From NCBI GenBank assembly GCA_019166125.1, contig JAHTBO010000002.1, forward strand, positions 312,997 through 376,996: 64,000 nucleotides of DNA, written 5' to 3'. Below, in pieces: positions 1-64,000 of the stretch. The notes under the pieces are model-generated. The model was not told the origin of the DNA. It saw only the letters and a program-made list of their open reading frames with translations, and did not search any database. Both the position numbers and the translations under genes were made by a program. The stretch comes from Alcaligenaceae bacterium CGII-47 (lineage in GTDB: Bacteria; Pseudomonadota; Gammaproteobacteria; Burkholderiales; Burkholderiaceae_B). The number at the start of each line of letters is the position of its first letter. Within the stretch, counting starts at the first letter, position 1.

Positions 1-261
1 ACCCTGCGCAGCATTCGGCGCACCACATACGATCTGCAACGGGGCACCCGAACCGTCATCCACCTGACACACCCGTAACTTATCAGCATTTGGGTGCGCC
101 TTGACCTCGACGATGTGCGCGACGACCACGCCCGAGAAGGCCGGTGCGACGGTTGTTGTCTCTTCGACCTCCAGGCCCGCCATCGTCAGGCGGTGCGACA
201 AGGTCTCTGTATCGATATCCGGATTGGCGAGCGTACGCAGCCAGGATTCAGGGAATTGCAT
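1..261 (-). CDS. pheT: Phenylalanyl-tRNA synthetase beta subunit, N-terminal part (runs off window)
   Basis: The minus-strand frame beginning with ATG at 261 reads [20 protein letters not shown] and continues open to base 1. This is the N-terminal B1 / tRNA-binding (OB-fold) part of PheT; the stretch [13 protein letters not shown] is characteristic. PheT pairs with PheS as an alpha2beta2 enzyme that charges tRNA-Phe in the cytoplasm. The gene follows pheS after 32 bases, as in the usual pheST operon. Only about 87 residues are visible, so nothing can be said about the catalytic-like and editing domains. Confidence 0.93.
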
Positions 262-293
262 GATAAGCGTTCCGTTTCAGGGAGTGGGCGGGC

Positions 294-1316
294 CTAACGG
301 TTGAACTGACGCAAAAAGCGCAGATCACCTTCAAAGAACTGGCGTAAATCATTCACGCCGTAGCGCAGCATGGCAAGGCGCTCTAGGCCAGACCCAAAGG
401 CAAAACCGATGTACCGCTCGGGATCGAGCCCAAAGTTGCGCACCACCTGTGGATGCACTTGGCCCGAGCCAGAGATCTCTAGCCAGCGGCCTTGATTGGG
501 CCCAGAGGTGAACATCATGTCAATCTCGGCAGACGGTTCGGTAAACGGGAAGAACGAAGGACGAAATCTTAAGGTCAGATCATCTGTCTCGAAAAAGGCG
601 CGTAGAAAATTGGTATATACCCCCTTTAAATCAGCAAAGGAGATGTCTTCGGCAATCCACAGGCCTTCGACCTGGTGAAACATCGGGGAGTGTGTCGCAT
701 CGCTATCGACACGATAGGTCTTGCCAGGAGCAATGACCTTGATCGGTGGCTGATGCATGCGCGCATAACGCACCTGCATCGGGCTCGTGTGCGTACGCAG
801 CACTAACGGCCGGCCACCCTCATCCTGCATATCGACGTAAAAAGTGTCCTGCATCGAACGTGCCGGATGATTTTCGGGATTGTTCAGTGCCGTGAAATTC
901 GTCCAATCATTCTCAATTTCCGGGCCATCAGCCACATCAAAACCAATTGACCGAAAGATCGCCTCTACGCGCTGCCAGGTACGAATGACGGGATGAATCC
1001 CGCCCGTACCGCGCCCACGCCCAGGCAAGCTGACATCAATTTGTTCAGCCGCCAGACGCAAGTTGAGCTCGGCCTGCGCCAAGGCTGCGCGCCGCTCGTT
1101 GAGCAGACTCTCGATTTGCTGCTTGGCCAGGTTAATCGAGGCGCCCTGGCTGCGTTTTTGCTGAGGGTCCAGCCCCGCCATGCCTTTGAGTAGCGCCGTA
1201 AGCGACCCTTGCTTACCCAGGAACCGGGCCTTTTCATTTTCCAGCGCGGCCGCATCGGATGCCTGTGCGAACCGCTCTGTAGCCTGGGCGATCAGATCTT
1301 CGAGCGTAGATGTCAT
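294..1316 (-). CDS. pheS: Phenylalanyl-tRNA synthetase alpha subunit
   Basis: 340 residues, the usual length for bacterial PheS. An N-terminal coiled-coil region (about 1-100) precedes the class II catalytic core: motif 2 region with [13 protein letters not shown], then [21 protein letters not shown], and motif 3 [17 protein letters not shown] near the C-terminus. It supplies the catalytic subunit for charging tRNA-Phe. It lies 77 bases after rplT and 32 bases before pheT, all on the minus strand, consistent with one rpmI-rplT-pheS-pheT transcript. Confidence 0.97.
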
Positions 1317-1393
1317 GTGTGTTCCAAATGCAAACGGAGCCCGATATGAGCCCCGTTCGCAATGATACAGAATCGAAAACGAGTCTGTGTCGA

Positions 1394-1753
1394 TCAGGCT
1401 GCCAGCGCAGTCTTGGCTTGTGCAACCACGGCTGCAAAACCTGCCTTGTCATGAACGGCCATATCAGCCAAGACCTTGCGATCCAGCTCAATGGAGGCCT
1501 TTTTAAGGCCAGCGATGAATACGCTGTAGGTCACGCCGAGTTCGCGGCAAGCCGCATTGATACGGGCGATCCACAATGCGCGGAAGGTGCGCTTTTTGTT
1601 ACGGCGGTCGCGATAGGCATACTGACCGGCACGCATGACGGCTTGTTTGGCAACACGGAAGACATTACCACGGCGACCACGGTAACCCTTGGCGGCTTTT
1701 AGGACTTTTTTGTGACGAGCGCGGGCTGTAACACCACGTTTAACACGAGACAT
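1394..1753 (-). CDS. rplT: 50S ribosomal protein L20
   Basis: 119 residues, basic, starting [19 protein letters not shown] and containing [21 protein letters not shown] and the later [21 protein letters not shown] segment, which are hallmarks of L20. L20 binds 23S rRNA early in 50S assembly and in many bacteria represses its own operon. It follows rpmI after 13 bases. Confidence 0.98.
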
Positions 1754-1766
1754 AAGGGTTCTCCAA

Positions 1767-1964
1767 TTAAGCGAAAGGCAACATCGCCCTTACGGAGGCG
1801 ACATCTGCATCGTGGACGGCGGTCGAACCACGCAACTGGCGTTTGTTCTTGGTGGTTTTCTTGGTCAGGATGTGACGCTTGAAAGCCTGGCCTCGTTTGA
1901 TCGAACCACTACCACGAACCTTAAAGCGCTTGGAGGCGCCTTTTTTGCTCTTCATTTTGGGCAT
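1767..1964 (-). CDS. rpmI: 50S ribosomal protein L35
   Basis: 65 residues, [20 protein letters not shown] at the N-terminus, the standard L35 signature. It is normally the gene directly after infC; here its upstream neighbour is ubiK, and infC lies 41 kb away. A separate promoter and a leader of about 150 bases lie upstream (see 2122-2151). Confidence 0.97.
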
Positions 1965-2121
1965 ATTGATTACTCTGTTGACTTATCGATAACAGGTGGC
2001 CACCTACGATGCGGCAGCGCTTGTCCAACCTGGGATCGCAAACTCTACCTGGCCAAGCCGCAGCAACAAATGCGAACCTAAGCCAGCGCTGATCCCCTGT
2101 GTAAACAGGGAAAAGCCCTTG

Positions 2122-2151
2122 ATTATATGATGATTGAGTAGGTGTTGTCGA
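2122..2151 (-). promoter_or_regulatory. Probable sigma-70 promoter for rpmI-rplT-pheST
   Basis: On the minus strand a TCGACA (-35, 2146-2151) is followed after 18 bases by a perfect TATAAT (-10, 2122-2127). Transcription would begin near 2115 and give a leader of about 150 bases before the rpmI ATG at 1964. The leader starts with a short hairpin, CCCTGT with ACAGGG (2095-2110). A leader could host L20 autoregulation, but I cannot identify the L20-binding fold by eye. Confidence 0.5.
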
Positions 2152-2166
2152 ATTAAAGCGCGCTGA

Positions 2167-2418
2167 TCAATCCTGCCTATCGCCCTCCCCGGGCGCCACG
2201 GACTGCAATCGAGCTTCCAAGGCCTCAATGCGCGCAATAGCACGAGCAAGCAGATCAGCCTGCACATCAAACTCTTCGCGGGTGATCAAATCCATTTTAC
2301 TGAAGGTCTGTGCCATCAGGGCCCGGACATTGCGCTCAATATCCGCAGCAGGCGTCTTTGCCAGTAACTCGGACATATTTTTCTGGACATCATCCAGCCA
2401 TTGGTTGGGTGCGATCAT
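2167..2418 (-). CDS. ubiK: UbiK/YqiC family accessory factor (BMFP domain)
   Basis: 83 residues when started at the ATG at 2418, which has AGGAG six bases upstream; the longer frame to 2442 has no such support. The sequence has the BMFP pattern: an amphipathic N-terminal part (QWLDDVQKNMSELLAKTPAAD) followed by a C-terminal coiled coil (EEFDVQADLLARAIARIEALEARL). Characterised homologues help aerobic ubiquinone biosynthesis with UbiJ. It lies just after comM in the same direction, a pairing seen widely in proteobacteria near glnK. Confidence 0.8.
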   Translation of the reverse strand: MIAPNQWLDDVQKNMSELLAKTPAADIERNVRALMAQTFSKMDLITREEFDVQADLLARAIARIEALEARLQSVAPGEGDRQD

Positions 2419-2451
2419 GATGATCTCCTGATTCAGTTGCAAACATGCATT

Positions 2452-3106
2452 TTAACCCGGCTCATTCAAACGATATTGAATGGCTTCGGCGATATGGGTG
2501 ACCTGCAGATCATCCGCGCGCTCTAGATCAGCAATCGTGCGTGCAACCCGGAGCACGCGATGCACAGCACGCATCGACCAGGCCCAACGCATCGCCGCAC
2601 GAGCAAGCACAGCCTGAGCATCGTGCTCCAGGACGCAATATAGCGCTAGATCCCGAGGACCTAAGGCAGCATTCGGCATTCCCTGGCGTGCATACTGAAT
2701 CTCTCGGCACTGCAGAACTCGCGCGCGCACGTGCGCGGAAGATTCACCCATCGAATCGCGCAAACCCGCATTATTGATGTCCGCGGTCAAGGCAAGATAT
2801 AAATCAATCCGATCCAGCAGCGGGCCAGAGAGCCTAGCCCGATACTGATCCATTCGTTCTGGCGTGCACGCACATGGGCGTGAGGCGTGGCCTAGCCATC
2901 CACAAGGGCACGGATTCATCGCTGCTATAAGCTGAAAATCAGCAGGGAAAACAATGCTTCCAGAGGCGCGTGCAATCGATACATAGCCGGTCTCTAGCGG
3001 CTCACGCAAGGCCTCAAGTGCGCGGCGCTGAAACTCGGGGAACTCATCCAAAAATAGAACACCATGATGCGCCATACTAATTTCGCCAGGACGCGGGCGC
3101 GCCCCG
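2452..3106 (-). pseudogene. comM: comM (yifB), 3' fragment, separated by the transposon
   Basis: The frame reads GARPRPGEISMAHHGVLFLD onwards: the end of the AAA core with Walker B (FLDE), then the C-terminal Mg-chelatase-like region ending IQYRLNEPG. It has lost its start, because the transposon begins at 3107. Joining base 36040 (N-terminal part) to base 3101 restores AALVGGGARPRPGEIS without gap or frameshift, giving 507 residues, the normal ComM length. ComM is a hexameric helicase that helps branch migration during natural transformation. An ATG at 3075 could still start a fragment of 207 residues, but without Walker A it cannot be a working ATPase. Confidence 0.95.
3102..3106. repeat. 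Target-site duplication, copy next to tnsA
   Basis: CCCCG directly precedes the TGT terminus of the transposon. The identical 5 bases follow the other terminus at 36040-36044. Five-base duplications are what Tn7-type transposases leave. Confidence 0.9.
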
Positions 3107-3215
3107 TGTCATATGTAGAAAAAAATGCGACGCTTAAACTTTGACTTCCAGCGTAAGTGTGGCAATGTATTGAAAATACATGCGACAAACCTTCTACAAA
3201 TAAGCGCGACACGCC
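3107..3215. repeat. Transposon end next to tnsA with probable TnsB-binding repeats
   Basis: Starting with TGTCATATG, this 109-base non-coding segment holds three copies of a TGCGAC(A/G)-type core (3126, 3181, 3205) and a weaker TGTGGCAA at 3158. Tn7 ends carry several TnsB sites of about 22 bp; the spacing here (about 55 and 24 bases) fits separated sites. The promoter of tnsA must overlap these sites, so TnsB binding could repress the operon. Confidence 0.65.
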
Positions 3216-3917
3216 ATGAATATGACTGAAATAGCTGAGACAAAGTTCCCACCAGATCAAGTCAGAAGGATTAAACCTACGCGGCGAAGCGTTTCAGGGG
3301 TGTGTATGTTCCGAGGTGAAGTGGCCGTGGAGTACGAGTCCACGTTGGAGCGCGACTTTATCCTGCGAGAGGAGTTCTCACTGGCTGTTCTTGGCATCGT
3401 GCCGCAGCCCTGCCAGATCGAGTATCGCGCGCATTCCGGTCGCAAGCATGTCTATACCCCTGATTTCCTTATCTACTACCGGCTGGGCAGCCGGTCCTAT
3501 GAGGACTACCCAAAACCTGTGCTGATAGAGGTCAAACCAGCGGCTGAGTGGCGCAAACATTGGCGCCAGTGGCTACCAAAGTGGAAGGCCGCCTACGCAT
3601 ACGCCAAGCAGCAAGGATGGGAATTCCACATCCGCGACGAGTCACGCATACGGGATCAGGCGCTCCAAAACATTACCTTCTTGAGCCGCTACAAACGCAT
3701 GGTATTCCCGGCTGAAGAAAGCCAGGCCATCGTAGAGACGGTTGAGCAGATGGGAACGGTGACAGTGGACTATCTGCTCGCGAGGCACTTCATGGGCATT
3801 TACCGAACTGAAGGTATTGCCCATCTTTGGCATCTGCTTGCCACCCGAAAGCTTGACTGCGACATCTCGCAGTCACTTTCCAATCATACTGAGCTGTGGG
3901 TCCCCCATGACGAATGA
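3216..3917 (+). CDS. tnsA: TnsA-like transposon endonuclease
   Basis: 233 residues. TnsA makes the 5' strand cuts at the transposon ends so that TnsA+TnsB excise by cut-and-paste. The restriction-like catalytic pattern is visible: Glu in YESTLERDF (E41/E45), Asp83 in YTPDF, and Glu105-Val-Lys107 in IEVK. A winged-helix-like C-terminal region follows. It is the first gene of the transposition operon and overlaps tnsB by 11 bases. Its presence implies non-replicative transposition, in contrast to Tn5053-type elements that lack it. Confidence 0.92.
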   Translation: MNMTEIAETKFPPDQVRRIKPTRRSVSGVCMFRGEVAVEYESTLERDFILREEFSLAVLGIVPQPCQIEYRAHSGRKHVYTPDFLIYYRLGSRSYEDYPKPVLIEVKPAAEWRKHWRQWLPKWKAAYAYAKQQGWEFHIRDESRIRDQALQNITFLSRYKRMVFPAEESQAIVETVEQMGTVTVDYLLARHFMGIYRTEGIAHLWHLLATRKLDCDISQSLSNHTELWVPHDE

Positions 3918-5838
3918 CAATGCCCTGGATCATGCTAATGACGCTGACGATATCTATAAACCGTCAAGGCAGCGCATAGATATAAACGTCGGGGCTTACG
4001 TCAGAAAAGCAGACACCATATATAAGATCGTCCAAGTGCTCGACTTCAATACCGTCATTGGGGTGGCGGTAGAGTCGGGGCGTAGCGCACCACTTGCAAT
4101 TCCACATCTACGCCCTGTGGAGTGGGAGCCGCCCGAGTCCTCCCAGGATCTTTCTGAGATCGCAGACGCTGACTGGCAAGAAGCAGAGCGACGTCTAGCT
4201 GCTATTCGGCCGTTTATCGATCAACTAGTAATCGGACGTGGTGAAGTTGACGCTCAAGCCAAGACCATTGGTGTCAGCACAGCTACTCTCTACCGCTGGA
4301 TCGAACGCTACCGCGGGACAGGATCGCCTATGGGACTGATACCGCAAAAACGTGGCTGGAGATCTGGTAAGACACGGATTCCGGCGTTTGCTGAGGCCGT
4401 TGTCGAAGAAGCCATTAAAGACTTCTACCTGACTGCCCAACGTCCGTCGGCACAAAAGACAATCATCGAGGTCCAGCGCCGCTGCCAGATGCGTGGTATC
4501 GAACCACCCAGCCCAAGTACAGTACGCTCCAGAATCAACCAGATCCCGGAAAGAATGAGGCTAAGAGAACGTGGCTATCGGGAAAAGGCGAAGAATAAGT
4601 TCATGCCAACGGCGGGAAAATTTCCGAACGCTGACTTTCCACTGGCAGTAGTGCAGATTGACCACACGCCGGCAGATATCATTCTTGTGGATGATCTCCA
4701 CAGAAAACCGATTGGCCGACCATGGATCACACTGGCCGTTGACGTGCACAGCCGGATGATCGTCGGCTACTACCTATCATTCGATGCTCCGTCAGAGGCC
4801 TCAGTCGCCATGTGCGTCGCCCATGCGATGCTGCCAAAAGAAGAGTGGCTGCTGTTGCATGGGGTTGATTCTGAATGGCCTGTATGGGGTGTGCCGAAAA
4901 CTATCCACGTTGATAACGGCCCTGATTTTCGCTCCGGAACGTTCAGGCAATCATGCCTTGCTTACGGCATCAATCTCGAATTCAGGCCGGTCAAGCAGCC
5001 ACGTTATGGCGGACATATCGAACGCGCATTAGGCTCTGTGCTTACAGAGATCCACACACTTCCAGGCACCACCTTCTCGTCTATCAAGGACAAAGAGGGT
5101 TACAACCCAGAAAAGCACGCAACTATGACAAAGTCAGAGTTCGAGACGTGGCTGGTCACACTCATCTGTAAGGTCTACCACGAGCGCTTACATACCGGCA
5201 TTGGTATGTCTCCGAGGAAAAAGTGGGATATCGGTATCTTTGGCAACTCAGAAGCGCAAGGGGTTGGCTTGCCACCACGCGTTGCAGACAGACTCTCAAT
5301 ACTGCTGGATTTCCTCCCATCGTTTCACCGTACAGTTCAGACCTTCGGCGTCACAATTGACGGAATGTCCTACTACGCCGAGGCACTGCGTCCCTGGATT
5401 AATGCTGCGGAACCAGAGGACCGCAACAAAAAGCGCATATTCGTCTTCCGACGAGACCCGCGAGACATAAGCTCTATATGGTTTCGAGATCCCACATTAC
5501 ACCAATACTTCAAGATCCCATTTGCGGACCAATCGATACCATCGATGAGCATCTGGGAGTACGAGCAGGTCAAGGCGAAACTGCGCAAGGAGGGTACGGA
5601 ATCAATCAACGACGCGCAGATCCTGCGTGCAGTTACTGAGCTGCGCACACAGGTTGATGAATCCAAGGGACGCACCAAAACGGCGAGGCGCCAAGCCCAG
5701 CGACGCACCGAGCACGAAAAAGGTGTGTCCCCTGCCTCCCCTAAGAAAGCGGTTCCGCACCCACAGCCTTCTGCTCCTACAACTGTTCTGGCTGAGCTAA
5801 CCACTGAAGACATTGAAGGATTCGGAGATATCGCATGA
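3907..5838 (+). CDS. tnsB: TnsB-like DDE transposase
   Basis: 643 residues from the ATG at 3907, which overlaps the end of tnsA; the frame is open further upstream, but that part duplicates tnsA coding sequence. Order: N-terminal helix-turn-helix DNA-binding region (about 70-210), RNase H-fold core with D252 (VVQIDHTPAD), D336 (IHVDNGPDF) and E372 (GHIERALGS), then a Mu-type beta-barrel and a basic C-terminal tail that would contact TnsC. It joins the 3' ends to target DNA. It overlaps tnsC by 4 bases (ATGA). Confidence 0.95.
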   Translation: MTNDNALDHANDADDIYKPSRQRIDINVGAYVRKADTIYKIVQVLDFNTVIGVAVESGRSAPLAIPHLRPVEWEPPESSQDLSEIADADWQEAERRLAAIRPFIDQLVIGRGEVDAQAKTIGVSTATLYRWIERYRGTGSPMGLIPQKRGWRSGKTRIPAFAEAVVEEAIKDFYLTAQRPSAQKTIIEVQRRCQMRGIEPPSPSTVRSRINQIPERMRLRERGYREKAKNKFMPTAGKFPNADFPLAVVQIDHTPADIILVDDLHRKPIGRPWITLAVDVHSRMIVGYYLSFDAPSEASVAMCVAHAMLPKEEWLLLHGVDSEWPVWGVPKTIHVDNGPDFRSGTFRQSCLAYGINLEFRPVKQPRYGGHIERALGSVLTEIHTLPGTTFSSIKDKEGYNPEKHATMTKSEFETWLVTLICKVYHERLHTGIGMSPRKKWDIGIFGNSEAQGVGLPPRVADRLSILLDFLPSFHRTVQTFGVTIDGMSYYAEALRPWINAAEPEDRNKKRIFVFRRDPRDISSIWFRDPTLHQYFKIPFADQSIPSMSIWEYEQVKAKLRKEGTESINDAQILRAVTELRTQVDESKGRTKTARRQAQRRTEHEKGVSPASPKKAVPHPQPSAPTTVLAELTTEDIEGFGDIA

Positions 5839-6725
5839 GCAGCTACGAGCACATTCACCCAAGTTTCCGTGACGTCTGCATAGCTCCAGCACGGGATCGC
5901 ATCGCATTCATGAATGAACCCAGGTGGATCGGCTACTCGGCAGCCAATCAAATCCTTGAGACACTGCGCGGCCTTATGGAGAAACCTGCTCGACCGCGAA
6001 TGCCGAATCTTCTGCTAGTGGGCGAACCGAACAATGGCAAGACAACAATTGTCAGGCACTTTTTCGATCTTCACGGACAGGGTTATGTGAATGAAGACGC
6101 GGAACCCGTCAAACCTGTGGTCCTCGCCGAAGCACCGCCAAGTGCCGATGAGAAGGGTTTCTATATCTCCATACTGGAGCGCTTTTGGGCACCGTATCGC
6201 GCAACTGACCCAGTCGCCAAGTTACGCTATCAAGTTGTTCATCAGCTGCGTGCCTGCCATACGCGCGTGCTGATTATCGACGAGTTCCACTCTCTGCTGA
6301 CTGGCACTGCGATCAAACAACGAGAGGTTATGAACGCCATCAAATTTCTGTGCAACGAGCTCATGATCCCCATCGTTGGCGTCGGCACCCGGGAAGCTGT
6401 CAGGGTTCTCCACACCGATCCTCAACACGCGAGTCGGTTTGATGTAATTTCCTTACCTCTGTGGCAACTTGACCGTGATTTCCAGAGACTGCTCGCATCG
6501 TTTGAACAGGTGCTGCCTCTGCATCAGCCATCTGGGCTTTCCCAACCGGAACTAGCCTCGACGTTGTACGCCGTCTCTAACGGGAACCTCGGCGATCTGC
6601 ACCGCCTGTTAGTCGCATGCGCGACAGCAGCTATCACGTCCAAAGCCGAACACATAGACCTGGCAACAGTAAAAAGCAAAGTGTGGCTGCAACCGACGCG
6701 CGGTATCCGGGAAGTTGTGCTCTGA
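5835..6725 (+). CDS. tnsC: TnsC/TniB-like AAA+ regulator of transposition
   Basis: 296 residues, short for Tn7 TnsC (555) and close to the TniB type. Walker A GEPNNGKT is at 63-70 and Walker B VLIIDE at 145-150. The protein forms ATP-dependent filaments on target DNA and links the target selector (TniQ) to the TnsAB transposase. It is translationally coupled on both sides (ATGA with tnsB, TGATG with tniQ). Confidence 0.93.
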   Translation: MSSYEHIHPSFRDVCIAPARDRIAFMNEPRWIGYSAANQILETLRGLMEKPARPRMPNLLLVGEPNNGKTTIVRHFFDLHGQGYVNEDAEPVKPVVLAEAPPSADEKGFYISILERFWAPYRATDPVAKLRYQVVHQLRACHTRVLIIDEFHSLLTGTAIKQREVMNAIKFLCNELMIPIVGVGTREAVRVLHTDPQHASRFDVISLPLWQLDRDFQRLLASFEQVLPLHQPSGLSQPELASTLYAVSNGNLGDLHRLLVACATAAITSKAEHIDLATVKSKVWLQPTRGIREVVL

Positions 6726-7810
6726 TGCCCTGGGCCATCCACACCCCACTTCAACCAGACGAATCCATCTCTTCATGGCTTGCTCGCACAGCCCTCCTTC
6801 AGGGGTGCGACCCGCTGGCTCTGACCGGATCAGTCTGGCCAGGCCTGCGAACATGGAGTGTGGATATTGATCGAGGCATGAGTAGCGCCCATTTTCAAGC
6901 TCTTTCGCTAGCCTGTGGGATCGGTACAGCTCACTTCAAGCAGGCAGCCTTGCGCACAGATGCAGAAAGGATTGCCGGGCGTGTTTTGGCTGATATGGGA
7001 TGTTGGCCATGGATACTCACACTAGGGTCAAGGAACCGCAAACGGCACAGCGGTCAGCAGTTCTGCCCTAGTTGCCTCGCATCAGATACGCACCCATACT
7101 TTCGCAGACGGTGGCGCTTCGCATGGCAGGTGGCCTGCACACAGCACAGCTTGGGCTTGATCGATCAATGTTCCACATGTAAAGCTCCGATTACCCCTCA
7201 TCAACTCGTTGCAGAAGACCGGCAGCTGATATTTTGCAGTCACTGTCACGCTGACCTGCGCAAGATGCCAGCCATACCAGCGTCCGATAGTGCCCTGGCT
7301 TTCCAACAAACTGCTGACCAGGTAATGGGGGCTGGGGCTGGGCTATTTGGCAACAGAACCATTACGATGACGGACTGGTTCGGTACGGCGCGCTTTTACG
7401 CCAGTCTCATTAGACGGGTCGCCTGCCAAAAGGAGTCGAGGCTTGTCACCGGAATTCGATCTCTCGGAGTCAACACAAACACCAGCAACTTGCCAATAAC
7501 GGGATTGCCCCTGGAGCTATTACCCGTTGCTGATCGCACTCCAATACTGAATGCAGTGCAGCAACTGATGGTGTTGGGTTCAGAGCCGTTGCATACAGCT
7601 CTAAGTCGCAACGGGATAACAGCAGCGTCCATACACGACTCACGAAGCTTACTGCCGGGGCCATTAAAAGAGATGCTCACTACCCTTCCAAGCGGTAGGC
7701 GCACAACCATGCACCCACGCCACCCCGGGGAATCTCGTCCACGGACTGAAGCAGCCGTACGAGGCGCATGGATGCGGCTCCAGAGAAAGGTGAAGGCGAG
7801 CCTACAGTGA
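6725..7810 (+). CDS. tniQ: TniQ/TnsD-family target selector
   Basis: 361 residues from the ATG at 6725 (overlap TGATG with tnsC). The N-terminal HTPLQPDESISSWLARTALL is the TniQ signature. A zinc-binding block follows, with C114/C117, C138/H141, C149/C152 and C171/C174, then a poorly conserved C-terminal region expected to read DNA. TniQ proteins choose the attachment site; since the element sits in comM, this protein is the natural candidate for recognising a comM sequence. It is the only TniQ in the element and is shorter than Tn7 TnsD (508 residues). Confidence 0.9.
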   Translation: MPWAIHTPLQPDESISSWLARTALLQGCDPLALTGSVWPGLRTWSVDIDRGMSSAHFQALSLACGIGTAHFKQAALRTDAERIAGRVLADMGCWPWILTLGSRNRKRHSGQQFCPSCLASDTHPYFRRRWRFAWQVACTQHSLGLIDQCSTCKAPITPHQLVAEDRQLIFCSHCHADLRKMPAIPASDSALAFQQTADQVMGAGAGLFGNRTITMTDWFGTARFYASLIRRVACQKESRLVTGIRSLGVNTNTSNLPITGLPLELLPVADRTPILNAVQQLMVLGSEPLHTALSRNGITAASIHDSRSLLPGPLKEMLTTLPSGRRTTMHPRHPGESRPRTEAAVRGAWMRLQRKVKASLQ

Positions 7811-7812
7811 AC

Positions 7813-9243
7813 ATGCAATCCCAACACCGCTGCGACGAATGTGGGCGCGACGAGGTCAAGATCCATCGGGTCTACCACGGCACACGTCATTGCGCGACGT
7901 GCTATGCGCGTATCTTCAAACGGCATATATGCCCAAAATGTGGCGAGCTTGTGAGATTACCAAAGAATCGACCAGATGCAGTGTGCGGCCGCTGTGAGCT
8001 GGCGAAACCATGCGCCAGATGCGGAAAGACTGACTACTCAGTTGGAAAAGTCACGTCATACGGTCCAGTTTGTAATGCCTGTGCGCCATACTTTCGGAAA
8101 GAAAAGCCGTGTGAAGCATGCGGGCAGATGTCTAACCGTCTGACTCGTGTTGGACGACTTGAGCACGACAGCAGGCGATTATGTCCACAGTGTGCGAGGG
8201 CCGACTATGGGACATGCACTGGATGTCGGCGGCACCGACTACTGGCCAAGTCTACTGACGGAAGGCGGCTATGTCGCACATGCTTAGTGGGCGGCGAAGT
8301 CCCATGCCCTTCATGCGACAAACCAATGCCTGCTGGCCGGGGCAAGCTATGTGAGAAGTGCTATTGGGAAAATACCTGTCGCAAGCGTGTAAAAATGGAT
8401 CAGGCGGTATTTGCCACCTCGACGATGCAGGATACCTTCGGAGAATTCGGATACTGGCTAGAGGCCAAGGTGGGTCCACACAAAGCTGCCCTGACGATCC
8501 ATCGCTACTTATCGTTTTTTTTGCAAATAGAAACCGAATGGAAACATATCCCGACCTACATCGAGCTTCTTGAACACTTCACTGCAGAGGGGCTGCGCCG
8601 TGTCCGGCTACCAATGCAATGGCTTCGTGAAGCACGAGGCGTAGAGCCAGATCCCAATGTGCGTAACAACGACTCAGAACGCCGTCGAATCCAGGTGCTG
8701 ATCGATACCTTTCCAAAAAGTTCATGGGCAGCACAGGCACTCAACAGCTATCTCAACGAGCTAATGGCAAGGCATAGCACTGGCCGCACATCCCTTCGCT
8801 CTGTTCGACTGGCACTACGGCCGGCCGTTTCATTGCTGCTGGCAATGGATACACGGGAGCATAGCCTTCCAAGCCAGTCCGTGCTGGACCGCTATCTCCT
8901 TGAGGCTCCTGGTCAAAAAGCAGCTATAACCGGGTTCATCCGTTTTCTACAGGCAGCATATGGCTTAAATTTGGTCATCCGTATTGACGCTAAGAAAACG
9001 CGGGAAGCAAGACGCCATAAACTCGAACAGGAAATCATACAAATGGCAAGGCACCCTGAGGAAGGCGACGAGTTTTTGCGCCGATGGATTTCAGTCGGCT
9101 TGGAGTATTTTCATAGGGTCAAAATGAGCAAGCGGACGGTGCAGAGTGCCACGATAGCTGAGGACAATGACGGGCTTCGGGTAACAGTCAATGGCAATTC
9201 GTATTTCTTACCTCAGTGGGATACCCCCGCAGGTCGCCTCTAA
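7813..9243 (+). CDS. Transposition-module protein with twelve CxxC motifs and integrase-like C-terminal part
   Basis: 476 residues from the ATG at 7813, two bases after tniQ stops, so it belongs to the transposition operon. The first 200 residues contain twelve CxxC pairs (CDEC, CATC, CPKC, CGRC, CARC, CNAC, CEAC, CPQC, CTGC, CRTC, CPSC, CEKC), enough for about six zinc knuckles in series. The rest is helical and resembles the core-binding part of tyrosine recombinases (SYLNELMARHSTGRTSLRSV, then LDRYLLEAPGQKAAITGFIRF), but I see no catalytic RHRY set. Elements of the Tn6022 type also carry a gene of unknown role after their tniQ, so this may be the counterpart. A DNA-binding helper in target choice is inference. 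Confidence 0.7.
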   Translation: MQSQHRCDECGRDEVKIHRVYHGTRHCATCYARIFKRHICPKCGELVRLPKNRPDAVCGRCELAKPCARCGKTDYSVGKVTSYGPVCNACAPYFRKEKPCEACGQMSNRLTRVGRLEHDSRRLCPQCARADYGTCTGCRRHRLLAKSTDGRRLCRTCLVGGEVPCPSCDKPMPAGRGKLCEKCYWENTCRKRVKMDQAVFATSTMQDTFGEFGYWLEAKVGPHKAALTIHRYLSFFLQIETEWKHIPTYIELLEHFTAEGLRRVRLPMQWLREARGVEPDPNVRNNDSERRRIQVLIDTFPKSSWAAQALNSYLNELMARHSTGRTSLRSVRLALRPAVSLLLAMDTREHSLPSQSVLDRYLLEAPGQKAAITGFIRFLQAAYGLNLVIRIDAKKTREARRHKLEQEIIQMARHPEEGDEFLRRWISVGLEYFHRVKMSKRTVQSATIAEDNDGLRVTVNGNSYFLPQWDTPAGRL

Positions 9244-9405
9244 TAGCCTGTTTGTATCGATTTCAGACAACATTAGTCAAGATCTTACCTTCCGAATCAA
9301 TTTCGGTAGAATAGTGAGATTACCGGCACGATGGCACTAGCTGGTAAGCACAACGTCGGCAAAGCTGATCTGATGCGTAAAATGGCTTGGCAAAGAATGA
9401 TAAAT

Positions 9406-9445
9406 GCTAATCCGCGCCAACCGCCTAATAGTGGAGCGGATTAGC
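9406..9445. repeat. Perfect 10-bp inverted repeat between transposition module and cargo
   Basis: GCTAATCCGC (9406-9415) and GCGGATTAGC (9436-9445) flank a 20-base loop. No run of T follows, so a simple terminator is unlikely. The rest of the gap 9244-9528 shows no gene. Confidence 0.5.
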
Positions 9446-9528
9446 CGTAGAGGCTGCGAAGTAATCCGGTCAGGCTGAGGCTAGTTTGGCAGTTGTCTGA
9501 AATCCCAGAAATTAACGGAAGAGACATC

Positions 9529-9669
9529 ATGAAAAATATATTTATCGCTATCGTCCTTGTCATGTTCGGTGCAGCAGTCACGATACCGGACGCATCGGCT
9601 CACAGCGGCAGAACCGATAGAAACGGGTGCCACAACGACAACAAAAACGGTGGGCTGCATTGTCATTGA
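9529..9669 (+). CDS. Small secreted YHYH-type peptide
   Basis: 46 residues. A signal peptide (hydrophobic 3-20, cleavage near DASA-HS) is followed by HSGRTDRNGCHNDNKNGGLH and a final CH. The spacing of His, Cys and Asn matches the small 'HSGGTDxxGCHNDxKNGxYHCH' domain found alone or next to secreted nucleases. The mature part would be only about 22 residues, so it is probably a metal-binding mini-domain outside the inner membrane. Function unknown. Confidence 0.6.
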   Translation: MKNIFIAIVLVMFGAAVTIPDASAHSGRTDRNGCHNDNKNGGLHCH

Positions 9670-9703
9670 TGTAACCCGGCGAGCCATCAAGGAGACGATG
9701 ATT

Positions 9704-9892
9704 ATGCAAGATTTTAGACAAGGCATAGTGCCGCTCACGGCGACCTTGGCATTTGGGATCGCGGTTCTATGGATTGCCCTGCCCTTCGCCGTATTCGGTA
9801 TCAAAGAGCGGCTCGACGTGATTCTGGTTGCGCTGAAGACAATGAACAGGGCAGACCGGGATGGGGCGTCATGGGGTTGGCTCGCGCGGTGA
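9704..9892 (+). CDS. Small single-helix membrane protein
   Basis: 62 residues from the ATG at 9704, chosen because AGGAG lies nine bases upstream; the ATG at 9698 is too close to it. One hydrophobic helix covers about residues 9-33, followed by KERLDVILVALKTMNRADRD. It lies 34 bases after the YHYH peptide, so the two are probably co-transcribed. No recognised family. Confidence 0.45.
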   Translation: MQDFRQGIVPLTATLAFGIAVLWIALPFAVFGIKERLDVILVALKTMNRADRDGASWGWLAR

Positions 9893-9966
9893 GCGCAAGC
9901 CTGAATGGCAGTGCAACGTGTATTAAAAAAATATAAATGCGTATTGAGTTTGCGTAATTCGGAATT

Positions 9967-10926
9967 ATGGAATTAATAATGAATATGAACCTTAGAGCCT
10001 TTTTTATTCACAATCCAGAATTGGACAAAGCATCAAGCGATCTATTTCATAAGCTTCAAGAATCATTGAAAAAATCAAAATCCGCAAACGAAAGGCGAAT
10101 GGAGCTAAATTCGGACGACCCAAGCAAAGAGGAAGACTTACTTTCATATTTTAGTGATCCAGATGATGTAAGCTCCGCTCAGTTTTGCACTATGCTGCGT
10201 CTCGCACCAGGGAAAGATGCTCAACACATAAGCAACAAACTATTTAATAAAGATAGATTTTTAATATCTGATCTAGATAGTACTGAGCTAGATGCCGAGG
10301 CTATATATAAAAACCATTATTATTTTAATATTTCAAATAGCTTTTTAGTTACTAACCTTCCCGGAAATACCACAATACTCAGGCTACAAACATATATAAA
10401 TTGGCTAACAAATGCGCTTTATCAAATAAATCCCGTGATTGAAGCAAAAAAGATACAGCAACTAGCAGACATAAAAAATATAACGATCATAGACCCGATC
10501 AGCAACGTTATTTATCCAACTTCTAGTGAAAATGAATCCGAAACTAAAAAGTCGGTCTTTGATCTAGCAAAATACACACTTGACTCAATAAGAAAAATGC
10601 TCACGGACGCAGGGAGTCTTACAGACCATGAACTTTCTCAAATGATTTCAGCAAAATTAATTATAGAGTTTGCAAAACCAAAAAAAGCTGATAGCGAGGA
10701 AATGCAAAGGGCATATTCTGCATTATTAAAACCTGTTGCTGACCTGGATCACCTCTCAATAAGGACTCGCGATAATAAAACAATTACAAAAGGAACGGAT
10801 ATCCAGCGAAGAAAATCTGTTAAAATAGATCTTACTGAAAGTGGTAGAATAAACGAGCAAACTGTCCAACAACAAATGGCACTTTTCTTATTGGAATTAG
10901 AAAATGAAAAGAAGGCTGCTAGTTAG
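9967..10926 (+). CDS. Uncharacterised soluble protein, partner of a membrane protein
   Basis: 319 residues; the start could also be the in-frame ATG at 9979. The sequence is charged, lysine- and asparagine-rich, with no membrane segment and no motif I recognise. Base composition is distinctly AT-rich against the flanking transposition genes, a sign of separate origin. It overlaps the next gene by 23 bases. A soluble protein of about 300 residues coupled to a four-helix protein of about 150 residues is the layout of lambda RexAB and of several abortive-infection pairs; similarity to RexA itself is not apparent. Confidence 0.65.
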   Translation: MELIMNMNLRAFFIHNPELDKASSDLFHKLQESLKKSKSANERRMELNSDDPSKEEDLLSYFSDPDDVSSAQFCTMLRLAPGKDAQHISNKLFNKDRFLISDLDSTELDAEAIYKNHYYFNISNSFLVTNLPGNTTILRLQTYINWLTNALYQINPVIEAKKIQQLADIKNITIIDPISNVIYPTSSENESETKKSVFDLAKYTLDSIRKMLTDAGSLTDHELSQMISAKLIIEFAKPKKADSEEMQRAYSALLKPVADLDHLSIRTRDNKTITKGTDIQRRKSVKIDLTESGRINEQTVQQQMALFLLELENEKKAAS

Positions 10927-11356
10927 CCTAGCCGGGTTGGTGATGTCTATCGCAATTGCGTCTATAACAGACGCAAGGCCAAACGCATCTTTCATGAACA
11001 CCATTTACACCGTAGCCGGCGTCATGTTTTCAATTGGCATGGGTATAATTTGTACGTTTAATCCAGATAAGATTAAGAACAAAGCATATTTCAAGAGTAT
11101 AAAAAATAATATTAATGATGTAAGAAATTCTTTTTTATTTTACTTTGCATTAATTTCTATCGGCTTTCTTGTATATCAGGTGCTGCCAAGCCTCTCTATA
11201 TCTGCATCTATGCCAGGCACAAGAATCATCTTTGATCTCTCGTTATATGTAACAATACTCATAACAATAAGCATTGTCTACTTTATTCTCAATTTTCTTG
11301 CTATTCAAAAACTGAACTTCGATATTTCGGAACGGATCAACAGATCAATTTTGTAA
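10904..11356 (+). CDS. Four-helix membrane protein, partner of the preceding gene
   Basis: 150 residues with four hydrophobic segments at about 4-21, 31-52, 76-98 and 107-134, and little outside the membrane. It starts inside the end of the preceding gene, so production is coupled. A terminator follows at 11367. The topology is that of a small channel or pore such as RexB; a membrane-damaging role in phage defence is inference from layout. Confidence 0.65.
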   Translation: MKRRLLVSLAGLVMSIAIASITDARPNASFMNTIYTVAGVMFSIGMGIICTFNPDKIKNKAYFKSIKNNINDVRNSFLFYFALISIGFLVYQVLPSLSISASMPGTRIIFDLSLYVTILITISIVYFILNFLAIQKLNFDISERINRSIL

Positions 11357-11366
11357 GTCTTTCATC

Positions 11367-11388
11367 AGCCCTCCTCTAAGGGCTTTTG
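11367..11388 (+). terminator. Rho-independent terminator after the membrane-protein pair
   Basis: AGCCCT, loop CCTCTA, AGGGCT, then TTTTGTG, 10 bases after the stop codon at 11356. Confidence 0.65.
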
Positions 11389-11516
11389 TGTGCGTTAGCA
11401 TGCCGGAGAGCTGTATTTGGTAAAATTTGAAGAACGCTATTTATTGAACAATAGAACCGTCTAGAAAACTCAGGTCAAGCCAAAGCTCGCAGAGACGAAC
11501 AAACATAAGCAAAAAA

Positions 11517-13826
11517 TTACTGTCTGAGACATGAAGAAATTAGAGCGTCCAATGTCAAGATAGTCGGCATTTCTATCGTACTGATTTCCCACTTATACCT
11601 ACTAAAGGTTGGAGCTTCTTCGATATCAAATGCAAGATAAAGGGCATCGTCGATAATACCAGGGCAGCCCATCGCTCGCAGCATGGCTGCCGTGAATAAT
11701 TGAGTACCGTTTTCTCTCACTTTTACAAATGATGTAGACGGAAAAAATCCCGGCATACAAATCAGCACATATTCAGCTAATGAAATTTTTGGGTTAATTC
11801 GCAGTGCTGTTCCTGTGGGTTCAATACAATAAATATAAATACCGGCCTTCAGCATCCAATTATAGTGATCAGAACTTTGCGTAGAACCAATTAAGACATT
11901 GATTTCTGCGAGTGGAGGAAGACGTTCACCTGTCTTCTCATCCAGCTCGGGCAGCTGACTGTGAATTTGAATAGGCTTAGTTGTATTGAAAATTCTATAT
12001 GTATGGAAGTCACTTTGCTCTCGCTGCGTAGCGCGATCACATGCATGTTGCACAACATTATTAATAAACTTTTTTATAGCAGTATCGCTACTCCCTGGTT
12101 GAAGCGGAAAAGCACCTAGACCAGGTAATATTTCATTGAACTTCCTCCATCCTTTTTGCGCATCACCAGGATATAGCACATACGCACCATAGGTTCTTCG
12201 GATTGCGTCGCGATACGCGTGCATTTTCAAAAGATCATCTCTTTTATATCTTCCACTACCCAGGCCGGATGCTTCGTCTTGGTAAATACCACTTTCCTTA
12301 CCAAATATCTCTTGTAAATCATCAATCCGATATTTAGCGTCGAAATGAACATGCACCATCATGTCTTGGCGTTCTGCCTCACCCGCTCTCAACTCGCTGG
12401 GCCAAAGACTCAACGTGTAATCGGGTCTCATTCCCTCGGTCCATGAACCAGCGACGTCACGCTGACTGTCCTTTCCAAAGGGACGGTTATAGGAAAACTG
12501 CACACTTAGCGATCGCCCTCCTATAACTCGCGTCGCATCAAAAGCCAAGTGCTTACCAGACTTGAGCTTTATACCAAAGCCGTCGTCGGTTTGCTCCATC
12601 AGGGTTTCTACCAACGGCGTCGTCCAATCGAAGTAGCTGGATACTATCGAGAGCAATTTGAAAAAGACCCAATATTCATATAAAGTCGCAATGTCGCGCT
12701 GACCTGCGCCATACACATCATCTCCGCCATTCCATGTCAAGCGCGCGGCCATATCGAATTTTAGCCAAGCCTGAAAAAGTTCCCGATACCCCTCTTTCCG
12801 ATGAAGCACTGTGCTTCTCAGAGGAAGGGTATTGAGCTCAGGCAGATTGCGAAATATGTCTGCATTCAGTGAGCGGACCAAATTACTTTCCAAAGCCAAA
12901 ATTTGAATCCGCAAGCGCGAATCGGCTTCACTCTTCTTTAATCCTCTTCGGGCCTTGTCAGCCGCCAATTCCTCCAGCTTGCGCCCCATGCGCCTTAAGA
13001 ATGCGACGAATTTCTCCAACACAAATTTAACAAAGCGATTTTCCTCGGTATCGTTTGTTTGAGCGCTCCGACATGTTGAGATACGCTCTGGAACTGAGCG
13101 TATGGCCGCAGCTAAAGAATGGGAAGAGGGCACAGGCACTCGCCTTGGCGCCTTTGCAATTTCGCGCATAGTCTTGGCATTTGCCCTGAACCCTCGGCGC
13201 ACATCAATTATTCGTTCTTCCGCCTCCCAGCGAATATGAGGATGCGTCGAGATGCGATGCAACGCATCTCGAAATGATCGGGAATTGATAAGCGCTCGCA
13301 GAAATGAAAATCTCTGGTGGATCGTTGAGGACGAGTTGCCTGGAGACGGAGCAACCTTCATGCTAGTAGGTGCTCTTAGCTCCATTGCCAAGCCTACACA
13401 AGCCTCTGTTATGTCTTCAAGCATGAGCCGATAATGATCTCGATGCCCAAGTTTTCTAGGCCTTATCTCTATAGAGGTGCTACCGCAAAACGCTCCAGCA
13501 TTATTCAATACCAGAAGTATTAATTTACCGGTGTTCAGTCCTGTCACCAGCGTTCCACAATGTGCCAAGCGTGGATTTGAACTTGGGGAAACGATACCGC
13601 CCCCAGACTCCTCTATTAGGCTATATCCAGGAACAGATAGCTCGTACTCGTAGCGCAGTCCCTCTAAAATCTGTATTGGCTCTTCGCCGAATTCGGCTGC
13701 CTCAGACGGCGTTAAGCGCTGAATTGCTAAATCAATCCCTATTGGCGCGTAAATCGTCATCGCGATGGGGTTGTCGTCTGCGGAACCAGAAAACATGACA
13801 ACCTCGCTCGACATTGCTTTGGACAT
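11517..13826 (-). CDS. DUF2357 / McrC-like restriction endonuclease subunit
   Basis: 769 residues. The N-terminal half is the DUF2357-type domain and a long helical linker; the nuclease is at about 440-560 with the PD-(D/E)xK pattern RPDYTLSLW followed by VHVHFDAKYRIDD. This is the nuclease subunit that pairs with a McrB-like AAA motor, as in LlaJI (R2) and BsuMI (YdjA). It follows the motor gene directly on the minus strand as the last gene of a four-gene operon. Cleavage would depend on nucleotide-driven translocation by the partner. Confidence 0.85.
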   Translation of the reverse strand: MSKAMSSEVVMFSGSADDNPIAMTIYAPIGIDLAIQRLTPSEAAEFGEEPIQILEGLRYEYELSVPGYSLIEESGGGIVSPSSNPRLAHCGTLVTGLNTGKLILLVLNNAGAFCGSTSIEIRPRKLGHRDHYRLMLEDITEACVGLAMELRAPTSMKVAPSPGNSSSTIHQRFSFLRALINSRSFRDALHRISTHPHIRWEAEERIIDVRRGFRANAKTMREIAKAPRRVPVPSSHSLAAAIRSVPERISTCRSAQTNDTEENRFVKFVLEKFVAFLRRMGRKLEELAADKARRGLKKSEADSRLRIQILALESNLVRSLNADIFRNLPELNTLPLRSTVLHRKEGYRELFQAWLKFDMAARLTWNGGDDVYGAGQRDIATLYEYWVFFKLLSIVSSYFDWTTPLVETLMEQTDDGFGIKLKSGKHLAFDATRVIGGRSLSVQFSYNRPFGKDSQRDVAGSWTEGMRPDYTLSLWPSELRAGEAERQDMMVHVHFDAKYRIDDLQEIFGKESGIYQDEASGLGSGRYKRDDLLKMHAYRDAIRRTYGAYVLYPGDAQKGWRKFNEILPGLGAFPLQPGSSDTAIKKFINNVVQHACDRATQREQSDFHTYRIFNTTKPIQIHSQLPELDEKTGERLPPLAEINVLIGSTQSSDHYNWMLKAGIYIYCIEPTGTALRINPKISLAEYVLICMPGFFPSTSFVKVRENGTQLFTAAMLRAMGCPGIIDDALYLAFDIEEAPTFSRYKWEISTIEMPTILTLDALISSCLRQ

Positions 13827-15614
13827 TTATGCCTCGGCAAAACTTGTGAAACCGTCCTTTAAGCGATCCTGCATCCGACTAATTTTCTTTAAGCTATAAA
13901 CGCACTCGTTCGTTGCACAAAATGTATGCAGCTTATCAAGAACAGGCCCTAGTCGCCGCTCGGAGCCATGAAGTTTTGGTAGTAATTTTTGTAAAACTTG
14001 TTGATCTAATGCGTCGTTCAGTTTCCAACCTGGTCCAGCGAGGTAGGCATGAAAGAAAACAAATCTATTGATCTCAATGGCTGTTCTAAATCCAAACTCA
14101 CTACCAATTTCAGCCAACCCTTCAAAAATTTGCACAAGCTTATTATTGAGTAATGCCGCTATATCCATACCTCCTGTCACTGTGGCATCAAGCGACGATA
14201 ACTGGACATCTTGCCTGGCGCAAGCAGCCACGAATGGCAGCGCGTAAGAGGCTCCCATTCCTGCAAGTGCATCTAGTGCAACGGCCTTTGGTTCTTTTAG
14301 AAATATACTTATATCCGCGGAAGATGCACGAAATTCAATGACATTTGCGCGATCAAGCACCTTAGGTGAGAACATATATGTCGTTTCGTCAACATTAACA
14401 GTTCCAATGATAAATAAATTCGAAGGAAATTTTATCTTCGCAGGGATTCCCGCCTCATCCACATCACTACTTTTTAAGTTATAAGGTGAAGCATGTAGAG
14501 CTATTTCTTGCCCTGACTCAATCGCTGAAAGAATATCAGAAAAGTAACGTTCAACATGCGACAAGTTCATCTCGTCTAGAATAAGGAAATATGGCTTGAG
14601 CGGGTCCCTTGCAGCACTCAAGATGATATCCAAAGTACCCGTTGTCGGCTTGCAGTACCGCCCTGCTTGCAACGCATCTTGGTATCCAAGTATATTTTCG
14701 TTTGAAGTCCAATCCGCTCCGACAGCTACAATGCGATATTGATCTGAAGAAGCCGAAATCCACGCTGCAAATGCGTGTGCTAATTTTGTTTTTCCCGACC
14801 CAGAAAGGCCGGTTAGAATGAGAAACGGCTTTGCGAGTAATGATGAGATAAAGTTTCGAGGAAGGGTCGATGTGAGTGCGAGATTTGCTAATTGGGCCGA
14901 GTCTGCAAATGCTGAATCAATGCCCAAAATAGTGGACTTAGCCTCCTCGGGCGGAATCTGCTGTGCGTTGTCTTTTGAGGCGGCAAGGCGCGCCAAAATA
15001 GCTTTGTCCCATACTCTCCAAACTTTCCCAGAACTAATACCACCAGCTCTTTCCAAGATCTTTAACATCAACGCTAGTCTTCTCTTTGGAGTACTTGGAA
15101 TATCAGAACCCACCTGAGCTTGCGCCGTGTCAAGAGTATCTGCCAAGATATCCACGCCAGGCCGATATGCTGTCTCGATACCGAAAAACACCTCTTCAAG
15201 TGACAGCGGTTTACCTGCATTCAAAAAACCACTTGCCAAAATGCAGAAAGGATATTCATCATTCTCTGTATAGCTTTCACAAAAACCCATCATACAATCG
15301 CGAGCACTCAACGTACCCTCTGCAACTTGACGGCCAATCGTAGTTAACTGAAAAGTATCGTCAAATGTCACAACACCAGTGATGGCCCAAGGCTTGGAAA
15401 AGTCACGAAAATACGGTCGAAATATTCCATTATCAATATCCTTCCACTTCAGTCCCGGCAAGTTCGCTTCAAGCTCCGCATAGATTGGCGCGTCCTTGTC
15501 ATAAACGCGCTCTCCCTCATGGCGCGCAACCGCCTCGATCAGGCCAAGCCATACATCCGCATTCCACGCGCCTTCCGAGCCATCATCGATCTTTGTCCAA
15601 GCTCTATAGGCCAT
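13827..15614 (-). CDS. McrB-like AAA+ motor subunit of a restriction system
   Basis: 595 residues. The N-terminal 250 residues are probably the target-recognition part. The AAA+ module follows: Walker A LTGLSGSGKTKLA at about 266-278, Walker B FLILDEMNLSHVERYFSD at about 340 (the DEMNL form typical of McrB), and sensor region FIIGTVNVDETTYMFSPKVL. McrB usually hydrolyses GTP; which nucleotide this one uses cannot be seen. It overlaps the methyltransferase gene by 11 bases and abuts the nuclease gene. Confidence 0.87.
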   Translation of the reverse strand: MAYRAWTKIDDGSEGAWNADVWLGLIEAVARHEGERVYDKDAPIYAELEANLPGLKWKDIDNGIFRPYFRDFSKPWAITGVVTFDDTFQLTTIGRQVAEGTLSARDCMMGFCESYTENDEYPFCILASGFLNAGKPLSLEEVFFGIETAYRPGVDILADTLDTAQAQVGSDIPSTPKRRLALMLKILERAGGISSGKVWRVWDKAILARLAASKDNAQQIPPEEAKSTILGIDSAFADSAQLANLALTSTLPRNFISSLLAKPFLILTGLSGSGKTKLAHAFAAWISASSDQYRIVAVGADWTSNENILGYQDALQAGRYCKPTTGTLDIILSAARDPLKPYFLILDEMNLSHVERYFSDILSAIESGQEIALHASPYNLKSSDVDEAGIPAKIKFPSNLFIIGTVNVDETTYMFSPKVLDRANVIEFRASSADISIFLKEPKAVALDALAGMGASYALPFVAACARQDVQLSSLDATVTGGMDIAALLNNKLVQIFEGLAEIGSEFGFRTAIEINRFVFFHAYLAGPGWKLNDALDQQVLQKLLPKLHGSERRLGPVLDKLHTFCATNECVYSLKKISRMQDRLKDGFTSFAEA

Positions 15615-16848
15615 CTATATTTTCCTCGAAGAGGTTATCCTGTCCAAGAAGTGAAACAAGCTGCTTAAAACTGCGCCGTTCACCTCCGAAAAATTTCTGC
15701 ATGATCTCACGGCCAACAACCGCCGCGAGTAGCGGTGGTACCGCATTACCTACCTGCCTAATAGGATGGCGAGAAGTCCCGGAAAAGGCCCACCAATCTG
15801 GAAACGTTTGCATCCGAGCGGACTCACGCGGAGAAACCTCACGCGGCTCAGTCGGATGCACATGGCCTTTCCCACCACCTTTATCTGAGCCGACGATAAT
15901 GGTGTAGCTTGGTCTTTCTGGATCAAGTTTATTTATCCTTGTCTTTGAGTCCCGCTCACCGTGTTTAAGATTTCTATAGCGGTCAATGATGCGTTGACTA
16001 TGCATACGGCTAGTATGATTTGCAAGCAATGTACCCAAAGGAGGCAGCCCACGTAGGCCATCGCTCACTGTTCTGTATGGCAAGAGATTGCCCTCCACAT
16101 CTTGATACTTATTGGGAACAGCCGCACAAATCTTGGGGATACACTCGAGTTTCTTGCCGTTAAGATTACCAATAATAAAAATGCGATCGCGGAACTGAGG
16201 CACGCCATATTCCGCCGCATTCAAGCGGAAAACGGAGAGCGTATAATTAATGTCCTCGCCGGGCTTTCCCAATTGAGCACAAAGCTCCTTGAATGTCTCG
16301 CCTCCATGGATTGTCAAAAGACCAAAAACATTCTCAAACACAAAGGCTTTAGGCTTTATTTCCCTCAACAAGCGGAGGTACTGATTGGGAAGAAGACCGC
16401 GTGGATCGTTAACGCCCTGCCTCTTACCAAAGATACTGAATGCCTGGCAGGGAGGCCCCCCAGCCATTAAGTCAACCTCTCCTTTTTTAACTCCTGCTGC
16501 TTTCATCACATCCTTAGACGAAAGCTGTATCACGTCCGCTTGCTGTATCGCTGCTGATTGTAAAAATGGGAGTTTGGCAGTTGCACAATAATCCTTTCCC
16601 ATTTGAAGCGTCTGGCAGCTATGATAATCAATATCTGTGGCAAAAACCGTCTCAAAACCTGCTGCCTCAAGGCCTAGATCAAGGCCGCCGCCCCCACTAA
16701 AAAACGAAATCAGCTTACGCGTTTTTTTCTGAGACGAGTTGGCAGCTTGTTCCCTTTTTCGCTTCTTGGCGACCGCAATAGAACCGCGCTCCAAAAGCTC
16801 TTCGCTGCCACCATCTATAACCCCCACCCGATCATCCATTGCTTTCAT
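15604..16848 (-). CDS. DNA (cytosine-5-)-methyltransferase
   Basis: 414 residues with the m5C motifs in order: I (FFSGGGGLDLGLEAAGF), IV (GGPPCQAFSIFGKR, catalytic Cys), VI (FVFENVFGLL), VIII (QFRDRIFIIG) and X (RQVGNAVPPLLAA). The variable target-recognition region lies before motif X. It would protect host DNA from the McrBC-like pair encoded immediately downstream. A single methyltransferase suggests a palindromic site; LlaJI, with an asymmetric site, needs two. It starts on the ATGA that ends the small upstream gene. Confidence 0.93.
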   Translation of the reverse strand: MKAMDDRVGVIDGGSEELLERGSIAVAKKRKREQAANSSQKKTRKLISFFSGGGGLDLGLEAAGFETVFATDIDYHSCQTLQMGKDYCATAKLPFLQSAAIQQADVIQLSSKDVMKAAGVKKGEVDLMAGGPPCQAFSIFGKRQGVNDPRGLLPNQYLRLLREIKPKAFVFENVFGLLTIHGGETFKELCAQLGKPGEDINYTLSVFRLNAAEYGVPQFRDRIFIIGNLNGKKLECIPKICAAVPNKYQDVEGNLLPYRTVSDGLRGLPPLGTLLANHTSRMHSQRIIDRYRNLKHGERDSKTRINKLDPERPSYTIIVGSDKGGGKGHVHPTEPREVSPRESARMQTFPDWWAFSGTSRHPIRQVGNAVPPLLAAVVGREIMQKFFGGERRSFKQLVSLLGQDNLFEENIDGL

Positions 16849-17054
16849 CCTTTGCTACTATTTGTCTGATCTGATGAGTTTTCTTGCTGATCGCCAAATA
16901 TAGACAATTGCCTATTGTTGCGTATGTACTCCTCAGCTCGAACAATGAACCAGCTCTTCAATGTCTGTCCGTCGCGGCTAAGCGCAGCATGCAGCTCACG
17001 CTTCATGTCCGGCGCCATCTCAATCACGATACGCCCACTTCCACCAACACTCAT
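16845..17054 (-). CDS. Small ribbon-helix-helix-like protein leading the restriction operon
   Basis: 69 residues. A short strand (GRIVIEMAP) followed by helices (DMKRELHAALSRDGQTLKSW and FIVRAEEYIRNN) fits the CopG/Arc ribbon-helix-helix pattern; the last 20 residues are polar and probably disordered. It is the first gene of the operon and overlaps the methyltransferase start by 4 bases. A controller that delays nuclease production is a reasonable inference, as restriction operons often encode one, though C-proteins are usually HTH rather than RHH. Confidence 0.65.
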   Translation of the reverse strand: MSVGGSGRIVIEMAPDMKRELHAALSRDGQTLKSWFIVRAEEYIRNNRQLSIFGDQQENSSDQTNSSKG

Positions 17055-17481
17055 TTAAGCCCCATACGCATGTTACATAACAAAGGTAATATACTATATG
17101 GAGTTGTACATTTTCTAGCTTTCCGATCAGTTTTTTGACGAAAAATAATTTAATTTTGCGACAGCATGGCAAAGGGCGAGGAAATTATACAAGTCACGAT
17201 ATATACTGTACATTAACACAGTTGAAAGCAAGTGGCCTATAGAGGCTCTGCAACGCTAAATTTCGCCTTCTGCAACAGACGATCACGGAAGTTTGGTGCG
17301 CTGAGCACGGTTTGAGGTCACCATGATGCTGCGCTTGCAGCAGCTCGACGCTGGTCGGCGTGATGATCGGCGCGAGAAAAGATCATTGAAAATAAGCATG
17401 TCGAGCTCAAGCGGCCTACGCGACAGTTCCTGCTGCTCATTGGGACTAAGTCCCTGTTTAGGGTATTGTTGAATCAATTTC

Positions 17482-17522
17482 CAGCGATCAGGATAGCGTG
17501 CCGTGCCATATCCTGATCGCTG
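17482..17522. repeat. Perfect 14-bp inverted repeat (hairpin)
   Basis: CAGCGATCAGGATA (17482-17495) pairs perfectly with TATCCTGATCGCTG (17509-17522) around a 13-base loop. No T-run follows on either strand. It may be an operator, a folded RNA or a relic of a mobile element end. Confidence 0.6.
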
Positions 17523-17681
17523 AGGCAATATTCGATGTTCAGGCGTACCTTTTACACGACACGCTGTCCTTTTGTTATGCCAACTCAACTTTTAGCTTGC
17601 AAAAGACTCGTCGCGTTTGATAGGCTTTCTCCATAGGGAACAATTTTTGTTTTATTCCTTCATACAGAATTGAATCACATC

Positions 17682-17762
17682 ATGAACTACCGCAACCACA
17701 TCAATTCGAGCATAGCGATTACCACTACGGTGGTCGTTATAGCTGTGTGCGCGGGGACATGA
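17682..17762 (+). CDS. Possible 26-residue hydrophobic peptide
   Basis: ATG to TGA encoding MNYRNHINSSIAITTTVVVI and AVCAGT. One short hydrophobic stretch; no clear ribosome-binding site. It ends about 30 bases before a terminator, so it might be a leader or membrane peptide, but chance is equally possible. Confidence 0.2.
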   Translation: MNYRNHINSSIAITTTVVVIAVCAGT

Positions 17763-17790
17763 TGTCGTGACCGATTGAATCAGTCATATA

Positions 17791-17824
17791 CAAGCCCCGC
17801 CACCGCTGCGGGGCTTGTTGCTTT
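17791..17824 (+). terminator. Strong rho-independent terminator
   Basis: CAAGCCCCGC (17791-17800), loop CACCGCT, GCGGGGCTTG (17808-17817), then TTGCTTTT. It isolates the following phosphoesterase block from upstream transcription. Confidence 0.75.
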
Positions 17825-18004
17825 TGGGGCTCCGCCAAATCATAGGCACAGATAGGAGCTTTCCATGCCGTTCATACCACTCACATACGATCAAACCTTC
17901 TAGGCAAAGTCCGAACCCGTAGCTCGGGTTGTCGATCTCTTTGCCCCGAAGGGCGATCACGTCCTTCTTGCCATTTCCCCTGTTTTATTTATCGGAGACT
18001 GATT

Positions 18005-18397
18005 ATGTCCGAGGCACGCGCTCGTCTTGACGCTTTACCCGCCACCTACCCCCGCCTCTTTCCCAAGGGTCCAGTGCCTTGGGGTTTTGCGGTGAGTGAT
18101 GGCTGGGGCCACCTTATCGAAACCCTGTGTGCTCGTCTAGACACGATTTTGCAGGACGCTCCAGGCGCATCGATAGAGGTTATCCAGGTCAAAGAGAAGT
18201 TCGGTGCCTTGCGTTTTTACTACTCGGTGCATCACGCGGATGACAGCACGGAACAAGCCCTACGTCAGGCGGTCGATTTAGCAGCCAGAGCCAGTGCACA
18301 TATCTGTGAGCGGTGTGGGCGCCCAAGCGAGCTCACGAGTAACGACGGGTGGTATAGCACCGTATGCCCTGCTTGTCGCTCGGCTACCAGCCGATAG
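18005..18397 (+). CDS. Conserved hypothetical protein with C-terminal zinc ribbon
   Basis: 130 residues with GGAG upstream of the ATG. The pattern VPWGFAVSDGWGHLIETLCARL, then VIQVKEKFGALRFYYS, then CERCGRP with a later CPAC belongs to a small family of unknown function found in phages and accessory regions. It precedes the AAA gene by 39 bases in the same direction and may belong with it. Confidence 0.7.
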   Translation: MSEARARLDALPATYPRLFPKGPVPWGFAVSDGWGHLIETLCARLDTILQDAPGASIEVIQVKEKFGALRFYYSVHHADDSTEQALRQAVDLAARASAHICERCGRPSELTSNDGWYSTVCPACRSATSR

Positions 18398-18436
18398 CGT
18401 GAACAACTGATTGAACGGGAAATAGGAGTAAAACCC

Positions 18437-20197
18437 ATGAACGATGCCGAATTTAAAAAGTCCCTCAGCCGATATTTGGACGCGAATGTTTGCGATCATC
18501 TGTTGGGTGTTGATACTTGCGAATCTGAACTACCCAAAGTGCCACTGGACAATTTCTTTGGCGATGAGGTGCTGTCCCTTCTCTATCGGAGCAAAGATCC
18601 AGGCTCGCGCACCTTGAGTAAAACTAAGGCCATGCTGGAAGTGGTATCTGATCCGCGCGCCGCACGCCATCTGCGGGCCGAAGCAGCGGTCGCCCTTGGG
18701 CGCTTCGTACAGGCGCGACAGCCTGATGACTTCTTCAGTGAGCTTGGTCGCAGCCATCCACTTCAGTGGTATCGACTGGCCCGCCAACTAAACAGCGTGG
18801 TCGGAGCCCTAGCGTTTGCTAACGTGATCTTGGCGCAGCACGGCCAACATGTCGAGTTCGATCTCGATGTTGACCCCTTGCCTCGCCTAAAGCAGGATAA
18901 AAAGGCTTCGACGCCCCTACAAACGATCCACGTTGGCCGCGAGGTCCCGCAGGCTTGGTATCTCGGTGCGCGTGTAGCCGTACGCCATGTACAGCGGCGC
19001 TTCACGGGCTGGGGATCAGAAGATTTTGGCTGTGCATTTGCTTGTATTGTGAACTACCTCACACTGCTATCAGCTTTTCATCTAGAAAATCTAAAGTTAC
19101 AGATCGCGCAGCGGCACGAGGCGCTCGATTGGCTTAAACCGCTTTGGAATCGCTTGATTCAAGCCGCCCCCGAGCAAGCGCGAGACCCTGAGCAATATCA
19201 TGCAGCGCTCGTTGAGCAGCAACTCGCTGTGCTCTTGCGCCTAGACGACCTGGAGCAAGGACGGGCTGAGCTTCATGCGCCACGACCGATCGCGATGGCG
19301 GCGCCTGCTAATAGTGATCATATCGTTGTCATTAAGGGAGAAATCCCCAAGTCCTCGGAACGAAACGAAGCCGACTACCTCAAGCAGTATGAGGTGCTAC
19401 GCAGCCCTGTCGGGCTGACACCTTTGCCAGATATGGAGACGCTCGCTGCTATCAGAAAGGCTCTGGAGGGGGAGTTTCCCTGGGCAGGTGAGGCAATCTC
19501 CGTAGTTATGAGCGAGCTCATTGGGCGCCGGCGCCATGGCGTGATGCGTCTGGGATTCGCACCGGTATTACTGGTGGGGCCGCCTGGCACGGGAAAGACG
19601 CGGTTTGCGCAGCGTCTAAGCGACCTGTTCGGTACACCCAACACCGTAATTAACATGGCAGGCATGTGTGACGTCAAGGTTTTGAAAGGCGTTACGCGCG
19701 GGTGGGCGAGCAATCGGCCTTCTCGGATCGTGGAGTTTATCCAACAAACGAAGGTGGGTAATCCCCTGTTTATCCTTGATGAAATCGATAAAGCCAGCAG
19801 CGCCTATGGTCATGGAGGTGCCCCTCAGGAAGCACTGCTTGATCTGCTCGAGCCGGGTAACGCTCGTCGCTATCAAGATATCTACCTAATGACGGAGTGC
19901 AACGTGTCGCATTGCCTGTATATCGCAACGAGTAATTCTCTTGCTGCCTTGACAGAGCCTTTGCTCTCACGCCTGCGTCCCGTGTATTTCCCACCGCCCG
20001 GACCCGAGCACTCTGAGGTGATTGTTCATGGGGTGCTGGCCGATATGGAGCGTGCCTGGGGCTTACCAGCAGGCGTCCTTGAGGTCACGCCGCGTCAGTT
20101 GGCTGACTTGCAAGGCCTGGCTCCGCGAGAGATGCGTTGCGCGCTCCTTGCGATGCTGGGGCGCGATACGGAAACATCAATTTATACCTTGCATTGA
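18437..20197 (+). CDS. AAA+ ATPase with Lon-like ATPase core
   Basis: 586 residues with AGGAG before the ATG. The N-terminal 290 residues are unrecognised. The C-terminal half is an AAA+ module: Walker A VGPPGTGKTRFAQRL at about 381-395, Walker B NPLFILDEIDKAS, sensor 1 CLYIATSNS, arginine-finger region EPLLSRLRPVYFP. The DEIDK form and the DLLEPGNARRYQD segment resemble the Lon ATPase, but no Ser-Lys protease domain follows. Such proteins act as remodelling motors. Its neighbours are two metallophosphoesterases on the same strand. Confidence 0.8.
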   Translation: MNDAEFKKSLSRYLDANVCDHLLGVDTCESELPKVPLDNFFGDEVLSLLYRSKDPGSRTLSKTKAMLEVVSDPRAARHLRAEAAVALGRFVQARQPDDFFSELGRSHPLQWYRLARQLNSVVGALAFANVILAQHGQHVEFDLDVDPLPRLKQDKKASTPLQTIHVGREVPQAWYLGARVAVRHVQRRFTGWGSEDFGCAFACIVNYLTLLSAFHLENLKLQIAQRHEALDWLKPLWNRLIQAAPEQARDPEQYHAALVEQQLAVLLRLDDLEQGRAELHAPRPIAMAAPANSDHIVVIKGEIPKSSERNEADYLKQYEVLRSPVGLTPLPDMETLAAIRKALEGEFPWAGEAISVVMSELIGRRRHGVMRLGFAPVLLVGPPGTGKTRFAQRLSDLFGTPNTVINMAGMCDVKVLKGVTRGWASNRPSRIVEFIQQTKVGNPLFILDEIDKASSAYGHGGAPQEALLDLLEPGNARRYQDIYLMTECNVSHCLYIATSNSLAALTEPLLSRLRPVYFPPPGPEHSEVIVHGVLADMERAWGLPAGVLEVTPRQLADLQGLAPREMRCALLAMLGRDTETSIYTLH

Positions 20198-20275
20198 GCC
20201 TTGCGCCAGTCCGCCTTTGATAATGGGCTGGCGCAAGCGACGGCCGTGACCGGCAACTAAACACACAATGAGAAC

Positions 20276-21043
20276 ATGATGATTTATTTTCTAGGTGACG
20301 TACATGGGCGCATTGGCCATGTGCTGCCTGCCATCCAGCGAGATGGGGCCCACTCTGCCCACGTTATCTTTCTGGGCGATATCGACCTGTCACGTCCTTT
20401 TGAAGAAGAAATTCGACCATTGCTCGATGTTGGCATCGGGGTGTGGTTCATCCACGGGAACCACGATACTGACCAGTCCTCCAATTGGGATAACTTGCAA
20501 AATTCTATGCATCGCAGCTTAGACGGCCGGATCGTTGAGATTGAGGGGGAGCGGGTCGCCGGCCTGGGTGGCGTCTTCCGTGGTGAGATCTGGTATCCGG
20601 ATCGTGGGGTGGCTACTAATAAGGTGTCAGCGATCCGAAATCACGAAGAATTTCGCATCCAGCACAAAATCAAAACGCCACCTCGACTGCTTAATTCTGC
20701 TCAAAGCACGGGCAACGCCCTCAAGCATTGCTCAAGCATCTTTCCAGACACCTACGACCGATTAGCCAATCAAAAGGCCGATATTCTTGTGACGCATGAA
20801 GCACCGTCCTGCCACAAGCACGGATTCCAGACGCTCGACCTGCTGGCACAGGTCATGGGGGTGAGGACGCTCTTTCACGGCCACCACCACGTCAACCTAG
20901 ACTATCCCGGCTGCGAGCAGTCACTCGGCTTTCAGGCTTATGGTGTCGGCTTACGTGCTATCACCGATATTAACGGACGGTGGATTGTACGGGGTCAGAG
21001 CGAAGTGGACTGGCTCTACGAACAGATGGGCCAGCAGCGTTAA
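20276..21043 (+). CDS. Calcineurin-like metallophosphoesterase
   Basis: 255 residues. Metal ligands are visible in GDVHGR (near residue 9), FLGDIDL, FIHGNHDTD, VTHEAPS and FHGHHHVNLD, the standard five blocks of the family. The substrate cannot be read from sequence; nucleic acid, cyclic nucleotide or phosphoprotein are all possible. It lies 78 bases after the AAA gene and 23 bases before a second phosphoesterase. Confidence 0.85.
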   Translation: MMIYFLGDVHGRIGHVLPAIQRDGAHSAHVIFLGDIDLSRPFEEEIRPLLDVGIGVWFIHGNHDTDQSSNWDNLQNSMHRSLDGRIVEIEGERVAGLGGVFRGEIWYPDRGVATNKVSAIRNHEEFRIQHKIKTPPRLLNSAQSTGNALKHCSSIFPDTYDRLANQKADILVTHEAPSCHKHGFQTLDLLAQVMGVRTLFHGHHHVNLDYPGCEQSLGFQAYGVGLRAITDINGRWIVRGQSEVDWLYEQMGQQR

Positions 21044-21066
21044 TCTGGACAAGAGGACTGAGCAAT

Positions 21067-21930
21067 ATGATCAACCTTCACCAACACCTGCCCACCAATA
21101 GCGTTGGGCGAGATTTCATCGTAGGAGATCTACACGGCTGCCTGGATCTGTTCCAGGCGGAACTGAAGCGCATCGCGTTTAACCCGGATCGTGACCGTAT
21201 CCTTAGCGTGGGCGATCTGGCTGATCGTGGACTGGACTCCATGGGGTGCCTGCGACTGCTGCGCGAGCCGTGGTTTCATGCGGTGCGCGGCAATCATGAG
21301 CAGATGCTGATCAACTTTTCCGATCCAGACATTATTCCGTACGGCACCAATACGGAAGCAGATCTATTTTTTCGCAATGGAGGCGGATGGGTTAGAAATC
21401 TGCCTAAAGACGAAACCGACGAACTTTGGAGCGATCTATTGCGTCGGGTTGTACAACTACCGTATGTCATCACGGTGGGTGAAGGAGGCAATCGGTTTCA
21501 TGTGGCCCATGCAGAGCTGATGACGGGGAATCCTCATGTATCATTTTCTGGCCTTAGGCGTCCAGAGCCCGGCAATCGGCTGCCATCGGATCAGATTCTG
21601 ACCGATGACGAGCTCACAGAAAGCACTTTGGATGCAATGACGACGGCTTTAATCTGGGGGCGCCGCGTTGTGGGCTCTAGCAAGCCGAATCAATCAATGC
21701 CAGTAGATACGCCTGCTGGACGCTTGCTGATCAGTCGAAAACCCTGGCACCCGGGGTTGTCATTGACCTACGTGGGCCATACCCCACTAAACCAGATGCG
21801 GCTGCATGCCTCGCATCTTTTCATCGATCGCGGAGCCTTCATGCGCAAACGTGATTCCTGTCTACTGGTGCTGTGTCATGACAAAGTCCTCACCTGGCTA
21901 CCGGCTAGCTCAGAGAGTCTGATTCATTAG
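21067..21930 (+). CDS. PPP-family serine/threonine protein phosphatase
   Basis: 287 residues from the ATG at 21067; upstream open frame overlaps the previous gene and is ignored. Metal-site blocks GDLHGC, GDLADRGLDS and RGNHEQM are those of bacterial PPP phosphatases such as PrpA/PrpB and lambda phosphatase. A later GHTPLNQ is also present. As part of the cargo next to another phosphoesterase it may remove phosphates added by a host or phage kinase, which is inference. Confidence 0.85.
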   Translation: MINLHQHLPTNSVGRDFIVGDLHGCLDLFQAELKRIAFNPDRDRILSVGDLADRGLDSMGCLRLLREPWFHAVRGNHEQMLINFSDPDIIPYGTNTEADLFFRNGGGWVRNLPKDETDELWSDLLRRVVQLPYVITVGEGGNRFHVAHAELMTGNPHVSFSGLRRPEPGNRLPSDQILTDDELTESTLDAMTTALIWGRRVVGSSKPNQSMPVDTPAGRLLISRKPWHPGLSLTYVGHTPLNQMRLHASHLFIDRGAFMRKRDSCLLVLCHDKVLTWLPASSESLIH

Positions 21931-22181
21931 TTCATATTATAAAAGTGCCTCTATGCCTATTGCACAATAAGGTACAGCGACCGAGGATCCTATCCAATCA
22001 GTATCGAGCCGACCCTTGACGTGTTGCCTTCAAGAAATCTGTGGTGAGTAAAGTCAATCGGGGGATGCCGAAGTGTTACTAAAACATACTTTGTGATTTA
22101 ATCTATGGCATACCCTTCCGCAAATCGGTCGTAGTGTATAGCTCTATGAGCCGCAGGCATTAGTGATAACGGGATAAGTGG

Positions 22182-24899
22182 ATGCTCGTCAATGATCAAA
22201 AGTACCACCCACTGGAGAAAGGCAAAGTGTCCCTGCTACAAGAAATTCAGAACGAATCTAATGGGGCGCAGTTCCGGCGCGCAGACCTGCACATCCACTC
22301 GTTCGGCGAGGGTGGCTCGTACGATGTGACAGACGCAACGATGACTCCCGAAGGCATTGTCGATACGGCAATAGCGGAGCGGCTTGACCTCATCGCTATT
22401 ACCGATCACAACCAGATCGCCAACGTCCGTCAGGCGCTGAAATACGCCGACGACAAACGGCTACTCGTCATCCCCGGCGTGGAACTGTCAACGCCTCAGG
22501 GGCATCTCCTCGTTTATTTCGAGACGGCTGACCAGCTGCAGCGTTTCTTCGGAAAACTGTCCATCTCGGACGACCGGAAGGCCTGCCACGACACCATCCC
22601 CCAGTGCCTTCGCTTTGCCGAAGAGTTCAACGGCTTTGGTATCTGCGCGCACATCGAACTGGAAAGGGGCCTTGAGAGGGCACACCCAAAATTCGACGTG
22701 TTTAAACAGGAGATCTTCAACTGCCCAAACCTCTTGGGGCTGGAGATCGCCAAGGCCTCGAACAGCGCATTGTTTTCTCACGAGGACACGGATACAAATC
22801 GGCGGAATTGCGTTGTAGCCCGATGCAAAGCTCTCGGGCTTGAAGACGGGGTTGACCTGGCAAAGGTGATGTCCTCTGACGCTCACACGCTCAACGCGCT
22901 AGGTCGAAACGCGAGCGGCAACAAGAGGCTGACCCGGATCAAGATGGAGGCCCTAAAGTTCGCATCACTGCGGATCGCACTGATGGATGCAACCGCGCGT
23001 GTGCGCCTGGAAGACCTTATCCCTGCGTCCATACCGAAGTTCGTAGGAATGAAGCTGGAGGGTGGCTTCCTAAAGGACCAGATTGTTCACTTCAGTTCGA
23101 ACCTGACTTGTATCATCGGCGGACGTGGTGCCGGAAAGTCAACCCTGCTGGAGTCACTCCGCGCCGCATCCGGCAACGCCACGGAAAGCACAATCATCGA
23201 TTCCGAAGTCTGGCCGGACGCAATCTCTCTCATCTATGAAGACGAGGCGGGGCAACGGCATACGCTGACGCGTAACAAGCTCTGTGAGGTTGAGAACGGA
23301 AATCCTGAAGGCCCCACGACTGTGGGCATTGAAAGTTACGGGCAAGGGGAGACGGCTGACACGATTCAACATTGCGATACCGACCCATCGATCCTCCTGC
23401 GGTTCTTGGATGGCTTCGTCGATTTCGGCGAGTTGCGCAAGCAAGATGAAGTGCTGCGCGATGCAATCCTCGCCAACCAGAAAGTGATCGAGACACTGCA
23501 GCTCAACATCAACCAGATTGAGCCAACAGTGAGGGCGAAGGGCATTGTGGATACCCAGGTCGCAGCCCTGAAAAAGCAGAATGCCAGCCAAGTCGTCGAA
23601 CTGGAGGAGAAGCTAGCTAAAGAGCGCCGATTCCGCGATGGCCTAAAGAGTGGCCTGGGCGATTTTCTCACCTCACTGACCAACAGCTTGACTGGCGGCG
23701 AACTGCGCAAATTGACAGCCGACGTTGATGGAGACGATCTCGCTGTTGGAAAGGCGGAGTTTGAGGTTGTTAAAGCACTCGTCGATGACCTCGCAGCTGA
23801 GATTGAAACGATATCAGCTCAGCTCAAGGAGAAAGTCGTCGGAACTAGTAGCATGATTGCGGCGCAGCTTCAGACATGGATCGCTCGCGAGAAAGAAACA
23901 CGGGAAACAATCGAAGAGATCCGAAGGGATCTGGAGAAGCAGAACATCAAGCTGAATATGGCGTTCATCCGCAAGGTCACGAAGGATGCTGCCGATCTGC
24001 AAGCGCGACTGATCGAGCTGAAGAAAAGCCAGCCGAAACAGAAGGATGCTTTCAAGGAGCGCAGGCGCCTACTTCAAGAGCGGGTCAGTCTACGCGAGAA
24101 GATATTTAACGCCCGTCAGGCGTTTACGACGACCATGAACAGCCATCTTGCAGCAGCAGTAGTTGACTACAAGGTGAAGATCCAATTTCATGAAGGGTTA
24201 TTCTCACCAGACATGGAAGCGCTGATCAAGACCACCATGAATTGGCGAACCTCACAGGTCCCGCGTGCTGCGCTCATCATGGCTACTGTTTCGCCGACTC
24301 GGCTCCTGGCTGCAGTGGTTGCCAACGATGCCTCGACGCTTGAGCAGTTAAGCGACGCGGAGGGAAACCGAGTGTTCTCCAAGGGCGACGCGGCGGACAT
24401 CATTGGAAAGCTGGGAGAGTGGGAGGCGCGATGCGCTTTAGAGAGTATCGCCTTTGAAGACAAGCCTGAGATCAAAGTGATGAGGACGATCGACAAGGCC
24501 GATGGCACCAAGGCCCATCAGATCCGCGACTTCGCTAAGCTCTCGCTTGGCCAGCAGCAGGCGATCCTTCTGTCGGTTCTGCTGTTCTCGAAGAGCCGCG
24601 TACCACTGATCATCGATCAACCGGAGGACAACCTCGACGGCGAGTTCATTTACAAGACGGTCGTGCGGTCGCTACGCAGCATCAAAGAACACCGGCAGGT
24701 CATCATCGTCACCCACAATCCCAACATCGCCGTCCTCGGAGATGCTGAGCTGATTATTCCGTTGCGCGGCGCTAGTGAAGTATCGGTGGTTAGGGATCGC
24801 GGGTCGATTGACACCAGCCAGACCAAGGACATCGTCTGCACTATTCTAGAAGGCAGCCAAAAGGCATTCAAGCGCCGGCAAGAGGTGTACGGATACTGA
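22182..24899 (+). CDS. PHP-domain SMC-like ATPase, Ppl/TrlF-type defence protein
   Basis: 905 residues. The N-terminal PHP phosphoesterase domain (about 30-300) carries DLHIHS (D35, H37, H39), ITDHNQ and later SSDAH. An ABC/SMC-type ATPase follows: Walker A GGRGAGKST near 313, a coiled-coil section of about 200 residues, then the signature LSLGQQQ, Walker B PLIIDQPEDNLDG and switch VTHNPNIAV. One-gene PHP-ATPases of this architecture were reported as the anti-phage system Ppl and are also named TrlF family. The role is probably ATP-gated nucleic acid cleavage. A long hairpin follows the stop codon. Confidence 0.85.
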   Translation: MLVNDQKYHPLEKGKVSLLQEIQNESNGAQFRRADLHIHSFGEGGSYDVTDATMTPEGIVDTAIAERLDLIAITDHNQIANVRQALKYADDKRLLVIPGVELSTPQGHLLVYFETADQLQRFFGKLSISDDRKACHDTIPQCLRFAEEFNGFGICAHIELERGLERAHPKFDVFKQEIFNCPNLLGLEIAKASNSALFSHEDTDTNRRNCVVARCKALGLEDGVDLAKVMSSDAHTLNALGRNASGNKRLTRIKMEALKFASLRIALMDATARVRLEDLIPASIPKFVGMKLEGGFLKDQIVHFSSNLTCIIGGRGAGKSTLLESLRAASGNATESTIIDSEVWPDAISLIYEDEAGQRHTLTRNKLCEVENGNPEGPTTVGIESYGQGETADTIQHCDTDPSILLRFLDGFVDFGELRKQDEVLRDAILANQKVIETLQLNINQIEPTVRAKGIVDTQVAALKKQNASQVVELEEKLAKERRFRDGLKSGLGDFLTSLTNSLTGGELRKLTADVDGDDLAVGKAEFEVVKALVDDLAAEIETISAQLKEKVVGTSSMIAAQLQTWIAREKETRETIEEIRRDLEKQNIKLNMAFIRKVTKDAADLQARLIELKKSQPKQKDAFKERRRLLQERVSLREKIFNARQAFTTTMNSHLAAAVVDYKVKIQFHEGLFSPDMEALIKTTMNWRTSQVPRAALIMATVSPTRLLAAVVANDASTLEQLSDAEGNRVFSKGDAADIIGKLGEWEARCALESIAFEDKPEIKVMRTIDKADGTKAHQIRDFAKLSLGQQQAILLSVLLFSKSRVPLIIDQPEDNLDGEFIYKTVVRSLRSIKEHRQVIIVTHNPNIAVLGDAELIIPLRGASEVSVVRDRGSIDTSQTKDIVCTILEGSQKAFKRRQEVYGY

Positions 24900-24901
24900 T
24901 G

Positions 24902-24939
24902 GCCGCGATACTCTTCACTGAGCGTCAGAGTATCGCGGC
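24902..24939. repeat. Perfect 12-bp inverted repeat directly after the PHP-ATPase gene
   Basis: GCCGCGATACTC (24902-24913) and GAGTATCGCGGC (24928-24939), loop 14 bases, starting 3 bases after the stop codon. There is no U-tract, so it would be a 3'-end stabiliser or weak terminator. Confidence 0.6.
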
Positions 24940-25427
24940 GCTCCATGGCAATGCTGCCCTCCCCCACAATCTCTCAAAAAAACAGTGGCCATACGACATG
25001 GGCGTCGACATAATTCGCAGAGTCACTGCGTACGAAGCGTGTCAATCACTGAAATTCACCACCCAGTCCGAGGCTGCCGTTCAGCGTCAACATCATGGGC
25101 GACCGCCCCTGGCCGAGGGCAGGGGTTACCTGATGAACTCTAACGCATCTGACAGCACATGCCAGATCAAGTATGAGTTAGCACAGTCAAATATGTCTCG
25201 TTTAATCTTGAGTACCGCGTTCTAGATGCTGGCCTCTTCTCCAGACGTTTGTTAGGCAAGCCCGGCACCATCAACACTGAAATACTATTGCTAATGTCCG
25301 CTTGTCTGCGGAACCTGACAGGCGACAAGCCACGTTCAACAATTGCTTCCGCCGCCAGCAGACGCTCGCATTGGCTATATGCAAGACCATAACAAGGTCG
25401 TTTTCTGCCTGACAAATCTGACTGTCT
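24940..25427. other. Non-coding or decayed stretch
   Basis: No frame here has a ribosome-binding site or recognisable product. It contains one copy of an imperfect 41-base repeat (25151-25191). Confidence 0.5.
25151..25191 (+). repeat. Imperfect 41-bp direct repeat, copy 1
   Basis: Shares about 33 of 41 positions with 34050-34090, including 16 identical bases CACATGCCAGATCAAG. The two copies bracket the block with the DUF4238, NERD-kinase-helicase and winged-helix genes. Confidence 0.55.
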
Positions 25428-25640
25428 CTATCGATACAAATCCGAGGTAACACAGCCTAGAACCCCAGGGCCTACGTACTTCAGCACATCTTCCACAGTT
25501 TCGTCAGTCCTCTGGCACACCGCGAGGATCAGCCGCAACGCGCTCTCCTGATATCCCGGATCTCCCAGGCCGAGATGAGCATGCGCAGCAATACTTTGAA
25601 TGGCGCTATCGTATTCGTCGAGCGCGACGAGAAGGGGCAT
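25428..25640 (-). CDS. Small hypothetical protein
   Basis: 70 residues starting MPLLVALDEYDSAIQSIAAH, with a good AAGGAG 7 bases upstream of the ATG at 25640. Acidic, mainly helical, no recognised domain. It stands alone between stretches without genes, so it may be a remnant of a larger cargo module. Confidence 0.4.
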   Translation of the reverse strand: MPLLVALDEYDSAIQSIAAHAHLGLGDPGYQESALRLILAVCQRTDETVEDVLKYVGPGVLGCVTSDLYR

Positions 25641-26141
25641 GCAAGTCTCCTTACGGATTGGACGTGCCCCAGTATGCCAAAGCGGTATGCGCATAGGCCA
25701 TGCTTGAGAGACAATTTTGTCAGCCCGAACGAAGCTGACTAAAGGGCCAGCGCTTTGGTCGTGACAAGCATCGAGTCAGGCAGATTGCTGCCGCCGCAAT
25801 TTATGCTTCCAGCGATAGGCAAACTTACAGCCAGCGCCTCGACTGAGATTCACACCAATCAATCATCAGATCTAAATTGCAGCGACTCAGACTTGATCTA
25901 ACAGACACTGTCAGAACCGTCCGGTTGAATCCGAGACCCAAAGCGGTCGCTCGAGTTTTGATGGCGGATGATCTTCGCAGAAGGCAGACGTCGGGCAGCG
26001 CCTGCCAGGCCTTGATAGCCGAGTAGAAGGTCTTGGTCCCGCGCCGCCATATTTGTCGCGCTGTAGACTCCACACGCTTTGACTCATTGAATCGAATGCT
26101 GGGTCATTCCAAATCGCGAAGCGAGCTATATGTAAAGAGAT
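25641..26141. other. Stretch without a supported gene
   Basis: 500 bases. Frames here (such as the minus-strand one at 25825-26073) lack a ribosome-binding site and resemble no protein. The convergent end of the DUF4238 gene marks the right border. Confidence 0.5.
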
Positions 26142-27029
26142 CTAAAGCGTGGACCGAAGTCCAATACCGATGCCACGACCGGCAGGCGTGTGTTGCAGGC
26201 GCCGTTCAAGCAGTTTCCGGTGCTCGAAGTTGGCCCCCCAGACATACACACTGGCTTGCTCGTCCATGCCCCTGTTCATTTGCTTCACGAGATGAGAGTC
26301 ATCCATTGAATCGATCCACTGCTCCATTCGTGCAGACCTCGAAGCAAAGAAGGCGACATCGGGAGCGAGGGGGAGATAGACCAAGTCGAGCTCCGTCTCT
26401 GGGCCGAACAGCGTTAGCGGCCGGTCACCAATCAGGAGCTTCTCATTGGCTCTCATAATCCTGCGGACGCTCCATTTCGCCTCAAAGAACAGCTTGTTAT
26501 ACGAGGAGGTCTGGATTAGCTCCGGCAGGGCGTAGGTGCCAAAATCCAATAGCGATTGGTCGCGTCGCAGGTAGAGGTTCAGCAATTCCTTCGACGAATC
26601 CGTCAGTCCAGCCGTGTTCTCTACACCTTCTGGGAACTGCGAGCGAATCGCATCGATGCCACTCTCGCGCACGTGTTCGATTGCTTTCGGGCCGCGAAAC
26701 ACGAGAGAGACCAGGAACAGAGTCCACGCGTACTTTTGTTCCTCGGTCATGTCTCGGAGTCTGCGGGTAAGAAGCTCTTTATGCACTATCGCTGCCGGTT
26801 CGTCGATATGCTTACTCATGAACTTCGGTTCGATTTCCCGGTTCGGCTGAGAACTCAACCTATCCATCGAATACAGATGCCGTTCCTTGGCCACCGATTT
26901 AGCCTTGTAGCGCTTCTCGGTCAATTGGCCTCGGACCCAACGCATTTGCGACAGCTTCTCGTCTTCGCCGCTGTGCCAGTGATAAAGCAGAAATTTGGGA
27001 ATGTAGTGGTGCTGGTTATGGGTGTCCAT
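26142..27029 (-). CDS. DUF4238 family protein
   Basis: 295 residues from the ATG at 27029; the frame is open further upstream, but the family begins with the HYIPKFLLYHW motif that follows MDTHNQH. DUF4238 proteins are found singly in defence and accessory regions of many bacteria; the conserved N-terminal His-Tyr-Ile-Pro and a later region around NEKLLIGDRPLTLF suggest an enzyme, but no reaction is established to my knowledge. It is transcribed away from the large helicase gene, from the same 540-base gap. Confidence 0.75.
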   Translation of the reverse strand: MDTHNQHHYIPKFLLYHWHSGEDEKLSQMRWVRGQLTEKRYKAKSVAKERHLYSMDRLSSQPNREIEPKFMSKHIDEPAAIVHKELLTRRLRDMTEEQKYAWTLFLVSLVFRGPKAIEHVRESGIDAIRSQFPEGVENTAGLTDSSKELLNLYLRRDQSLLDFGTYALPELIQTSSYNKLFFEAKWSVRRIMRANEKLLIGDRPLTLFGPETELDLVYLPLAPDVAFFASRSARMEQWIDSMDDSHLVKQMNRGMDEQASVYVWGANFEHRKLLERRLQHTPAGRGIGIGLRSTL

Positions 27030-27568
27030 ACGATGCTCTTGCTGTTGCCTTCTTTGACGAGGGACAAAGGCTTGGTTGTTAAATAGAGAGTGCAAACTAC
27101 TGCGTGGCTTATAAAGCCAGAAAGCCGGTCGGCTGAATTCTATCCATCTATGGTCACTTCCAGTGTTGAACAGATCGTCCTTGCCAATTGGCAATGCCCG
27201 CTTCTGGCCGTTTTGAGTCTATCACCAACGTCTCAATCCGACCCAAAGTGGAAGTTCAACTAGAATTAACAGTTAATAAAGGTGCAGGACCACCGATCCA
27301 GAACCTGTTGCAAAGCAGATACCGAGGTGCAAGGCTCTGTCAGGCGAGTAGTTTGTTGCAAAATGCTGTTGCCTCTTTCCAGAGGCGTCGCTCGGACTTG
27401 GTGTCCCAGTGGGACTCATCCTGACTCACCGTGCTAGCGCCCGTTGTCGTGAGTTTGCTCGAATAGCGCTCTGTTGAGGTGAGTGATTCAAGTAGTTGCG
27501 TGAGATCGCTTCGCGCGGCGATGAGTGTGAAGATCATGGCCGTGCTCGGCACCCTAAGGAATTGAAGC
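27030..27568. other. Divergent promoter region between DUF4238 gene and helicase operon
   Basis: 539 bases. Promoters for both directions must lie here; I see no clean consensus. A minus-strand frame (27340-27537, 65 codons, ending RRLWKEATAFCNKLLA) has protein-like composition but no ribosome-binding site, so it is only noted. Confidence 0.45.
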
Positions 27569-30500
27569 GTGGAAATCAAACTGGCAAAGAAATCGGGGGT
27601 TCCCAAGGCTGAAGTACTGGCTCACCAGACCATTCAAAAAGAGTTCAGCAGTTCACCTTTCAGCAAGCAGTGGCGCGGTTACGCTGCATTCGCACTGGCC
27701 AGGAGCGGCCGAGGAAGCGGTGATGACGACTTGGATCTGGTGCTCGTCACGCACACAGGCATCACGTTGGTCGAGCTGAAGAACTGGCATGGAAAGTTGC
27801 TGGAGTCTGACGGTCAGAAGTGGTATCTAGATGGTGAAGACCGTGGCTCGTCACCAGTCCACGTTGTACGCAGGAAGGTACCAAAGCTGGTGAGCGCCAT
27901 GACACAGAAGCTGGGCAAAGATCTCACGCCTTTTATCAGTTCCTATGTCGTGATGCATGGCCGGATCGGAGAACTGCGGCTTCCAGAGAACGAGAAGAGC
28001 TCGGTGATCGACATGACTGAGTTCCTCTCGTTCCGGTTCGCGGCGAGCTATCGGCAGTACATGGGTGGGCGCCATTACTTCAACCCGCTAGACCATCTGG
28101 CTAAGTACGACGCTTTCTTTCTTGGAACTACGTTTCGCCCCAAGGTCTACTACATCGAGGGCTTTCGGCCCGATGCGAACCCAATTTTTGAGCATCCTGG
28201 CAAGCTCTACACTGAGTATCGCGCCGCGGCCAAAGATGACCCGACGGCACTGGCCTTGCTGCGTCAGTGGGATTTCGACAAGCTCGGTCTCAAGCTTATC
28301 GGTGAGACCGACCGGGCTTTCATCGGACTGCGTGAGCAAAAGGTATTCCAATACGTGGAAGACCGAAACGCGGAGCTGTCCCTCGGCCTACTTCGCCCGA
28401 TTGCTTGGAAGGGCCCAAAAGACGTCACGATAGATTATGCCGAGCTGTTTTCCCTGCCGGGTCGCGTAACGCGAATGGCAGAGTTCACGCACAGCACGCT
28501 GCCAAAACTCGATCGAAATGAACGGCTACTTCTGGCCAAGGCCGTGATCTCTCGTTTTGCCGACCTACATGACATTCGGGTAGCGCACCGCGACATCGGA
28601 GAGCACAGCCTGTGGTTGGACCGCCCTTCCCGGGTGATCATGTCGGGTTTTCCGGCGGCCTACTACCCCGATCCCGAGCTCAAGACCGTGGGCACGTTGC
28701 GCGAACGCGTTCAGGTCGAACAAGCGCGCTTGCCCGAGGATGTAAAAGCAAACACGCAGGCGACACCGTACCGGCGTGACGTATTCATGCTTGGGGCCAT
28801 CGTGCACGTGATCCTGCTGGGTGCGCAGGCAACCAAGTTCGATGGCATTTACCAATGGCGGGTTCCTGCTGACGATCCCTTTGGCGGCATGCTCAACGAT
28901 TTTTTTGCTCAGGCCTTGAATGCTGACCCGACGAAGCGATTCGAGGACGCGCGGAAGATGCTGGGGGCCTTCAACGCCGTGACTGACGCGACTGACGCAA
29001 AAAGTCACGGCCTGATCGATCTGGCCGCCTTCGACGCGTTCAGGGCATCGACCAAGGAGCGCGACTACGACGAGACTGAACACTTGTCGGAGGACGAAGA
29101 CCACTCGTTCTTTATCAGCGGAACGGGTGCCGAGGCTAATCTGGTGAAAGTCTGGTATGGAGTAGAGCCCGATCTGCGTCGGCCCGATCAATCACTGCGG
29201 CTGTTGTCCTTCCTCGAGCGGGCCAGGACACTCAAGGGTTGCGAGTTGCGCGGATTGCCACGCATCGTTGATTTCGGCCTCAGCCGCCGCAGCCTGATTA
29301 TCGTAATGCCTTGGGTGCCGGGGGTGACACTGCCGGACTGGTTGCAATCGAACCCCGCAACTGCGCGGCGGCTTGCCCTCGCCACGTCTCTGGTCGCGAC
29401 GCTGCAGCGCCTGCACGCCATCGAGCTGGCTCATGGTGATGTGCATCCGGGAAACGTGGTCGTGAGCGCCTCCGGCGAGCCTTTGCTCATCGATCTGCTG
29501 GACTTTCGCCGCGACGCAGCGGACGTATACACAACAGCCTATCTGCCCGAAAACTACAAGTCCCTGACACCGTTCGAGCGTGATCGTTACAGCATCGCCG
29601 CCGTGCTGGTCGACGTGCTGCAAACACGGCGCGACGCGCCCATGCAGGGGATGCTGCCATATCCGCGCGTGTATGAGGAACTGGCCCACCTGCTTTCCTC
29701 CGAAACGCTATCGACCCTGCTGCCGCTGGAGCGTGCGTTGCTCGCTGCGGCAAAGCCCGAAGAAGATCTGCAGCAGAGCTTCACAGTCACGGTCAAAAAC
29801 TTGGCCTATGATGGGATTCCCGCCGGAGAGTTGCGCAGCGACAACGGGGTGTTCCATATCGATGTCAGGCTGGACCGGCAGTCAGCGCAGGCATTGCGCA
29901 TCTGGGTGACCGGGATTGGTCGTCAGGTTTCCTTCGTCTGGAACGTGGATCAGGAACACGCAGAAAACGTGCGCGCATCGAGCATTCCGCAGAGTCAGTT
30001 GCTACGTTCGCAGATGATGCGTGATGCGGGCATTCGGATGCAGTTGGTGTTGCACGATGGTCCTGCGTCTGACGTTGATGCTCTCGCTCGCTACCTAATT
30101 GGCCATAAGGTGATCGCACGCAAGATCGCGGGTTTCACCTCCGGGGCAGACGGCAAGCGAAGTGCTGCGATGCCAGAACAGTCTAACGCTGGAGAGGAGG
30201 GCTTGATTCAAGGCGAGGTCGGCCTTGATCCGACCCAAGACATGCCTGCGCGCGAACTGTGGAGGGCGCTTATCGATGTGGAGGAGGAAGCATTTACCAC
30301 CGTGACCATAGCGGGGAACCATCGCAAGAACCCATCTCGGCCTTCTCAGGCACTGATTCCCTTCCACATCGACGGCAGCGACTTCGAGTTTGGCGTCCTG
30401 GACAAGGTGGTCGTCGAGAGCCTGTTGCACGATGGGACGTGGCGTGCTTGCGGCGCACTCGACTTGAGAGAGACGAGCTTCGGCAACTTTCCCGAACTGG

Positions 30501-32482
30501 CTGTCGACCACCTTTACATGAAAGCCAACCTGCGCATTGGCAGTAAGCTGAGGCTGGTCAGCACGGCGGAAAAGGGCTCCTACAGCCGTCGGCGCGCGGC
30601 GGTCGAGCGCATCCTTGACGACAAGGCGGTGGTACCCGGTCTGATTGACTACTTCGATGGCGCCCCGACTGTGTCCTCAACACCCGCGACCTACCCAGTT
30701 CCTGCTGAAGCTGAACTCGATCGGTACTCGGAAGGGGACAAGAAACTCAACCCGAGCCAGAAGGAAGCGTTTCACCGTGTTTTGGGTCATGGCCCTATCA
30801 GCCTTCTGCAGGGACCGCCAGGTACCGGGAAGACCTGGTTCATCGCCGCGTTGCTGCACTATCTGATGGCGCATGAGCACGTGCGCAGGGTGTTGCTGGT
30901 GAGTCAAGCTCATGAGGCGGTGAATAACGCCCTGGATAAGGCCCAGGAACTTTGCAGTAGCAAGGGCCTAGTTTTCGACGCCGTGCGCATCGGACCGGAC
31001 TCGATGGTCTCGGAGGACATTCGGCATCTGCATTCCACGTCGATCGAGCAGGCTTACCGGGATCGTTTCAAGGCCGAGCTCGCCGAGCGCATCATACGTT
31101 TGGCCGCCTCGCTTGGACTGGCGACAGCGTTTGCGCAGGACATGCTAGCACTGCACCAGCAGCTTGGCACACTGCATCAGCGCTTGCGCCATTTGCAGCA
31201 GCGCAGTGGTCAAGAGAACAAGGAGACACTGGCCTCGCTGGATGCGCGCGCACGTGCTGTTTCGGAGACCTTCTTCGATATCGCCGCCGACGTGTATGGC
31301 ATCTCCGAAGCTGCAGATCCGACACAAATGCTGGAGCAGCTTGAATCGAGCATTGTTGAACGCCATGAGGTGCGCTCGGCGGATGCGGTGGAGCGACTGA
31401 GAAGCCTGATTCGTCTGTCTGAAGACTGGGTCGCCGCGTTGGGATCGCCTGATGCGAACTTCGCCGAGTTTTTAGCCAAATCGCGCACTGTGGTCGCCGG
31501 GACCTTGGTGGGCATCGGGTCGCGCGGCGCTGGCATCACGCAGAACTTGTTCGACTGGGTCATCATTGACGAGGCTGGACGTGCTTCCTCGAGCGAGCTG
31601 GCCGTCGCGATGCAGGCCGGCCACCGCATCTTGTTAGTAGGCGACCACAAGCAGTTGCCGCCCATGTTCTCCCAGCAGGTGCGCGATGCAGTCGTACAGC
31701 AGTTCGGCTGCGGCGAAGACGGCGCGATCTTTCAAAGCGACTTCGAACGTGTATTCAACTCCGAATATGGGCGCCAAGTCGGCGTGACACTGCTCAGCCA
31801 GTACCGCATGGCGCCCAACATCGGCGATCTGGTCTCCAGCTGCTTCTACGACGAGCGCCTAGAAACGGGCCGCGGTGCGCCGCCCCCATACTATGGGCAC
31901 TTGCCAGGTGAGCTGAGCCAGCAGGTGACCTGGGTGGACATGTCGACACTTGGAAGCCGCAGCCATCATCAGCAATCTGAAGACGGATCGGACACATGGA
32001 ACAAGACAGAGGCCAAAGTGGTCATGCAGATCTTGCGTCAGATCGTCGAATCCGACGAATTCATGAGTGAGTTGCTGCCGACCTTGAAGCCGCAGGAGCC
32101 CGCGATTGGAATCATCTGTATGTACGACAAGCAGCGCGAGGTCATCGACCAGATGAAATCTGAAGCGTCCTGGCTCGGCGATCACCGGCATCTGGTGAAG
32201 ATCGATACAGTGGACAGCTACCAAGGCAAGGAAAACCGGATAGTCATCCTGTCCACGGTGCGCAATCATCCGAGCGGCCGGGTTGGATTCATGTGGCGCC
32301 CCAATCGAATTAATGTGGGCATCTCGCGTGCGATGGAGCGGTTAATCGTTGTTGGGGCGTGCAAGATGTGGCGGGAAAAAAATTCCGATCAGCCGCTTGG
32401 CCGAGTGCTGAGCAAGATTGAATCGATGGCCGTCGCAGGCCGAGCTGCCGTGATTGCGGCCAACCAGTTCATGGAGGCCTAG
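27569..32482 (+). CDS. NERD nuclease-like / double kinase / UPF1-like helicase fusion
   Basis: 1637 residues from a GTG with AAGGA 8 bases upstream. Domains in order: NERD (about 12-200) with the nuclease-like residues D56 and E69-L-K71 (DLDLVLV...VELKNW); a first protein-kinase-like fold with HRD at 340-342 (VAHRDIGEHSLWLD) but no DFG; a second kinase fold with HGDVHPGN (H622, D624, N629) and LLIDLLDF in the DFG position, looking intact; and an SF1 helicase with Walker A GPPGTGKT (K1088), Walker B VIIDEAGRA (D1334), motif III GDHKQLPPM, motif V DTVDSYQGKE and motif VI NVGISRAMERL, as in UPF1/DNA2-like enzymes. The stop codon abuts the start of the next gene. NERD-helicase and kinase fusions occur in defence islands. 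Role in phage defence is inference. Confidence 0.85.
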   Translation: MEIKLAKKSGVPKAEVLAHQTIQKEFSSSPFSKQWRGYAAFALARSGRGSGDDDLDLVLVTHTGITLVELKNWHGKLLESDGQKWYLDGEDRGSSPVHVVRRKVPKLVSAMTQKLGKDLTPFISSYVVMHGRIGELRLPENEKSSVIDMTEFLSFRFAASYRQYMGGRHYFNPLDHLAKYDAFFLGTTFRPKVYYIEGFRPDANPIFEHPGKLYTEYRAAAKDDPTALALLRQWDFDKLGLKLIGETDRAFIGLREQKVFQYVEDRNAELSLGLLRPIAWKGPKDVTIDYAELFSLPGRVTRMAEFTHSTLPKLDRNERLLLAKAVISRFADLHDIRVAHRDIGEHSLWLDRPSRVIMSGFPAAYYPDPELKTVGTLRERVQVEQARLPEDVKANTQATPYRRDVFMLGAIVHVILLGAQATKFDGIYQWRVPADDPFGGMLNDFFAQALNADPTKRFEDARKMLGAFNAVTDATDAKSHGLIDLAAFDAFRASTKERDYDETEHLSEDEDHSFFISGTGAEANLVKVWYGVEPDLRRPDQSLRLLSFLERARTLKGCELRGLPRIVDFGLSRRSLIIVMPWVPGVTLPDWLQSNPATARRLALATSLVATLQRLHAIELAHGDVHPGNVVVSASGEPLLIDLLDFRRDAADVYTTAYLPENYKSLTPFERDRYSIAAVLVDVLQTRRDAPMQGMLPYPRVYEELAHLLSSETLSTLLPLERALLAAAKPEEDLQQSFTVTVKNLAYDGIPAGELRSDNGVFHIDVRLDRQSAQALRIWVTGIGRQVSFVWNVDQEHAENVRASSIPQSQLLRSQMMRDAGIRMQLVLHDGPASDVDALARYLIGHKVIARKIAGFTSGADGKRSAAMPEQSNAGEEGLIQGEVGLDPTQDMPARELWRALIDVEEEAFTTVTIAGNHRKNPSRPSQALIPFHIDGSDFEFGVLDKVVVESLLHDGTWRACGALDLRETSFGNFPELAVDHLYMKANLRIGSKLRLVSTAEKGSYSRRRAAVERILDDKAVVPGLIDYFDGAPTVSSTPATYPVPAEAELDRYSEGDKKLNPSQKEAFHRVLGHGPISLLQGPPGTGKTWFIAALLHYLMAHEHVRRVLLVSQAHEAVNNALDKAQELCSSKGLVFDAVRIGPDSMVSEDIRHLHSTSIEQAYRDRFKAELAERIIRLAASLGLATAFAQDMLALHQQLGTLHQRLRHLQQRSGQENKETLASLDARARAVSETFFDIAADVYGISEAADPTQMLEQLESSIVERHEVRSADAVERLRSLIRLSEDWVAALGSPDANFAEFLAKSRTVVAGTLVGIGSRGAGITQNLFDWVIIDEAGRASSSELAVAMQAGHRILLVGDHKQLPPMFSQQVRDAVVQQFGCGEDGAIFQSDFERVFNSEYGRQVGVTLLSQYRMAPNIGDLVSSCFYDERLETGRGAPPPYYGHLPGELSQQVTWVDMSTLGSRSHHQQSEDGSDTWNKTEAKVVMQILRQIVESDEFMSELLPTLKPQEPAIGIICMYDKQREVIDQMKSEASWLGDHRHLVKIDTVDSYQGKENRIVILSTVRNHPSGRVGFMWRPNRINVGISRAMERLIVVGACKMWREKNSDQPLGRVLSKIESMAVAGRAAVIAANQFMEA

Positions 32483-33979
32483 ATGGCTGGTTCTTTCGAA
32501 TTCAACCGGGTGACTTTTGGCCTGCCGGTCGAGACTTTTCGAGTGGATGCCTACATCGCGCTTGATGAGCGGCTGCCGGTTGTCACAGAGTTCGTGATGC
32601 GCCTGCTCAAGGTTTGTGAGCGGGTCCCGCTAGCCACAATGCGAGACTATTTTGGGTTCAACGATATTGAAGCGCGTGCGGTCATTGAGTCGTTGACCAA
32701 ACAAGGCCTGTTGGAGATGAGCGAGGATGAAGTCTTTCTAAGTTCCTTTGCACTTGAAAAATTCGAGGAAGCCGGTGGAGATCATCCTCGTTTCAGCAAG
32801 GTTGAACTCAAGAGCGATACCGTGACATTTGATCTGGTCTCGTTCACGCCCCTGCGATTCACTCCGGCCGATATGGCGTCCGATAACATCATCAAGCTGG
32901 ATGCGGCCGAAGACGCGCTGGGCAATAGCGTTGAGCGCGCGAGGCTGGCCTACCGTCGACACTATCCTGAGATCGCATCCATGCGCGCGGATCTGCGCGA
33001 ACGATCCTACGGAGTCTATTCAGTCGAAAGTGTGGAGAGCAGGCGTCGGAACTATGTTCCCGTACCAGTTTCCTTCGAACTGGACCAATATGGTCACGTC
33101 GAGCGCCGCATGGACGAGGCATTTGAGCGGATCGCACCACCTGAGTTGCAGCACTTCGTGAGCGAACAGGTCACAGCGGCAATCCCCCGCACGCTGTCAT
33201 TGCCGGCAGCCGGCTTTGAGGCGTTCATTGAGGCCTTCGATCTGAGGCTGTTAAACCAGTACCTCGCGGGAAAGAAGTTTGACCTGCTGCGATATCTTGC
33301 AGAGGTCCAAGTGGGAAGATCAGTGCGTTACGCAGAAGGCGTAGAGCCGATGTTCGGAAATCTGTACCTCCAGGGAAATAGAGAGCGCATTCTTGAGCGG
33401 CTCAATGACCGGCGTCTTGGCAAGCGTCGTCACGGACCGCTGTTGACATCTCTCGCATGGCTGGTGCCCGACTATCCCCTCTGGGGACGGGGCGATGCTT
33501 TTGCGCAATCAGTCAGCGCACTATCCTCTATGCTGCAAACGGGCGTGCACGGTAACGACCTGTACCTGTTTGCAAATGCAGATCTGGATGAAGAGTCCGT
33601 TGTGACCAATAACTTGCGTGTCCCATATCTGCATGAACTCCATTTCGTCCGACCGCAGGCGACAGGGGGGCGCCTGATGGCCGGACGTGTGGAAATCCTG
33701 CTGTATCCCACCGCATTCATGGTTGCCATGTTCCATCTGCCCGTGCCTGGAAACGAGGGGTTGTGGGTTCCCATCGGCTTCATTTCCTCGCTCCATGGTC
33801 ACCTGGACACGGCACACAAAATGTTGTGCCAGGCGGCGAGCGGTGCGCGCTATGGGCGCCGTGCCCGGTTCAACCACAAAGTTCAGTTTGCATCACCGTC
33901 GGGGTTCGATGATGCGTGTACCTTTCTCAACTACTGCCCCTTGGGGAACGGCAGCCTGAGGCTTTCGGACAGATCTTAG
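32483..33979 (+). CDS. Winged-helix protein paired with the NERD-kinase-helicase
   Basis: 498 residues, starting on the base after the helicase stop codon, so translation is coupled. Residues about 30-90 look like a winged helix (VTEFVMRLLKVCERVPLATM, then YFGFNDIEARAVIESLTKQG). The rest, rich in charged residues and with a hydrophobic RVEILLYPTAFMVAMFHLPV strand region near 410-430, is unrecognised. It may be a substrate-recognition or regulatory partner of the helicase. Confidence 0.7.
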   Translation: MAGSFEFNRVTFGLPVETFRVDAYIALDERLPVVTEFVMRLLKVCERVPLATMRDYFGFNDIEARAVIESLTKQGLLEMSEDEVFLSSFALEKFEEAGGDHPRFSKVELKSDTVTFDLVSFTPLRFTPADMASDNIIKLDAAEDALGNSVERARLAYRRHYPEIASMRADLRERSYGVYSVESVESRRRNYVPVPVSFELDQYGHVERRMDEAFERIAPPELQHFVSEQVTAAIPRTLSLPAAGFEAFIEAFDLRLLNQYLAGKKFDLLRYLAEVQVGRSVRYAEGVEPMFGNLYLQGNRERILERLNDRRLGKRRHGPLLTSLAWLVPDYPLWGRGDAFAQSVSALSSMLQTGVHGNDLYLFANADLDEESVVTNNLRVPYLHELHFVRPQATGGRLMAGRVEILLYPTAFMVAMFHLPVPGNEGLWVPIGFISSLHGHLDTAHKMLCQAASGARYGRRARFNHKVQFASPSGFDDACTFLNYCPLGNGSLRLSDRS

Positions 33980-34049
33980 ATGGCCGCCGATGGAAAGAGG
34001 ACGGTGTCGGGAGGCTATGTGAACTTCCGCTTGTGACCGACAACAGCGG

Positions 34050-34090
34050 GACAACACATGCCAGATCAAGCCTGAGCTAATACATCCAAA
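34050..34090 (+). repeat. Imperfect 41-bp direct repeat, copy 2
   Basis: Same orientation as 25151-25191, about 80 percent identical, located 70 bases after the winged-helix gene. It marks the right border of the block. Confidence 0.55.
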
Positions 34091-34177
34091 AGCTGCAAAA
34101 ACCGCCAACTTCGCTCATTGGAAAATACAGCCCCCCATCAACTGACATGCACGTGACGCGTCCTCGGTGATGTCATA

Positions 34178-35977
34178 TTACGTAATAACCCCAACCTTCT
34201 TCAATGCGCTCCTGACGGTCACTTCACAGGGGTGTGCCTCACCATTGGCAGGAACGTGTTTAAACGCAAAGACGGATTGCTCCCATCCAAGAGCATTGCT
34301 TACACGAAGAGCCACCCCCGTCTTACGGCGGATCTGCTCCAAGAGATCGCGAATCAGCACGCCAAGATCATCCTGACGCCTCAATGCAAAAACCAGCGCA
34401 CCCAAGGGCTGCTCGCCAGGCTCGACCTCACCGTCCTTGCATTTTTTTAACACAGGTCGGCGTTGCATCTCGACCAGACACACCGATGTCTCCCCTGCCT
34501 GAATCACGATCACCAGCACGCCACGAGGTATTTTTGCCTTCCGATCATAGTAGACCCACCTCCTCACCTCATTGCTAACCTCAGTATCATCAGGCCCAAA
34601 AGGTTCCAACGAGATCAATTTGAACTCTGGGTCGTGGCTAACGCCATCTTCGAACGTGAACCACCCCACCGATTGGACTATGTCCGGTAGACGCTCCTGC
34701 AACTTGCATAAGGCATTCCACATGTCTCGCAGCACGCCCTGAGACTCCAGCACGACTGGGGAATGGATCGATCCGAATCCTACACCTTTACCACTCCCAA
34801 ATGGCTCGCCAGTTGAAACCACCCGAATTTCTTGATCACTGCGGACATGTTTTACAAGTCCGCGTTCGACGGCCCGTTTCCTATCGATGACCTCTCTCGG
34901 ATCACCGAGTATCTCCATTTCGTCAGCCTCAATGTCGATAGCCGATGCACCATGATCGGGTGCTTCATTCGAGGTCAGATCGATAATCTCGGGTAGCCGA
35001 CGTAGCTGCCGAACTGGATAGTTTGACTCAAGATCACCCGCCCCTTCTTGCCGCCCAAGACCATCAGATATTTCACGATTACGGATGACCGTTTTACCGT
35101 TCGGTTGACTCTCTCCAACGATACGTAGGGCAAGAAACGTCTGATCGGCATCAAGCCAGACACCCTCGGCGCTGAGTTGAGCTGGCCCACTAAACCAAGG
35201 CTTAGCCTCCAGGAAAGCATATGATTCCGCCCCGTCAGGCGCCTTAAACGCCACCTCAGTTTGAGCATATATATCCTTTGCTACGCTACGTGTGTAGTCG
35301 CAGTACTGGACATGAGCAAGGAACACCGCATCATCTTTATGCATCCGCTTACCAAGGTTCACGGGCCACGTTCCAGGCTCGGCGGACTCTTCAATCGGCC
35401 TCAGCAAACGGCCCCTAGCCTCATACCATGGATATGTGGCCAACACACGCCGGGACTCCGCCGAGCGGCCGTAGCAGCGAGAAAAATACTCTATAGAAGG
35501 CACCAGCAGACGCTTACCGTCCGGATGATGAAAGTCAAGTAGGGCATTGCGGTCTTTAGAGTGCTGGAGGGGATAGCCTTCTAAGGAGAACAGGCTCGAC
35601 CCTTCTCGTGTAATTATTTTTGCCAGTGAAGTAAAGCTCCACCCATCTTCAGAAAAATCCAGCATCTTGAATTCTGCCTTAGGGTAAGTGACATACTCGT
35701 TGCAAACACCCTTTTTCCACACCGAACCAATCCGCAATAAGCCAAGCTGAGTCAGTGCTATCTTCTGACGGATCCAACCAGCGGGCTCATTTCCACCGGC
35801 AATAAGGCGACGGAAGAATACCTCAACCAGCGGCACGGATTCATCAGCTCGGTTTTTCACCATCGGGCCATACCACCAGACGACCAGACGTCCCTTATCG
35901 TTCTTTAAGAATGCATTTTCAATGCGAACTACCTTCGCACGTCGTAATGAAAGCTCCACAACACCACACCTCGTCAT
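34178..35977 (-). CDS. Probable TnsE-like transposition protein at the far transposon end
   Basis: 599 residues (Tn7 TnsE has 538). It starts only 62 bases from the transposon terminus and reads inward. I see two stretches that fit TnsE by pattern: a central LLVPSIEYFSRCYGRSAES aligned with the IPQLELARS region of Tn7 TnsE, and a C-terminal domain of the form helix, EDG...FKLISL, RRWVYYDR...PRGVLVIV, CLVEMQRRP, later IRRKTGVALRVSN and FKHVPANGE. The family call rests on these by-eye resemblances. TnsE directs Tn7 to replicating DNA and conjugal plasmids through the sliding clamp. Its placement away from tnsABC is unusual. Confidence 0.5.
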   Translation of the reverse strand: MTRCGVVELSLRRAKVVRIENAFLKNDKGRLVVWWYGPMVKNRADESVPLVEVFFRRLIAGGNEPAGWIRQKIALTQLGLLRIGSVWKKGVCNEYVTYPKAEFKMLDFSEDGWSFTSLAKIITREGSSLFSLEGYPLQHSKDRNALLDFHHPDGKRLLVPSIEYFSRCYGRSAESRRVLATYPWYEARGRLLRPIEESAEPGTWPVNLGKRMHKDDAVFLAHVQYCDYTRSVAKDIYAQTEVAFKAPDGAESYAFLEAKPWFSGPAQLSAEGVWLDADQTFLALRIVGESQPNGKTVIRNREISDGLGRQEGAGDLESNYPVRQLRRLPEIIDLTSNEAPDHGASAIDIEADEMEILGDPREVIDRKRAVERGLVKHVRSDQEIRVVSTGEPFGSGKGVGFGSIHSPVVLESQGVLRDMWNALCKLQERLPDIVQSVGWFTFEDGVSHDPEFKLISLEPFGPDDTEVSNEVRRWVYYDRKAKIPRGVLVIVIQAGETSVCLVEMQRRPVLKKCKDGEVEPGEQPLGALVFALRRQDDLGVLIRDLLEQIRRKTGVALRVSNALGWEQSVFAFKHVPANGEAHPCEVTVRSALKKVGVIT

Positions 35978-35993
35978 CCGGATCGTATGATAT

Positions 35994-36039
35994 TGTCGCA
36001 GCTATTTCAGAATTGTCGCAACAATTACGGAAAGTCACA
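35994..36039. repeat. Transposon end next to the TnsE-like gene
   Basis: Reading inward from 36039 the end begins TGTGACTTTCC and has two TGCGACA cores (36020-36014 and 36000-35994 on the minus strand) exactly 20 bases apart, closer than at the tnsA end. This asymmetry between ends is typical of Tn7 elements. Confidence 0.65.
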
Positions 36040-36044
36040 CCCCG
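36040..36044. repeat. Target-site duplication, copy next to the TnsE-like gene
   Basis: CCCCG, identical to 3102-3106, directly after the terminal ACA. Confidence 0.9.
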
Positions 36045-36913
36045 CCACCCACCAGCGCTGCCATAGACGCCGAATGATGGGGGGCACGAAATGGCGGATG
36101 GCTGTCCACCTGACAATCAGCACCCCGCAGCCCCGAGATGGCCGCAACCTCGAGCGCCTGCATGTTATCGAGCGGCGGCAAAATACCTGGAAGGCGGTGC
36201 GCCAGCATACTCTTACCCACACCGGGCGGGCCAGACATCAGCATGCTATGGCGTCCTGCTGCTGCAATTTCTAGCACACGCCGTGCCGCAGCCTGCCCTT
36301 GGACCTCGGACAAACACGGTACGACCGTCGAACGATATCGAAACCCACCTTCGGTCACAGCGCAGAGCGTCTGTTGACCACGTAAATGCTCAACAATCTG
36401 AGAGAGTGTCTCGGCCCCCAGCACACACAAGCCAGGCACACATGCCGCCAGCGCTGCAGTCGCGTGCGGCACAATGAGCCGCACCGGCCTATCACGGCGC
36501 GACGCACCGAGCGCGATCGCCAGAACAGCATCAAGGGCCCCGAGCATACCAGTGAGCGATAGCTCACCGGCCAGGACATAATCACGCATGTCCGGCACCA
36601 CCGCACCCATCGCTTCGTCACTCGCAATCTGCCCTGAGGCCAAGAGCACCCCTACCGCGATTGGCAGATCAAAGCGCCCAGACTCCTTGGGCAAGTCGGC
36701 TGGTGCCAGATTGACGATGATCCGCCCAGCCGGAAATTCATAGCCACTATTGATCAGCGCTGAGCGCACGCGCTCACGGCTCTCGCGCACGCCTGCATCA
36801 GGCAGGCCCACCACATGGAATGCGGGCAAACCACTGCCCACATGTACCTCAACAAATACCGGTAGCGCCTCGAGGCCGCGCACGGCACAGCTCATCACAA
36901 TTGCCAGGGACAT
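36040..36913 (-). pseudogene. comM: comM (yifB), 5' fragment, separated by the transposon
   Basis: Starts at the ATG at 36913 (MSLAIVMSCAVRGLEALPVF) with GGAG 7 bases upstream. It encodes the Lon-protease-like N-terminal domain and the AAA start with Walker A SGPPGVGKSMLAHRLPG, ending PHHSASMAALVGGG. After that the transposon end supplies Val and a TGA at 36035-36037, giving a truncated protein of about 292 residues with Walker A but no Walker B. Confidence 0.95.
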
Positions 36914-37077
36914 GTACTCTCCTGTCCGACGTGCCGGATCAGAATTGATCCAGCCTCGCCTTATCTGACAGTGTGCCAACCTTACTGTGCCCCCTTCACA
37001 TCGGAGTGAGCATTCTGTCATAGCCAAGCGCATTTTTTGCCGAGCGGTATGGCCCGAACGATGCGCCTTGGGCTCTA

Positions 37078-37113
37078 ACAAAAGCGGGGCGTATGAATAC
37101 ACCCCGCTTTTGT
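37078..37113 (-). terminator. Terminator of the lipoprotein gene
   Basis: ACAAAAGCGGGG and CCCCGCTTTTGT around a 12-base loop; symmetric, so it also gives a T-rich tail on the minus strand. It lies 25 bases beyond the stop codon at 37138. Confidence 0.75.
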
Positions 37114-37137
37114 CCGAACAAAAAAGGCGCTCAGACC

Positions 37138-37545
37138 TTATTCGGCTTTTTTGGCATCCTTGTCGCCAACCGCATCCTGGATGGCGCTATCTGCCTTGGC
37201 CGCACCTTCCTTGACTGACTCACGAGCACGATTCGCGGCATCTGCCGCATCGTTCTTGAGTTCAGTCGCTTTGTCGCCGATCGTATCAGCCGCCTCACCT
37301 GCCTTTTGTTTAGCTGTTTCAGCGGATTCCTTGAGCTGATCACTCATGGACTGATTCGACCCTGAAGTCGATGTGTCGGGGGACATCGGCGCAGGTGCCG
37401 GCATGGGTGCCGGAGCCGGAGCCGGCGTCGGGGCGACTGGTGCAGGAGTAGGTGCCGGGGCGTCATCGCTCTTGGAGCAAGCTGCCAGCATGCTCATGGA
37501 AGCCAGCGCAGCGGCTAAGGCGAAATATTTACGCGTCTTGTTCAT
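37138..37545 (-). CDS. Small alanine/proline-rich lipoprotein
   Basis: 135 residues. A signal peptide with lipobox LAAC (Cys23) is followed by a proline-alanine tract (residues about 29-55) and an amphipathic helical tail rich in A, K, D and E (ETAKQKAGEAADTIGDKATE), resembling stress-related YtxH/CsbD-like helices. It would be anchored to the inside of the outer membrane. Function unknown. Confidence 0.75.
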   Translation of the reverse strand: MNKTRKYFALAAALASMSMLAACSKSDDAPAPTPAPVAPTPAPAPAPMPAPAPMSPDTSTSGSNQSMSDQLKESAETAKQKAGEAADTIGDKATELKNDAADAANRARESVKEGAAKADSAIQDAVGDKDAKKAE

Positions 37546-37807
37546 GATTGTCCTTGTGAAGGGTCCGCAAACGCATCAAAAATGCGGGTTGGATTCAATG
37601 ACCAGCTCGTTACAACCGGCTTCGTTACAATTCTAGGCGCCACCCGAACAATTTGATTAAAACTAGTGTAAACACTAATTTCAATTATAAAAACCTGTCT
37701 TCTAATTTTCCCTTACATCGTCTACCGCTAAGCGCGTATTGGTCAGCGAACAAATAACTCGACAGACACAAAAGCATACAAAAGACCGCACTGCGTTTCT
37801 GTTGCCA

Positions 37808-37824
37808 TGCACAGCTCTGGTGCA
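37808..37824 (+). promoter_or_regulatory. Probable NtrC (GlnG) binding site
   Basis: TGCACAGCTCTGGTGCA matches TGCACC-N5-GGTGCA at 11 of 12 fixed positions. It lies about 75 bases upstream of the sigma-54 promoter, a normal enhancer distance. Confidence 0.7.
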
Positions 37825-37894
37825 GCATCCGCACCAAAACATCTCATTTTTTCTTCAAACGGTCACTTTCCCAATAAAACGCGGGCTCAAGGAG

Positions 37895-38299
<405 letters not shown>

Positions 38300-38325
38300 G
38301 TCCCTATTTATTCAAGGAGCATGAT

Positions 38326-39555
38326 ATGGACAAAAGCGATCTGGTATGGGTGGCACTGTCTACGCTGCTGGTACTGATGATGACTGTACCGGGCCTGGCC
38401 CTATTTTACGGCGGGCTGGCGCGCCCTAGACATGTACTCTCCGTCCTGAGCCAAGTCCTGGGCACCTGCGCACTCGCCTTGCTGCTCTGGTTTATCTATG
38501 GCTATTCGCTGGCCTTCACAACGGGCTCAGGCGCTATCGGGGGACTATCCCGGCTATTCTTCAGTGGACTCTATGTGCCTGGTGCAACCCCCTCTATGCC
38601 CCTGCAAGGCAGCATACCGGAGCTGGCTTTTGCCGCCTTCCAGGCGACCTTTGCCGGGATTACCTGCGCGCTGATCACCGGGAGCTTTGCTGAACGAGCA
38701 CGATTTGGCGCGGTCATGCTGTTTACCGGGATCTGGTTTACGCTGGCCTACCTGCCTATCGCCCATATGGTCTGGGCGCCTGACGGCTGGTTGTTACAGC
38801 GCGGTGCGCTGGATTTCGCGGGCGGTACCGTTGTACACATCAACGCGGGCGTCGCAGGCCTTGTGTGCGCTTGGCTGATCGGCCCGCGTAGAGGCTACGG
38901 GCGTGAAGCTATGCCTCCTCACAATTTGCCCATGAATTTAAGCGGCGCAGCGCTGCTGTGGGTCGGCTGGTTCGGCTTTAACGCTGGCTCTGCCCTGGCA
39001 ATCAACGACATCGCTATCCTGGCGTTTATCAATACCTTATTGGCGACTGCCGCAGGGATCCTGAGTTGGGCATTGTTTGAGCGCCTCTATAAAGGCAAGG
39101 CATCGCTGCTGGGCGCTACCTCGGGGGCCATCGCCGGTCTGGTGGGCATCACACCTGCTGCGGGTTTCGTCGCACCAGGCGCAGCCGTGTTGATTGGCTT
39201 ACTCACCGCCATCGCATGCCTGCTGGGCGTCAACCAACTCAAGCGCTGCCTGCATGCTGACGACGCCTTTGATGTATTCAGCATACACGGCATAGGCGGC
39301 ATAAGCGGCGCGATCCTCACAGGTGTCTTTAATTCTGGCAGCCTGGGTGGACGTGGTGCACCAGGGCTGATCGCTTTGCTTACTCAGACTTGGCGCCAGT
39401 TCGAAGGCGTCATCATCACGATATTATGGTCGGGGCTTGCTGCCTGGATCGCCTATCTCATCGCCAACAAGGTCATGCGTATGCGTAGCTCAGTCGAGGA
39501 CGAACAACGCGGCCTGGATCAGGCCGACCATGGCGAGACGGCCTACCAACGTTAA
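38326..39555 (+). CDS. amtB: Ammonium transporter
   Basis: 409 residues, eleven membrane helices. PGLALFYGGLARPRHVLS at the start, twin histidines in VVHINAGVAGL and SIHGIGGISGA, and GWFGFNAGSAL are Amt/Rh features. It follows glnK after 26 bases. Its stop overlaps the stop of the convergent ptsI by 4 bases. Confidence 0.95.
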   Translation: MDKSDLVWVALSTLLVLMMTVPGLALFYGGLARPRHVLSVLSQVLGTCALALLLWFIYGYSLAFTTGSGAIGGLSRLFFSGLYVPGATPSMPLQGSIPELAFAAFQATFAGITCALITGSFAERARFGAVMLFTGIWFTLAYLPIAHMVWAPDGWLLQRGALDFAGGTVVHINAGVAGLVCAWLIGPRRGYGREAMPPHNLPMNLSGAALLWVGWFGFNAGSALAINDIAILAFINTLLATAAGILSWALFERLYKGKASLLGATSGAIAGLVGITPAAGFVAPGAAVLIGLLTAIACLLGVNQLKRCLHADDAFDVFSIHGIGGISGAILTGVFNSGSLGGRGAPGLIALLTQTWRQFEGVIITILWSGLAAWIAYLIANKVMRMRSSVEDEQRGLDQADHGETAYQR

Positions 39556-41306
39556 GCTGACAAGGACACCAAGTCGATACGCTCAGCCCGATTCAGGGCT
39601 GAGGCCACCTTGACACGCAGGGCGTTCGAGTGGGCTTGGCGGATTTCCTTTTTAACGTCCAGCAGTTGCTGCGGATGCATGGAAAACCCAGTTAAACCAA
39701 GCCCGAGCAGCATCCGTGTCACCCGAGCATCACCCGCCATTTCTCCGCACACCGATACCGGCTTACCCACGCGCTCACCTGCGTTGATGGTATGGGCAAT
39801 CAAACGCAATACGGCTGGATGCATCGGATCATACATATCAGAGACATCCTTATCACCACGATCGATTGCCAGCACATACTGGATCAGATCATTCGTGCCG
39901 ATCGAGAGAAAATCGAGTTGCTCGGCAAAGGGTTCGATCGCGATTGCCATGGCGGGTATCTCGACCATGGCGCCTAACAGGATATTGCGCGCATAAGGTA
40001 TGCCGCTGGACTCCAAATCGGCGCAAGCACGATCAATGGCCTGACGCACTGCGTCGATCTCATGCATCTGTGAGATCATTGGAATGAGGATACGAATCTC
40101 GCCGTGCAACGATGCGCGCAGCAAGGCGCGTAACTGTGTATGGAAAATATCCGGATTAGCCAGGCAGTAACGGATCGCGCGCAAGCCCAATGCCGGATTG
40201 GCGGCGACCGTCACCTCACCATCCAATGTCTTATCAGCACCCAGATCCAAGGTACGGATCGTCACTGGCCGCCCTGCCATGGTGCGCACCACAAAGGAAT
40301 AGGCCTCATATTGCTCATCTTCGGTCGGCAGAGTCGAGCGGCCCATAAATAAGAACTCGCTACGAAACAAGCCGATGCCATCAGCGCCAGCTGCCAAAGC
40401 AGCCACGGCTTCCTCCGGCAATTCAATATTGGCCTCCAGGCGGATCAAAATGCCGTCGAGGGTCATCGCCGGTGCATCGCGTAACATGGCCAACTCAGCG
40501 CGCTCGTCTTGGTAGGCCATCTGGCGCAGACGATATTCACGTAATATTTGTTCGGACGGATTGATCAGCACCACACCATTGAAGCCATCGACGATCAACT
40601 GGTCTGCGTCACGTACCAAATGGCGAACATGCCCCATACCCACGACGGCAGGCACATTCATACTACGTGCCACAATCGCAGTATGAGAGGTTGGCCCGCC
40701 TAGATCGGTCAGGAATGCTCCGAACTTACCTCCCCGCAAACGCATCATGTCAGGAGGAGAAATATCACGCGCGACGACAATCAGGCTGTCCTCGGTATCA
40801 ACAGCATCCAAATTAGGCAACCAGTTCGTTGTGCCTGACAGCACCCGCAACACGCGTTCGATGACCTGGCGTACATCTGCGCCCCGTTCACGCAAATAGT
40901 CATCCTCCATCATAGAGAACTGCTCGGCAAGAAGCTGACCCTGTGTCGCTAGGGCCCATTCGGCGTTGTATTGTCGCTCGGCAATCACACTACAGACCTG
41001 CTGGATAAGCATCGGGTCATCTAACAACATGCTATGCACATTGAGCAATGCTGCTAATTCCCGAGGGGCATCCGCAGGCAGACTGGCTGCCATCTGCAGT
41101 AGGTCATCACGCGCAGCAGTCATTGCGCTGATCAGACGCTCGCTCTCGGCAGCAATATCCTCGAATGCCACCCGGTAATGGGCCACCTCCAAGGCTGCCG
41201 CACTCATCACGACAGCCCGACCGATGGCATAGCCTTTAACGACACCCTGACCGTACATACACAGTGTGGATGAAAAAGCAGCCATTTCGGGGTCAGAGGC
41301 AGTCAT
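39552..41306 (-). CDS. ptsI: Phosphoenolpyruvate-protein phosphotransferase (enzyme I)
   Basis: 584 residues. The phospho-histidine is in GGPTSHTAIVARSMNVPAVVG; the PEP-binding barrel has GLFRSEFLFMGR, IRTLDLGADKT and CGEMAGDA. It phosphorylates HPr from PEP. The gene lies 33 bases after ptsH. No sugar-specific EIIB/EIIC gene is nearby, so the chain is probably regulatory. Confidence 0.95.
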   Translation of the reverse strand: MTASDPEMAAFSSTLCMYGQGVVKGYAIGRAVVMSAAALEVAHYRVAFEDIAAESERLISAMTAARDDLLQMAASLPADAPRELAALLNVHSMLLDDPMLIQQVCSVIAERQYNAEWALATQGQLLAEQFSMMEDDYLRERGADVRQVIERVLRVLSGTTNWLPNLDAVDTEDSLIVVARDISPPDMMRLRGGKFGAFLTDLGGPTSHTAIVARSMNVPAVVGMGHVRHLVRDADQLIVDGFNGVVLINPSEQILREYRLRQMAYQDERAELAMLRDAPAMTLDGILIRLEANIELPEEAVAALAAGADGIGLFRSEFLFMGRSTLPTEDEQYEAYSFVVRTMAGRPVTIRTLDLGADKTLDGEVTVAANPALGLRAIRYCLANPDIFHTQLRALLRASLHGEIRILIPMISQMHEIDAVRQAIDRACADLESSGIPYARNILLGAMVEIPAMAIAIEPFAEQLDFLSIGTNDLIQYVLAIDRGDKDVSDMYDPMHPAVLRLIAHTINAGERVGKPVSVCGEMAGDARVTRMLLGLGLTGFSMHPQQLLDVKKEIRQAHSNALRVKVASALNRAERIDLVSLSA

Positions 41307-41339
41307 AGGAGATCAAGGAATAATTCCGGAGCATCGCAC

Positions 41340-41609
41340 CTATTCACGTTCGCCAAACTTGCTCTCGAACAGCATTTGTATATCCTGCAAGGCCTGATCC
41401 TCGTCTTCACCTAGCGCATCCACCTTGACTGTTACACCCAGGCCGGCCGCCAGCATCATCACGCCCATAATGCTCTTGGCGTTAACACGCTGGGCACCCC
41501 TTGCGATGTAGATATCGCTCTGAAAGCGGCTTGCAAGCTGCGTGAGCTTAGCAGCGGCACGCGCATGTAGGCCGAGCTTATTCGAGATGAGCAGATCAAT
41601 GGACGGCAT
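41340..41609 (-). CDS. ptsH: Phosphocarrier protein HPr
   Basis: 89 residues; His15 in NKLGLHARAAAKL and Ser46-region NAKSIMGVMML. It passes phosphate between enzyme I and the EIIA protein encoded just upstream. Confidence 0.95.
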   Translation of the reverse strand: MPSIDLLISNKLGLHARAAAKLTQLASRFQSDIYIARGAQRVNAKSIMGVMMLAAGLGVTVKVDALGEDEDQALQDIQMLFESKFGERE

Positions 41610-41632
41610 GAATGTGTATCCTCGCTAAAAAC

Positions 41633-42040
41633 CTAGCTACAGGGCTGATCCGCATTGACGATACCGCGCAATGCCCCCAAACGCACATCCTCGCTCAAGC
41701 GCTCGGGGTTATCCTGCTGGACCGTCAGCGCCTTGAGTACCATACAGACGTTCGTACCCGTGAGCATATGCCCCACCACGCCCTGCGTCGCTACCTGGCG
41801 CAGGGCCTCGGCTGCAATATTGAATGGCGTCGCACCATATAAATCACATAATATCAGCACCGACTGCGCAGGATCATCACCTAAAATCTGATCAAGCAAT
41901 CGCTTGACCTCGCGCTCGGGCTGTACATCAGGGGCCACGTCAAAAACCACCAAGTCTGGCGAATGGCCCAATACATGTTGTGCACACTTGGCAAATGCCG
42001 CACCTAGTGGCTCATGCATGACCAAAACGATTCGCGTCAT
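41633..42040 (-). CDS. PTS EIIA component, mannose family
   Basis: 135 residues with His9 in IVLVMHEPLG and LCDLYGATPFN, as in EIIA-Man. Betaproteobacteria commonly have only EI, HPr and this EIIA, a chain thought to act in signalling (for example on HPr kinase or storage polymers) rather than in sugar uptake. It overlaps gshB by 4 bases (ATGA). Confidence 0.88.
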   Translation of the reverse strand: MTRIVLVMHEPLGAAFAKCAQHVLGHSPDLVVFDVAPDVQPEREVKRLLDQILGDDPAQSVLILCDLYGATPFNIAAEALRQVATQGVVGHMLTGTNVCMVLKALTVQQDNPERLSEDVRLGALRGIVNADQPCS

Positions 42041-42996
42041 GTCTGCACCGCGTGCTCGAGTGCGGCGACAAAACGTGCCGCCACATCAAAGCCGGTCTGT
42101 TCGGTGATCTCGACAAAGCAGGTCGGACTGGTGACGTTGATCTCGGTAACATAGTCCCCAATCACGTCCAGCCCAATCAACAACACACCGCGCGCTGCCA
42201 AACATGGGCCAATCGCCTGCGCCAGCGCGCGATCGTGCTCAGTTAGCGCCTGCGCCACACCACGCCCACCAGCCGCCAAATTACCCCGTGTTTCACCATG
42301 CAGTGGTACCCTTGCCAACGCGTAGGGGACCGGTTCACCGCCGATAATCAAAATACGTTTATCACCATCAACGATCTCGGGGATATAGCGCTGCGCCATG
42401 ATCGTGCGTGAACCCAGCTCGGTGAGCGTCTCGAGGATTGAGCCCAGATTTGGTTCAATCGCCTGTAAGCGAAATATCCCGGCCCCCCCCATTCCATCTA
42501 GCGGTTTGACGATAACATCGCCAAATGCCTCGTGAAAGGCACGCAAGCGCTGCATATCCCGCGTCACCAAGGTAGGGGCCGTGAACTGCGCAAATTCAGT
42601 AATCGCAAGCTTTTCGGGGTGATTACGGATGCCCAGGCCTGAGTTAAAAACGCGTGCGCCCTGAGCCTGCGCATAATCAAACAAATGCGTGGCGTAGACA
42701 TATTCCATATCAAACGGTGGGTCCTTGCGCATCAATACCGCATCGAAGCCCGAGAGCACCGTGTCCTGCGCCCCACTATCTGCAAGCCACCAGTCGTGAC
42801 CGTGCCAATCTGCCCCATCGCGCAAATGAATTCGCGTGGCTGCAGCCTTGACAATCCCCTGATCGATGAATAGATCACCCATCAATGCAATGCTCAAGCC
42901 ATGCCCTTGCGCGACCAGGCTGCGCATGATCGCCACCGACGAGTCCTTATAGGCCTTGAGTGTCGGGAGCGGATCGATGACAAATAATACGTGCAT
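42037..42996 (-). CDS. gshB: Glutathione synthetase
   Basis: 319 residues from the ATG at 42996 (MHVLFVIDPLPTLKAYKDSS); the frame extends further, but the family starts here. ATP-grasp features: VRKDPPFDMEY-type motif LMRKDPPFDMEYVYATH, VIVKPLDGMGGAGIFR, and EINVTSPTCFVEI near the end. Joins gamma-glutamylcysteine and glycine. First gene of a gshB-EIIA-ptsH-ptsI run. Confidence 0.96.
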   Translation of the reverse strand: MHVLFVIDPLPTLKAYKDSSVAIMRSLVAQGHGLSIALMGDLFIDQGIVKAAATRIHLRDGADWHGHDWWLADSGAQDTVLSGFDAVLMRKDPPFDMEYVYATHLFDYAQAQGARVFNSGLGIRNHPEKLAITEFAQFTAPTLVTRDMQRLRAFHEAFGDVIVKPLDGMGGAGIFRLQAIEPNLGSILETLTELGSRTIMAQRYIPEIVDGDKRILIIGGEPVPYALARVPLHGETRGNLAAGGRGVAQALTEHDRALAQAIGPCLAARGVLLIGLDVIGDYVTEINVTSPTCFVEITEQTGFDVAARFVAALEHAVQT

Positions 42997-43050
42997 CAGA
43001 AACCTCAGAGAGCCCACCCAGCCAACAAGCCAGGCGCCAAAACCATTACA

Positions 43051-43599
43051 TCAGACGGCCTCGCCCTGTTTACCCGGCACCGCCTTTTTTCGAGGGGCCA
43101 GCACCATCACCATCTGACGCCCTTCAAGCTTAGGCATGGCCTCGACCTGACACAACTCGCCCAGATCATCTCGCACGCGCTCTAAAACCCGCATCCCCAA
43201 TTCCTGATGCGCCATTTCGCGCCCGCGAAACCGCAAAGTAACCTTGGCCTTGTCGCCATCCTCAATAAACCGCCGTAAATTACGCAGCTTGACTTGATAG
43301 TCGCCCTCATCCGTGCCTGGGCGGAACTTGACTTCCTTGACCTGGATGACTTTCTGCTTGGAACGGGCTTCTTGTTGGCGCTTTTGCTCTTGGTATTTAA
43401 ATTTGCCGTAATCCATCAACCGGCAAACCGGCGGCACCGCTGTTGGTGCGATCTCGACCAGATCAACTTCGTTTTGCTCAGCTAGCGCCAAAGCCTCGGT
43501 GGCTGAGACGATTCCAAGCTGTTCGCCATCCACGCCAATCAGGCGCACCTCGTGGACGCGGATTTCACTATTGGTGCGGTGTTTTTTTTCGGTTGCGAT
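43051..43599 (-). CDS. infC: Translation initiation factor IF-3, ATC start
   Basis: 182 residues when started at the ATC at 43599, preceded by AGGAG 8 bases upstream: (I/M)[19 protein letters not shown]. The rare AUU/AUC start is the known device by which IF-3 limits its own synthesis. The N-domain has [15 protein letters not shown]-type [18 protein letters not shown] and the C-domain [17 protein letters not shown]. It follows thrS after 27 bases, but rpmI, normally next, is not adjacent. Confidence 0.95.
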
Positions 43600-43626
43600 G
43601 TCTAAAGCTCCTATTAAATTAAATAA

Positions 43627-45570
43627 TCAGTCTGCGACGGCTTGGCCGTTATTACGGGTATCAATATCGTGACGCAATCGGGCGGCAAAGTCGACCAAAG
43701 GGCTCACCCCCAGGTCCAGATTACCCCGTCCACGTACCGATACTGCGCCTGACTCCCGCTCTTTATCGCCTACGACAAGAATATACGGGACTTTTTGCAT
43801 ACTGTGCTCACGGATTTTACGGGTGATTTTTTCCCCACGCAAATCCGAAACGACTCTAAAGCCTTGTTTTTTCAAGCTTCGAGTGACTTCGTCTGCATAT
43901 TGTGCAGAACTATCAGAAATACAGCACACCACTGCGTGCTGGGGCGCCAGCCAAACAGGCAAGGCACCCGCGTGATTTTCGATCAACATACCGATGAAGC
44001 GCTCGAACGAACCCAGTATCGCACGATGCAACATCACTGGCGCACGGCGCTGATCCTGTGCATCAACGTACTCGGCGCCCAAACGTATCGGCATGGAAAA
44101 ATCAACCTGTATCGTGCCACACTGCCAGGGACGACCAATTGCATCCCGCAAGGTGTATTCGATCTTCGGGCCATAAAAAGCGCCCTCGCCTACCGACACC
44201 TCGTATTCGCAATTTGCCAAATCCAGGCTCTCCATCAGGGCCTGCTCGGCCTTGTCCCAGACCTCATCCGAGCCAATACGCTTATCGGGGCGTGTCGCCA
44301 CCTTATAGAGAATCTCGGTAAAGCCGAAATCAGCATAGACATCCTGCAACAGCTTGGTGAACGCTGCGCACTCGTCTTGTAGCTGGTCCTCAGTACAAAA
44401 AATATGCCCATCGTCTTGGGTAAACCCACGCACGCGCATCATGCCGTGCAAGGACCCCGAGGGCTCGTTACGGTGGCACTGACCAAATTCGCCATAACGC
44501 AGCGGCAGTTCACGGTAAGAGTGCAGGCCAGCATTAAATATCTGCACATGGCCCGGGCAGTTCATGGGTTTGAGTCCGTAGACGCGATTCTCGGACTCTG
44601 TGGTGAACATGTTCTCTTTGTAGTTGTCCCAATGGCCGGTTTTCTTCCAGAGAGACAAATCCAAAATTTGAGGCGCCTTGACCTCTTGGTAGCCATTGTC
44701 CACATAAACCTGGCGCATGTATTGTTCAACCTGCTGCCAGATCGTCCAGCCCTTGGGGTGCCAGAAGATCAGCCCCGGCGCCTCGTCCTGAAAATGGAAT
44801 AGATCCAGTTCGCGGCCAATACGCCGGTGATCCCGGCGCTCAGCCTCCTCGAGCATGTGTAAGTAGGCGGCCTGATCCTCTTTACGAGCCCAGGCAGTGC
44901 CATAGATGCGCTGCAGCATCTCATTGTTGCTGTTGCCACGCCAGTACGCACCCGCGACCTTCATGAGCTTGAAGACTTTCAAGCGCCCGGTGGATGGCAC
45001 ATGAGGCCCGCGACACAGGTCGATAAAATCACCTTCACGGTACAGACTGATTTTATCGGTGGTCGGTATCGCGGCAATGATCTCGGCCTTATAGTGCTCG
45101 CCGATACGTTTAAAAAACTCGACGGCCTCGTCCCGATCCCATTCCTCACGCGTGATGACTTCATCCTTGCGTGCCAATTCAGCCATCTTTTTTTCGATAG
45201 CCTCCAAATCCTCGGGAGTAAAGGGACGCTTGTAGGAGAAGTCGTAATAAAAGCCGTTTTCAATCACCGGGCCAATCGTGACCTGAGCATCGGGAAATAA
45301 GGATTTCACCGCATAGGCCAATAAATGCGCCATGGAATGGCGAATCATATCCAAGCCGTCCGGGTCCTTGTCGGTCACAATCGCCAGTTGAGCATCCTGC
45401 TTGATGATATGGCTCGTGTCGACCAGACGTGCAGGCTGTCCGTCCACCGTAATACGTCCGCCCAGCGCGGCACGCGCAAGGCCTGTGCCGATCGACTGCG
45501 CAACATCATGTACCGAAACAGGATTTTCGAACTCACGAAGTGAGCCATCGGGCAAACTGATACGAACCAT
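43627..45570 (-). CDS. thrS: Threonyl-tRNA synthetase
   Basis: 647 residues. Order: TGS domain (about 1-62), editing domain with [12 protein letters not shown] and the later zinc-like residues, class II core with [30 protein letters not shown] (motif 2) and [15 protein letters not shown] (motif 3), then anticodon-binding domain. Full length. Start of the thrS-infC part of the once longer operon. Confidence 0.97.
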
Positions 45571-45796
45571 ATTGTGTCCTGAAAACGCAAAACGCGGCCT
45601 GCGCCGCGTCTGGAAAACCTAAAACTGCCTTGCAGGGGGAGTGTTGTTTTAGTGTAACATTCGACAGGAATAAACGGTATAAAACATAGACGACAAGCCT
45701 AATTGCCCATCCGCAAATACCCGTGCTGTTGTGAAAACACCCATCATAGGCCGCTTTGACAAAAATTCCGGCATCTGCTTATAATGCTGGTCTTCT

Positions 45797-45873
45797 AGGC
45801 GGTTAGCTCAGTTGGTTAGAGCGCTACGTTGACATCGTAGAGGTCGCTGGTTCGAATCCAGTACTGCCTACCA
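45797..45873 (+). tRNA. tRNA-Val (anticodon GAC)
   Basis: 77 bases including an encoded CCA. Acceptor stem AGGCGGT/ACTGCCT with discriminator A, D-arm with AGCTCAGTTGGTTAGAGC, anticodon stem CTACG-TTGACAT-CGTAG reading GAC, T-loop GGTTCGAATCC. It stands alone on the plus strand between thrS and trpF. Confidence 0.97.
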
Positions 45874-45929
45874 AGACCTTTTATCGCATCGTCCTTCACA
45901 GATCGCGATAAACTGGCATAGCGCCAGCA

Positions 45930-46628
45930 TCAATGCGCGCTCATCGCCTTATCAGCATTGGCCACTGCCTGTACAAACGCACGGATTTTCTCTGGGTTTT
46001 TAATGCCGGGGGCATCCTCGACCCCGCTACTCACATCCACGGCAAAAGGATGAACAGCAGATAGGCTTCCCGGCACATTAGCGACAGATAGTCCACCCGC
46101 CAACACAATTGGTCGAGCATGCTCGCTTGCACGAACCTCGGCCAACAGGCTCTGTTCAAAGGACGTACCACTGCCACCATAGCCGCCGCTGTAGCTATCA
46201 AACAACCAGGCGCTTGCCTGGGCATAGGCCGCGCAATACCGAGCGAGCCCAGAGGCTGAATCCAGGCTGGGCGCCCCAACCCGAAACCCCTTCATATAGC
46301 GCACACCAAAGCTCGCACAGAACGCTGGCGACTCCTCGCCGTGAAACTGCAATAAATCAGGGTTGACCGTATCGATTACCTGCTGGACATACTGCCTGTC
46401 TGGATTGACAAACAAGGCCACAACATCGACGAAAGCAGGCGCAAGCTCGCGTAACGTCCGAGCACGCGACAGATCCATTGAGCGTTTGCTAGGGGGGTAA
46501 AACACCAAACCGATCGCGTCCGCGCCAGCGCGAACTGCTGCGTGCACGTCATCGGCGCGGGTCAAGCCGCATATCTTAATGCGTGTGCGGGCGTAAACCT
46601 GATGGTCCAGCATCGTAGATTTGCTCAT
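45930..46628 (-). CDS. trpF: Phosphoribosylanthranilate isomerase
   Basis: 232 residues; TRIKICGLTRADDVHAAVRA (catalytic Cys), DAIGLVFYPPSKRS, LLQFHGEE, VLAGGLSVANV and AVDVSSGVED are standard TrpF. Tryptophan synthesis. The start shares ATGA with the TRAP permease stop, so it depends on that transcript. trpB and trpA, its usual neighbours in this order, are absent. Confidence 0.93.
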   Translation of the reverse strand: MSKSTMLDHQVYARTRIKICGLTRADDVHAAVRAGADAIGLVFYPPSKRSMDLSRARTLRELAPAFVDVVALFVNPDRQYVQQVIDTVNPDLLQFHGEESPAFCASFGVRYMKGFRVGAPSLDSASGLARYCAAYAQASAWLFDSYSGGYGGSGTSFEQSLLAEVRASEHARPIVLAGGLSVANVPGSLSAVHPFAVDVSSGVEDAPGIKNPEKIRAFVQAVANADKAMSAH

Positions 46629-48295
46629 CGGAATACCGGATCAGCGCTGCTGTCGCTACCGTAAGTCCCTGAACCGTAGGTATTATCATCACCAAAGGTC
46701 ACCGTTGAGGGATCAAGCATCACCACATCATCCTTATAGTGCGTCACCATGCGCGGAAAAGCCAAAACTGCAGCCACCATTAAAACCTGAATAATAATGA
46801 ATGGCACTGAACCCCAATAGATCTGGCCTGTTGTCACCTTATTGATGAGCTTACCAGTCACCCGGTCATGGTAGTCCTCTTTGGGTGCGACCGATCTCAG
46901 GTAGAACAAGGCAAAACCAAAGGGCGGATGTACGAATGAGGTCTGCATATTGACTGCGAGGAGCACACCAAACCAGATCAGATCGATACCCATTTTGTCG
47001 GCAACAGGCCCAAGCAGCGGGACAATGATGAAGGCGAGCTCAAAAAAGTCCAAAAAGAACGCCAAAAAGAATGTCATCACACTGACAACAATTAAAAAGC
47101 CGATTTCTCCGCCAGGGACATTGAGCAGGAGTTGCTCGACCCAGATGTCGCCATTAATGCCACGGAAACTCAGGCTGAATATCGTCGAGCCCACCAAGAT
47201 AAACACCACAAAGCAAGACAAACGTGCCGTGCTCTCCATCGCCTGACGCAGCTGGCGCAGCGAGAATCGACCACGCGACACCGCCATGATCAAGGCACCC
47301 ACTGCCCCCATCGCACCGCCCTCTGTAGGCGTTGCCACCCCAATAAAGATCGTTCCTAGCACGAGGAAAATTAGAAACAGGGGTGGGATCATCACAAAGG
47401 TGACACGCTCGGCAATCTGCGAGAGCAGGCCTAAGTGCAGACCCTTGTTGACCAATGCCATCGTGAGTGCTGACAAGCCCCAGATCATCAAAATAATGAC
47501 CAGACGTTCATCAAATGGAATATCCGTATGTGAGCGAAAATAATAGTTTGAACCAAAATAGGCAATCGCCGCCGCAATCAACGTCACAATCGCCAAGGAG
47601 CGCAAGCCGCGACTCCCGTCGGGCTGGACGTAGATACGCGCCTCGATCGGTAAAGCAGGCACCATACGCGGCTTGACAATGGCCACCAGCACAACATATA
47701 AAATGTACGAGCCCGCCAAAATCAAACCAGGCAGCATCGCCCCACGATACATATCACCAATCGAGCGCCCTAGCTGATCGGCAAGAATAATCAACACCAG
47801 TGAGGGCGGAATAATTTGGGATAGCGTTCCCGACGCGGCAATCACCCCCGACGCCAGACGCCGGTCATAGCCGTAGCGCAGCATGATGGGCAATGAAATC
47901 AAGCCCATCGAGATCACCGATGCCGACACGACACCAGTCGTCGCGGCCAGTAAGGCGCCAACCAGCACTACCGCAATCGCCAGGCCGCCACGCAAGGGGC
48001 CAAATAATTGCCCGACGGTATCGAGCAGGTCTTCAGCCATGCCGGAGCGCTCGAGAATCAACCCCATAAACGTAAAAAATGGAACGGCCAGCAGCGTGTC
48101 ATTACCGACAATGCCAAAAATACGTTGTGGAAGCGCTTGGAATAGCGCCGGCTGCATAAGATTTAAATCTATCGCCACCAGACCATATAGCACGCCCGTG
48201 GCTGCAAGGGAAAAAGCAACAGGAAAACCCAATAGCAAAATCACGATCAGATTAAAAAACATGATCGGAGCAAGGTTATCGACGAGAAACTCCAT
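46625..48295 (-). CDS. TRAP transporter large permease subunit (DctM family)
   Basis: 556 residues with about 12-14 hydrophobic helices, longer than typical DctM (about 430) because of an extended central part. GFPVAFSLAATGVLYGLVAI and the later GSTIFSLSFRGINGD regions match the large TRAP subunit. With the DctQ gene two bases upstream it forms the membrane part of a Na+-driven organic acid importer. The tail after the last helix is rich in Gly, Ser, Tyr and Asp (DDNTYGSGTYGSDSSADPVF). Confidence 0.88.
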   Translation of the reverse strand: MEFLVDNLAPIMFFNLIVILLLGFPVAFSLAATGVLYGLVAIDLNLMQPALFQALPQRIFGIVGNDTLLAVPFFTFMGLILERSGMAEDLLDTVGQLFGPLRGGLAIAVVLVGALLAATTGVVSASVISMGLISLPIMLRYGYDRRLASGVIAASGTLSQIIPPSLVLIILADQLGRSIGDMYRGAMLPGLILAGSYILYVVLVAIVKPRMVPALPIEARIYVQPDGSRGLRSLAIVTLIAAAIAYFGSNYYFRSHTDIPFDERLVIILMIWGLSALTMALVNKGLHLGLLSQIAERVTFVMIPPLFLIFLVLGTIFIGVATPTEGGAMGAVGALIMAVSRGRFSLRQLRQAMESTARLSCFVVFILVGSTIFSLSFRGINGDIWVEQLLLNVPGGEIGFLIVVSVMTFFLAFFLDFFELAFIIVPLLGPVADKMGIDLIWFGVLLAVNMQTSFVHPPFGFALFYLRSVAPKEDYHDRVTGKLINKVTTGQIYWGSVPFIIIQVLMVAAVLAFPRMVTHYKDDVVMLDPSTVTFGDDNTYGSGTYGSDSSADPVFR

Positions 48296-48297
48296 GA

Positions 48298-48912
48298 TCA
48301 GCGATCCTTGGCCAGTTCAATATACTGCTGTGCGCGTTGTTGCGCCCGGATCTCTTCGACCAACGCCTCCTCGTCACTCATCCCGCTGGATACATGCATA
48401 GGATTACCACATCGGCCTCGCAGAAAGCCTATGCATTTGATTAAATGCGAGACCCCCGCGAGGATCAACAGACCAAAGCCGACAGGAATCAGAAGCTTGG
48501 CGGGCCAGCGTATCAGGCCAGCCGTATTCGATGAGAGCTCATGCAGAACATACGACTCATAGAAAAACGGTAGGGACAGCCAAAACACCAGGCAACAGGC
48601 AGGAAGCAAAAAGAACAATACGCCAAATATCTCGATCAGAATTTGTGTACGTTCAGAGAAATTCTGCGACAGCACGTCCACGCGAACATGCTCATTGCGC
48701 AGAAATGTGTAACCAGCCGCCAGGAGAAAGATTGCGCCGAACAAATACCATTGCAGCTCTAACCAGGCATTCGAACTGGTATTGAAAACCTTACGGACCA
48801 CAGCGTTCGTAGCGCTTACTAGCACAACGATCAGCACGAGCCATGTAACGGTTTTGCCAATACGGGTATTAATCCAGTCTATCGCCTGGGATAATTTGAG
48901 AAAAAATTTCAT
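48298..48912 (-). CDS. TRAP transporter small permease subunit (DctQ family)
   Basis: 204 residues from the ATG at 48912, chosen because GGAGG lies 11 bases upstream; the longer frame would begin inside that site. Four hydrophobic helices; ATNAVVRKVFNTSSNAWLEL with Trp is a DctQ feature. No periplasmic binding protein (DctP) gene is next to it. Confidence 0.87.
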   Translation of the reverse strand: MKFFLKLSQAIDWINTRIGKTVTWLVLIVVLVSATNAVVRKVFNTSSNAWLELQWYLFGAIFLLAAGYTFLRNEHVRVDVLSQNFSERTQILIEIFGVLFFLLPACCLVFWLSLPFFYESYVLHELSSNTAGLIRWPAKLLIPVGFGLLILAGVSHLIKCIGFLRGRCGNPMHVSSGMSDEEALVEEIRAQQRAQQYIELAKDR

Positions 48913-49004
48913 CTTGTGCCCCACCTCCACCCGCCATACACGAGGATCAATCCCGCCTATGGTGACGAAAGCGTAAATTCTAAACGAACGCTCGGATAAT
49001 TACT

Positions 49005-49832
49005 CTAGGTGATGCCCCCGCCCTCGTCCAGACTCCAGCCTAAGTGCGTAAGCAACGCCTCATCAGGCGAGGACTGCGGCAAGCCATAATGCTCAGGATA
49101 CGCGACATGTGCGAGATACAGACCATCCGGTGCAAAAGTCGGTGCCGAGAGGCGGCGGTCACGCTGTGCCAATAAATGATTCACCCAGCTTGGCGGCTGC
49201 TTGGCTTGACCAATTGCTATCAGTGTACCCATTAGGTTGCGCACCATATGATGTAAAAACGCATTCGCAACGAAGCGGAACACTAAAAACTCACCGCGCA
49301 TCGTAACATCCAGACGCTGTAACGTACGCACGGGACTGGCGGCCTGACACTGTGCAGAACGAAACGCGCTGAAGTCATGCTCACCCAAAAATAATCTGGC
49401 CGCCTCACGCATCAGTCCAATGTTTAGTTCGTGATAACACCACCCCACCCGCCCAGCCAGATGAGGGGAACGCACTCGGGCGCAACGTAATAAATAAAAA
49501 TATGTACGGGCTTGGGCACCATAGCGCGCATGAAAATCTAAAGGAACGGTACGCACCCAGCGCACAGCAATGCTCGATGGCAGCAAGGCATTGAGCCCAC
49601 GCACCCAGGATTCATCGCGGCGCTGGGCTGCCGTATCCAAATGGATGACCTGCTGTAAGGCATGGACGCCGGTATCTGTGCGTCCTGCGCAGATCGTCGC
49701 GGCCTTATCCTGATTCAGAAAAGTGGCGAGCGCTTTTTCGAGCGTATCCTGGACAGTCAGGCCATCAGGCTGTGTTTGCCATCCGTGCCAAGGCGCACCG
49801 TCGTATGCGATGCCTAAGGCAATGCGAGACAT
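49005..49832 (-). CDS. truA: tRNA pseudouridine synthase A
   Basis: 275 residues. Catalytic Asp in [37 protein letters not shown] and [19 protein letters not shown] are family blocks. It modifies U38-40 in the anticodon arm. It lies 6 bases after fimV. Confidence 0.95.
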
Positions 49833-49838
49833 CGGCGC

Positions 49839-51677
49839 CTACCCCTCCCGCCGCGCCGCCTCGTCTGTGCCAGATGCCAAATCGAGATCAATGTTTTTTA
49901 GCCTCTCGCGCACCAGCGCCTCAGTACTTTGAGCCCCCTCATAACCCTCATCACGAGCGCTGTTGGCGCGACGCAAGAGCCATGCAATCACTAATACAAT
50001 CAGTGCCAGCAGTCCCGTCATGACGCCCAGCAAGTGCTCCTGGAGCCAGGATACGGTCTTTTCAGCCTCGGGGGAGATAGGGTCCGATTTGGGACCGGTG
50101 CGATCTTGCGTCACCGCAGGGGCACCCTTTCCTGCCTGTCCTGCTGGCTTACTCGCCGTCGATGAGCCCGAAGCGACAGTCGAGTCCAGGACAGACGAAG
50201 ATCCTGACGTTGGGCGGGATGTGGTGCCCTCTGTTGTGACAGGAGCCGCAGCCGAAGGTGCTGTGGAAGGTGCTGTCGCAGCTGCGGTAGAAGTTGCCGC
50301 CAAAGATGCTGTCGAAGCTTCCGCCGAAGGTGTGGTGGAAGCTGCCGCCGAAGGCGCTGTCGAAGCTGCCGCCGAAGGCGCAGCGGAGTCTGCTGCAGGC
50401 GGTGGCGCCGCGCTTGTTGCTGCGGGCGCAGTGGGCGATGCTAAGTTCGATGCTGAGTGAGTCGTATCAGCCTCAGACGTTGCGGACGCCGCGCCTGTGC
50501 CACTATCTGCCTGAGCAACTGCCTCACGACTAGCCAGGCTCACCGCATCAGCCACATCAGACAGAGAGTTCGTAAGGTCCTTTGCGCCGTCTACGATGAT
50601 GCTCCTGGCAGCCTCGCCTTGCGCCTTTAAGGCCTCACTGAGGTGACCAACATTCTGCTCTAACTGGGAGACTCGGCCTTGGGCATCTGTAATGGCCTTA
50701 CCCTGCGCGGTACGTGTATCGGCCTGGGCCTGGGCCTTAGCTTGGGCTTGGGCTTGGGCTTGAGCCTGAGCTTGTGTCGGTGACGACCCGGTGCCCGGAG
50801 CAGACACCTCGCCACTCAGGCGTAGGTGATCGCCCTGAGCCACAGGCGCCACCTCGATGCGCTGCGCTGCAGAGATGTTGCCCTGGGTCGCTGCATGCTG
50901 CTCTGCCTGTGGGACTATGGCGTCCTGCTTACCATCATGTCGGGCTCGGTACTGGGCAAAGGCTGCAGCTTGCGCCTGAAATTCACGCCGGGCATCACGA
51001 TCAGACAAGGCAAGCAGCTCATCCATTCCAGGCATAAGCAGTTGTTCACCCGCCTTCACCAGGTTGATATTTCGTTCGATGAAGGCATCGGGGTTAACAC
51101 GCTGCATGGCCATCATCATTTGATAGACCGTGACGCCATCGACGGCATGACGCCGAGCAATACCGAACATATTGTCGCCCTTGCGCACGGCAACCGAGCC
51201 TTCTGGGGCTCGGGGCGCGCTGCCCACTGGGCGAGGCAATCGCGCAGGGCTGCTGGTAAGCAAGGTCACCTGATAACGCTGCTGGCCACTAGCTGTGTGA
51301 ACATCAATAAGCAAATCAGCCAGCGTCCCTTCCATCACTTGGCTGGACTGGATACGTAAAATCCGCGTGGCGGGCTGCACACCGGCCTCAACCGTTATAT
51401 GTATGCCGTACAGATCAACTGGCGGAATGAGCCCCGCCTGCGCCCAATCAATAGCGGGCGCCATCTGTGCTGAGAGCGACTGGCTATCCTGAGCGCTCAG
51501 GCCGGAGACTGGCACGACAATGACCAGTGGGTCACCTGCCCCCGATGTTATTCGGGCATGGCCGAACGTGGCAGCATAAGACGAAGACCCAAACAGCAAC
51601 CCTGCCGCAACGGTCAACGCCAGGCGTCGAAGGGGAAATCGGGCACCGGGCGTTGTCGCACGACAAAATAAATCCAT
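49839..51677 (-). CDS. fimV: FimV-like protein with LysM domain and low-complexity region
   Basis: 612 residues from the ATG at 51677, chosen because a signal peptide follows (ending SSSYAA); the frame upstream overlaps asd. Order: signal peptide, FimV N-domain with the GDPLVIVVPVSG start, LysM (about 180-240, VRKGDNMFGIARRH), a coiled-coil with alternating Gln-Ala (near 300-325), a long Ala/Ser/Thr/Pro region (about 390-520), one membrane helix (GVMTGLLALIVLVIAWLLRR) and a short cytoplasmic tail. The TPR-containing C-terminal part of Pseudomonas FimV is missing. Peptidoglycan-binding inner-membrane protein linked with polar organisation. Confidence 0.85.
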   Translation of the reverse strand: MDLFCRATTPGARFPLRRLALTVAAGLLFGSSSYAATFGHARITSGAGDPLVIVVPVSGLSAQDSQSLSAQMAPAIDWAQAGLIPPVDLYGIHITVEAGVQPATRILRIQSSQVMEGTLADLLIDVHTASGQQRYQVTLLTSSPARLPRPVGSAPRAPEGSVAVRKGDNMFGIARRHAVDGVTVYQMMMAMQRVNPDAFIERNINLVKAGEQLLMPGMDELLALSDRDARREFQAQAAAFAQYRARHDGKQDAIVPQAEQHAATQGNISAAQRIEVAPVAQGDHLRLSGEVSAPGTGSSPTQAQAQAQAQAQAKAQAQADTRTAQGKAITDAQGRVSQLEQNVGHLSEALKAQGEAARSIIVDGAKDLTNSLSDVADAVSLASREAVAQADSGTGAASATSEADTTHSASNLASPTAPAATSAAPPPAADSAAPSAAASTAPSAAASTTPSAEASTASLAATSTAAATAPSTAPSAAAPVTTEGTTSRPTSGSSSVLDSTVASGSSTASKPAGQAGKGAPAVTQDRTGPKSDPISPEAEKTVSWLQEHLLGVMTGLLALIVLVIAWLLRRANSARDEGYEGAQSTEALVRERLKNIDLDLASGTDEAARREG

Positions 51678-51679
51678 GG

Positions 51680-52810
51680 TCAAAGTTCGCCTAAAGTAAT
51701 ACGCAACATCCGGCGTAGCGGCTCGGCCGCACCCCACAACAACTGATCCCCAACCGTAAATGCGCTGAGGTATTCGGGTCCCATAGACATCTTTCGCAAA
51801 CGCCCAACGGGGATGTCCAGTGTGCCGGTTACTGCTACAGGCGTCAATGCACGCATCGAAGCGTCCTTTTCATTGGGCACAAGACGCGCCCAATCGGTCC
51901 CGGTCCGAATGGCATCATTGATCTCGTCCATCGGCACATCGCCTCGCAGCTTGATGGTTAATGCCTGGCTATGGCAGCGCATTGCTCCGATACGCACGCA
52001 CAAGCCGTCGACCGGAATCTCACGCTGGCCGAACGACTCGCCGCGTCCGAGAATTTTGTTTGTCTCGGCACCACCCTTCCATTCCTCGCGCGACATGCCA
52101 TTGCCCAGATCCTTATCGATCCAGGGAATCAGGCTGCCGCCCAGTGGCACGCCAAAGTTATCCTGCGGCAGGGACGCACTTTGTTGAGCTTGCAGCACGC
52201 CGCGATCAATATCCAGAATCGCCGAAGCTGGATCATCAAGCAGCGGCCGTACCGCATGATTTAATTCGCCAAACTGTGTCAATAACTCGCGCATGTGGCG
52301 CGCGCCCCCACCCGAAGCTGCCTGATAGGTCATACTGCTCATCCACTCGACCATATCGTGTTTGAATAGACCCGCCAGGCCCATCAACATGCAACTTACG
52401 GTGCAATTACCGCCAATATAGTCACGCACACCGCGCTGCATTGCAGCATCAATAACCGGCCGATTCACCGGGTCGAGCACAATGATGGCGTCATCCTTCA
52501 TGCGCAAGGTGCTCGCCGCATCGATCCACACGCCGGTCCAGCCTGCACCACGCAACTTCGGATAAACCGCCGATGTATAGTCACCGCCCTGAGCCGTAAT
52601 GATGATCGGAAGCTTTTTGAGTGCCTCAATATCATAGGCATCCTGCAAAGCGGGCGCACCTGAAGCCCAAGCAGGTGCCGTTCCCCCAGCGTTGCTGGTG
52701 GAAAAAAACACAGGTTCAAATAAGGAAAAATCATCCTCATCACGCATACGCTGCATCAGAACCGAACCTACCATGCCACGCCAACCAACCAGCCCTACTG
52801 CCTGACTCAT
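51680..52810 (-). CDS. asd: Aspartate-semialdehyde dehydrogenase
   Basis: 376 residues from the ATG at 52810, with AGGTGG upstream. NADP-binding [18 protein letters not shown], catalytic Cys in [14 protein letters not shown], and [20 protein letters not shown]. Makes the precursor of lysine, threonine, methionine and diaminopimelate. Second of the leuB-asd-fimV-truA run. Confidence 0.96.
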
Positions 52811-52869
52811 ACGTCCCACCTAATCAATTCAACGATCAAAAACTGCAGCTCATTCAGACATCACTGTTG

Positions 52870-53946
52870 TTATTTTAGTACCTTGAGCACTGCATCGCCC
52901 ATTTCGCTGGTCGACACCTGTGTCGTACCTGCTTCATAGAGGTCGGCAGTACGCAATCCATCAGCCAAAACCTGCTGTACGGCGGCCTCAACTTGCAGCG
53001 CCTGGACAGGCGCCCCAAGAGAATAGCGCAGCATCATCGCCGCTGACAGAATAGTTGCCAACGGATTGGCGATATTTTTTCCGGCAATATCCGGTGCCGA
53101 TCCATGGCTGGGCTCGTACAGACCCTGATTGGATCCATTGAGCGAGGCCGAAGGCAGCATCCCAATTGAACCGGTCAGCATCGCTGCCTCGTCGGACAAA
53201 ATATCACCAAATAAGTTGCCCGTCACAATGACATCAAACGCTTTGGGCTCGCGCACCAGTTGCATGGCCGCATTATCTACGTACATATGCGAGAGCTCAA
53301 CCTCTGGATATTCCTGTGCGACATCAATCACGATATTGCGCCAAAACTGAGAGGTTTCGAGAACATTCGCCTTATCCACGCTACACAACTGCCCTCGACG
53401 TTTCTGCGCAGCCTGGAACGCCACATGAGCGATACGGCGCACTTCAGTCTCGGCGTAACGCATCGTGTCAAAGCCTTCGCGCTCTCCCTTGAAGGGACCA
53501 TCCTCGAGGACCCGCACACCTCGCGGCTGTCCGAAGTAGATATCACCTGTCAACTCGCGCACGATTAAAATATCCAGGCCCGCTACAATTTCAGGTTTGA
53601 GTGAAGACGCTTTCGCGAGCTCCGGATAAAGAATCGCAGGCCGTAAATTAGCAAACAGGCCCAGCTCACGGCGCAGCCCCAACACCGCCTGCTCTGGACG
53701 CAAGGCGCGCTCTAGGGTGTCATATTTCCAGTCGCCTACCGCGCCGAACAACACGGCTGATGCGTGCTTGGCCAATGCCAGCGACTCGGGCGGCAGCGGA
53801 TGGCCATGCAAATCGTAGGCAGCACCACCCACCGGGGCACTTACGAACTCCAGGTCCAAATCCAGCGCACGCAGCACGCGCACGGCCTGTTCTACGATTT
53901 CGGGACCGATGCCATCACCAGGCAATACAGCAATACGTTGGGTCAT
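52870..53946 (-). CDS. leuB: 3-isopropylmalate dehydrogenase
   Basis: 358 residues; [55 protein letters not shown] and [13 protein letters not shown]. Third step of leucine synthesis. Confidence 0.97.
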
Positions 53947-53969
53947 TACATGCTCATTTAATATTCAGC

Positions 53970-53993
53970 AGGGGCTGCGCAACGGCAGCCCCT
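53970..53993. repeat. GC-rich hairpin between leuD and leuB
   Basis: AGGGGCTGC (53970-53978) and GCAGCCCCT (53985-53993), loop 6. The T-rich tail (TATTTTT) lies on the plus-strand side, so for the leftward leu operon it is not a classical terminator. Confidence 0.55.
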
Positions 53994-54050
53994 TATTTTT
54001 ACACAAGCCAACGGGCACCAGATAAGAGCCACGCTGCTTACTGGACAAAC

Positions 54051-54695
54051 TCACACGTGCTTACGTAGCCACGGGTGTTGTGCCAAGCGCTGTGCCTCAA
54101 AGGCTCGGATTGCATCGGCTCGTAGCAGGGTCTGGTCGATTTCGTCCAGCCCCAATAACAAAGATTGCTTCCGATAGTCATCAATTTCAAAACCAAGCTC
54201 ATTGCCGCTCTGATCAATCACCACCTGGCGCTGCAAGTCAACCATCAGGCGATATCCAGGAAAAGCGTTAACTTCGTCGAACAGGCGATTGACCTGAGAC
54301 TCGGGCAGCACAATCGGCAATAGACCGTTCTTAAAGCTATTATTGAAAAAGATATCAGCGAACGACGGCGCAATAATGGCGCGAAATCCATACTGCTGCA
54401 AAGCCCAAGGCGCATGCTCGCGGCTGGAGCCACACCCGAAGTTTTTACGTGCCAGAAGAATGGATGCGCCCTTATAACGTGCCTGATTGAGTACAAAGTC
54501 TGGATTCAGCGGTCGGCGCGAGTTATCCGCACCGGGTTCGCCGTGGTCAAGATAACGTAATTCATCAAACAGATTGGGGCCAAAGCCGGTACGCTTGATG
54601 GATTTCAGGAACTGCTTAGGAATAATCAGATCGGTATCTACATTAGCGCGATCCAGCGGCGCCACCAATCCGTGATGTGTCGTAAAGGCTTGCAT
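54051..54695 (-). CDS. leuD: 3-isopropylmalate dehydratase small subunit
   Basis: 214 residues; [34 protein letters not shown] and [17 protein letters not shown]. Pairs with LeuC, whose gene ends 9 bases upstream. Confidence 0.97.
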
Positions 54696-54704
54696 GACGG
54701 GCTC

Positions 54705-56105
54705 CTAAATACGTCGAACGTCGACAAAGTGACCGGCTATCGCGGCGGCCGCTGCCATGGCTGGGCTTACCAGATGCGTACGCCCACCCTGCCCCTGACG
54801 CCCTTCAAAATTGCGGTTAGAGGTGGAAGCGCAACGCTCTCCCGGCTCGAGACGATCCGCATTCATTGCCAGACACATTGAGCAACCCGGTTCGCGCCAC
54901 TCAAAGCCCGCTGCCAGGAAAACCTTATCCAGGCCTTCGCGCTCGGCCTGCTCTTTAACGAGCCCCGAACCTGGTACCACCATCGCCAGGATAACGTTGG
55001 AGGCGACACGCTTGCCTTGGGCAACTGCTGCCGCTGCACGCAAATCCTCGATGCGGGCATTGGTACACGAACCAATGAATACCTTATCGATCAATATATC
55101 GACCATTGGTGTATTGGGCTTGAGACCCATATATTGCAGGGCGCGCTCCATGCCGCTGCGTCGGACTTCGTCCTTTTCCTTATCAGGATCGGGCACCCGG
55201 CCATCAATTGGTAAGACCATCTCGGGAGAGGTCCCCCAACTTACCTGCGGCAAGATCCGCGCCGCGTCAATCTCGATTACCTGGTCGAAGTGCGCGCCCG
55301 GATCAGAGTGCAGCGTCTGCCAATAAGCGACCGCCTGATCCCACAAAGCGCCCTCCGGCGCGTAGGGGCGTCCCTTGAAATAGTCGATCGTGCACTGGTC
55401 AACGGCAATCATGCCCGAGCGCGCGCCAGCCTCGATCGCCATATTACATATCGTCATGCGGCCTTCCATAGACAAGGCATGCACAGTACTACCACCGAAC
55501 TCGATCGCATAGCCCGTCCCGCCGGCTGTACCGATCTGGCCAATGACATACAGAATTAAGTCCTTGGCTGTACAGCCAAAAGGCATTTCACCCTCGACCC
55601 GAATCAGCATGTTCTTGCTCTTTTTCATAAGCAGGGTCTGAGTCGCCAGCACATGCTCGACCTCTGAGGTACCAATACCAAAGGCGAGTGCGCCCATGGC
55701 TCCGTGGGTGCTGGTATGTGAATCACCACAAACGACCGTCATGCCCGGCAACGTTGCACCCTGCTCTGGACCAATCACATGCACAATTCCCTGGCGTCGG
55801 TCATTCATCCGAAACTGGGTAATGCCGTGCGTCTCGCAGTTTTTGTCCAGCGTTTCGACCTGTAGGCGCGAGATCGGATCCTGAATCCCCTCGCTGCGCG
55901 CCGTCGTGGGTACATTATGGTCGGCAACTGCCAGGTTCGCATCAATCCGCCAGGGCTTACGGCGAGCGAGCGACAGGCCTTCGAAGGCCTGCGGGCTAGT
56001 CACCTCGTGGACCAGATGACGATCGATATAGAGCACACAGGTGCCATCGGTGCCTTGATGTACCACGTGTGCATCCCAGAGTTTGTCGTACAGGGTTTGG
56101 GCCAT
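54705..56105 (-). CDS. leuC: 3-isopropylmalate dehydratase large subunit
   Basis: 466 residues from the ATG at 56105 ([15 protein letters not shown]), the usual family start; an in-frame ATG at 56117 would add four residues. 4Fe-4S ligands in [17 protein letters not shown] and [15 protein letters not shown]. First gene of leuC-leuD-leuB. Confidence 0.96.
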
Positions 56106-56228
56106 GACAGTGCTCATTGAAATAGGGGAAAAAGGATTGAAAGCTTATTATGCCACTGTGCCAACCTGGTACAAGGCCAATATTTATCCTAGTATATAGA
56201 GTGTTAGCCTGACATACTCAATACAACG

Positions 56229-56792
56229 CTACGGCAAAGAATAGCTTAGTTTTCCGTCCACGATACGCGCAGGTGCAGTCATTGGATGTATGGTCTCATG
56301 CCCAGCGCTCATGATGTGGACCACCGCCAAGCCACGGGCGCACAGCGCATCGGATACCATCGAGCGATGACACCGCCACCAGACAGCTTCGGCACACATA
56401 AGCACTGTCCGAGAACGTAACGCGAGTGTGATTAGTTCGCCCAAGCCCTGCGCAAACTCGAGCGTCGACATATAGTCGGCGTAGCCTCGAAAGGATGGGT
56501 TGCGCCACACTGTATTAGGCGAATCGGGGGCAACAGACCGCCGCCCACCCAGACTCTCGAACCATTGATAGGTGAATCCATGATCGGCCAGCGTCACGGC
56601 CAAGGCCTCGCTACCATACTGCGGATATTTTCGTGAGCCTGGGAACCTACGCACATCAGCGACTGTCTCGATCTGATGTTCTACGAGCAGTCCGAGGAAC
56701 GCTTCGATCGAACGGGTCGAATGGCCGATCGTCCAGACCATCGGCGTATTCGGTCTACTCATCCTATCGGTATTGGATGCCTGACACGGCAT
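56229..56792 (-). CDS. DUF488 family protein
   Basis: 187 residues; TIGHSTRSIEAFLGLLVEHQ, VADVRRFPGSRKYPQY and the C-terminal MCAEAVWWRCHRSMVSDAL (conserved Cys and His) are DUF488 features. Cytoplasmic protein of unknown function. Confidence 0.88.
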   Translation of the reverse strand: MPCQASNTDRMSRPNTPMVWTIGHSTRSIEAFLGLLVEHQIETVADVRRFPGSRKYPQYGSEALAVTLADHGFTYQWFESLGGRRSVAPDSPNTVWRNPSFRGYADYMSTLEFAQGLGELITLALRSRTVLMCAEAVWWRCHRSMVSDALCARGLAVVHIMSAGHETIHPMTAPARIVDGKLSYSLP

Positions 56793-56835
56793 AACTTAAC
56801 ACTCCTTCACATCGGTACAATCAGAATACACTTGC

Positions 56836-57786
56836 TTGAACATAGCCTGTCGGTACGTTGTCAAATGGTATGATCGACGCCAGCTCCCAGCACCATCAGG
56901 CGGATATCTGAAACACATCATCCTACGCACGCTAATCTCGGGTGTGTTGCGCTTGCTCGCTGCCCTCCCCTACGGATTTGTGGCCCGACTCGGCGAGTCG
57001 CTTGGCCGTGCCTTGTTTCGTCTACCCAGCCAGCGTAAGCACATCCTGCTGACTAATTTACGCCTTTGCTTTCCAGAAAAATCAACCGCCCAACGCGAAG
57101 CTTTGGGGCGTGCCGTGCTTGGGCATGTCATCCGCAGCTACTTCGAGCGCGGCGTACAGTGGTATGGCAGCGCCAAGACCCTCACCGCACTGACCGAGCT
57201 GGAAAGCGCCATCGAATTGGCTGATACCTACGAACAGCCAACGATATTTCTGGGCTTTCACTTTGCAGGCATCGAGGCTGGCTGCATGGCCTACTCCATC
57301 CGCCATCCTGTCGCCTCGCTCTACACGCCCATGTCTGATCTGCCCACGGATCAGATTGCCCGTGCGCAACGTGCACGGTTTGGCAGCGAAATGATCCCCC
57401 GCGGCCGTAGCGCACGCGACGTTCTCAAGATATTGAAAACAGGTAAGCCGCTGATGCTCGCCGCCGACATGGATTTCGGCTTACGGGACTCGGTGTTTGT
57501 ACCTTTTTTTGGTGTTCAGGCATGCACATTGACAGCCGTCTCAAGACTGGCCAAATTAAGCGGCGCACGCGTCGTTCCCTTTGTCACTGAGGTATTGCCT
57601 GACTATCGCGGCTATAAGTTGACTATTTTCGAACCACTACAGAATTATCCTAGCGGTGATGTCACCGCTGATGCCCTGCTCACTAACCAGTTCCTAGAGA
57701 AACACATACGTGACATGCCGGAACAGTATTACTGGGTTCATCGTCGCTTCAAACGTCGCCCTGAGGGCGAGCAATCCGTTTACTGA
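56836..57786 (+). CDS. Lipid A biosynthesis acyltransferase (LpxL/HtrB family)
   Basis: About 316 residues if the TTG at 56836 is used; no good ribosome-binding site is visible, so the true start may lie up to about 25 codons downstream. N-terminal hydrophobic helix, catalytic FLGFHFAGIEAG (HX4E), and DMDFGLRDSVFVPFFGVQA. It adds a secondary acyl chain to lipid A at the inner membrane. Confidence 0.85.
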   Translation: MNIACRYVVKWYDRRQLPAPSGGYLKHIILRTLISGVLRLLAALPYGFVARLGESLGRALFRLPSQRKHILLTNLRLCFPEKSTAQREALGRAVLGHVIRSYFERGVQWYGSAKTLTALTELESAIELADTYEQPTIFLGFHFAGIEAGCMAYSIRHPVASLYTPMSDLPTDQIARAQRARFGSEMIPRGRSARDVLKILKTGKPLMLAADMDFGLRDSVFVPFFGVQACTLTAVSRLAKLSGARVVPFVTEVLPDYRGYKLTIFEPLQNYPSGDVTADALLTNQFLEKHIRDMPEQYYWVHRRFKRRPEGEQSVY

Positions 57787-57834
57787 TTCCAGCAAATACC
57801 CGGTATCGTGCGCCACCACGACCTACAATGCGTG

Positions 57835-58584
57835 ATGACTATTTCACCATTGCCTCCCATGACTGAATCAGTACGCTTGAGTAAACGTGTTGCCGATCAA
57901 TTTACTTGCTCACGACGCGAGGCAGAGAACTACATCGAAGGCGGTTGGGTACGTCTGGATGGCCGCACCACGACAGAACCGGGCATTCGTGTCACAGCAG
58001 AACAGCACATCGAACTTGCGCATAATGCGTGCGCCGATGATCGCAAGCCCGCTACGTTCATTCTGCACAAACCGGCAGGCTGCGACTTGGCACGGGATAT
58101 CAACGTCTTACACGAACTGATCACGCCGGCGACGCAAATAACTGAAGATCGATCAGCGCGACGCTTTATTAAAAAAGACCTGGCTCAACTGGCGCTCGTC
58201 ATGACGCTTGAACCCCAGGCCAGCGGACTCGTCATCCTCACCCAGGCGCCTGGCATCATCCGGAAATTCGCAGCAGACAAGACAAAGATCGAGCAGGAGT
58301 ATATTTTGGAGGTATCAGGCAAGCTCTCACCTGAAGGTCTGCAGCGTCTGAACCATGGCCTATCCTGGCAAGGCAAGCCTCTGGCACCTGCCAAGGTTAG
58401 TTGGCAGAATGAAACTCACTTGCGCTTTGCACTCAAAGACCCCGCCGAAGGTCAGCCCCAGGATATGTGCCGTCAGGTGGGCCTGAGGGTAGGCAACATC
58501 AAACGCATCCGTATTGGGCGCTTCCCCATGGCGGGTCTGCCTGAGGGAAGTTGGCGTTACCTATTGGGCTACGAACGCTTTTAG
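57835..58584 (+). CDS. S4-domain RNA pseudouridine synthase-like protein with altered catalytic motif
   Basis: 249 residues from the ATG at 57835 (another at 57859). N-terminal S4 domain (VRLSKRVADQFTCSRREAEN), then an RsuA/RluB-type domain. Where active members have G-R-L-D-x-x-T/S-x-G-L, this one reads LVMTLEPQASGLVILTQ, so the catalytic Asp position is Glu. HKPAGCDLARDIN and GLRVGNIKRIRIGRFPMAGL are otherwise typical. It may bind RNA without making pseudouridine. Confidence 0.75.
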   Translation: MTISPLPPMTESVRLSKRVADQFTCSRREAENYIEGGWVRLDGRTTTEPGIRVTAEQHIELAHNACADDRKPATFILHKPAGCDLARDINVLHELITPATQITEDRSARRFIKKDLAQLALVMTLEPQASGLVILTQAPGIIRKFAADKTKIEQEYILEVSGKLSPEGLQRLNHGLSWQGKPLAPAKVSWQNETHLRFALKDPAEGQPQDMCRQVGLRVGNIKRIRIGRFPMAGLPEGSWRYLLGYERF

Positions 58585-58592
58585 GAGGAACC

Positions 58593-59429
58593 ATGAAGAC
58601 TCAAGCAGAAAAGGCACTCGCTTTTCGTGCATTGCACAAACGAGACCGGGCATTTGTTATCCCTAATCCCTGGGATATTGGCACCGCAAGGCTGTTGGCA
58701 GGCTTAGGTTATGAGGCCCTGGCCAGTACCAGCGCCGGTTATGCATTCTCTGTTGGCGTTCCAGACTATTGCGTGGATCGCGACCGGATGCTCGCGCACC
58801 TGAGCGAATTGGCACAAGCGACTGACCTGCCCGTCAGCGCTGATCTCGAGAACGGCTATGGCGAGACGCTGGAGGCGGTTGGGCAAACCTACCGTCTGGC
58901 GGCGGCTGCCGGGCTCGTTGGCGCGTCCATCGAGGATACGACGAGCCAGCTTGAAGATCCAATCTACGACCTGGCGCAAGCGGTGGAGCGGGTCACCGCT
59001 GCTGTCGAGGCGGTGCGTGATCTACCCTTTCCCTTTACCCTGACCGCGCGCGCAGAGAACCATTTACATGGACGCACCGACCTGAACGATACAATTCGAC
59101 GCCTTCAGGCCTATCAGGAAGCGGGGGCAGACGTGCTCTACGCACCAGGCCTGCGTACGAGGGCAGAGATCACGACCGTCGTCAGCGCCGTCGATCGCCC
59201 GGTTAATGTCCTGATGGGGTCGCCCGGTGTGCGATTCAGCGTCGCAGAGTTATCCACCATGGGCGTTAAGCGCATCAGCGTCGGCAGCTCGTTCAGTCGA
59301 GCCGCACTCGGCGCGTTTCTGCGTGCCAGCCAAGAAATTCTAGAGCATGGCACCTTTACCTTTGGCGACGATGCCGCCAGTTATCACGATATTACTGAAA
59401 TGCTGCGAGGACACACCCCTCTAAGCTAA
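58593..59429 (+). CDS. Isocitrate lyase / PEP mutase family protein
   Basis: 278 residues from the ATG at 58593 with AGGAGG upstream. NPWDIGTARLLAGLGYEALA, STSAGYAFS, VSADLENGYGE and ASIEDTT are the metal and substrate blocks of the oxaloacetase/PEP mutase group. The general Lys-Lys-Cys-Gly-His signature of true isocitrate lyase is missing. Probably a carboxy-phosphonate or 2-methylisocitrate-like lyase; substrate unknown. Confidence 0.83.
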   Translation: MKTQAEKALAFRALHKRDRAFVIPNPWDIGTARLLAGLGYEALASTSAGYAFSVGVPDYCVDRDRMLAHLSELAQATDLPVSADLENGYGETLEAVGQTYRLAAAAGLVGASIEDTTSQLEDPIYDLAQAVERVTAAVEAVRDLPFPFTLTARAENHLHGRTDLNDTIRRLQAYQEAGADVLYAPGLRTRAEITTVVSAVDRPVNVLMGSPGVRFSVAELSTMGVKRISVGSSFSRAALGAFLRASQEILEHGTFTFGDDAASYHDITEMLRGHTPLS

Positions 59430-59472
59430 GCGATACCGGGTACAGTGACTGTTTTCACCTTAATTGCCTCCC

Positions 59473-60684
59473 ATGCCCCCCATACAGCCCTTTGAACCCA
59501 TTATCGAATCACTCCTCGATACGGACCTCTACAAGTTCACGATGTGGCAGACGATGCTGCATCGCCACCCGAGTGCCCAGGCCGAATACGAGTTCATCTG
59601 CCGCAGCAAGCCTGCCTATTCGCTCGCCGAACTGGCGGGGGAGGTCAATGCACAGATCGACCACCTATGTACGCTACGTTTTACACAGGGGGAACTGGAC
59701 TACCTGAACGGGCGACGCTATATCAAGTCGGATTTCACAGATTTCCTATCCCTGTTTCACTTTCAAAGGCGCTTTATCCAGGTCACCACGCAAGGCGATG
59801 CCTTACATATCGTCGCGCGCGGCCCGCAGGTCCATGTCATGGGCTTTGAGGTCTTTGTGCTGGCAATTGTCAACGAGCTGTACTTCCGGCGTTTTGACGC
59901 GACGGCTGCCTGGGTCACCGGACGCGAGCGGCTGGCCGCCAAGATCGAGATGCTGAAGGCCACCGAACGAGAGGCCGAGCGCCGATTTCCCTTGCGAATA
60001 ACGGATTTTGGCGTACGCAGACGGTTCTCCAGGCGCTGGCAGAACGAGGTCGTGACCACACTCGCCCGTGAGGTGCCACAGTTTTTTACTGGCACCTCGA
60101 ACGTTGCCCTGGCCCGCAAGCATGCGCTCATACCCGTGGGCACCATGGCACATGAATACCTTCAATCCTATCAGGCCTTTGGCAGAGTGCGGCTACGTGA
60201 CTTTCAAAAGGCCGCGCTCGAGGACTGGGTTCAGGAATATCGTGGAGACCTGGGAATCGCACTCACCGATGCGGTGGGCATGGATGCTTTTTTGGCAGAC
60301 TTCGATCTATATTTTGCAAAGCTGTTTGATGGCTTACGTCACGACTCGGGCGACCCCATCGCATGGGGTGAAAAAGCGATCGCCCACTACCAGGCATTAC
60401 GTATCGATGTCTCCACCAAGCGACTGGTGTTCTCTGACGGGCTGGATCTGCCGCGTACGCTAGAGATCTACCGGCATTTCGCAGATCGGGTGCAATTGGG
60501 CTTTGGGATTGGTACAAACCTCACCAACGACGTGGGGCTCACGCCATTGAATATTGTGATGAAGCTCACCCAGTGTAATGGTATGCCAACAGCCAAACTA
60601 CCGGACTCCCCCGGCAAGACCCATTGCTCGGACGAAACTTTTTTGGCTTATCTGCGCCAGGTCTTTGCCCGAGCGGAACCCTGA
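59473..60684 (+). CDS. pncB: Nicotinate phosphoribosyltransferase
   Basis: 403 residues from the ATG at 59473. LLDTDLYKFTMWQTMLHRHP, FTGTSNVALARKHALIPVGT, MAHEYLQSYQAFG (phospho-histidine region), GLRHDSGDPIAWGEKA and GIGTNLTNDVG are typical. NAD salvage. Confidence 0.95.
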   Translation: MPPIQPFEPIIESLLDTDLYKFTMWQTMLHRHPSAQAEYEFICRSKPAYSLAELAGEVNAQIDHLCTLRFTQGELDYLNGRRYIKSDFTDFLSLFHFQRRFIQVTTQGDALHIVARGPQVHVMGFEVFVLAIVNELYFRRFDATAAWVTGRERLAAKIEMLKATEREAERRFPLRITDFGVRRRFSRRWQNEVVTTLAREVPQFFTGTSNVALARKHALIPVGTMAHEYLQSYQAFGRVRLRDFQKAALEDWVQEYRGDLGIALTDAVGMDAFLADFDLYFAKLFDGLRHDSGDPIAWGEKAIAHYQALRIDVSTKRLVFSDGLDLPRTLEIYRHFADRVQLGFGIGTNLTNDVGLTPLNIVMKLTQCNGMPTAKLPDSPGKTHCSDETFLAYLRQVFARAEP

Positions 60685-60722
60685 TCCGCCCAGACAAAAA
60701 CCTGCTCATCACCGACTCTGGC

Positions 60723-62114
60723 TTAATGTCCAGAGTTCGGGTCTATCCCTTCAGTGCTATGAAAAATGCTGTGGTCGGCCTCACCCTCGACGGTCAGGAA
60801 GCCAGCCAGGCCCTTTTCCATCCGTGATAAGGCGTGATCCACCAGCAGGTAGCGCCCTGGGTAATCGGTCTTGAACTCGAGCATCGTTGCGCCACCCGGC
60901 GGTACCAATGTTGTTTGTACATCGGTCAAGGGCGGGCTGGTCAACGAGGCCTGGTCGTAGACACGATCGAAAACCTCGCCGATCAGATGGACGCTGGAGG
61001 TGAGGTTTGGCCCCCCCACCCCAAAGAAAATACGCACCACGTCACCGACCTTGGACCGCATGTCATAGATCTTTGTCAACGCGTCCATCGAGCCGTTAAA
61101 CATCACATGTTCCGGTTTCTCGTCGAGCATCTTTTCCAAAGAGAACTCCTGCAGTCCGCTCGCACCATGCTTCTCGGCCGTGTAAAGTTCGCCTTGCATG
61201 ACGTAGAACTCTTTATCCACTGCGGGCAGCCCACCTTCAGGTTCGACCAGAATCATCCCGTACATGCCATTGGTAATATGCTGGGCGACCATCGGTGTGG
61301 CGCAATGGTAGACGAATAGACCGGGATGCATTGCCTTGAAACTAAAGCTCTTGGTCTGACCGGGAGGAACCTGCGTGACGGCAGCGCCTCCGCCTGGCCC
61401 CGTCACCGCATGAAAGTCCACCGAGTGAATATGGGTGCTGTCCTTGGCGTTGGTCACATTGACTGTCACGTTATCGCCCACACGAACACGAACGAAGGGA
61501 CCGGGCACCTTATTATTGAACGTCCAGAAGCGATACGTGCTGCTATCGCCCAGACGGGCTTCAATCTCGGTGGTCAACAAGTCGATCGTCACATCCTTAG
61601 GCTTACGCTTACCCACGGGCGCTCCGACATCAGCAGGATTATGGGCGATCTGCGGCGCCTGACGCTCATCCTTGGCGACAGGCTCGCCGACGATGATCTT
61701 ACCGACCATCCCCGCTGCCTTATGGCCCGGTAGGGTACACAAATATTCAAATTCACCATTCTTATTGGCCCGGAACACGATCGCCGTCGCAGCCCCCTTA
61801 CCTGAAATTTGGTCTGATTTGGCATGGAATTGTGGTACGGCGATATCGTGCATCGCACCATCACCGTTTACCAGATTAATCTGTACCACAGCCCCTTCAG
61901 GCACCTTAAGGTCCGGGTTCAACTTATCCGCCATCTCGCCCGTGGTGCCGATAAAGACCAGCTTCCCTCCGGCAATGGCTGTACGCAGCGTAAACGTGAT
62001 ATCAGGTGTGTAGGAGACAGACTGATCCGCTGCGCTATCACCGTGCGCGGCAAATGACGCACTGCTGAATATCACAGAAAACACGAGAGCCAGCATTACC
62101 CAAATAGACCTCAT
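60723..62114 (-). CDS. nirK: Copper nitrite reductase with extra N-terminal cupredoxin domain
   Basis: 463 residues, about 100 more than plain NirK. Signal peptide (cleavage near residue 23). An added cupredoxin domain (about 30-145) has a type-1 copper set H89, C126, H131, M136. The NirK core follows: type-1 ligands H230, C271, H279, M284; type-2 ligands H235, H270, H376; catalytic Asp233. It reduces nitrite to NO in the periplasm. An extra N-terminal cupredoxin is known from Hyphomicrobium and may shuttle electrons. AGGGG precedes the ATG. Divergent from an FNR-like gene. Confidence 0.94.
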   Translation of the reverse strand: MRSIWVMLALVFSVIFSSASFAAHGDSAADQSVSYTPDITFTLRTAIAGGKLVFIGTTGEMADKLNPDLKVPEGAVVQINLVNGDGAMHDIAVPQFHAKSDQISGKGAATAIVFRANKNGEFEYLCTLPGHKAAGMVGKIIVGEPVAKDERQAPQIAHNPADVGAPVGKRKPKDVTIDLLTTEIEARLGDSSTYRFWTFNNKVPGPFVRVRVGDNVTVNVTNAKDSTHIHSVDFHAVTGPGGGAAVTQVPPGQTKSFSFKAMHPGLFVYHCATPMVAQHITNGMYGMILVEPEGGLPAVDKEFYVMQGELYTAEKHGASGLQEFSLEKMLDEKPEHVMFNGSMDALTKIYDMRSKVGDVVRIFFGVGGPNLTSSVHLIGEVFDRVYDQASLTSPPLTDVQTTLVPPGGATMLEFKTDYPGRYLLVDHALSRMEKGLAGFLTVEGEADHSIFHSTEGIDPNSGH

Positions 62115-62250
62115 GGACTTCCCCTATTGTTTAGCAAAAAAGTATTTAAGACTTCGATAATTTCTCTATAGTATCGATGTCAGGCCCTGTTGGCAACGCC
62201 CTCTGGGCACTGAGTATATTTTCCTGTTTCAGGTCGTGAATTGAAAAAAG

Positions 62251-62264
62251 TGTTATAAGTAACA
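62251..62264. promoter_or_regulatory. Operator-like palindrome between nirK and the FNR-like gene
   Basis: TGTTATAAGTAACA has 5-base arms around 4 bases, the geometry of CRP/FNR half-sites though not the TTGAT-N4-ATCAA sequence. A TATAAT lies 5 bases beyond, at 62270, for the rightward gene. Confidence 0.35.
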
Positions 62265-62353
62265 AGCATTATAATAAAGACCCTATAATCAGCAGGGCAA
62301 TAAGAACTTCCCTCAACAAGACTTCACGTATACTGGCACCCGAGTTGGCCTCT

Positions 62354-63160
62354 ATGCAACAACATCCCGTACCAAATACCTCTTTACCGGCCATGCTGCC
62401 TAGTCTAGTCAACATGAAACCGGGCTCTCAAATGCAAAAAAGAACCACTGTCGCGCCTGAATCGACCCGTTGTTCAACCTGTATGTTGAATGCAATCTGT
62501 CTGCCATTGGGCATGGCACGCGACGACGTCATCAAGATGGACGAACTGATCAAGGAACGTATACGCCTGACCAAGGGTACCGCGCTCTATCACCTGGGCG
62601 AACCGGTTGAAGCCATCTACGGCATCCGATCGGGCTCGATCAAAACTCAGCTAGAAGACGCATCGGGCCAAGTACAAATCACGGGCTTCCTGTTACCCGG
62701 AGAAATTCTGGGCCTGGATGGCCTGATGGAAAATGAACATGTCTCACACGCGATTGCGCTAGAGGATTCAGAGGTTTGCATTATCCGTATCGATGAGATG
62801 GATCAATTGGCCCCGCAGCTTCCCAGTCTGCAAATTCAATTGCGTCGCCTCATGAGCAAGGAGATCAGCCGATCCCATCAGTTAGTCATGTCTGTGGGTA
62901 GCTTGCGCTCCGAGCAACGTCTCGCTGCTTTCTTGATAAATTTATCGCAACGTCTCGCGGCACTGGGCTACTCGCCTTACGAGTTTTTGCTACGTATGAG
63001 CCGCGAGGAGATCGGTAATTTCCTGGGCTTGACCCTAGAGACCGTGAGTCGCTTATTTTCTCGGTTTGCCCGCGAGGGTTTGATTCGCGTCCAGCAACGC
63101 GAGGTCCAGATCCTGGATATCAACGCGCTCCAGGCCTTATCCGGATCAGACTGCGCCTAG
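62354..63160 (+). CDS. FNR-type oxygen-sensing transcription regulator
   Basis: 268 residues from the ATG at 62354 (start uncertain, no clear ribosome-binding site). Cysteines C40-x2-C43-x5-C49 and C142 match the four 4Fe-4S ligands of FNR. Cyclic-nucleotide-like beta barrel, dimer helix, then HTH EEIGNFLGLTLETVSRLFSRF with the FNR-type E-SR recognition residues. Likely activates nirK and respiratory genes at low oxygen. Confidence 0.9.
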   Translation: MQQHPVPNTSLPAMLPSLVNMKPGSQMQKRTTVAPESTRCSTCMLNAICLPLGMARDDVIKMDELIKERIRLTKGTALYHLGEPVEAIYGIRSGSIKTQLEDASGQVQITGFLLPGEILGLDGLMENEHVSHAIALEDSEVCIIRIDEMDQLAPQLPSLQIQLRRLMSKEISRSHQLVMSVGSLRSEQRLAAFLINLSQRLAALGYSPYEFLLRMSREEIGNFLGLTLETVSRLFSRFAREGLIRVQQREVQILDINALQALSGSDCA

Positions 63161-63162
63161 CG

Positions 63163-63414
63163 CTATTTTATCGGCTCGCCAAAATCATCAAGGATGACAG
63201 CGCGCGGCGCGATCATCAGGGTGAAAGCACTTGATGCGGCCGCCATCGACCAAAAGAAAAAGAAACCCACCGTGTAAACAAGCTGCCGCCCCGCCGTCAA
63301 ATAATCCAGGAAAATCACATCCTGAGGATCGATTAAGGCAAAAACCACGGCGCTGGTCGCCGCCGCCACTAAAAAAGACGGCCAGAGTATCCACATCAAC
63401 ACGCGCCATTTCAT
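63163..63414 (-). CDS. Small two-helix membrane protein near cco genes
   Basis: 83 residues; hydrophobic helices at about 5-27 and 43-69. It ends 2 bases from the convergent FNR-like gene. Same strand as the FixH-like and ccoG genes, so probably part of a cytochrome cbb3 accessory operon. No family recognised. Confidence 0.65.
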   Translation of the reverse strand: MKWRVLMWILWPSFLVAAATSAVVFALIDPQDVIFLDYLTAGRQLVYTVGFFFFWSMAAASSAFTLMIAPRAVILDDFGEPIK

Positions 63415-63426
63415 TATTGTCTCCTC

Positions 63427-63666
63427 TTAGTGTTCTTTGGGGGCTGCGGGCTGCGCTGCGGCGGGCCCACTGACATACAGACCTTGTTTATGCCCGCCAT
63501 CCTCTATTGCCTGGCCGCCATAACTCTGGAACGCCAGGAAGATCGTAATGGCACAACCAACAACGGCCAAGGCGGGCCCCAGCATCAATAGCCACGGCCA
63601 AGGCTCACGCCACCAAGGACCCGAATCCTGATCGGAAAATTTACGGCTTTGACTCACATTACTCAT
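63427..63666 (-). CDS. Short FixH-like membrane protein
   Basis: 79 residues. WWREPWPWLLMLGPALAVVG followed by a membrane helix and GGHKQGLYV resembles the first part of FixH/CcoG-associated proteins (usual length about 150), but the periplasmic domain is missing. Probably helps cbb3 oxidase assembly. Confidence 0.65.
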   Translation of the reverse strand: MSNVSQSRKFSDQDSGPWWREPWPWLLMLGPALAVVGCAITIFLAFQSYGGQAIEDGGHKQGLYVSGPAAAQPAAPKEH

Positions 63667-63699
63667 CGCTACCTCTTGATACTTAAGTAAGCATTGATC

Positions 63700-64000
63700 T
63701 CAACGTGGAACGTAGAAACTGGACTGCTCAATAACCGTCGTCACATCGTCGGGCGAACGCGAACCGACAGCCTTGAACGAAATATCGTACAGGCCAGGTG
63801 CCAATGACGCAGCGGGTGCGCGCAGCACGACCGGCACGAGGCGATTGGAAGAGCCATCGACTCGCACTTCAGTGTCATCATGATCGGCTGTCCTGACTGT
63901 CAGTCCAGGCACACCGTCCACGCTTAGCGCCAACACCACAGGCACCTCAGAAGTGTTGATAATTTGTAATCTATAAACGTTTTCAATCAAGCCGCCCGCC
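63700..64000 (-). CDS. ccoG: CcoG (FixG) C-terminal part, runs off window
   Basis: The visible 100 residues start AGGLIENVYRLQIINTSEVP and form the Ig-like C-terminal domain of CcoG/RdxA-FixG, the ferredoxin-like membrane protein needed to reduce copper for cbb3 oxidase. The membrane and cluster-binding part lies beyond base 64000. Confidence 0.85.
   Translation of the reverse strand, partial: AGGLIENVYRLQIINTSEVPVVLALSVDGVPGLTVRTADHDDTEVRVDGSSNRLVPVVLRAPAASLAPGLYDISFKAVGSRSPDDVTTVIEQSSFYVPR

Follow-up and report, generated by a model that had tools for sequence, protein, structure and literature searches.

Do the two abutting genes in the window (the whole stretch of 64,000 nucleotides that was analysed) form an undescribed defence system, as the initial annotation had proposed, or do they belong to a system that already carries a name? 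The first gene (27569–32482, forward strand, GTG start) encodes a protein of 1637 residues, the second (32483–33979, forward strand, ATG start) a protein of 498 residues. The ORF coordinates leave 0 bases between the stop codon of the first and the start codon of the second; both lengths and the touching codons agree exactly with the annotated pair. Judged by eye, the GTG is preceded by AAGGA and the ATG by GGAGG.

The longer protein matches the PADLOC model for MkoA (PDLC03921) with 1675.9 bits over residues 1–1634, and the shorter one the MkoB model PDLC03923 with 359 bits over residues 4–460. We are highly confident that the pair represents mkoA and mkoB of Mokosh type I, a named anti-phage system, carried here by a Tn7/Tn6022-like transposon in comM. 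Homology establishes the identities of the genes, the order of the domains, the conservation of catalytic residues and the adjacency of the genes. The anti-phage function of the window pair is likewise assigned by homology, which supports the defence role suggested initially.

A new system is very improbable. In its favour, neither protein exceeds the cut-off of any NCBIfam model, and annotated relatives on plasmids bear generic names (‘AAA domain-containing protein’ or ‘hypothetical protein’); the PADLOC models for MkoA and MkoB, however, match most of both proteins, in the expected order. The initial annotation had itself named a match to a known system as evidence against novelty, and PADLOC gives such a match. 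Further, a NERD domain is already in print for Mokosh type I, in the entry of a 2023 review (PMC10952713). As a new system, the locus was a false lead which is now removed.

MkoA of Mokosh type I is defined by a kinase and a COG1112/UPF1-like helicase. Both are present in the 1637-residue protein, and MkoB is encoded adjoining it. By Pfam and by the motif HxKx4D, no PLD-like nuclease domain was detected in the window pair. In matching most of both proteins, in gene order, in abutting or overlapping genes and in the NERD domain, the pair resembles Mokosh type I (PDLC03921 + PDLC03923). The difference lies in the PLD-like domain, which the same review entry lists for the type (PMC10952713), whereas the PLD motif was absent from all 20 MkoB of this branch (19 related loci and the window copy) and Pfam gave no PLD match in 15 branch members. 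The pair is still classed as Mokosh type I because PDLC03923 is matched and because four of ten MkoB from the other branch of the system also lack HxKx4D; a PLD domain therefore marks only part of Mokosh type I. Mokosh type II is a single protein, MkoC, with the helicase joined to PLD. We rejected this type: MkoC reached 112.2 bits in three stretches (best, 1402–1614), the genes are separate and PLD is not matched.

Domains of MkoA

The N-terminal NERD domain (27668–27955, forward strand; residues 34–129) matches Pfam PF08378 with 39.2 bits (cut-off 22.1). As noted initially, it has D-ExK residues; these (D56, E69 and K71) are invariant in 14 of 14 aligned MkoA. D-ExK was found at all 18 related loci with an N-terminal part, making 19/19 with the window copy. 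Residue conservation in MkoA refers throughout to this alignment of 14 proteins, from which the plasmid loci L028 (truncated) and L029 (mkoA split by an IS3 element) are absent, as are L035 (record unannotated there) and L036 (mkoA divided between two ORFs); L055 and L056 were added afterwards, and all six are included in the counts over 19 loci.

A first kinase core follows (28463–28798, forward strand; about residues 299–410, limits set by eye), delineated with the 14-way alignment and the NCBIfam MAD6 kinase model, to which residues 51–492 align (96.3 bits, cut-off 460). Pfam gave no match to this kinase among the best 25 of 27 matches listed. The HRD triplet (H340-R341-D342) is retained, and none of the 14 proteins has Asp at the presumed DFG site (359–361, placed by eye), in agreement with the loss of DFG noted initially. 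MkoA and MAD6 of the MADS system are alike from NERD to kinase 1; in contrast, the MkoA score is far under the family cut-off, and we know of no helicase in MAD6.

The second kinase core (29144–29584, forward strand; about residues 526–672, limits again by eye) has H622-G623-D624, N629, D642 and D645 invariant in 14/14, with K527 nearly so. Over residues 565–648, Pfam assigns Kdo (26.0 bits, cut-off 21.3) and ABC1 (23.5 bits, cut-off 22.9), while Pkinase stays below its cut-off (23.9 bits against 31.7). The catalytic residues of an active kinase are thus present as annotated, but the kinase is atypical. The helicase (30743–32362, forward strand; residues 1059–1598) is complete and UPF1-like, of superfamily SF1, with GPPGTGKT at 1082–1089, D1334-E1335, AAA_11 (PF13086, 127.3 bits) and AAA_12 (PF13087, 138.6 bits). 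Its motifs are invariant in the 14 aligned MkoA, including K1088, which the initial annotation had picked for point changes together with the likewise invariant K71 and D624. Compared by sequence with solved structures, MkoA matches the helicases UPF1/NAM7 and their kin and, weakly, a Bud32-type kinase.

The order of N-terminal NERD, inactive kinase and active kinase has been described for PglW (BREX type 2) and for a subset of DndF (DndFGH), as given in the relevant passages of PMC12839542. A protein related to PglW, in place of Mokosh, would account for this order and for a weak PADLOC match to PglW (74.3 bits, best stretch 35–148 in the NERD region). However, the full-length NCBIfam PglW model gave 51.1 bits (cut-off 990), compared with 1675.9 bits for MkoA, and the UPF1-like helicase replaces the C-terminal half described for PglW: those passages give PglW wHTH and inactive STAND modules and DndF a P-loop nucleotide kinase (PMC12839542). 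We consider a PglW/BREX type 2 identity refuted and hardly credible. BrxC, PglX and PglZ were not among the PADLOC matches listed for nine proteins, at most 25 for each. As far as these descriptions go, the NERD/kinase/kinase cassette precedes at least three back ends (PglW, DndF and MkoA), and its role in one should therefore inform the others.

MkoB and its pairing with MkoA

Counting the two genes across genomes, as had been suggested initially, placed a gene matching the MkoB profile directly downstream of MkoA at 19 of 19 related loci, which are not all independent (L033 and L039 are close relatives) and six of which lie outside the profile (L028, L029, L035, L036, L055 and L056). Twelve loci (L030–L039, L055 and L056) had been fetched by MkoA alone and therefore provide a fair test of co-occurrence; MkoB is downstream in every one. 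Loci L023–L029 were found by MkoB and are therefore no test from the MkoA side. In PDLC03923-branch loci the two genes abut or overlap. MkoA is present in 171 plasmid records (59 at 80% coverage); 30 were listed and 14 of these examined, with MkoA leading to ten of them and MkoB to four. L027 and L028 were reached only through MkoB. MkoA-matching sequence lies just upstream in 11 of 11 MkoB-bearing plasmid records.

Of 14 control genomes, 13 gave matches to the MkoA family model at an E-value of 0.001, and the genome of the window itself gave four further weak ones. Because of the unspecific matches in the controls, MkoA was counted at limits of 1e-100 and 1e-50, with at most two candidates scored per genome. 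The MkoB model PDLC03922 matched in 198 of 369 genomes of the class, and PDLC03923 in 17, own genome included; the other 16 matches are weak (E-values 5.5e-7 to 9.2e-4) and fall in the N-terminal third. The phage collection contained no MkoB match, and three scans of viral contigs with single MkoB proteins found no relative. A scan of viral contigs with the MkoA alignment, covering 600 stretches of a larger number, revealed at least two distant helicases, which the MkoA profile scored at 66 and 75 bits.

MkoB had been annotated as a winged-helix partner. The coupling of the genes was confirmed; the N-terminal winged helix is indicated by a weak signal (Pfam HTH_27, 15.1 bits, cut-off 22.2), and some MkoB relatives show weak HTH-type matches. 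By sequence, no solved structure was matched, and the MkoB alignment gave weak matches of E 0.044 or worse. Two structure models (full-length from a single sequence, and residues 276–463 from two sequences) were unusable, each with a mean pLDDT of 33.8.

The C-terminal part of MkoB could still be a nuclease with a heavily altered PLD-like fold. Here H418 is nearly invariant and E404, P430 and G432 are invariant, and a profile of this part gives a weak alignment (P-value 0.015) with the PLD region in MkoB from the other branch. The comparisons with other-branch MkoB nevertheless reached probabilities of 0.1 to 2.9% at this end, the profile match between the two MkoB types being confined to the N-terminal half. 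Set against such a fold are also the missing HxKx4D and Pfam PLD matches. Weighing the other way, HxK triplets without the remaining motif are scattered over 6 of 14 MkoB of the PDLC03923 branch. We regard an altered PLD nuclease in MkoB as improbable.

Possible location of the nuclease in the two branches

The other Mokosh type I branch (PDLC03920 + PDLC03922) was assigned with PADLOC at L057 and by similarity to L057 at the remaining loci; in addition to L057, nine of 24 plasmid records were examined. Allocoleopsis (L058) and Streptomyces (L062) are among the sources of these loci. The branches share a kinase and a UPF1-like helicase in MkoA and a downstream MkoB with a homologous N-terminal half. 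They differ in that MkoA of the other branch carries a single canonical Ser/Thr kinase and lacks a NERD domain (five of five tested), and HxKx4D is present in six of ten MkoB. The other four are all alphaproteobacterial. At the two of their loci where MkoA was tested, L060 and L063, it also lacks NERD; loss of the PLD motif is therefore not coupled to NERD.

Because D-ExK is present in 19/19 and HxKx4D in 0/20 proteins of the PDLC03923 branch, as against 0/5 for NERD and 6/10 for HxKx4D in the other, the comparison suggests, short of proof, that NERD is the nuclease of the former. We tentatively propose two branches with exchanged effectors, a plausible scheme that we rate as not quite probable. 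One would have a single kinase–helicase MkoA, in part with a PLD nuclease MkoB; the other would have an MkoA that acquired a NERD/inactive-kinase/active-kinase cassette resembling the one in PglW and DndF, and an MkoB without a PLD active site. The nuclease would have moved from MkoB to MkoA, leaving MkoB with a recognition or scaffold role. Such an alternation of NERD and PLD was not found among the literature matches listed and may be published elsewhere.

Alternatively, the active kinase of Mokosh type I may be the effector, which would phosphorylate host or phage proteins and halt infection, with NERD as an accessory. The invariant residues of kinase 2 agree with this, as do the kinase and helicase common to MkoA of both branches, the absence of NERD in the other branch and a third gene, annotated as PP2C phosphatase, at 4/4 alphaproteobacterial other-branch loci. 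The NERD residues are equally conserved, however, and kinase 2 resembles Kdo/ABC1-type kinases rather than Pkinase. On balance a kinase effector appears unlikely, though less so than an altered PLD fold.

With NERD as the nuclease, foreign or aberrant nucleic acid would be bound by MkoB together with the UPF1-like MkoA helicase, both of which would travel along it, and the degenerate kinase 1 and the atypical kinase 2 would serve as sensor or switch. The initial annotation had suggested that phosphorylation or AMPylation may gate such a helicase-nuclease. The NERD PD-(D/E)XK nuclease would then cut nucleic acid of the phage or, abortively, of the host; in the PDLC03923 branch this activity would reside in NERD and not in a PLD domain of MkoB. 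We infer this mechanism as a whole with reserve, as a possibility somewhat short of likely. A statement in PMC11291487 that Mokosh degrades viral transcripts cites another paper, without an experiment in that passage. No title on Mokosh mechanism or structure was among the literature matches listed. The present result indicates where an active nuclease might be sought in Mokosh, which a 2026 review still lists with an unknown mechanism (PMC12926258).

The carrier transposon

Tn6022 has a gene set of the TnsA/TnsB/TniB/TniQ type. The carrier element of the window (3107–36039; 32,933 bp) has TGTCA and TCACA ends and GCGAC sites, and its insertion in comM produced a 5-bp target duplication, CCCCG. 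The exact ends and the duplication bear out the initial placement of the pair in transposon cargo. Of the interrupted comM/yifB gene, the C-terminal part lies at 2452–3106 (reverse strand; Mg_chelatase, Mg_chelatase_C) and the N-terminal part at 36040–37102 (reverse strand; TIGR00368 YifB, 270.6 bits). According to Pfam, the transposition genes (3216–9243, forward strand) encode a TnsA-like protein, a TnsB-like protein (rve below its cut-off, Mu-transpos_C above), TniB and TniQ; a 491-residue protein completes the set. Insertion in comM and the TnsA/TnsB/TniB/TniQ-type genes are likenesses to Tn6022-like transposons, which target comM according to the pertinent part of PMC10293859. The 491-residue protein (7768–9243), without a match in Pfam, NCBIfam or PHROGs, is no more than a candidate for TnsF, the comM-targeting protein of such elements. 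In the adjoining cargo, candidate defence genes are found among the neighbours.

Identity and setting of the gene pair

The window contains two adjoining open reading frames on the plus strand, exactly as the initial annotation had described: mkoA (27569–32482; 1637 aa, GTG start, TAG stop) and mkoB (32483–33979; 498 aa), whose ATG start directly abuts the TAG of mkoA. By eye, an AAGGA is seen upstream of the GTG and a GGAGG upstream of the ATG. The pair had been put forward as an undescribed defence system. However, both products match named PADLOC models, the larger protein that for MkoA (PDLC03921; 1675.9 bits, residues 1–1634) and the smaller one that for MkoB (PDLC03923; 359 bits, residues 4–460). 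Judged by these matches, the pair very probably represents Mokosh type I, a named bacterial anti-phage system. The proposed novelty fails. In a review citing Millman et al. 2022, the NERD domain (PF08378) is listed for type I, and a PLD-like domain for both type I and type II (PMC10952713).

The pair had also been assigned to transposon cargo, and we found the exact ends of a complete-looking Tn7/Tn6022-like element of 32 933 bp (3107–36039) enclosing it. The element has TGT...ACA ends with GCGAC sites close to either end, is flanked by a 5 bp target duplication (CCCCG), and is inserted in comM/yifB. Tn6022-like elements are known to target comM (PMC10293859), and Tn7-like elements to carry defence cargo (PMC8649781). 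A selector of the comM target (TnsF) could be expected downstream of TniQ; the gene found there encodes a 491-residue protein (7768–9243) without a family match in Pfam, NCBIfam or PHROGs.

Conservation and co-occurrence of MkoA and MkoB

Pfam identified a NERD domain (residues 34–129), a kinase-like region (565–648) and an AAA_11/AAA_12 helicase (1059–1598) in MkoA, in keeping with the domains originally proposed. Searched by sequence against solved structures, MkoA gives its top matches to the helicases NAM7 and UPF1. We aligned 14 MkoA sequences: that of the window, that of Caballeronia (L023; 83% identity to the window protein) and those of 12 plasmid loci (29–37%). D56, E69 and K71 of the NERD domain are invariant, as are GPPGTGKT, D1334-E1335 and QYRM of the helicase. 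In kinase 1, H340-R341-D342 is kept, and none of the 14 sequences has Asp at the presumed DFG position, as judged by eye. In kinase 2, H622-G623-D624, N629, D642 and D645 are invariant and K527 nearly so. Thus the original reading, with a first kinase that is degenerate and a second that looks catalytically complete, holds across the alignment. According to Pfam and the matches among solved structures, kinase 2 is closer to the Kdo/ABC1/Bud32 sort than to canonical Ser/Thr kinases.

With an MkoB profile, an mkoB gene was found adjoining mkoA in all 19 related loci as well as in the window, a count that is not a wholly fair test because seven loci (L023–L029) were found via MkoB and 13 of the 19 belong to the profile itself. 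The coupling is borne out by the loci fetched with MkoA alone, all 12 of which (L030–L039, L055, L056) contain MkoB. The spacing in the 14 aligned pairs ranges from an 8 nt overlap to a 1 nt gap. Among plasmids, MkoA-matching sequence lies immediately upstream of MkoB in 11/11 MkoB-bearing records (six loci inspected, two more as L030 and L031, three by adjoining match coordinates). In one locus (L028) just a helicase part of MkoA is left, and in another (L029) an IS3 element lies inside mkoA.

Mokosh genes of this kind are uncommon. Scoring up to two candidates per genome, the MkoA search matched the window's own genome alone among 369 genomes of the class (E limit 1e-100) and 4 of 300 genomes of the order (1e-50), namely the window's own, G600 and G657 with two further NERD-type pairs, and G651, whose genes belong to another branch.

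Two branches of Mokosh type I and the proposed effector nuclease

This other branch was sampled with the G651 locus (L057), whose contig starts within mkoA and which scores 680 bits with PDLC03920 and 189.6 bits with PDLC03922, and with nine similar plasmid loci. The five MkoA scanned from the plasmid loci each contain a single canonical Ser/Thr kinase and a helicase; none has a NERD domain. The PLD motif HxKx4D is present in six of 10 MkoB of this branch and was not found in the remaining four, all alphaproteobacterial. In the window's branch, HxKx4D occurs in none of the 20 MkoB (19 loci and the window), HxK triplets not followed by x4D are seen in 6 of 14, and the D-ExK residues of NERD are present in the window and in each of the 18 related loci whose MkoA retains its N-terminal part. 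The two MkoB branches share a homologous N-terminal half (95.5% probability in hhalign); profile comparison detected no homology between the C-terminal halves (probability ≤ 2.9%).

We infer that NERD would do the cutting in the window's branch, with the kinase pair of MkoA as a switch and its helicase engaging nucleic acid together with MkoB. This proposal is based on the strict conservation of NERD, kinase 2 and helicase residues, and on Pfam recognising no other nuclease domain in either window protein. Speaking against it, the two alphaproteobacterial loci of the other branch whose MkoA was scanned (L060, L063) combine an MkoB without the PLD motif with an MkoA without NERD, so that a nuclease need not be the sole Mokosh effector. 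In these loci and in L061 and L064, also alphaproteobacterial, an overlapping third gene is annotated as PP2C phosphatase; the one product scanned matches PP2C. With MkoB lacking the PLD motif, these four loci look like a kinase-phosphatase version of Mokosh I.

In PglW and a subset of DndF, a NERD domain is known to be followed by an inactive and then an active kinase, and the enzymatic domains of PglW have been proposed to serve as backup effectors of a suicidal response (PMC12839542). Compared by description and by PADLOC and NCBIfam model matches, MkoA would be a further setting of this cassette, differing in the helicase behind it. The NCBIfam MAD6 model aligns with MkoA residues 51–492, which suggests that MAD6 may be another relative.

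Other cargo genes

PADLOC, NCBIfam and Pfam identified further cargo. Three adjoining minus-strand genes (11517–16848) encode a DUF2357/PDDEXK_7 protein, an AAA protein and a Dcm-type cytosine methylase, possibly a modification-linked restriction system; the AAA protein matches PDC-M26A (150.5 bits) and is weakly McrB-like (24.6 bits versus a cut-off of 637). In three separate loci, those of the window, Polaromonas and Pseudomonas aeruginosa, a TrlF-family AAA-like ATPase (window 22182–24899; L025 14576–17260; L026 1–46) is encoded no more than about 5 kb from Mokosh, and may be a Mokosh partner or share its islands. The final cargo gene ahead of the transposon right end encodes a 599-residue protein (34178–35977) for which PADLOC, NCBIfam, Pfam and PHROGs all gave no match. 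In a 586-residue protein (18437–20197), adjoined by two calcineurin-like phosphoesterases, the AAA domain is Lon-like, with 99.5 bits for the endopeptidase La model versus a cut-off of 608.
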